Origin: a virus | IMG/VR virus record: IMGVR_UViG_3300047548_000409 | Span: 1-28,461 of that record | DNA: 28,461 nt | Strand: one strand, 5' to 3' | Part shown: piece by piece, positions 1-28,461 of the stretch | How the letters are laid out: every line of letters starts with the position of its first letter | Position numbering within the stretch: position 1 is the first letter of the stretch | The notes under the pieces: generated by a model | What the model was told of the DNA's origin: nothing | The model's input: only the letters and a program-made list of their open reading frames with translations | The model's database searches: none | Position numbers and translations under genes: made by a program

Positions 1-1
1 G

Positions 2-2455
2 GCCAATACAGTTAATTTTCTCACCTTTGCCAATACATTTGGTGATTGGGTCGTTACAACCAATAATCTCACACGAGAGAATAATGACTTAGCGGCCAAC
101 AACTATGTTAAACCTACCGGCACATTATTTCTAAACGATTCAACCTTAGGATTACAGGTTGCCAATAATGCCATTGTTGCTGGTCAATTAAGTGTGCAAG
201 GTATTGGTTCATCGGCATACATTCAAAACAACCTGCGTGTTGATACACAAGTCTATTTTCAAAATACCATACTAGGTTTGACCAACTCAGGTCAATTAAT
301 TTCTAATGGTAGAATTACGGCTGCTGGTTCTGGTACAGGATTGGCTGTCGCCAACAATACAACGATTGGTGGCACATTGGCTGTTGGTAGCAATGAAACA
401 GTTGGCGGCACTTTAGTCGTTACAGGTGCAACGACACTTAATAATACATTAGATGTTTCTGGTCCAACCACAATCAGTAATACTATCTCAGTAAGTGGTG
501 TTGGCACATTTAGTTCTAACGTCAATGTTGGAAGAAATGTTAATGTAACAGAAGATATATTTGCAACAAAGATAACTGCTGGTGATTCAATTACTGGTCG
601 TTCACTTATCATCACCAATGAAAGTGAATTGCGTGGCACATTAGCTGTAACAGGCAATACATCGATGGCCAATAACCTTCTGGTCTCTGGTCAAACAACA
701 GTTAATGCCTTACAAGCCAATACAACGGTCAACACAGCAACATTATCGGTTACTGGCACATCATTTACCAATGTATTACAGGCTAACAGTTCTGTTAATA
801 CAGCTGTTCTATCGGTTACAGGTAATACATTCACCAACTTCTTAACAGCCAACTCAGCAATTAGTGGTGCCACATTAAGTTTATCTGGCGGTACATTAAA
901 TGCACCAAGTGCTGTAGGTACTTTTCAATCATTAACAACATCAGGTCCTGTAACCGTTGGTGGTAACTTTGTTATTACTGGTCAAACTGTTTATGCAACC
1001 AACACATTTACATTAAGTGCTGGTGTATCGGTACCAATCACTTCATTCTTTACTGTTAATCGTCCTGCAGCGGCTAATGCTTCGATTCGTTGGAATGAAT
1101 TGTCAAGATACTTTGATATGAACGATGTTGATACAGGTATTTTCTATCGTGTATTGACTGATGAATTTAGAAGTGATATTACAACGATTAATGGCACAAC
1201 TAATATTGCCACATCAAATGCTGTATTTTATCTACAAAGTTTGGCCAATACAACCAATACAAACATTGCTGTTATTCAAGGCACGGATGCCACTCAAAAT
1301 GTCCGTTTAAATGCTTTAGAAACAAACAACATCAATCAGAACACCGCCATTAGTATCATTCAAGGTACCGATGCAACACAGAATGTTCGCTTGAATAGTA
1401 TTGAAACAATCAATTTAAATCAAAACACAGCCATCGCTATTATTCAAGGTGTTGATAATGGTCAGAATACAACCATTACGCAAGTCAACCAATATGCCGT
1501 GTCTGGTTATACTCATGCCAATAATGCTTTCAATGCTGCCAATACTTTTGCGGCTCTAGATGCTGGTGTTAATTTAGCACAAAATACAGCGATTGCTATT
1601 ATACAAGGTGTAGATGCCACTCAAAACACAAGGTTGAATTCTGTTGAATCAGTAAATGATACACAGAATACTCGCTTGAATAGTATTGAGACCGTTAATA
1701 GTTCTCAAAATACCAGTATCACACACATCAACCAGTTTGCTGGTGGTGCCTATGCAACTGCCAATGGTGCTAATGGATTGGCTCAAGGTGCATACAATAC
1801 TGCTAACAATCGTGTCAGTTCCGTATCAGGTACCGCAGGTCGTATCACATCTTCTGGTGGTACAACACCAACACTCGACTTGGCCACGGCAGGACCAGGA
1901 GCCACATCAGCAACCTATTCTTCCGTAACAATTGATGCTTATGGTCGTGTAACAGCACTCAGTTCTGGTACTGCACCAGTAACCTCAATCTCTGGTACAA
2001 CAAATCAAATCAACACAACTGGTGGTACAACGCCAACCCTATCATTACCACAAAGTATTCATACTGGTGCTTCAGTTCAGTTTGGTTCATTCGGTGTAGG
2101 CACGGCAGCTTCAGGTACTTCTGGTGAAATTCGTGCAACTAATAATATCACCGCCTATTTCTCTGATGAACGATTAAAGACCAAATTAGGTAACATTGAA
2201 AATGCTTTAGATAAAGTCATGTCACTCAACGGATTCTACCATGAGGCCAATGAAACTGCACAGGCATTAGGTTATCAAGTGGTTCGTGAGGTTGGTGTGT
2301 CTGCACAAGAGGTTCAAAAAGTTCTACCAGAAGTCGTGGCACCAGCACCAATTGACCCACAATACATGACCGTTCGGTATGAAAGACTGGTACCTTTGTT
2401 GATTGAGGCCATCAAAGAACTCAAAGCTGAAGTTGAAGAATTAAAGAAGAAGTAA
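2..2455 (+). CDS. Tail fibre protein with C-terminal S74 chaperone (5' end missing)
   Basis: The reading frame is open from base 2, so the gene starts outside the window; the GTG at 194 is only an internal codon. The visible 817 residues begin with beta-type fibre repeats (GTLAV, TTLNNTLDVSG, TTISNTISVSG). A module containing IRWNELSRYFDMNDVDTGI follows (about 1080-1140), then a stretch of 14-residue TQNxRLNSIETxN repeats (about 1261-1815), then a Gly/Thr/Ser-rich shaft. The last 98 residues are a peptidase S74 domain: SDERLK at 2162-2179 gives the Ser and Lys (five residues apart) of the autocleavage dyad known from phage endosialidase chaperones, and a charged helix (LIEAIKELKAEVEELKKK) ends the protein. 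The family assembles as trimers on the virion and releases the chaperone after folding. A fibre role is well supported; the receptor and fibre type are unknown. Confidence 0.88.
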   Translation, partial: ANTVNFLTFANTFGDWVVTTNNLTRENNDLAANNYVKPTGTLFLNDSTLGLQVANNAIVAGQLSVQGIGSSAYIQNNLRVDTQVYFQNTILGLTNSGQLISNGRITAAGSGTGLAVANNTTIGGTLAVGSNETVGGTLVVTGATTLNNTLDVSGPTTISNTISVSGVGTFSSNVNVGRNVNVTEDIFATKITAGDSITGRSLIITNESELRGTLAVTGNTSMANNLLVSGQTTVNALQANTTVNTATLSVTGTSFTNVLQANSSVNTAVLSVTGNTFTNFLTANSAISGATLSLSGGTLNAPSAVGTFQSLTTSGPVTVGGNFVITGQTVYATNTFTLSAGVSVPITSFFTVNRPAAANASIRWNELSRYFDMNDVDTGIFYRVLTDEFRSDITTINGTTNIATSNAVFYLQSLANTTNTNIAVIQGTDATQNVRLNALETNNINQNTAISIIQGTDATQNVRLNSIETINLNQNTAIAIIQGVDNGQNTTITQVNQYAVSGYTHANNAFNAANTFAALDAGVNLAQNTAIAIIQGVDATQNTRLNSVESVNDTQNTRLNSIETVNSSQNTSITHINQFAGGAYATANGANGLAQGAYNTANNRVSSVSGTAGRITSSGGTTPTLDLATAGPGATSATYSSVTIDAYGRVTALSSGTAPVTSISGTTNQINTTGGTTPTLSLPQSIHTGASVQFGSFGVGTAASGTSGEIRATNNITAYFSDERLKTKLGNIENALDKVMSLNGFYHEANETAQALGYQVVREVGVSAQEVQKVLPEVVAPAPIDPQYMTVRYERLVPLLIEAIKELKAEVEELKKK
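1261..1815 (+). repeat. 14-residue (42-bp) TQN-type repeats within first fibre
   Basis: Degenerate tandem units of the form xQNxxLNxIETxN / xQNTAIxIIQGxDA code for about 28 residues per pair, interrupted by an NQYA-type segment (VNQYAVSGYTHANNAFNAANTF). They are the same family as the repeats in the 1965-residue fibre downstream, so the two genes share a shaft module. Confidence 0.8.
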
Positions 2456-2549
2456 AAATTTGAATTTTTAGTGGTCCGGCCTGAAAATTTTTCCTGTGGT
2501 TTCAATATGTTGAAAATGTGATTTTACTTTTGGGTTAGGTGGAAGGTTA

Positions 2550-2557
2550 CATAAATA
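2550..2557 (+). promoter_or_regulatory. T4-type late promoter, CATAAATA
   Basis: CATAAATA lies 38 bases before the ATG at 2588 in a 132-base gap between a finished fibre gene and the next gene. It differs from the T4 late promoter TATAAATA at one base and recurs before other genes in this window. T4 late promoters consist of this -10 element only, read by the phage sigma factor gp55; that a gp55 homologue acts here is inferred. Confidence 0.65.
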
Positions 2558-2587
2558 TCCATTAGGATCAACATACAGGAATAGAAA

Positions 2588-2923
2588 ATGCCAGCTGCAT
2601 ATGCTAATTTATATCTAGAACAAGGCACCACATTTAATGCAACCATCAATATTGATGACGTATATGGTTCCAACTATGACCTGACTGGTTATAGTGTCAG
2701 CAGCCAAATGAGGAAGTCATACTATTCTTCCAATGCCACAGCAACTTTCAGCACATCAGTCAACGCAAATACAGGTTCAATTACATTAGTTCTCAATGCG
2801 GCCACCACGGCCAACATCGCTGCTGGTCGGTATGTGTATGATACCGTCATTACCAACCAAAATCAAGAAGTCACCAGGATACTAGAAGGTATCATTGATG
2901 TTTCTCCACGAGTTACGAGGTAA
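2588..2923 (+). CDS. Small virion protein, Ig-like/BppU-like fold likely
   Basis: A 111-residue protein. The order LYLEQGTTFNATINIDD - YDLTGYSVSSQMRKSY - GSITLVLNAATTANIAAGRYVYDTVI - VTRILEGIIDVSPRVTR is typical of small beta-sandwich phage structural proteins, in which an N-terminal 'LEQG' strand, an 'LTGY...R(K)' strand and a 'GRYVYD..' strand recur. I recognise this style from T4-like phages and from BppU-like baseplate domains, but its exact place in the virion is unknown. The start is supported by AGGA seven bases upstream and by the late-promoter motif at 2550. It heads the transcription unit with the two genes that follow. It could be a baseplate or fibre-attachment component; the assignment rests on the motif pattern only. 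Confidence 0.75.
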   Translation: MPAAYANLYLEQGTTFNATINIDDVYGSNYDLTGYSVSSQMRKSYYSSNATATFSTSVNANTGSITLVLNAATTANIAAGRYVYDTVITNQNQEVTRILEGIIDVSPRVTR

Positions 2924-2926
2924 AAT

Positions 2927-3154
2927 ATGCCAGGTCAAACCATTGGTACCGTAAATGTTCAAATAGGTCAGCCAACTAATCCACGAGCCATCGCCATCAA
3001 CTACGGTACTGGTCGAACACTTAAAAGTTTGACTGACGTAAACGCTTCGGCTGCGGTGTCTGGTGATACATTGATATATGATTCAACAACTGATACATTT
3101 ATCGTTGAACCAATTACAAATACAAATCTACGAATCGATAACGGCTACTTCTAA
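2927..3154 (+). CDS. Small structural protein preceding giant fibre
   Basis: A 75-residue protein containing TLKSLTDVNASAAVSGDTLIYDSTTDTFIVEP, a 'LTDVN...GDTLIYDS.TDTFIVEP' segment that I recognise from phage tail-fibre and baseplate proteins, where it often occurs inside longer chains. The start codon follows AGGTAAAATATG, a 12-base initiation region repeated exactly before the gene at 9434. Only three bases separate it from the previous gene, and its TAA overlaps the ATG of the giant fibre by one base. Translational coupling with that fibre is therefore likely, and it may be an accessory or adaptor for it. No catalytic or membrane features are seen. Confidence 0.7.
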   Translation: MPGQTIGTVNVQIGQPTNPRAIAINYGTGRTLKSLTDVNASAAVSGDTLIYDSTTDTFIVEPITNTNLRIDNGYF

Positions 3155-6100
3155 TGTCAGCAAATACATCCAACATACAGATACTCCGGTCATCCACATC
3201 GGTTGCACCGGCAGAACTACTAGAAGGCCAGTTAGCGTTCTCGTATCGTTCTGGTCTATTATACATCGGTTCTAACACCGATATATTGACCATTGGTGGT
3301 AATGCCATCGTATCGTTTGCACAGTCAGCATTTAATCAAGCAAATACCACAACAGCTAATCTTGCGGCTAATCTTGCATACATTCAGTCAATCAATAATT
3401 GGCAGAACACCGAAATATCTGGTGTCAATTCATATGCACAGACAGCGTTTAATAAAGCCAATACAGGTGGTGTATTTTCTGGCAATTCAATCTTTCAACA
3501 GAATTTAACTGTTCAACAAAATCTTACCGTTGATGGTAATCTAATCATCAATGAAGATATATGGTTCAATGATACACTGGTTGTATTGGGTGCCAATAAT
3601 ATTACATCAGATACATTTGATATTGGTTTTGTATCAAACTACAATGACGGCACATCAAATGCTCGCACAGGTATTTTGCGTGATGCAAACACCAAAGAAT
3701 ATTATGTGTTTGATGGTTACACATTACCAGTCACACAAAATGATAACATCAATATCAATGACCCATCATTTAATCGTGCCAATCTACAGGCTGATTATGT
3801 AAAATCTAATCTCATTAGTAACACCATTGTATCTGATGATGCAAAGATTACTACACTTTCAGTAAATGGTATTGATTTCACATCTTCTCAGGCCACACAA
3901 AATACTCGGTTAAATTCTATTGAAACGGTCAATCAAGACCAGAATACAGCCATTGCCATTATACAAGGCACCAATCTGTGGCAGAATACAGAGATTGAGG
4001 CTGTCAATAACTATGCACACTTCATTGGCAGCTATGCAAATACCACGGCAGTTAATTTAGGTTATGTGAATCAGTATGCTGCATCGGGTTATGACTTGGC
4101 GAATACCAATGCACAGAATCTTATTTACCTGAATCAGTATGCACAATCAGGATACGATACAGCCAATTCAGCAACTGCAAACACTATCTATACACAAGGT
4201 GTAGACGCTACACAAAATACTTGGATTGCAGCCAATAATGAATTGCAAGCAGGCATTAATGCTACTCAGAATACACGCCTGAATTCTATTGAAACGGTCA
4301 ACATCGACCAGAACACCGCCATCAGTATCATACAAGGTACTGATGCCACACAAAACATCCGACTGAATTCAATTGAGACCATCAACAATGACCAGAATAC
4401 ACGGATGTCTATCATTGAAGGTACCGATGTTACACAAAACAATTGGATTACCTCTAATGTCATTTACTTCCAAAGTGTTGATGATACACAGAACGCATGG
4501 ATCTCGGCCAATCAGGCATACTTCCAAGGTGTAGACAACACTCAAAACACCAGATTAAATTCAATTGAGACCGTCAATCTCAATCAGAATACAGCGATTG
4601 CTGTTATACAAGGTACTGACCTCTGGCAGAACACACAGATTACCTATGTGAATCAGTATGCACAAGGTGCTTTTAATCAAGTCAATACAGTCTTTGCAAT
4701 ATCAAATACCAAAGCCAATCTATTTGGTTATACAGCCAACACCGTATTAGTTGCTAACTCAGCTGGCTATGTTTCAAATAGTCCGATGTTCTTTACATCA
4801 GGCAATAATACACTCATTATTCCTGGTGCAATTTCTGGTGGCGGTGCAAACACAACAATTACAGCTGGTGCTTATGTAACAACATTTGACACAACAGGTG
4901 CAGCATCATTCCCTGGTATTGTGTATATTGCCAATACAAACATTGGTGCCTTTGCAAATACAATTGCAGCCAATACCATCTACACGCAAGGTGTGGACGC
5001 CACACAAAATACTTGGATAGCATCAAACAATGCTCTACAAGCTGGCATCAACGCAACACAAAATACACGCCTGAATTCTATCGAAACGGTCAATGTAGAC
5101 CAGAATACAGCGATTGCTATTATTCAAGGTACTGATGCTACTCAAAACATCCGCCTGAACAGTATTGAAACAATCAATGCGGATCAAAATACTCGCATGA
5201 GTATCATTGAAGGTGTAGATGCTACTCAAAATATCCGCCTGAACAGTATCGAAACAATTAATAACGACCAGAATACAGCGATTGCTATTATTCAAGGTAC
5301 TGATGCTACTCAAAACATCCGCCTGAATAGTATCGAAACAATTAATAATGACCAGAACACCCGTATGTCTATCATTGAGGGTGTGGATGCAACTCAGAAC
5401 ATTCGTCTAGGTTCAATCGAAACAATTAATACGGATCAAAATACCCGTATGACATTGATTGAAGGTGTCGATGCTACTCAGAACATTCGTTTAGGTTCGA
5501 TTGAAACCATCAACAACGACCAGAATACACGGATGTCTATCATCGAGGGCACCGATGCCACTCAGAATGTCCGCTTAGGTAGCATAGAGACCGTTAACGA
5601 TAGTCAAAACACTCGTATGTCGATTATCGAAGGCACCGATGCGACACAAAACATTCGCCTAGGTTCAATAGAGACCATCAATAATGACCAGAATACTCGT
5701 ATGTCCATTATTGAAGGTGTTGATTTATGGCAAAATAATGAAATCACATTTGTCAATCAGTATGCAGCCTCAGCATACGATAAAGCCAATACAGGTGGTG
5801 TATTTACCGGTAATGTAACGATTAACCAAGACTTGGTTGTTTCTGGTAACGTAACATTCTTAGGTAATGTAATTGCACAAGGTGCTCAAGATTTAATTAT
5901 CAATGACCCGCTCATCTATCTTGCAAATAATAACTTAGGCAATTCAGTAGATATTGGTATAATTGGTAACATCATTGAATCACCAACAGGATATCAACAC
6001 ATTGGTATTGTTCGTGATGCTTCTACTAATCAATGGAAGTTATTCAGTAATGTTGTACCTGAACCAACCACAACGGTCGATTTCACTGATGCAATTTGGG

Positions 6101-9051
6101 ACGATATTCAATTAGGCACCGTATACGGTAACGTAGTTGCACAGACAGTTGTTGTAAATGGTGTAGACTTTACAGGTCAGCAAGCATCACAGAATGCTTT
6201 CATCACACAAGTCAATCAGTATGCTGAATCGGCATATGCTACGGCCAACTCAGCACAAGCCAATACTATCTTTACACAAGGCGTTGATGCTACTCAAAAC
6301 ACACGCCTGAATAGTATCGAAACGGTCAATACGGATCAAAACACGGCTATCAGTATTATTCAAGGTACCGATGTTACTCAAAATGTCCGTCTGAATAGTA
6401 TTGAAACAATCAATAACGACCAAAATACAACAATCACTCAGGTCAACCAGTATGCTGCATCGGCTTACCAAACAGCCAATCAAACGAATCAGTATGCTCA
6501 GTCGGCATATGCTCATGCAAACAATGCCTATAACTATGCCAACACATCCATCAGTTACAATGATGGTGTCAATGCAACACAGAATACTCGTATTGGTGGT
6601 ATTGAAACGATTAATATTAACCAGAATACAGCAATCAGTATCATTCAAGGTACCGATGCAACACAGAATGTTCGGTTGAATTCAATTGAAACAGTCAACC
6701 AAGACCAAAATACAGCCATCAGCATTATACAAGGTGTTGATTTAACACAGAACACTCGTATTACTGAGGTGAATCAGTTTGCGGCTTCTGCTTATCAGAC
6801 TGCTAACGATACCAATACATATGCACAATCTGCCTATCTAACGGCAAATCAAACAAATCAATTTGCACAATCTGGATATAATCAGGCAAATACTGCTACA
6901 AATCTAGCACAATCTATTTTTCAAAGTTATCGAGCAAATACAATTGTTGTTGCTAATGCAACAGGTTATCTATCAAACAGTAATGCTACTTTCTTTGCTT
7001 CAAACAATAATATTATATTTTCTGATCCAGTAGGAGATATTGTATTTGGTAACGTTCTGTCGAAAAATACCAACTTCACCGATGCTGGTATCATATTTAG
7101 AGGCAATAGCACCACAAACGTAATTTCTGGATTATTTACAGAAGTTCGAGGAAACATTCTCTCTTATGGTATTAATACTGCTCAAATTGATAGAAACTTT
7201 GATTTCACCAAAGTAGGTGGTATATTCAGATTTGACACGAGACCAACTGGTGGTTTTGGAAACCAAACCGCTTTCGTTATTAAAAATCGTCAAGCCAATT
7301 CAAATACAGAATTAAATGCTTTTGTTATTGATTTAAGTAATAACAATACTTATTTGACACCTAGCAATGGTAACGTTTCGATTGGTTCTACAACATTACC
7401 AACTGCAAAGTTACAAGTATTTGCAAGCACAAGTAATGAAGTTGTCCGAATAACTCAAGCTGGTTCAGGTAATGGTTTAATCATTATCAGTAACACCGCT
7501 TCATTTTCGAATAGCACTGGTGCTTTACAAGTTTCTGGTGGTGCCGGCATTCGAGGTAATGTGTATGCTGATGCGTTGTTTGATGGTGATACAAGATTAT
7601 TATCTTACTTTGGTGGTATCGATTCAACACAAAATACACAGATTGCTGGTATTCAAGGCGTCGACTTAGCACAGAACTCAGCAATCAGTATTATTCAAGG
7701 TGTTGATGCCACACAAAACGTTCAGATTGCTGGTATACAAGGGATTGATGTTGCTCAAAACACTCGTATGTCAATCATTGAAGGTGTGGACGCTACACAG
7801 AATGTTCAAATCGCTGGCATACAAGGCGTTGATAATTCTCAGAACTCAGCAATACTCATTATACAAGGTGTAGACCTAACACAAAATGTGCAGATTGCTG
7901 GTATTCAAGGTGTCGATTTAGCACAGAACACACGCATTACAGAAGTCAATCAATATGCGGCTTCGGCTTATGCACAAGCAAATACCAATGCAAGCCAAAT
8001 TGCTGTAATACAAGGTGTTGATGTAACACAAAACAATAATATCATTGCCGTAAATTCTTATGCACAATCGGCATATGCACAAGCCAATACAGCCAATGCA
8101 AGAGCATTTAATACTGTATTGAAGTCTGGCGATACAATGACAGGTTCTTTGAACATTGCATCACCATTAACAGGCACAACAACATGGACGGCTGCACTTG
8201 GTGTCAATGGTTCAATCGCATCAAACAACAGTATGTATCTTGGTGGTACCGCTTATGTTGGTGTAGCAAACGGTGCAGTATTATTCCCTAATGCAATCAT
8301 TGAAGCGATTGGTAATAGTCAGACATATGCACAGATTGTTATGCAGAATAAGAATGCTAACGTCAATGCATCGTCTGACTTCGTAGCAACTGCCGATAAT
8401 GGTAATGATACAAGTACCTTTATCGACATGGGTATCAACTCATCGAACTATAATCAAGCAGGCTTTGAATTAACGGGACCAAATGATGGTTATCTGTATG
8501 TTTCAGGTAACACATTTACAGGTGGTGGTGCTCTTGTATTAAGCACAACCACACCTAAAGACATTATCTTCTCTCTTAATGGCCAAGGAGTTGGCTCAGA
8601 GATTGCTCGATTCCAATTCAATACTGGATTGGTATTAAAGAATCGTATTACCTTTGCCGATGCAACCACACAGAATACGGCTGCTGCACCTGCCAACTAT
8701 ACACAGTCAGCATTTAATACTGCGAATGGTGCCAATGGCATGGCGATTGGTGCATACAACACCGCCAACGGTGCCAATGGTATGGCCATCGGTGCCTATG
8801 GTCGAGCAAACTCTGCAATCAGTTTAGCACAGGCAGCATTCAATCGTGCCAATACAGAACCAGATTTAGCTGGCTGGAGACCAAATACAATATTGGTAGC
8901 CAACACAGCTGGCTTCCAGTCAAATAGTAACTCATCGATTATCGCTGCCAATAACACCATGTTTACTGGTGATGTATATGGTGGTACACTTTATAGTAAT
9001 GGCCAAGATGTCATAGGCACAAGTTTAGCTTTCGCAATTGCCTTGGGATAA
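3154..9051 (+). CDS. Giant 1965-residue tail fibre with 14-residue repeats
   Basis: The longest gene in the window. Residues 1-50 (IQILRSSTSVAPAELLEGQLAFSYRSGLLYIGS) resemble the Mtd_N-like N-terminal domain of phage receptor-binding proteins, probably the virion-attachment end. The rest alternates four blocks of 14-residue TQN- and NQYA-type repeats with globular modules. Two related modules contain DIG(F/I)...GI(L/V)RDA....(F) (about 3574-3720 and 5893-6054). Three copies of an NT(I/V)(L/V)VAN..G(Y/F).SNS module occur near 4735, 6936 and 8881. The C-terminal part (about 8120-9051) has a MTGSLNIASPLTG beta region and GANGMAIGAYNTANGANGMA repeats. Unlike its neighbours it carries no S74 chaperone, so folding may need another factor. 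The start overlaps the preceding stop. A long, shaft-like trimeric fibre is the most likely role; which T4 fibre it replaces is unknown. Confidence 0.85.
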   Translation: MSANTSNIQILRSSTSVAPAELLEGQLAFSYRSGLLYIGSNTDILTIGGNAIVSFAQSAFNQANTTTANLAANLAYIQSINNWQNTEISGVNSYAQTAFNKANTGGVFSGNSIFQQNLTVQQNLTVDGNLIINEDIWFNDTLVVLGANNITSDTFDIGFVSNYNDGTSNARTGILRDANTKEYYVFDGYTLPVTQNDNININDPSFNRANLQADYVKSNLISNTIVSDDAKITTLSVNGIDFTSSQATQNTRLNSIETVNQDQNTAIAIIQGTNLWQNTEIEAVNNYAHFIGSYANTTAVNLGYVNQYAASGYDLANTNAQNLIYLNQYAQSGYDTANSATANTIYTQGVDATQNTWIAANNELQAGINATQNTRLNSIETVNIDQNTAISIIQGTDATQNIRLNSIETINNDQNTRMSIIEGTDVTQNNWITSNVIYFQSVDDTQNAWISANQAYFQGVDNTQNTRLNSIETVNLNQNTAIAVIQGTDLWQNTQITYVNQYAQGAFNQVNTVFAISNTKANLFGYTANTVLVANSAGYVSNSPMFFTSGNNTLIIPGAISGGGANTTITAGAYVTTFDTTGAASFPGIVYIANTNIGAFANTIAANTIYTQGVDATQNTWIASNNALQAGINATQNTRLNSIETVNVDQNTAIAIIQGTDATQNIRLNSIETINADQNTRMSIIEGVDATQNIRLNSIETINNDQNTAIAIIQGTDATQNIRLNSIETINNDQNTRMSIIEGVDATQNIRLGSIETINTDQNTRMTLIEGVDATQNIRLGSIETINNDQNTRMSIIEGTDATQNVRLGSIETVNDSQNTRMSIIEGTDATQNIRLGSIETINNDQNTRMSIIEGVDLWQNNEITFVNQYAASAYDKANTGGVFTGNVTINQDLVVSGNVTFLGNVIAQGAQDLIINDPLIYLANNNLGNSVDIGIIGNIIESPTGYQHIGIVRDASTNQWKLFSNVVPEPTTTVDFTDAIWDDIQLGTVYGNVVAQTVVVNGVDFTGQQASQNAFITQVNQYAESAYATANSAQANTIFTQGVDATQNTRLNSIETVNTDQNTAISIIQGTDVTQNVRLNSIETINNDQNTTITQVNQYAASAYQTANQTNQYAQSAYAHANNAYNYANTSISYNDGVNATQNTRIGGIETININQNTAISIIQGTDATQNVRLNSIETVNQDQNTAISIIQGVDLTQNTRITEVNQFAASAYQTANDTNTYAQSAYLTANQTNQFAQSGYNQANTATNLAQSIFQSYRANTIVVANATGYLSNSNATFFASNNNIIFSDPVGDIVFGNVLSKNTNFTDAGIIFRGNSTTNVISGLFTEVRGNILSYGINTAQIDRNFDFTKVGGIFRFDTRPTGGFGNQTAFVIKNRQANSNTELNAFVIDLSNNNTYLTPSNGNVSIGSTTLPTAKLQVFASTSNEVVRITQAGSGNGLIIISNTASFSNSTGALQVSGGAGIRGNVYADALFDGDTRLLSYFGGIDSTQNTQIAGIQGVDLAQNSAISIIQGVDATQNVQIAGIQGIDVAQNTRMSIIEGVDATQNVQIAGIQGVDNSQNSAILIIQGVDLTQNVQIAGIQGVDLAQNTRITEVNQYAASAYAQANTNASQIAVIQGVDVTQNNNIIAVNSYAQSAYAQANTANARAFNTVLKSGDTMTGSLNIASPLTGTTTWTAALGVNGSIASNNSMYLGGTAYVGVANGAVLFPNAIIEAIGNSQTYAQIVMQNKNANVNASSDFVATADNGNDTSTFIDMGINSSNYNQAGFELTGPNDGYLYVSGNTFTGGGALVLSTTTPKDIIFSLNGQGVGSEIARFQFNTGLVLKNRITFADATTQNTAAAPANYTQSAFNTANGANGMAIGAYNTANGANGMAIGAYGRANSAISLAQAAFNRANTEPDLAGWRPNTILVANTAGFQSNSNSSIIAANNTMFTGDVYGGTLYSNGQDVIGTSLAFAIALG
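3889..4686 (+). repeat. Fibre repeat block 1 (mixed TQN and NQYA units)
   Basis: Units such as TQNTRLNSIETVNQ / DQNTAIAIIQGTN alternate with NQYAASGYDLANTN-type units, all 14 residues (42 bases) long. Two odd units contain NAWISANQAYFQ-like and TWIAANNELQAG-like sequences in the same register. The block starts and ends in WQN-containing units (LWQNTEIEAVNNYA and LWQNTQITYVNQYA). Confidence 0.8.
5056..5727 (+). repeat. Eight perfect-length tandem 84-bp / 28-residue repeats
   Basis: Eight consecutive units of exactly 28 codons, each of the form TQNIRLxSIETINx + DQNTRMSIIEGVDA, run from the Thr codon at 5056 to the Leu codon at 5725. Each unit is two related 14-residue halves. Neighbouring copies differ mostly at third codon positions and at a few residues (N/G at position 7, RM/AI at positions 19-20). 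Confidence 0.92.
6190..6921 (+). repeat. Fibre repeat block 3 (NQYA-rich)
   Basis: TQN-type units alternate with runs of NQYA(A/Q)SAYxxANxx units. The 14-residue period is maintained across both types (for example NQYAASAYQTANQT followed by NQYAQSAYAHANNA). Confidence 0.8.
7619..8118 (+). repeat. Fibre repeat block 4 (TQNVQIAGIQGVD variant)
   Basis: A distinct subfamily in which TQNVQIAGIQGVDL alternates with AQNSAISIIQGVDA or AQNTRMSIIEGVDA, ending with NQYA-type units. The 14-codon period is retained. Confidence 0.8.
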
Positions 9052-9055
9052 CAAA

Positions 9056-9063
9056 CATAAATA
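9056..9063 (+). promoter_or_regulatory. T4-type late promoter, CATAAATA
   Basis: CATAAATA sits in the 36-base gap between the giant fibre stop and the ATG at 9088, 32 bases before that start. It is the same octamer as at 2550. Confidence 0.65.
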
Positions 9064-9087
9064 TAGATTATTGAACGGAACAATTAA

Positions 9088-9426
9088 ATGCCAAATCTTT
9101 TTACAAACCGATTTAAACCTAGTATAGGAATCGCCAATACAACGGTGTATCAGGCACCTGCGGCCACACAGTCAACGGTGATTGGTTTATCCATTGCAAA
9201 TCGTACCACGGCCAATACAATTACCGTTTCAGCGTATGTGCTTGATTCTTCAAATTCATTCTCGGCCACCTATATTGTTCGAGATGCTACGGTACCCATC
9301 GGTGGTACATTGGTTGCTGTGGGTGGTGACCAGAAATTAGTATTGAAGGCTGCTGATTCAGTTCAGGTGACCTCATCGGTGAATGCTTCAGCAGATGCCA
9401 TACTTTCAGTCCTAGAAATCTCGTAG
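9088..9426 (+). CDS. Small conserved virion protein
   Basis: A 112-residue protein: MPNLFTNRFKPSIGIANTTVY..., followed by STVIGLSIANRTTANTITVSAYV and VPIGGTLVAVGGDQKLVLKAADSVQVTSS...SVLEIS. The pattern (short N-terminal 'LF.NRF.P.IG', central 'VIGLSIAN.T', then 'VP.G.L....GDQK.VL...D.I.V.SS') is one I recognise from small beta-rich structural proteins of T4-like aquatic phages. It may be a decoration or fibre-associated subunit, but no precise function is established here. The late motif at 9056 and a GGA-type ribosome site (9077-9079) precede it. The next gene starts seven bases after its stop, so the two are co-transcribed. Confidence 0.75.
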   Translation: MPNLFTNRFKPSIGIANTTVYQAPAATQSTVIGLSIANRTTANTITVSAYVLDSSNSFSATYIVRDATVPIGGTLVAVGGDQKLVLKAADSVQVTSSVNASADAILSVLEIS

Positions 9427-9433
9427 GTAAAAT

Positions 9434-11833
9434 ATGTCGATTTCAAAAATTACCGGTGCATCAATTGAGGACGGTTCGATAACCCTAGCCGACCTAGGCA
9501 TCACCACAATCGATTCAGGCACAGGTAATACTCTTACACTTCAAGCAAATTCTGCAACTGGTATCGTCATTGATACAAGTGGTAATACAGCCATTGCGAA
9601 CACATTAAGTTTCACAGGAACTGGTGCTCGTATTCGTGGTGATTTTAGTAATGGTACTGTTGTTAATCGAACTGCATTTCAAACTAGCACAACTAATGAT
9701 AACACATTTATTCCTGTTATTGGTAATGGTACTGGTGTTAGTAATGGAATAGAAATTTGCAATTCATCTGACGCTGGTAATGCTGGTATTTTACAAATGT
9801 CTAGTAGAACCACAGATACGAGAATTGCTGCAAATGCTCGTGGAGTAGGATCATTCCTACCTCTCACAATGTATACAGGCGGCAGCGAGCGCCTACGCAT
9901 TGATACTTCTGGTAATGTGGGTATTGGCACAAGCAGTCCTTCTTCATTGCTCAATGTGTCTGCATCAGATTCTACAGGAATAAATGTTAGATTTGATATA
10001 ACAAATACACAATCTGGTTCTTTACTTAGCTTTTTATCATCTGGTACAACTTTTTCAGCGGCTGGATGGCCAGCAATATCCGATGCAGGAATCATACGCT
10101 CGGGAGTATCTAGTAGCGGCGGTCTTGTGTTAACAACAGCGGGCTCAACAGCACCTATTATATTTTCACCAGAAAGCACAGAACGTATGCGCCTCGATGC
10201 AACTGGTCGATTGGGAATAGGAACCACTTCTCCATCTCAAAGGCTCCATGTAGCCGCTGGCACCATTCTTTCTTCAAACACAGCAGGAACAATTGCAACA
10301 GTATCGATAGCCGGTAACGGTTCTACTGTAGGTACTTCTGACTTTGCATTACAACAAGGCACAAGCTCTGAAGCGTATGTGTATAACCGTGCAAATAGTT
10401 TCTTGGTATTAGGAACAAATAACACGGAGAGGATGAGAATTAATGCTGCTGGTGATGTTGGTATACGGACTGCCAGTTTCTCAACATTAGCTTCATCTGG
10501 TCGTGGATTATTAGAAATAAATGGTACATCCGATTCTGCTATGGGTTTCAAAGCAGGAGATACTTTGTATGGATATCTTTATACATCTTCAACTGAATTT
10601 AGAATTGCTAATATAACAGCGAATCCTCTTATTTTTTATACCAATAACACAGAGCGTATGCGTATTGACTCTAGTGGTCGTGTTGGTATTGCTGCCACTT
10701 CAATGTCATATCACCTTGAGGTTGGAAACGGAACTGCCGACACTCGCTTTGTAGCTAATCCTAATAACGCTTATGCTATTGGTGTCAAAAACGGTGCTAA
10801 TAACATCGGTGGATGGATTGGATCTCCGTCTGGTGGTGTGTTGAGTTTTTCTGCCAATGATGGCACAGAGCGTATGCGTATCGACGCTAGTGGTAATTTA
10901 TTAATTGGTAGAACATCTCAATCGACGGGAGATTGGTTTGTTACTGCACAGGGTGGATATACCGCAACAAGCCAAGATAATTCTGTAAGGTCTCAACTAT
11001 TTGCTTGGACTGGTTTAGCTGGTACAGGAACTTTTACTAACCACGACTTTACATTCCGTACCAATAACACAGAGAAGATGCGGATTACCTCTGGTGGTAA
11101 TGTTGGTATTGGTACCAGCAGTCCCGATAACAATGCTGGATATATTGCACTCAGTATTACAGGTTCAACAGGTGGACAAATATATTGGAGATCCACAGGT
11201 TCTTCCGTTTCTGCTTATGCTGGTGCAGATAGTACCGGTGGTTATATTGCTACACTTTCGGATCACGCATTAATATTCAGAACCAATAATACAGAACGTG
11301 GTCGTTTTACCAACCAGGGCGCATTTATGGTTGGTACCAACATAGCTGTAAATAGCACAGACCTTGTTCACAAGATTGGTGATGTGGCCAGTGGTACCGC
11401 TTATGCTCGTTTGATGATGCAAGAGCGTGGCGGTAATTGGATTAGTTTTAATGATGGTGCTGGTACACACTATGGTACTATTGTTCGAAGCGGCTCTGGA
11501 GTTAGCTATGGCAGTAACTCTGACTATCGCTTAAAAGAAAACATTGTACCTATGACAGGTGCTTTAAATAAAGTTGCTCAGTTGAAACCATGCACATACA
11601 CATGGAAATCAACAGGTGAAGCTGGTCAAGGATTTATTGCTCATGAATTACAAGAAGTGATACCTGATGCGGTTTCAGGTGAAAAAGACGGTATTAATCC
11701 TGAAACGGATACACCTGCTTATCAAACAGTTGATACTTCATTTTTAGTTGCAACACTCACGGCTGCTATACAAGAACAGCAAGCCATTATCGAATCATTA
11801 AAATCCCGTATCGAAATTTTAGAACAGAAATAA
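9434..11833 (+). CDS. Tail fibre with NTERMRI repeats and S74 chaperone
   Basis: 799 residues. The N-terminus (ISKITGASIEDGSITLADLGI) is a typical fibre start. A region around 9600-9950 (LSFTGTGARIRGDFSNGTVVNR ... GVGSFLPLTMYTGGSERLRID) is paralogous to the start of the gene at 18913. The body contains at least six (N/T)TERMRI(D/N)xxGxVGI(G)T repeats, a frequent phage-fibre element. The C-terminus is a peptidase S74 chaperone: SDYRLKEN with Ser696 and Lys701, then KPCTYTWKSTG..GQGFIAHELQEVIPDAVSGEKDG and a terminal coiled coil (IQEQQAIIESLKSRIEILEQ). Cleavage before Ser696 would free about 104 residues. The start follows AGGTAAAATATG. It is a trimeric side or tail fibre by family knowledge; the receptor is unknown. 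Confidence 0.88.
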   Translation: MSISKITGASIEDGSITLADLGITTIDSGTGNTLTLQANSATGIVIDTSGNTAIANTLSFTGTGARIRGDFSNGTVVNRTAFQTSTTNDNTFIPVIGNGTGVSNGIEICNSSDAGNAGILQMSSRTTDTRIAANARGVGSFLPLTMYTGGSERLRIDTSGNVGIGTSSPSSLLNVSASDSTGINVRFDITNTQSGSLLSFLSSGTTFSAAGWPAISDAGIIRSGVSSSGGLVLTTAGSTAPIIFSPESTERMRLDATGRLGIGTTSPSQRLHVAAGTILSSNTAGTIATVSIAGNGSTVGTSDFALQQGTSSEAYVYNRANSFLVLGTNNTERMRINAAGDVGIRTASFSTLASSGRGLLEINGTSDSAMGFKAGDTLYGYLYTSSTEFRIANITANPLIFYTNNTERMRIDSSGRVGIAATSMSYHLEVGNGTADTRFVANPNNAYAIGVKNGANNIGGWIGSPSGGVLSFSANDGTERMRIDASGNLLIGRTSQSTGDWFVTAQGGYTATSQDNSVRSQLFAWTGLAGTGTFTNHDFTFRTNNTEKMRITSGGNVGIGTSSPDNNAGYIALSITGSTGGQIYWRSTGSSVSAYAGADSTGGYIATLSDHALIFRTNNTERGRFTNQGAFMVGTNIAVNSTDLVHKIGDVASGTAYARLMMQERGGNWISFNDGAGTHYGTIVRSGSGVSYGSNSDYRLKENIVPMTGALNKVAQLKPCTYTWKSTGEAGQGFIAHELQEVIPDAVSGEKDGINPETDTPAYQTVDTSFLVATLTAAIQEQQAIIESLKSRIEILEQK
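10649..10678 (+). repeat. Exact 30-bp direct repeat, copy 1
   Basis: Thirty bases encoding the TERMRIDSSG segment are identical to 21391-21420 in another fibre gene, including every synonymous position. Confidence 0.9.
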
Positions 11834-11836
11834 ACC

Positions 11837-13723
11837 ATGCCATTACAGCGTATCGCAAATTCAGATATTTCCCTCACAGGATCATTTTCGTTTCCTGTAA
11901 TCTCAGGTAATACTGTCATACAAGCCACAGATAATACCAATGCTGCTCTGCGAATCACACAGCTGGGCACAGGAAATGCTTTGGTGGTGGAAGATAGTGC
12001 AAATCCGGATAGCACACCGTTTGTGATAAATTCTGGTGGCCAAGTTACCGTTGGCCATACTTCTCAACCATTTTTTATCAGCGGTGTCGTTCCAAACTTT
12101 GGTGTCATTGGCACCACTAACACAGACGGTGGTTTTGTAAGCGCAAGATATTCAAATGATACATCTCCAGCATGGTTATTCTTAGGTAAAAGCAGGGGTT
12201 CAATAGGGTCGCAAGGATCGGTATCATCTGGTGATTCTATTGGTAATTTTGATTTTTCCGCTTCTGATGGAACTATTTTTGTTACTGCCGCAAGAATCCG
12301 TTCCGATGTAGATGGCACACCTGCAACAGGATCAATGCCAGGTCGTTTATCATTTCTTACTACTGCTAGCGGTTCTGCGGTTCCTACAGAGAGAATGAGG
12401 ATACGTAGTGATGGCAATATAAGTATTGGTGATGGTGGTAGTTCTGCTCAATCTTTTAGAGTTGCAAAAAATATTACAGGTGCAACATCTTATTTTTCGG
12501 TTGTTAATCAAGCCACCATTCAATCAGACGTAACATCTACTGCAACCTATTACTATAGTGGAGCAGGTACGGCAGCAACATCTTTTACTTTAGGTAGTTT
12601 ACGACATTATCAAGCAGACCAAAATACGCTTGGAGTTGGTTCTGCTGTTACAAATCAAATTGGTTTTTTAGCATCTAGCAGCTTAATTGGCGCAACCAAC
12701 AACTTCGGCTTTTACTCCGATATTGCTAGTGGAACAGGTCGTTGGAACTTTTACGCTAATGGAACTGCTAATAATTATTTTGCTGGTAATGTGGGTATTG
12801 GTACTAATAATCCTACCCAACAACTTACTGTTGGAGGCTCTGGAAACATTTTAGTTGCTGCTGGTGGCACTGTATTTTCTTCAGGTCGTTTATATATTCG
12901 TTCTGGCTCTGGCCAGCCTTTCGATTTTGGAGCAAACGACACCAATTCGTTAATGCAGTTAGCATCATCAGGTAGCCTAGGATTAGGTACTACTCCTAGT
13001 GCTTGGGGTGTCATAGCACCCGGACTTGATATTGGACCTTGTGGTGGTATGGGTAGCTTTACCAACCAGTTTGATATGCTGTATAACCTTTATTACGATG
13101 GCGGTCAATTTAGATATAAAACAACAAACACAGGTCTTTTATATCGGCAACTAGGAAGCGATGGTCATGTTTTTGAAACTTGTCCATCTGGTTCTGCTGG
13201 TGCGGTTGCTGGCTTTACAAGAAAAGCGTCAATAAACGATTTTGGTATAGGACTTGGAGCAGTAACTCCAACCTCTGGTATGGGCATCACATTTCCAGCA
13301 ACTCAAGACCCATCATCTAATGCTAATACGCTAGATGATTATGAGGAAGGGACTTGGACACCTACATTTACTGGCAGCGTATCAAATCCTACAGTTACTT
13401 ATGGCGACCGAGTCGGCAGATACACAAAAATTGGTAATTTGGTTACGGTGCAGTGTAGAATTGATGGAGTTTTCATTAGTGGTGGCAGTGGACAAATAAG
13501 AATTACAGGACTGCCTTTTACTAATGCATCTGACACACCGACTGCTTGTATCCCTATGCAACAAAGCACAGGAATTAATGGAAGATATAGTTGTGCGTAT
13601 CTAGACCCTTCAATTAACTATTTCACTATGTGGAATAATGACCCAAATAGCGGTTATTCAACACACAACTATCCTGTTGCAAGCACACTTTCATATATAT
13701 TCAACTTGTCTTATCGTGTTTAA
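11837..13723 (+). CDS. Tail fibre/adhesin with FPATQ-LDDYEEGTWTP C-terminal domain
   Basis: 628 residues, starting three bases after the previous stop. The N-terminus (MPLQRIANSDISLTGSFSFPVISG) resembles that of the gene at 22114. A segment ALRITQLGTGNALVVEDSAN..PFVINSGGQVTVG is a common fibre element. Middle residues about 210-320 (IQSDVTS...TNQIGFLA...GATNNFGFYSDIASG..RWNFYANGTANNYFAG) are clearly paralogous to the gene at 22114. From residue 486 the chain ends in the FPATQ....ANTLDDYEEGTWTPTFTGS...GRYTKIGNLVTVQCRI...ITGLPF domain, also found at the ends of the genes at 13790 and 18913; it is widespread in phage tail proteins and may be a trimeric tip. No S74 domain is present. Role as a receptor-binding fibre is likely; target unknown. 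Confidence 0.82.
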   Translation: MPLQRIANSDISLTGSFSFPVISGNTVIQATDNTNAALRITQLGTGNALVVEDSANPDSTPFVINSGGQVTVGHTSQPFFISGVVPNFGVIGTTNTDGGFVSARYSNDTSPAWLFLGKSRGSIGSQGSVSSGDSIGNFDFSASDGTIFVTAARIRSDVDGTPATGSMPGRLSFLTTASGSAVPTERMRIRSDGNISIGDGGSSAQSFRVAKNITGATSYFSVVNQATIQSDVTSTATYYYSGAGTAATSFTLGSLRHYQADQNTLGVGSAVTNQIGFLASSSLIGATNNFGFYSDIASGTGRWNFYANGTANNYFAGNVGIGTNNPTQQLTVGGSGNILVAAGGTVFSSGRLYIRSGSGQPFDFGANDTNSLMQLASSGSLGLGTTPSAWGVIAPGLDIGPCGGMGSFTNQFDMLYNLYYDGGQFRYKTTNTGLLYRQLGSDGHVFETCPSGSAGAVAGFTRKASINDFGIGLGAVTPTSGMGITFPATQDPSSNANTLDDYEEGTWTPTFTGSVSNPTVTYGDRVGRYTKIGNLVTVQCRIDGVFISGGSGQIRITGLPFTNASDTPTACIPMQQSTGINGRYSCAYLDPSINYFTMWNNDPNSGYSTHNYPVASTLSYIFNLSYRV

Positions 13724-13753
13724 ATAGACCGAATTACACTTCTATACTATGAA

Positions 13754-13761
13754 CCTAAATA
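13754..13761 (+). promoter_or_regulatory. Late promoter, CCTAAATA
   Basis: CCTAAATA lies 36 bases before the ATG at 13790 in a 66-base gap. The 13 bases ATGAACCTAAATA (13749-13761) recur exactly at 20109-20121 before the paralogous gene at 20149. Confidence 0.6.
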
Positions 13762-13789
13762 TTACTAAAATAAACTTAAAGAAATAACT

Positions 13790-16198
13790 ATGGCTTACCT
13801 CGGCAACAGACCTGATGCGTTTCAATACACATCAACATCATACCAGCAACTCTCTGGTGATGGTGTTACGACCACCTTTACACTCAGCCGCCAAGTATCC
13901 GCCAATGGTGATATTGAAGTAGTCGTCAATAATGTTCCACAGGAACCTGGTGTTGCTTATTATGTTTCCGATTTAATCAATCTAAACTTCACGGCACCAC
14001 CTTCTGCGGCTGCCAATAACATCTACATTGTTTATCGTGCTTATGTTCAGTCTGGTATTGCACCGGCAGCCAACACAGTAACGACCTCTGCGATTGCAGC
14101 CAATACGATTCAGCCATGGCAGCTCACAAACTCATTACTGAATCCGATTGTCAATACATTTACAGCCAATGGTACTGGTACAACATACACATTGGCCTTT
14201 ACACCACCTTCAGCAAATGCTGTGGTGGTGACGATTAACGGTATCACACAAAATCATCCTGAGAATTACAGTACCAACGGAACAACATTAACCTTTACGG
14301 ATCCACCGGCAGCCAACTCGGTGATTCGAGTGCTACAGCAAGCCGTGATAGGCACTTCGATTGTTCCGATTGATGGGTCGGTTAGCACCAGCAAATTAGC
14401 AGATGGCTCGGTGACCACAAGTAAGCTGGCTTCAGGATTAACTCTTTCAAGTGCCAATCTGAGTGGCGGCTCAATTAATGATATGACGATTGGTGGTACG
14501 ACTGCCAATACAGGTGCATTTACTACATTATCAGCAAATAATATTACTACATCAGGTAATGTAATAGCAAATACGGCTCGTGTTAACTTATTAGATATAG
14601 TGACTGGAGCCAACAACGCTTACCTACACTATGATGATAACATAACAGGTTGGACTTACACAGGTAAATCATTCTCAGTTGCTGGTCAAGAAACTATACC
14701 ATCCGGTATATTCTTCAAACCAGACGGAACCAAAATGTATGTCATTGGTTCTACCGGTGATGATGTAAACGAATATAATTTAAGCACTCCATGGGAAGTA
14801 AACACCGCCACTTTTGTGCAAGCATCTGTTGCATTAGTTGATACAGCACCAACTGGAATATTTTTCAGAGATGATGGTGCAAAAATGTATATGATTGGTA
14901 CCACCAATGATACAGTATATGAGTATAATTTATCAACACCATGGAATGTATCTACACTTTCATTGTTTCAAAGTTTTTCTGTAGCATCTCAGGAGCTTAC
15001 GCCACAAGATATTTGGTTTAAACCAGACGGCACCAAAATGTATGTGACAGGTTCTTCAGGTGATTCTGTATATGAATATAATTTATCATCTGCATGGAAT
15101 GTCACCACAGCATCATTTTTACAATCATTTTCTGTTGCAGCTCAAGAAACAACTCCAGTAGCCGTAAACTTTAGTGCTGATGGTACAAAAATGTATGTGT
15201 TAGGTGCTACTGGTGATGATATTAACCGGTACGATTTATCAGTTGCATGGGATATATCAACGGCTGTATTCTATAATAACTTCTATATTGGTTTTCAAGA
15301 AATAAATCCAGCCGGAATGTTCATTAACAAAGAATCTGGTATTGAAGCTGCTTATGTTGTAGGTTCTACTGCTGATACCGTATTTCAATATCGAACTGAA
15401 TCGAATTCATTATCATTAGATACTCGCAATTTGTTTGTTGATGGTTCTTTATATGCAAATAATAATTTACAAGTTTCAGGTGCTGCTCGCATAGAAGGAT
15501 CATTAGTTTCGGGTGCCATTACTGGTACCAGTTTTTCTGGTGCAGTAGCGGCCACATCACTTACATCATCAGCTGGTGTAACAATGAGTGCCACAACACA
15601 AACAATTACAATTGGTGATACACAAACTACAGGACCAATTATTGTCGGTGGTTCAACTGGTACAGGAACAATTACAGTAGGACGTTCAAGTGGTACACAA
15701 TCTGTTAATATCTCTGGTGCGCCGATTGTATTGACAAAAGGACAATTACAGTTTCCAGCCACACAGAATGCTTCAGCTGATGCAAATACACTCGATGATT
15801 ATGAGGAAGGAACTTGGACGCCTACTTGGTCGTCAGGTACTGCTACATATAGAGCTCAAGTAGGAAGGTATACAAAAATTGGTAATGTTGTGTATTACAA
15901 CTGTAAGATTGCATCATCAAGTGTAACTGGTATGTCATCGGCAAATATAAACGGACTCCCTTTCGCAGCAAGTTCAAGTAATGCTGAAGGTTACACAACA
16001 GGGTCAACTTTTTGTGTGATTGGGTTTGAAAATCTTGGATCAGCAGGAATTGCTCCTCAAATATCGCCGGGACTTTCTCGGATTGAGTTGTATATTGTTA
16101 CGCAAGCATCAGGAGACAATTATACACCACTAACTGCTTCAGCTTTAAATGAAGGTTCTGAGTTAAATTTAACTGTAACAGGATTTTATTTCGTTTAA
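13790..16198 (+). CDS. Tail fibre carrying a beta-propeller-like domain
   Basis: 802 residues. The MAYLGN start and the next 200 residues (LSGDGVTTTFTLSR, VVVTINGITQ, DGSVSTSKLADGSVTTSKLASGL, IGGTTANTGAFTTLSA) match the architecture of the gene at 20149, a typical phage-fibre N-terminal region. Residues about 295-537 are five repeats of about 50 residues with the core FKPDGTKMYVIGSTGDDVNEYNLSTPWEV, matching beta-propeller blades of the NHL/lactonase type; the fifth is degenerate. A Gly/Thr-rich linker follows. From residue 655 the protein ends with FPATQNASADANTLDDYEEGTWTP and GRYTKIGNVVYYNCKI, the C-terminal domain shared with two neighbours. Only a weak AAAGAAA site precedes the start, but the paralogue and the late motif support it. 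A propeller in the shaft suggests glycan or protein binding; the ligand is unknown. Confidence 0.85.
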   Translation: MAYLGNRPDAFQYTSTSYQQLSGDGVTTTFTLSRQVSANGDIEVVVNNVPQEPGVAYYVSDLINLNFTAPPSAAANNIYIVYRAYVQSGIAPAANTVTTSAIAANTIQPWQLTNSLLNPIVNTFTANGTGTTYTLAFTPPSANAVVVTINGITQNHPENYSTNGTTLTFTDPPAANSVIRVLQQAVIGTSIVPIDGSVSTSKLADGSVTTSKLASGLTLSSANLSGGSINDMTIGGTTANTGAFTTLSANNITTSGNVIANTARVNLLDIVTGANNAYLHYDDNITGWTYTGKSFSVAGQETIPSGIFFKPDGTKMYVIGSTGDDVNEYNLSTPWEVNTATFVQASVALVDTAPTGIFFRDDGAKMYMIGTTNDTVYEYNLSTPWNVSTLSLFQSFSVASQELTPQDIWFKPDGTKMYVTGSSGDSVYEYNLSSAWNVTTASFLQSFSVAAQETTPVAVNFSADGTKMYVLGATGDDINRYDLSVAWDISTAVFYNNFYIGFQEINPAGMFINKESGIEAAYVVGSTADTVFQYRTESNSLSLDTRNLFVDGSLYANNNLQVSGAARIEGSLVSGAITGTSFSGAVAATSLTSSAGVTMSATTQTITIGDTQTTGPIIVGGSTGTGTITVGRSSGTQSVNISGAPIVLTKGQLQFPATQNASADANTLDDYEEGTWTPTWSSGTATYRAQVGRYTKIGNVVYYNCKIASSSVTGMSSANINGLPFAASSSNAEGYTTGSTFCVIGFENLGSAGIAPQISPGLSRIELYIVTQASGDNYTPLTASALNEGSELNLTVTGFYFV
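14672..15400 (+). repeat. Five propeller-blade repeats of about 150 bp
   Basis: Five consecutive units of 50-51 residues have conserved positions: FSVAxQExxPxxIxFKPDGTKMYVxGSTGDxVxEYNLSxxWxV. The fifth unit loses the KPDGTKMY core but keeps VVGSTADTVFQY. Confidence 0.88.
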
Positions 16199-16228
16199 CT
16201 ACACCAGATTAGTGTAGTCGGATTTTTT
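16198..16228 (+). terminator. Possible weak terminator
   Basis: A seven-base stem ACTACAC (16198-16204) pairs with GTGTAGT (16212-16218) across a seven-base loop, with a run of seven T three to five bases later. The stem begins on the last base of the preceding stop codon. The stem is AT-rich and the T run is offset, so it may be leaky. Confidence 0.45.
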
Positions 16229-16232
16229 TAAA

Positions 16233-16238
16233 AAGGAG
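16233..16238 (+). promoter_or_regulatory. Strong ribosome binding site AAGGAG
   Basis: AAGGAG is seven bases before the ATG at 16246. It is the most consensus Shine-Dalgarno in the window; most other genes have shorter AGGT, AGGA or no clear site. Confidence 0.75.
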
Positions 16239-16245
16239 AATTAAA

Positions 16246-16515
16246 ATGGCATTAACAAAAACCGTGGCAGTAGACCAGATTACCGTAACAGAAAACGGTA
16301 TCGTATTGTATCGTGAGGCAACAACCATCAAAGAGAATGGTGAAGAAATTTCTAAGAAATATCACCGCACCTCACTCACACCTGGCCAAGACCTCACAGG
16401 CCAACCAGAGAAAGTCGTAGCGATTTGTAACGCTGCATGGACTGATGATGTCATTGAAGCCTATGAAACACAGCTAGCGGCTTCGGCAGCTTCGTTGCCT
16501 GGTACGCCAACCTAA
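16246..16515 (+). CDS. Small conserved phage protein between fibre genes
   Basis: 89 residues: MALTKTVAVDQITVTENGIVLYREATTIKENGEEISKKYHRTSLTPGQDLTGQPEKVVAICNAAWTDDVIEAYETQ. I recognise this 'QITVTENG.VLYREAT.I.E.G.EI...YHR..L.PG.DL..Q...V..I..AAWT..V..AY' pattern as a small hypothetical protein commonly found next to tail-fibre genes in phages of many kinds. It is presumably a virion or fibre-assembly component; no biochemical function is known to me. It is hydrophilic, without a signal peptide or membrane segment. It has the strongest Shine-Dalgarno here and follows a possible weak terminator, which hints at high or separately controlled expression. Confidence 0.78.
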   Translation: MALTKTVAVDQITVTENGIVLYREATTIKENGEEISKKYHRTSLTPGQDLTGQPEKVVAICNAAWTDDVIEAYETQLAASAASLPGTPT

Positions 16516-16518
16516 ATA
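16511..16518 (+). promoter_or_regulatory. Late promoter, CCTAAATA
   Basis: CCTAAATA overlaps the stop codon region of the 89-residue gene and lies 35 bases before the ATG at 16546. Same octamer and spacing as at 13754 and 20114. Confidence 0.6.
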
Positions 16519-16545
16519 TAGTGGTACAACCAACAAGAGAGTAGA

Positions 16546-18903
16546 ATGAGCGGATTAACCCAAGTTACAAGTGACGTAATCTCAACAAACACCATATCGG
16601 GATTAATCTCGCAGGGTTTCAACACGCTCAATGTTGCGACAGTTGGCACACAGACGATTGAGTTTGGCTCTAGTAATACATTGGTGTTTCAAGCGAATAC
16701 ATCTGCTGAGCGGATGCGGATTACTGCCAATGGTGATATAGGAATTGGCACAAGTAATCCTCTTTTTTCTGCTGGTTATCGTTGCATCACACTCAATGCA
16801 AATACAGGTGGTGTATATGAGATAAGAGCAAACAATATACAAACCACAGCACTCTTTAATGATTCAAACGGATCTCGCCTACGTTCTTTAACAAATGTAA
16901 TTATTGATGCTGCCAACATAGAGCGTATGAGGATTGCCAATACTGGCCGTGTAGGTATTGCAACAACCACTCCACAAACCACACTTGATGTATTTGGTAC
17001 GATTCAAGCCAATAGTGTAACCGTTACAGCAAACACGGTGGTGCCAGACTTAAAAGCATTTCAAGTTACTTCACCAAATCGTCATTCAGTTCGCCCAAGC
17101 CTACTCTTAGACTTTGCTAACACTAAGACACTAGACCCTCGCATTACTTTCACCAGAGGCTCTACTGCTACTTTCTATGATGGCAAGACTGTGGCTAAGG
17201 CTGAGGAGAATTTATTGTTGCAGTCGCAGGATTTCACAACGACTTGGGGAGTGGTGGAAACAACCGCATCATCAAACACAACAACTGCTCCAGACGGAAC
17301 ATCTACAGCAGATACGATTACCGAAACAACCGCTACTTCAAACCATCGAAGCGGGCAAACAGTAACTATTACTGCTGCTGTCCATGTGTTTTCTGTGTTT
17401 CTCAAAAAAGGTGGTGGGGCATCTGCGCCTAACTGGATTCAATTGTGCTTTACGGGCGCAAACTCAGGTCATGTCAATTTTGACATTGCCAATGGAACTG
17501 TTGGTCAATCAGGATTTACTGGTACTGGAACAATAACAAGCGTAGGTAATGGGTGGTATAGATGCACCTTAAGCCAACCATCTTTTTCTGCTGGCGCTAC
17601 AGGTTGCACAATTTCTTTTGTAAACAACACAGACACAGCTACCCGCCTACCTTCATACGCTGGAAACACGGCGGCAGATGTATATGTCTGGGGCGCCCAG
17701 CTAGAACAACGCTCCGCGGTCACTGCCTACACAGCTACAACTACTGCACCAATCACCAACTACATCCCAGCTCTGCAAACTGCGGCATCTGGTGTAGCTC
17801 GCTTTGAACATAACCCTGTAACTGGTGAGAGCCTTGGGTTAGAGATTGAGGAGCAGAGGACTAATTTGGCAATAAGATCAGAAGATTTTAATAATGTGGC
17901 ATACCAAAAAAATGATTCAAGCACCATCACAAACACTATTATTGCCCCTGATGGAACTTTAACTGGTGGTAAGTTAATTGAAAATAATGCAAATGCTCAA
18001 CATCTATTATTTCAAGTAGTAAGCGGGTTATCTACTGGAGCAACATATACATATAGTTTTTATGCCAAGGCTGCAGAACGAACAAATGCCCAAATTTTGT
18101 TTGCACAAGGATCAAATAATGCCCTTGCAAGCGCAAATCTAGAAACTGGCACAATTGGGTCTGTAATAATAAACGGCGGAAACTGGACTGGCGGTAGTGC
18201 GGCGATTACTAGTGTAGGAAATGGTTGGTATAGGTTATCGCTGACCGCAACCATTGTTGGTTCATCTGCATTGTCAATCAGAATTGTGCTTGAAAACACA
18301 ACAGGTAATTCTATTTACACAGGCGACGGTTACTCAGGCATCTACATCTGGGGAACACAACTAGAGGCTGGCGCATTTGCTACTAGCTATATCAAAACAG
18401 AAGGCTCTCAGGTAACTCGTAGTGCTGATAGTGCAAGTATGACTGGTACTAACTTTAGTAGCTGGTATAGGGCTGATGAGGGTACTGTTTATACAGAGTT
18501 TTCAGCTTATGCGACCAGCGTAGCTGATGGTTTTGGTAGAGTATGGTCTATTGACGACAACGGAACTAACAACGTAATTGGATTGCTAAAGAATAATGGA
18601 TCAAATTCTTCATATTACACTTATGTAGGTGTAGGTGGGGTAGCACAAGCAACTCTATTTACAGGCGCACTAACAGCAAACACATTTAATAAAATAGGCT
18701 TCACTTACAAAGTAAATGACTTTGCTCAATCGACCAATAGCGTAACTAATACCTCCGACACTTCTGGAACTATTCCAATAGTCAATCAGATTAGAATCGG
18801 TTCTGTTGGTGGTATAGCTGCTTTGAATGGAACTATCCGCAAAATCGCTTACTATCCAAAACGCCTAACTAATGCCGAGCTACAAGGCCTTACAACGATT
18901 TAA
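16546..18903 (+). CDS. Adhesin fibre with two CBM-like and a LamG-like domain
   Basis: 785 residues. The N-terminus (ISTNTISGLISQGFNTLNVATVGTQTI) and two (A/I)ERMRI(T/A)..G..GI(G/A)T repeats are fibre elements. An RHSVRPSLLLDFANTKTLDPRITFTRGSTATFYDG segment leads into two homologous beta-sandwich domains (residues about 222-410 and 440-622). Each starts NLL(L)..(Q/E)DF, has TAD/GG..E, then ITSVGNGWYR and ends (V/I)WG(A/T)QLE. This is a widespread carbohydrate-binding-like arrangement in phage tail proteins. The last about 150 residues (WYRADEGTVYTEFSAY ... GTIRKIAYYPKRLTNAELQGLTT) are a LamG/concanavalin-like lectin domain whose 'KRLTNAELQ.LT' ending is characteristic. Glycan recognition on the host surface is the likely role. 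The next gene's Shine-Dalgarno overlaps its stop. Confidence 0.86.
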   Translation: MSGLTQVTSDVISTNTISGLISQGFNTLNVATVGTQTIEFGSSNTLVFQANTSAERMRITANGDIGIGTSNPLFSAGYRCITLNANTGGVYEIRANNIQTTALFNDSNGSRLRSLTNVIIDAANIERMRIANTGRVGIATTTPQTTLDVFGTIQANSVTVTANTVVPDLKAFQVTSPNRHSVRPSLLLDFANTKTLDPRITFTRGSTATFYDGKTVAKAEENLLLQSQDFTTTWGVVETTASSNTTTAPDGTSTADTITETTATSNHRSGQTVTITAAVHVFSVFLKKGGGASAPNWIQLCFTGANSGHVNFDIANGTVGQSGFTGTGTITSVGNGWYRCTLSQPSFSAGATGCTISFVNNTDTATRLPSYAGNTAADVYVWGAQLEQRSAVTAYTATTTAPITNYIPALQTAASGVARFEHNPVTGESLGLEIEEQRTNLAIRSEDFNNVAYQKNDSSTITNTIIAPDGTLTGGKLIENNANAQHLLFQVVSGLSTGATYTYSFYAKAAERTNAQILFAQGSNNALASANLETGTIGSVIINGGNWTGGSAAITSVGNGWYRLSLTATIVGSSALSIRIVLENTTGNSIYTGDGYSGIYIWGTQLEAGAFATSYIKTEGSQVTRSADSASMTGTNFSSWYRADEGTVYTEFSAYATSVADGFGRVWSIDDNGTNNVIGLLKNNGSNSSYYTYVGVGGVAQATLFTGALTANTFNKIGFTYKVNDFAQSTNSVTNTSDTSGTIPIVNQIRIGSVGGIAALNGTIRKIAYYPKRLTNAELQGLTTI

Positions 18904-18912
18904 AGGAACATA

Positions 18913-20088
18913 ATGCCAGCACTTATTGGAAACTTACCTAACCAAGTACCGACAAACGGTGATTTGGGTTCTATGGCTTTTCAAGATGCAAGCAATCTAA
19001 CCATTGGTAACTTGGCATTTACAGGCACAGGCAATCGTATTATTGGTGATTTTAGTAATGCTACTGTTGCTAATCGAGTTGCGATTCAAACAAGCACAAC
19101 AAACGGCACTACAGTTCTTCATGTAATTCCAAACGGAAGCAGCACAACTGCTGTTGCAGAGCTTAATAACGCATCAGATCCAACTAATTCTTCTACGTTG
19201 CAGCTGGTCACTGGCCCATCCACAACCAACATTCGTTCTGCCACTAGAGGGTCTGGCACCTACCTGCCAATGGTATTTGAAACTAACGGCACAGAGCGTA
19301 TGCGGATTGATACTGGTGGTAATGTAGGAATTGGTACCAGTCCTGCTTATCAACTAGATTTGGGTGGTGGAATAACAGTAAATAACCGTATTCAATTAAG
19401 GCGTGGATCAGATGACCCCAATCAACATTTAAGGCTTGGTTGGGATAGACTTGAATCAGTTAGAGCTGATGTTGCTTTATCTTCACCACAAACATCATTA
19501 TCATTTATTCAAACAGGATCAAATGGTTCTAGAACAAATATGCTGATTGATTCTAGTGGTCGAGTTCTTGTTGGGTTAACTTCTGCCAATGCATCTGGAG
19601 CTAACTTTCAAGTATCTAGCGGAATTACCTTCCCAGCCACACAATCTGCTTCGTCTGATGCAAACACATTGGATGATTATGAAGAAGGAAGCTGGACACC
19701 AATATTTAATTCAGGTAATAGTAACCATGTTATAACTGCCAATTCGTCCGCAGGAAGATACATTAAAATTGGAGGAATGGTTTGGCTTCATTGTCAAGTT
19801 CACTTTCAATGCACGACAGCCGGAACAGGAGCATTTTTTATTACAGGGTTGCCATTTGTAGCAAGTAGTATTAATGGTCACGGAATGGCGTTAGCTTTAG
19901 GACCTTTATATAATTGGAATGTAGATAATTCTGCTTATCAAATTGGTGCTCGAGTAAATGATGCTTCTGCTAGCATTTATTTTTGGAATAATTTTGACGC
20001 TAGCACGGATTCTTTATTGGCTTGGCCTTTTGCTGGAGGCGGCACACAAATTTATGGATCCATCACAGGTTGTTATAGAACCGATTAA
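18913..20088 (+). CDS. Short tail fibre/adhesin, FPATQ C-terminal domain
   Basis: 391 residues. AAGGA (18903-18907) overlaps the previous stop and sits ahead of the ATG. The opening MPALIGNLPNQVPTNGDLGSMAFQDASNLTIGN is a common fibre N-terminus. It is followed by the LAFTGTGNRIIGDFSNATVANR...QTSTTN and GSGTYLPMVFETNGTERMRIDTGGNVGIGTS segment paralogous to the gene at 9434. From residue 240 it carries the FPATQSASSDANTLDDYEEGSWTP ... GRYIKIGGMVWLHCQV...FFITGLPF domain shared with the genes at 11837 and 13790. It is essentially the front module of one neighbour joined to the end module of others, and the shortest fibre in the cluster. Likely a receptor-binding fibre. Confidence 0.82.
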   Translation: MPALIGNLPNQVPTNGDLGSMAFQDASNLTIGNLAFTGTGNRIIGDFSNATVANRVAIQTSTTNGTTVLHVIPNGSSTTAVAELNNASDPTNSSTLQLVTGPSTTNIRSATRGSGTYLPMVFETNGTERMRIDTGGNVGIGTSPAYQLDLGGGITVNNRIQLRRGSDDPNQHLRLGWDRLESVRADVALSSPQTSLSFIQTGSNGSRTNMLIDSSGRVLVGLTSANASGANFQVSSGITFPATQSASSDANTLDDYEEGSWTPIFNSGNSNHVITANSSAGRYIKIGGMVWLHCQVHFQCTTAGTGAFFITGLPFVASSINGHGMALALGPLYNWNVDNSAYQIGARVNDASASIYFWNNFDASTDSLLAWPFAGGGTQIYGSITGCYRTD

Positions 20089-20113
20089 ATATTATCTACA
20101 CTTAAATCATGAA

Positions 20114-20121
20114 CCTAAATA
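20114..20121 (+). promoter_or_regulatory. Late promoter, CCTAAATA
   Basis: CCTAAATA lies 35 bases before the TTG start at 20149, within the 13-base ATGAACCTAAATA identical to 13749-13761. Confidence 0.6.
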
Positions 20122-20148
20122 CCTCAATATCATAACTAGGAATTAATT

Positions 20149-22110
20149 TTGGCATACCTTGGGAACCCCTTATCGACCGTAGATTTTCCTGTGGATTATT
20201 TCACAGGTGACGGCACATCTACAACTTTTCAACTCTCAAGAATTCCAGCTTCTCCCACCTCGATTCTCGTGCATATCGGTGGTGTCAAGCAGGTGGCTTC
20301 GACTACCGATCCGGCATACTATCTCGATGGCTCTAAATTAGTTTTCGTATCACCACCAGGTGCCTATTCACCGATTGAAGTGAACTATCTTGGCATTGCA
20401 GGCCAAGTGAATATTCCTGGTACTCAGTCAGTCACACAAGATATGCTGTCGTTGCAGCTGGCAAACACCTTTGTGTATCAGACAACGGCTAATGGTGCCA
20501 CAGCATCATTCACACTCAATGCTCCGCCGGTCTCAGCAAACTCTCTGGTCGTTTCAGCAAACGGTGTTGTGCAATACGATTACTCGGTGAATGGCACAAA
20601 TCTAACTTTTGGATTTACTCCGCCGGCAGGAACTTTGGTGAGGGTAACTTCGTTGGCTCTGGCACAAGCAGGAGTTCCTGCGGATGGCTCGGTGACATCT
20701 GTGAAATTGGGAGCAAATCTAGCACTCACAGGAAATACCACAGCAACACTTGGTGGTGGCACAATTAACAACATGGCGATTGGTGGAACTACACCCGCTA
20801 TTGGCCGTTTTACCGATTTAACAGACACAGGTCTTACATCTGGTCGAGTGATTTATGCTGGTGCTGGTGGTAATTTGGTGGATTCAATAAATCTTATATT
20901 TAATGGTACGACACTTTCTGCGGCTGGTTTTAGTGGACCATTTAATGGTACAGTCGGAGGAACCACACCTTCTACAGGCGCATTTACTACTCTATCAGCA
21001 AGCGGAGCATTCTCAGCCAATGGCGGTGTAACACTAGGCGATGCTTCAGGCGATGCACTCACTATTAACTCTAGTGCTGTATCTATTCCTAATGGACTGA
21101 ACTTTGATAGCAATACTTTAGTTATTGATGCTGCTAATAATAGAGTTGGTATTGGTACTACTAGTCCAACAGTTCCACTAGACATCGCTGGAGCTGCTAG
21201 AATTACTGGATCAAACCTGTCTATTGTTCCATCTACTACAACTAGCGCAGCGTATTTATTAAACACTAATGCTAGCGGTAACTTCTTCTTTGCCATTGAC
21301 AATAGTACTGGAGCTTCATTCGGGGCTGGCAACTATGGTCGAGTTATTTACTCAAGCGCAGCGTATCCATTGGCGTTTTTTACCAATGATACAGAGCGTA
21401 TGCGTATTGACTCTAGTGGTAATGTTGGTATTGGAACTAGTAGTCCTGGAGCTAGATTAGAACTTGGCGGCACAAACCCAACTATATATTTTGGTCCTGC
21501 TGGCACTGCAAGTGGTGGTTATATTGGGTATAACACAGACAATAATTATTTAAGTATTAATGCAGTTTCACAAGGAGTGAGTTATAGAAACATTGCAATT
21601 GCAAGTGATGGGGGTAATTGTATAGTTGGGGCAACTACAACTTCTGGTTCTGGAAAATTTGTAGTGTCCACTAATACTGGTTACTGTGCCACCATGAACA
21701 GCGTTAGTAACAATGCGGATTACATTCAGTTCTGGAACGGTTCTCAAGTTGGCTCAATCAATCGTGTTGGTGGATCAAATGTCAACTACAACACTTCTTC
21801 TGATTACCGCCTAAAGCATGATGTGGCTCCTATGACTGGCGCTCTTCAGCGTGTCGCTCTTCTAAAACCATGCACCTATAAATGGAATATTGATGATTCT
21901 GAAGGTGAAGGCTTTATTGCACACGAACTGGCTGAAGTAGTGCCACAAGCGGTAACTGGTGAAAAAGATGCTCTTGAAGAAGATGGTTCAATCAAACCAC
22001 AGGGTATAGATACCTCTAATTTAGTCGCATTGCTCACAGCCGCAATCCAAGAACAACAAGCTCAAATAGAAGAACTCAAAGCAGAAATACAATACCTCAA
22101 AGCTAAATAA
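20149..22110 (+). CDS. Tail fibre, MAYLGN N-terminus and S74 chaperone, TTG start
   Basis: 653 residues. The start is TTG: aligned with the paralogue at 13790, both begin M-A-Y-L-G-N, and AGGA lies at 20138-20141, whereas no suitable ATG exists. The N-terminal half (LSTVDFPVDYFTGDGTSTTFQLSR, LVVSANGVVQYDYSVNGT, ADGSVTSVKLGANL, IGGTTPAIGRFTDL, VGGTTPSTGAFTTLSA) is a standard fibre N-terminal region. NDTERMRIDSSGNVGIGTSSPG follows. The C-terminus is a peptidase S74 chaperone with SDYRLKHD (Ser551, Lys556), GFIAHELAEVVPQAVTGEKDA, and a final coiled coil (IQEQQAQIEELKAEIQYLKAK). It closely matches the S74 end of the gene at 9434. A self-cleaved trimeric tail fibre is expected. Confidence 0.87.
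   Translation: MAYLGNPLSTVDFPVDYFTGDGTSTTFQLSRIPASPTSILVHIGGVKQVASTTDPAYYLDGSKLVFVSPPGAYSPIEVNYLGIAGQVNIPGTQSVTQDMLSLQLANTFVYQTTANGATASFTLNAPPVSANSLVVSANGVVQYDYSVNGTNLTFGFTPPAGTLVRVTSLALAQAGVPADGSVTSVKLGANLALTGNTTATLGGGTINNMAIGGTTPAIGRFTDLTDTGLTSGRVIYAGAGGNLVDSINLIFNGTTLSAAGFSGPFNGTVGGTTPSTGAFTTLSASGAFSANGGVTLGDASGDALTINSSAVSIPNGLNFDSNTLVIDAANNRVGIGTTSPTVPLDIAGAARITGSNLSIVPSTTTSAAYLLNTNASGNFFFAIDNSTGASFGAGNYGRVIYSSAAYPLAFFTNDTERMRIDSSGNVGIGTSSPGARLELGGTNPTIYFGPAGTASGGYIGYNTDNNYLSINAVSQGVSYRNIAIASDGGNCIVGATTTSGSGKFVVSTNTGYCATMNSVSNNADYIQFWNGSQVGSINRVGGSNVNYNTSSDYRLKHDVAPMTGALQRVALLKPCTYKWNIDDSEGEGFIAHELAEVVPQAVTGEKDALEEDGSIKPQGIDTSNLVALLTAAIQEQQAQIEELKAEIQYLKAK
21391..21420 (+). repeat. Exact 30-bp direct repeat, copy 2
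   Basis: Identical to 10649-10678 over 30 bases; encodes TERMRIDSSG in the S74 fibre at 20149. Confidence 0.9.
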
Positions 22111-22113
22111 AAA

Positions 22114-23214
22114 ATGGCACAACAAAAGATAGCATCCAATGAATTAGAGTTTACTGGCGGTGTATTTCCAATTACCGGTGGACTAAGTGTATCTGCTGGA
22201 TCAAATACGGCTCCTGCAATTACCACAACAGGTGATACTAACACAGGTATATTTTTTCCTGCAGCTGACACGATAGCCTTCTCAGAGGGTGGTGTGGAGA
22301 GTATGCGGATTGATAGTAGTGGAAATTTGGGGATTGGATCGATCCCATCATCAGGAAGAACACTTACTATAGGCAAAGGAATGACGGGATCAACAGTCCC
22401 GTATGGAATATTAAATGCTGGTATTGTTCAATCGGATGTCACATCTGCAGCATATTATTTTTCTACTTTTGCGGCCACACAAAACAACACGTTTACTTTA
22501 CCAACATTAACTCACTATTTTGCTCAACAAGGAACATTTGGAGCTAGTTCTACAATTACAAATCAAATTGGTTTTTTAGCTAATTCAAACCTTACAGGCG
22601 CAACCAATAACTTTGGCTTTTATTCCGATATTGCGGCCGCAACTAACCGCTGGAACTTCTATGCCAATGGCACGGCTAATAACTATATGGCTGGTGCTTT
22701 GGGGATTGGCACAACTGCTTTAACTGATGCTGTAGTTAAACTTGGTAAGAATATTACAGGTGGTTCAGGTGGCGGTGGCGGTGGTAGATATGATATCACC
22801 AATCCATCAGGTGATGTGCCTGGATCAGGAACATCCGGACAAGGTAACAACGGTGGTTTTGGTACAACAGACTTAGGTGCCTCCTCTACAGGTGGCGGCG
22901 GTGGTGGTGCTGGCGGAGTTGGCGGCAACGGATCTTCCCAGGTTGCCGGCAACGGTGGCATAGGATTACTTTCATCAATTTCAGGAACACCAACATATTA
23001 TGGTGGTGGCGGCGGTGGAGGTTGTGTAGCAGGATTTTCATATACAGGCGGCACTGGTGGTGCAGGTGGTGGCGGCAACGGTTCAAATGGCACATCTGCA
23101 GCTGCAGCAGGTACAGTAAATACCGGTGGTGGCGGTGGTGGTGGCGGAACAAGCGGAAATGCTGGTGGTCGAGGTGTAGTAATTGTTCGATACAGATATC
23201 GATTTGCAGCTTGA
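22114..23214 (+). CDS. Tail fibre/adhesin with glycine-rich C-terminal tip
   Basis: 366 residues, beginning three bases after the previous stop without a clear ribosome site, suggesting coupling. The start MAQQKIASNELEFTGGVFPITGG parallels the gene at 11837. Then come ITTTGDTNTGIFFPAADTIAFSEGG..SMRIDSSGNLGIG, common fibre repeats, and a region (about residues 88-193: IVQSDVTSAAYYFS ... TNQIGFLANSNLTGATNNFGFYSDI...RWNFYANGTANNYMAG) paralogous to the gene at 11837. From residue 216 to the end the protein is glycine-rich, with several runs of five to eight Gly and an ending GGRGVVIVRYRY. The Gly-rich plus 'G(R/S)G(V/I)VI(V/I)RY' ending is known from phage adhesins; gp38-type tips of T-even phages use polyglycine-II packing. 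Receptor-tip function is inferred. Confidence 0.83.
   Translation: MAQQKIASNELEFTGGVFPITGGLSVSAGSNTAPAITTTGDTNTGIFFPAADTIAFSEGGVESMRIDSSGNLGIGSIPSSGRTLTIGKGMTGSTVPYGILNAGIVQSDVTSAAYYFSTFAATQNNTFTLPTLTHYFAQQGTFGASSTITNQIGFLANSNLTGATNNFGFYSDIAAATNRWNFYANGTANNYMAGALGIGTTALTDAVVKLGKNITGGSGGGGGGRYDITNPSGDVPGSGTSGQGNNGGFGTTDLGASSTGGGGGGAGGVGGNGSSQVAGNGGIGLLSSISGTPTYYGGGGGGGCVAGFSYTGGTGGAGGGGNGSNGTSAAAAGTVNTGGGGGGGGTSGNAGGRGVVIVRYRYRFAA
22759..23190 (+). repeat. GGT/GGC-rich glycine codon region
   Basis: Recurrent GGTGGCGGTGGT-type runs encode oligoglycine tracts separated by short non-glycine segments. The region also creates long artefactual frames on both strands. Confidence 0.85.
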
Positions 23215-23240
23215 TATTGTGGTATAATTAATATATTTGT

Positions 23241-23269
23241 TTGACTAAGATAAAAATATCTGATATACT
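23241..23269 (+). promoter_or_regulatory. Sigma70-type promoter TTGACT-17-TATACT
   Basis: TTGACT at 23241-23246 and TATACT at 23264-23269 each match the bacterial consensus at five of six bases with the optimal 17-base spacer. It lies in the 116-base gap after the fibre cluster, 62 bases before the ATG at 23331, and is the only such pair I found in the gaps of this window. Confidence 0.6.
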
Positions 23270-23284
23270 TTCAATAGGAACAGA

Positions 23285-23292
23285 ACTAAATA
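23285..23292 (+). promoter_or_regulatory. Possible late promoter, ACTAAATA
   Basis: ACTAAATA is 46 bases before the ATG at 23331. It keeps the TAAATA core but is further from the start than the other six sites, so it is weaker evidence. Confidence 0.4.
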
Positions 23293-23330
23293 ATTCTGTA
23301 GTTTTATTTTAACTTGATTTGGAGATTTAC

Positions 23331-23504
23331 ATGGAAATTCAATTGACTTTGACTTTAGAAGAAGTAAATGGTGTATTACAATCTTTAGGTAACCTGCCAT
23401 ATGCACAGGTACAACCACTGGTTGACAAGATTCGTGCTCAGGCAACCCCACAGTTTGAGGCTGCACAAGCCGCAGCTGCAGCAGGTACCGAAGAAAAAAA
23501 GTAA
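23331..23504 (+). CDS. 57-residue conserved phage protein
   Basis: MEIQLTLTLEEVNGVLQSLGNLPYAQVQPLVDKIRAQATPQFEAAQAAAAAGTEEKK. I chose the ATG at 23331 because GGAG (23321-23324) is six bases upstream; a TTG at 23319 would overlap that site. The 'LTLEEVN.VLQ.LG.LPY.QV..L...I..QA.PQ' pattern is one I have seen as a small hypothetical in T4-like phages. It predicts helices and an Ala-rich, charged tail, without membrane segments or catalytic motifs. It has its own sigma70-like promoter upstream and a strong terminator 40 bases downstream, so it looks monocistronic. Its function is unknown; an abundant virion-associated or scaffolding-type peptide is one possibility. Confidence 0.75.
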   Translation: MEIQLTLTLEEVNGVLQSLGNLPYAQVQPLVDKIRAQATPQFEAAQAAAAAGTEEKK

Positions 23505-23543
23505 GTCCACTACTCGATTCTCTAATGAAACGAGTAACCTGAC

Positions 23544-23571
23544 AACCCACCATTTCGGTGGGTTTGTTTTT
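23544..23571 (+). terminator. Rho-independent terminator
   Basis: A perfect eight-base stem AACCCACC (23544-23551) pairs with GGTGGGTT (23557-23564) around loop ATTTC, followed by TGTTTTT. It ends the 57-residue gene unit just before the late promoter of gp13. Confidence 0.85.
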
Positions 23572-23578
23572 GGAGGTG

Positions 23579-23586
23579 CCTAAATA
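23579..23586 (+). promoter_or_regulatory. Late promoter for neck operon, CCTAAATA
   Basis: CCTAAATACTCAA closely follows the T4 late consensus layout (TATAAATACTATT). It lies 41 bases before the gp13 start, directly after a terminator, so it is well placed to start the gp13-gp16 unit. Confidence 0.65.
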
Positions 23587-23619
23587 CTCAATAAAACCTA
23601 TTCTTTTTTTGAGGATTTC

Positions 23620-24393
23620 ATGGCTACAGTATCCAATCGAGCTCAATTCACCGACTACTGCCTACGAAAACTTGGCTTTCCCGTAATCGAAATCAACGTG
23701 GATCCAGACCAAGTTCAAGACCGTGTTGATGATGCTCTACAATATTTTCAAGATTATCATTTTGATGGCCTACAAAAGACTTACTACATTCATGCCATCA
23801 CTCAGCAAGACATTGACAATCGTTACTTAGATTTAAGTAATGTATTAGATAACTCCAATAATGCCACTACCGTGGTTGGTGTTACCCGTATATTTCCAAT
23901 GTATGATTCACAAGCCAGCATCAGTATGTTTGACTTGCGGTATCAGTTACGCTTAAACGAATTGTATGACTTCACCAGTGCAAGTTATATTAACTACACC
24001 ATGACGATGCAACATCTACGAATGCTTGAACAGTTGTTTGTTGGTGAAGTGCCTATTCGTTATCAACGTCACATGGAAAAATTATTCATTGATTGGGCAT
24101 GGGGTCAGCAACAGGCACCAGTGGGCCAAATTGTAGTTGTTGAGTGTTATACAATTATTAATCCTGATGTATACAATCGTGTATGGGACGACCGTTGGCT
24201 CAAGCGTTATGCAACAGCACTTATCAAGCGACAATGGGGCGAGAACCTTAAAAAGTTTGGTAACATACAACTACCAGGTGGTGTCGTATTAAACGGTGAT
24301 AAAATCTTTGAAGAGGCCATGGAAGAAATCAAAGACCTCGAAGAAGATATGGAAAATAATTATGGTGGCGTCCTCGAATTCATGATGAACTAA
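23620..24393 (+). CDS. 13: Neck protein gp13 (head completion)
   Basis: 257 residues, similar in size to T4-like gp13 proteins. Recognisable stretches are RAQFTDYCLRKLGFPVIEINV, QVQDRVDDALQYFQDYHFDG, GVTRIFPMYDS, SMFDLRYQLRLNELYDF, and LEQLFVGEVPIRYQRHMEKL followed by VWDDRWLKRYATALIKRQWG and LPGGVVLNGDKIFEEAMEEI. This order is characteristic of the family. In T4, gp13 and gp14 form the collar that seals the packaged head and receives the tail. GAGGA (23611-23615) precedes the ATG, with a late promoter at 23579. It is followed two bases later by gp14, with which it would assemble. The high similarity to the family and the gp13-14-15-16 order make this the firmest call in the window. Confidence 0.9.
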   Translation: MATVSNRAQFTDYCLRKLGFPVIEINVDPDQVQDRVDDALQYFQDYHFDGLQKTYYIHAITQQDIDNRYLDLSNVLDNSNNATTVVGVTRIFPMYDSQASISMFDLRYQLRLNELYDFTSASYINYTMTMQHLRMLEQLFVGEVPIRYQRHMEKLFIDWAWGQQQAPVGQIVVVECYTIINPDVYNRVWDDRWLKRYATALIKRQWGENLKKFGNIQLPGGVVLNGDKIFEEAMEEIKDLEEDMENNYGGVLEFMMN

Positions 24394-24395
24394 TC

Positions 24396-25298
24396 ATGCC
24401 AACTTCAGTCTACTTTAACAATTACAACTCACGTTATGCCGAACAACGGCTCGTAGAGGACCTCATTGTCGAATCCATTAAAATTATGGGATTTGACGGA
24501 TTTTATCTACCTAATGATAATGATATTGCTCGTGATTTAATTTATGGTGAAGATCCAACCAAGAAATTTACATCAGCATTTCCAATTGAGATGTATCTTT
24601 CAGAGGCACTCAATTATACTGGTGAAAAAGAATTCTTCTCTAAGTTTGGTCTTGAAATTAAAAACCATACTAAAGTTTTGGTTACAAAGAGAACCTTTGA
24701 ACAGCGTGTGCCACAAAATACATTTCAACGGCCACGAGAGGGTGATTTAATTTATATTCCGTTCCTTAATGGTACTGGTGAATTGTATGAAATTACTTTT
24801 ACCGACCAAGACCGAGATTTCTATATGCTTGGTCGACCAGCACCATATTTCTATGAATTACATCTAGAGAAATTCAAGTTCTCTAGTGAGCTGCTTGCTA
24901 CAGGTGTGGCTGATATTGATATTGCTGGCACACAGGCAACATACACGATTGACTTGCAGATGAACGGTGGTTCAGGTAATTACCAATATGGTGAGATTGT
25001 ATATCAGTCTGCGGCCAATACACAAGCCAATGCGATTGCAACCGCTATCGTTCAATCTTGGACACGAGGCGCCAATACTGCCACGGCCAATACATTGACT
25101 GTATCCAATATTGCTGGTGAATTTGTGCCAGGCGGAATTCGAATTGTTGGTGCCACAAGCAATGCACAATACATTTTATCCTCATATGACCCACTTAAAG
25201 ATTCTGTTGAAGATGATTCGTATGACAACTATGTAATTGAGAATTCTGCAAACTCAATTGTAAACTTCTCAGAACAAAATCCTTTTGGTAGCATCTAA
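24396..25298 (+). CDS. 14: Neck protein gp14
   Basis: 300 residues. The start (MPTSVYFNNYNSRYAEQRLVEDLIVESIKIMGFDGFYLPND) and the segments LVTKRTFEQRVPQNTFQRPREGDLIYIPF and LFEI-type GELYEITFTDQDRDFYMLGRPAPYFYELHLEKFKFSSE are diagnostic for T4 gp14-like neck proteins. The C-terminal part (about residues 191-268) holds an extra beta module, GNYQYGEIVYQ ... ANTLTVSNIAGEFVPGG..IVGATSNAQYIL, which also occurs in the next gene. With it the protein is longer than T4 gp14 (about 256 residues). The protein ends SANSIVNFSEQNPFG. No clear Shine-Dalgarno exists; it starts two bases after gp13 and its stop overlaps the gp15 start by one base, so coupling is probable. It builds the head-tail neck with gp13. 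Confidence 0.9.
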   Translation: MPTSVYFNNYNSRYAEQRLVEDLIVESIKIMGFDGFYLPNDNDIARDLIYGEDPTKKFTSAFPIEMYLSEALNYTGEKEFFSKFGLEIKNHTKVLVTKRTFEQRVPQNTFQRPREGDLIYIPFLNGTGELYEITFTDQDRDFYMLGRPAPYFYELHLEKFKFSSELLATGVADIDIAGTQATYTIDLQMNGGSGNYQYGEIVYQSAANTQANAIATAIVQSWTRGANTATANTLTVSNIAGEFVPGGIRIVGATSNAQYILSSYDPLKDSVEDDSYDNYVIENSANSIVNFSEQNPFGSI

Positions 25299-26392
25299 TG
25301 GCAAATACTTTTTATAACCGTGCTCTCAGAAAATATGTAATAGGTTTTGGTAACCTATTCAATGAGATTACTTTGGTGCGGTATAATCCAGATTTCTCAG
25401 AAGCACAGCGTATGATTGTGCCAATTGTGTATGCACCAAAAGAAGATTATGTTACTCGTTTAGAAACTGATCCTCGATTAGATAAAAAAACACAGATTAC
25501 ATTACCAAGAATGTCATTCGAATTGCTTGGTTTTAATTATGATGCAACTCGTAAACAGAATACCAATCAAAAACAATTTGCACAGACACCAACTGGCCTA
25601 GTATCACAATACAATCCTGTGCCATATAATTTTGATTTTAATCTATACATCTATGTAAGAAACATTGAAGATGGCACACAGATTATCGAACACATTCTTT
25701 CTTATTTTACACCTGATTATACAATGAAACTGAATATGATACCTGAGATGGGTATCGTCAAGAATATACCCGTTGTATTGAATTCAACGGCACAAGACAT
25801 TGATTATGAAGGTAACTTTGAACGTGATACTCGTGTCATTATCTGGACACTTTCATTTACCGTAAAAGGTTATATTTTTGGTAAAATCAATGAAGCCGGT
25901 AATGGACCAATCACACATTCAATTACATCAATCTACAATAAGATTACTGAAGAAGATGTGATACAGTTTACAATGAATCCTAATTCAGGTGTTGGCACCT
26001 ATCAGATTGGCGAAACGGTCTATCAAGGTTATTCTGCACCATTGGCGATTGCAACAGGTAAAGTGGTTTCATTTGAACGCAATATATTATCTGTAAGAAA
26101 TATCAACGGTAACTTTGTATCAAATCTACCTATTCGTTCAGCCAGTTCTAGCACCGCATATAATTTTACTGGATTTAATCCTGTGCCACAAAAACTGGTT
26201 CAGATAGATACTACACCATCACCAACTGATGCCAATGCTGCAACACCATACATTGTGACGACAGAAATATCAGAAACACCAAATATACAAGAAGGATTAT
26301 TGTTGCCGTCTGATTTTGCTGGTGACGCAATGTTTCAGGTCGGTGAAGATGATTTACAAACACTACAACAGAAACCAACAGATTTACAATAA
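25298..26392 (+). CDS. 15: Tail completion and sheath stabiliser gp15
   Basis: 364 residues. The N-terminal two thirds (MANTFYNRALRKYVIGFGNLFNEITLVRY ... IVPIVYAPKEDYVTRLETDP ... LPRMSFELLGFNYDATRKQN ... GLVSQYNPVPYNFDFNLYIYVRNIEDGTQIIEHILSYFTPDYT) is characteristic of T4-like gp15, whose hexamer caps the tail tube and sheath and binds the neck. Residues about 231-295 carry the same GTYQIGETVYQG ... ILSVRNINGNFVSN..IRSASSSTAYNFTGF module as gp14. This makes it longer than T4 gp15 (about 270 residues), together with a C-terminal extension rich in Thr/Pro/Asp. The ATG overlaps the gp14 stop (TAATG). Confidence 0.9.
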   Translation: MANTFYNRALRKYVIGFGNLFNEITLVRYNPDFSEAQRMIVPIVYAPKEDYVTRLETDPRLDKKTQITLPRMSFELLGFNYDATRKQNTNQKQFAQTPTGLVSQYNPVPYNFDFNLYIYVRNIEDGTQIIEHILSYFTPDYTMKLNMIPEMGIVKNIPVVLNSTAQDIDYEGNFERDTRVIIWTLSFTVKGYIFGKINEAGNGPITHSITSIYNKITEEDVIQFTMNPNSGVGTYQIGETVYQGYSAPLAIATGKVVSFERNILSVRNINGNFVSNLPIRSASSSTAYNFTGFNPVPQKLVQIDTTPSPTDANAATPYIVTTEISETPNIQEGLLLPSDFAGDAMFQVGEDDLQTLQQKPTDLQ

Positions 26393-26403
26393 AGGTAACT
26401 TAA

Positions 26404-26718
26404 ATGTCCCGCACACTACAATTCAGACGATATGATACAGCCACATTAGCAAACACAACTGGTGCTGATGGAGAGCTTATTGTTAATACTGACAATCGCA
26501 CTTTGACTGTGCATGATGGTGCTCTGCCTGGTGGATATCCTTTGTTAAATTCATTGACTGATAATAATATTGACCAGGTTGCTCGTAACACAGCAAACAC
26601 GGCATCAGCAAATACTATTACATTGGCAAACACCACAATTACAATTTCAGCACTTAAAGCATTGACAGCAAATGCAGCCACATATGCTGATTTTCAAACT
26701 GCGATTGCAAATCTATAA
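26404..26718 (+). CDS. Small Mtd_N-like virion protein
   Basis: 104 residues. TLQFRRYDTATLANTTGADGELIVNTDNRTLTVHDGALPGGYPL is the compact beta fold known as the major tropism determinant N-terminal (Mtd_N)/phage hyaluronidase N-terminal type, recognised by 'QFRR....L....GADGELIV.T....LTVHDG'. The rest is a polar helical tail with NTANTASANTITLANTT repeats, reminiscent of fibre shaft sequence. In other phages such domains sit at the virion-proximal end of fibres; here it is a stand-alone gene between gp15 and gp16. The region AAAGGTAACTTAAATG supplies an AGGT ribosome site. It may attach or seat a fibre; the function is inferred from the domain alone. Confidence 0.75.
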   Translation: MSRTLQFRRYDTATLANTTGADGELIVNTDNRTLTVHDGALPGGYPLLNSLTDNNIDQVARNTANTASANTITLANTTITISALKALTANAATYADFQTAIANL

Positions 26719-26732
26719 TACTATAATATAAC

Positions 26733-27422
26733 ATGGAACTAAGTGGTGTTTCAATTTCTGGTTTAGCCATTGGTGGTGGTCAGGTAGTACCACCATCACC
26801 ACCAGCGCCAGTTGGTCCGGCATTGGGAACACAAGTTGCGTGGACCGATAACACAATTTGGTATACAGCAGGCACATCAAATCCAGGTGGAGCTTTTACC
26901 GCATCAGTTCGTCCAATTATACAGGTCATGTATGCACACAAAGCCATTAAGATTGCTAGTGGTGCAACAACTAGTTTAGGAATATATCAAACACAAACTG
27001 GTGGATTATGGCGTTGGCAGGCATCCGTTAGTTCTGTGAGCGATACGATTGGTAGTTTTTCTACTCCTATTTTTATTTCACCTTTGTTAGGCCAAAGCAA
27101 TGTGGTAGGAGGACAAACGTATACTGGCACAACCAATGTTGAGTTTGTTGTTCCTGCCTATCGTTATTTTCTAATCATTCGTTCTCCAGGTCCACTATAT
27201 ACAGCATCCACAGCAAATCCAGGAAATGGTAATATAAACAGAACAGCAATGATTAACGGTGAGCCAGCATTTACAACATTGAGTTATTCAATTGTTGGTA
27301 GTTCAACATCAGTAACCAATCAGGTAACAAATCTACCTACACAATTAGGTGGTACTGATGCTGGTTATACCACAAGAACAAGTTATAACCCAGCATTTGG
27401 ACTTACTTTTACTTTAGTATAA
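26733..27422 (+). CDS. Unrecognised 229-residue putative virion protein
   Basis: I do not recognise this protein. It begins MELSGVSISGLAIGGGQ, followed by a proline-rich hinge VVPPSPPAPVGPA (residues about 17-30). A beta-rich body rich in Thr, Ser, Gly and aromatic residues follows (WTDNTIWYTAGTSNPGG, LWRWQASVSS, FVVPAYRYFLIIRSPG, NGNINRTAMINGEPAFTTLSYSI). There is no signal peptide, catalytic motif or coiled coil. The short N-terminal cap plus Pro hinge plus beta domain suggests an attachment peptide with a displayed domain, such as a head- or neck-associated decoration, because it is flanked by neck and packaging genes. There is no clear Shine-Dalgarno; an AT-rich CTATAATACTATAATATAAC precedes the ATG. 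Confidence 0.7.
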   Translation: MELSGVSISGLAIGGGQVVPPSPPAPVGPALGTQVAWTDNTIWYTAGTSNPGGAFTASVRPIIQVMYAHKAIKIASGATTSLGIYQTQTGGLWRWQASVSSVSDTIGSFSTPIFISPLLGQSNVVGGQTYTGTTNVEFVVPAYRYFLIIRSPGPLYTASTANPGNGNINRTAMINGEPAFTTLSYSIVGSSTSVTNQVTNLPTQLGGTDAGYTTRTSYNPAFGLTFTLV

Positions 27423-27431
27423 ATTATTAAT

Positions 27432-27848
27432 ATGAACGACTTGAATAAAAATTTAGCAGATGTCTTTGATGTAACACCAATACCAGAAGAAAAGAAAGAA
27501 AAACTTCCTACAGTATCGGTAAAATATAATGAACCTGATTTAAAACAGGACCTTACAGACGCTTATCAACAATCAAAAGAAAATCTACAGGCAATCATTG
27601 ACCAAGGCCAAGATGCCATGGAAGAAATACTCAACATTGCCAAAGCAGGCCAACATCCTCGTGCATTTGAAGTCTATGGTACTCTACTTAAAAACATGGT
27701 AGATGCTAATAAAGAACTTCTGAATATACAGAAACAAATGCGTGAGATGGATGAAGAAAAGAAAAAGAACACTGGCACCAATATTGACAAAGCCATTTTT
27801 GTAGGTTCTACTGCTGAACTCAATAAACTCCTTAAAGGAAAAGAATGA
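27432..27848 (+). CDS. 16: Terminase small subunit gp16
   Basis: 138 residues, mostly helical and charged: NLADVFDVTPIPEEKKE at the start, then LKQDLTDAYQQSKENLQAIIDQGQDAMEEILNIAKAGQHPRAFEVYGTLLKNMVDANKELLNIQKQMREMDEEKKK. The ends match T4-like gp16: the 'L...F......' opening, the central 'R..YE.....L..' coiled-coil core around PRAFEVYGTLLKNMVDANKELL, and 'IFVGSTAELNKLLK'. T4 gp16 is about 164 residues and forms rings that regulate the gp17 packaging motor. The position after gp13-15 agrees with T4 order. The stop overlaps the next gene as ATGA. Confidence 0.85.
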   Translation: MNDLNKNLADVFDVTPIPEEKKEKLPTVSVKYNEPDLKQDLTDAYQQSKENLQAIIDQGQDAMEEILNIAKAGQHPRAFEVYGTLLKNMVDANKELLNIQKQMREMDEEKKKNTGTNIDKAIFVGSTAELNKLLKGKE

Positions 27849-28461
27849 AGCTTTGGGTGAATGTTTGTTTTTATTATGTAGAAGAACGAGTAGAACGATT
27901 TAGAAAACTTGTAGATAATCTTCTTTCAATATCAAATATCAAACTCATTATTAACAGCAATGTTAATTTTGATTCTAATCTACCTATTCATGTTGCGGAA
28001 CTAGGTGACCCATACTGGCATACATGGGAACATAAAAAGTATATGCCAGAATTTTTAAATTCGGACTATACACACTTTGCATATCTTGAAGGCAATATAA
28101 TCGTTGAGAAGAAAACATTTGATTATTGGGTTACCACACGAGAACTATTCAAACGAAACAACATCAACTTTATACCTGCTACACACCGAGTTCAAGTCAA
28201 TGATGGTCAAGTGTATTCACTAGATTGCACACACCATCAACAACACCGACCAACAATTATCGTAGAAGGTCAAAAGTTTGTTTCATTATCTGAACCATAT
28301 CAAGGTATGTTTATTATGGATAAAGAATTGGTGAAAGAACATATTGAATCAGATTACTATCAATTTGGCCAAAAAGGTTCGTGGGGTATTCGTGAATCAG
28401 CCAATCTAGGCAATATGTTTGTCAATATTCCTGGAGGTTATAATCACAGGTATATGTTACC
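27845..28461 (+). CDS. Putative glycosyltransferase-like protein (3' end missing)
   Basis: Starts at the ATG that overlaps the gp16 stop (ATGA) and stays open for 205 codons to the window end. The visible protein begins MKLWVNVCFYYVEERVERFRKLVDNLL and contains DPYWHTWEHKKYMPEFL (about residues 55-71), DYTHFAYLEGNIIVEKKTFDYWVTTRELF (about 74-102), and NINFIPATHRVQ. This order resembles a family of glycosyltransferase-like proteins with '(L)TW.HR', 'YLEDDI.....NF.YW' and 'IPGF.R.E', judged from memory. Here the acidic pair after LE is replaced by Gly-Asn (LEGNI), so metal or sugar-nucleotide binding may be altered. In T4 the next gene would be the large terminase gp17, which shares none of these motifs. 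Activity on phage or host glycans is speculative. Confidence 0.6.
   Translation, partial: MKLWVNVCFYYVEERVERFRKLVDNLLSISNIKLIINSNVNFDSNLPIHVAELGDPYWHTWEHKKYMPEFLNSDYTHFAYLEGNIIVEKKTFDYWVTTRELFKRNNINFIPATHRVQVNDGQVYSLDCTHHQQHRPTIIVEGQKFVSLSEPYQGMFIMDKELVKEHIESDYYQFGQKGSWGIRESANLGNMFVNIPGGYNHRYML

Follow-up and report, generated by a model that had tools for sequence, protein, structure and literature searches.

A predicted half-polar trimeric coiled-coil shaft in a giant fibre protein of an uncultured T4-like phage

The window, by which we mean the whole stretch of DNA that was analysed, is the same as the virus record of 28461 bases. The T4-type neck and tail genes 13, 14 and 15 lie at 23620-26392, after a row of fibre genes, and the record is a fragment of an uncultured T4-like phage. 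Among cultured phages, cyanophages and other T4-like phages have the gp15 proteins nearest to its own, at less than 60% identity. The main subject here is a giant fibre gene that stops at 9051, about 14.6 kb upstream of the start of the gp13-like gene at 23620, with other fibre genes in between (Table 1). Its product gave no Pfam family above the cut-off and no PHROG, its N terminus had no match in a search against a collection of cultured phages, and the only matches returned by Pfam, NCBIfam and PHROGs, such as those to FliO and GrpE, were rejected as sub-threshold and of low complexity. Based on its position among fibre genes, its size and a coiled coil that alternates with recurring non-coil domains, we infer that the protein is a fibre shaft, a role that fits a tail fibre and a whisker alike.

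Several neighbouring genes were also characterized. Three other fibre genes (2-2455, 9434-11833 and 20149-22110) end in a Peptidase_S74 domain, an endosialidase-type, self-cleaving chaperone, unlike the giant fibre, which has none. The product of 13790-16198 is a fibre-like protein with repeated SVAGQETxPxGIFFKPDGTKMYVxGSTGDxVNEYNLS units that resembles a beta-propeller, and its SGL Pfam match rose above the cut-off through summed repeats. The 22114-23214 protein contains long glycine runs in its C-terminal half and resembles glycine-rich phage adhesins, with no Pfam match. A small ORF just before the giant fibre (2588-2923) matched PHROG 3304 (L-shaped tail fibre assembly) and, below threshold, LtfC, the collar by which T5-type lateral fibres are anchored (PMC10713586).

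Table 1. Features of the giant fibre gene and related units in the window
Feature	Position	Strand	Basis or remark
Giant fibre ORF, 1965 residues, carrying the array	3154..9051	+	coiled-coil segments alternate with other domains predicted or judged beta-rich
Array: eight 84-base units, or sixteen 14-residue putative coiled-coil units, aa 635-858	5056..5727	+	translation, repeat analysis
18-residue unit (7+11, stutter), TQNTWIASNNALQAGINA, immediately before the array	5002..5055	+	
Ala-rich putative coiled-coil exit, register kept, WQNNEITFVNQYAASAYDKANTGG, a/d mostly Ala	5728..5799	+	
Non-coil domain past the shaft, a recurrent module of related fibres	5800..6183	+	mostly strand predicted, low confidence
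Paralogous array of only four 14-residue units, same lead-in sequence before it	4264..4431	+	
Four units with Ala-rich flanks, aa 1020-1131	6211..6546	+	predicted single continuous helix, pLDDT 92.1
Third array, about seven 14-residue units, mostly of the R/E-free type	7627..7917	+	
Same units, within the fibre gene upstream (ORF 2-2455)	1250..1680	+	

The initial annotation described the array as eight uninterrupted 84-base units, and the 672 bases indeed translate in frame into eight 28-residue units with no insertions or deletions. Tandem Repeats Finder detected the array independently. The self-identity of the array was 0.81 at an offset of 28 residues and 0.33 at an offset of 14, against a composition baseline of 0.10. 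The 28-residue units have two halves of related 14-residue types, an R-type (TQNxRLNSIETxNx) and an S-type (DQNTRMSIIEGxDA, or the R/E-free form DQNTAIAIIQGTDA). Judged by sequence, the biological unit is 14 residues, because the half-units come in any order in relatives, and the array is a run of 16 such units, which would be about 33 nm long if helical.

A profile was iterated over 95 loci, IMG/VR relatives included, giving 420 distinct units with the consensus T-Q-N-T-(R/A)-(I/M/L)-(T/S)-I-I-(E/Q)-G-V-(D/N)-x. In the IMG/VR relatives the 14-residue units are arranged in any order. The longest run among all loci is the 16 units of the window, followed by runs of 15, 15, 14, 8 and then shorter ones. 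Proline does not occur in any of the 5880 unit residues, and glycine occupies position 11 in 75% of the units. Positions 11 and 13 covary in the family, Gly going with Asp and Thr or Ser with Asn (P = 6e-20). The 420 units are related, and P values from the large sample overstate their independence. Distant relatives (L068-L075) carry a 21-residue unit, xQNVRLDYSNTAITIIQGVD, which amounts to one extra heptad of the first type. A genome scan for cellular copies confirmed none.

The lead-in NTIYTQGVDATQNTWIA occurs at two places in the giant fibre, followed by 4 units at one and by 16 at the other. In pairwise comparisons of the eight 84-base units, dN (0.07-0.30) was far below dS, which was around 1 or saturated for most pairs; the closest pair, units 1 and 3, had a dS of 0.36. 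The shared lead-in with 4 versus 16 units, together with the dN and dS values, indicates that the array grew by multiples of 14 residues, long ago, and under purifying selection. The tandem duplication proposed earlier for this array is thus borne out, with growth in 14-residue steps and unit runs of varied length.

The trimerisation motif R-hxxhE reads Arg(g)-h(a)-x-x-h(d)-Glu(e) (PMC3653964). It is present as R5-h6-x-x-h9-E10 in 14 of the 16 array units and 24 times in the whole giant fibre protein, as compared to a mean of 0.04 and a maximum of 2 in shuffled sequences. Since the motif puts R5 at g and E10 at e, residues 6 and 13 fall at a, and residues 9 and 2 (16) at d. Positions 5 and 10 were the top MI-APC pair, the strongest covariation in the unit family: R/K5 against E/D10 over the 420 units gave [[223,1],[7,189]], and R5 against E10 over 95 dereplicated units gave [[37,6],[3,49]] (P = 1e-16). 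Among 31 related stretches, the register runs on unbroken into the flank, which carries Ala at a13, d16 and a20 in 29, 29 and 28 rows, respectively. ORF22 of the cultured Pectobacterium phage PcaP2EGY has core pairs at 13/16 that are mostly both hydrophobic (I..L) or both polar (N/D..Q), a coupling that is nominally significant only (P = 0.04, and P = 0.10 with fibritins pooled); that Ile/Leu or Asn/Gln occur together there argues that 13 and 16 are core positions. A Crick trimer phase scan on hydrophobicity was discarded as uninformative: its best correlation was 0.31 at another register, and the correlation at the canonical register was about 0 because alternate heptads cancel. Thus, the 4-3 spacing of the initial annotation is upheld by the motif, the flank and the covariation, while the hydrophobicity scan expresses no preference for it. 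The core letters that it listed, Q, L, I, N, Q, M, I, D, hold as written, apart from two units in which residue 20 is I. Throughout the array, a is L, N, (I or M) and D and d is Q and I, so that exactly half of the core is polar, an unusually large share.

Whether these units fold as helix or strand was addressed with two AlphaFold2 runs. Run 1 covered the array, used six sequences and built repeated beta strands at a mean pLDDT of 48.9, as would suit a beta structure (a beta-solenoid or triple beta-spiral shaft) with one rung per 28 residues. Such a fold would be in keeping with the many beta-branched residues and the glycine at position 11, a composition (Pb > Pa) that counts against helix, and with the beta-rich shafts of other phage fibres, e.g. 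T4 gp37. However, unrealistic beta-solenoids are a documented product of AlphaFold2 when it is given repeats (PMC11795689), and run 2, on aa 1020-1131 of the giant fibre with 31 sequences, returned a single helix over residues 3-110 for a stretch that holds four units of both types, IIQGTD among them. The run 1 model was put aside in favour of run 2 for its low confidence (49 vs 92), and it is probably an instance of the known artefact. The spacing of the units also speaks against strands. In the family, spacings of 14 (383 cases) and 21 (83 cases) were followed by 28, 32, 35, 39, 42, 49 and others, all of them sums of 7 and 11, and an anchor-only scan that also catches 18-residue (7+11) units placed 32 of 37 non-14 spacings in the same set. 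Spacings such as 14, 18, 21, 32, 35 and 49 obey the heptad/hendecad rules of coiled coils with stutters. In a strand, residues 5 and 10 would lie on opposite faces, leaving their covariation unexplained, and the units contain no proline. We consider the beta reading unlikely. The array also has a strong 7/3-residue spectral peak. We conclude with high confidence, from sequence and model, that the array is an alpha-helical coiled coil.

One rival is a dimeric or antiparallel coiled coil. Parallel dimers, GCN4 for example, typically have Asn at a, and the Asn at a in the array could point to a dimer. Some dimers also carry R-hxxhE (PMC3653964). In contrast, the hydrophobic d positions, all Ile, and the dense R-hxxhE motifs favour parallel trimers. 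Sequence comparison by way of PcaP2EGY led to solved phage relatives that are tail needles; P22-type tail needles are trimers, which are the general rule in phage fibres. A dimeric or antiparallel arrangement therefore seems quite improbable to us, and our confidence in the trimer state is good. The long trimeric coiled coil envisaged in the initial annotation agrees with the motif in 14 of 16 units, the 5-10 charge covariation, the 7/11 spacings and the helix at pLDDT 92, and the array is very probably a parallel trimeric coiled coil.

The N@d stalks of trimeric autotransporters are long coiled coils of three chains whose cores contain many polar layers, and the polar layers of the array had been likened to their anion-binding Asn layers. 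That polar residues stand at the predicted positions is supported by Ala at the same core positions in the flank, by the PcaP2EGY pairing and by the a/d letters of the array. If the likeness held, the regularly spaced polar residues would bind anions such as chloride. The chemistry is reversed, however: in the stalks, Asn stands at d and follows an Ile/Val at a, with halide bound, whereas in the array Gln stands at d and Asn/Asp at a. Published halide sites read [I/V]xxNxxx (Asn at d) or Qxx[I/V]xxx (Gln at a), with the branched hydrophobic partner in the same heptad, and Asn at a in a GCN4 trimer holds water (PMC12933892). A check for these motifs within the array found that Asn never stands at d, nor Gln at a. 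Moreover, half of the polar a-layers (8 layers) are Asp, which would repel anions and is costly for stability at a. Because the layers are reversed and half of the a-layers are Asp, the anion analogy was rejected as the default, and we regard anion binding as very unlikely. Instead of chloride, water or side-chain hydrogen bonds most likely occupy the polar layers, although our confidence in the layer content is low. Across loci, the most common a/d pairs following the motif were by far D-Q (128 cases) and N-Q (104 cases), so the polar heptad is under selection and does not reflect decay. A core that alternates over 16 cycles between a hydrophobic R-hxxhE heptad and an N/D(a)-Q(d) heptad that is polar throughout might, as a tentative and rather doubtful extension, form a line of hydrated or cation-binding cavities along its axis; such a line would set the register and flexibility of the fibre and perhaps a response to salt or pH.

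Taken together, we think it highly likely that the array makes up a rigid part of a fibre shaft, in which three parallel chains would be wound into a left-handed alpha-helical coiled coil of about 33 nm. Alongside the repeat, register evidence, covariation and helical model, which were computed, we infer the trimer, the salt bridge, the layer chemistry and the shaft role. Each 14-residue unit would consist of two heptads. The first would be hydrophobic (a = Leu/Met/Ile, d = Ile) and locked between chains via a putative Arg(g)-Glu(e') salt bridge of the R-hxxhE motif, which would select the parallel trimer. The second would be fully polar (a = Asn/Asp, d = Gln). These polar layers probably set the axial alignment, because a slip of 7 residues puts polar against hydrophobic layers, and would let a very long fibre remain soluble and moderately flexible while holding water or side-chain hydrogen bonds instead of chloride. 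The length of the shaft has changed through gains and losses of 14-residue units and is now kept by purifying selection. An R-hxxhE heptad followed by an N/D-Q heptad, in steps of 14, could serve as a clear sequence rule that flags long trimeric shafts in uncultured aquatic phages and could aid their recognition, since family searches return nothing for such shafts. The array would also be a natural test of how far a coiled-coil trimer tolerates a polar core, and a warning that AlphaFold2 may turn such arrays into false beta-solenoids.

Among known systems, the trimeric autotransporter adhesins do not fit the giant fibre: Pfam and NCBIfam scans found no C-terminal membrane anchor family on it, the gene lies in a T4-like phage structural cluster, and we rejected the protein as a membrane autotransporter in favour of a phage gene. 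Searches of the PDB with the whole fibre and the repeat profile found no solved relative of the window's own units, and the top repeat-profile matches, designed propellers, were rejected as having matched by repeat summation. A likeness from a cultured phage is PcaP2EGY ORF22 (tblastn against the window array, E = 2e-13), which has 14-residue units such as TQNNRLTAVENKNASQD and 13 R-hxxhE motifs. It differs in second heptads that mix hydrophobic (I/L) and polar (N/Q) residues, in Lys at position 12 and in having no long pure array. The PcaP2EGY coil matches T4-type fibritins and P22-type tail needles of known structure. The P22-type needle gp26 (PDB 2poh, 4lin) is likewise a trimeric coiled coil from a phage; it shares the strong 7/3-residue peak of the array and has a sequence match to the PcaP2EGY coil, but it has no strict R-hxxhE, a core that is mostly hydrophobic or Ala, and no regular 14-residue array. 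T4 fibritin (gpwac) is a parallel trimeric segmented coiled coil (PMC3004832, PMC3797505). Its words RLSELETK, RLTVIETS and RVSTIETS are the same R-hxxhE words, three in all, as compared to one in gp34 and none in the beta-rich fibre proteins gp12, gp37 and the P22 tailspike, and both genes lie in a structural cluster upstream of 13-14-15. In fibritin, however, the a/d residues after the motif are mostly hydrophobic (Val, Leu, Ile, Ala), whereas the array has N/D and Q every time; the giant fibre gene is four times longer and lies about 14.6 kb upstream of gp13, while T4 wac abuts 13. A phmmer search of the PDB with the whole giant fibre found no fibritin and no N-terminal or foldon match, whereas a T4 wac query found its own entries, and identity as fibritin was rejected on both terminal domains and gene position. 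The array is predicted to be a form of the phage segmented trimeric coiled coil, a T4 fibritin-like shaft that is new in its half-polar core.
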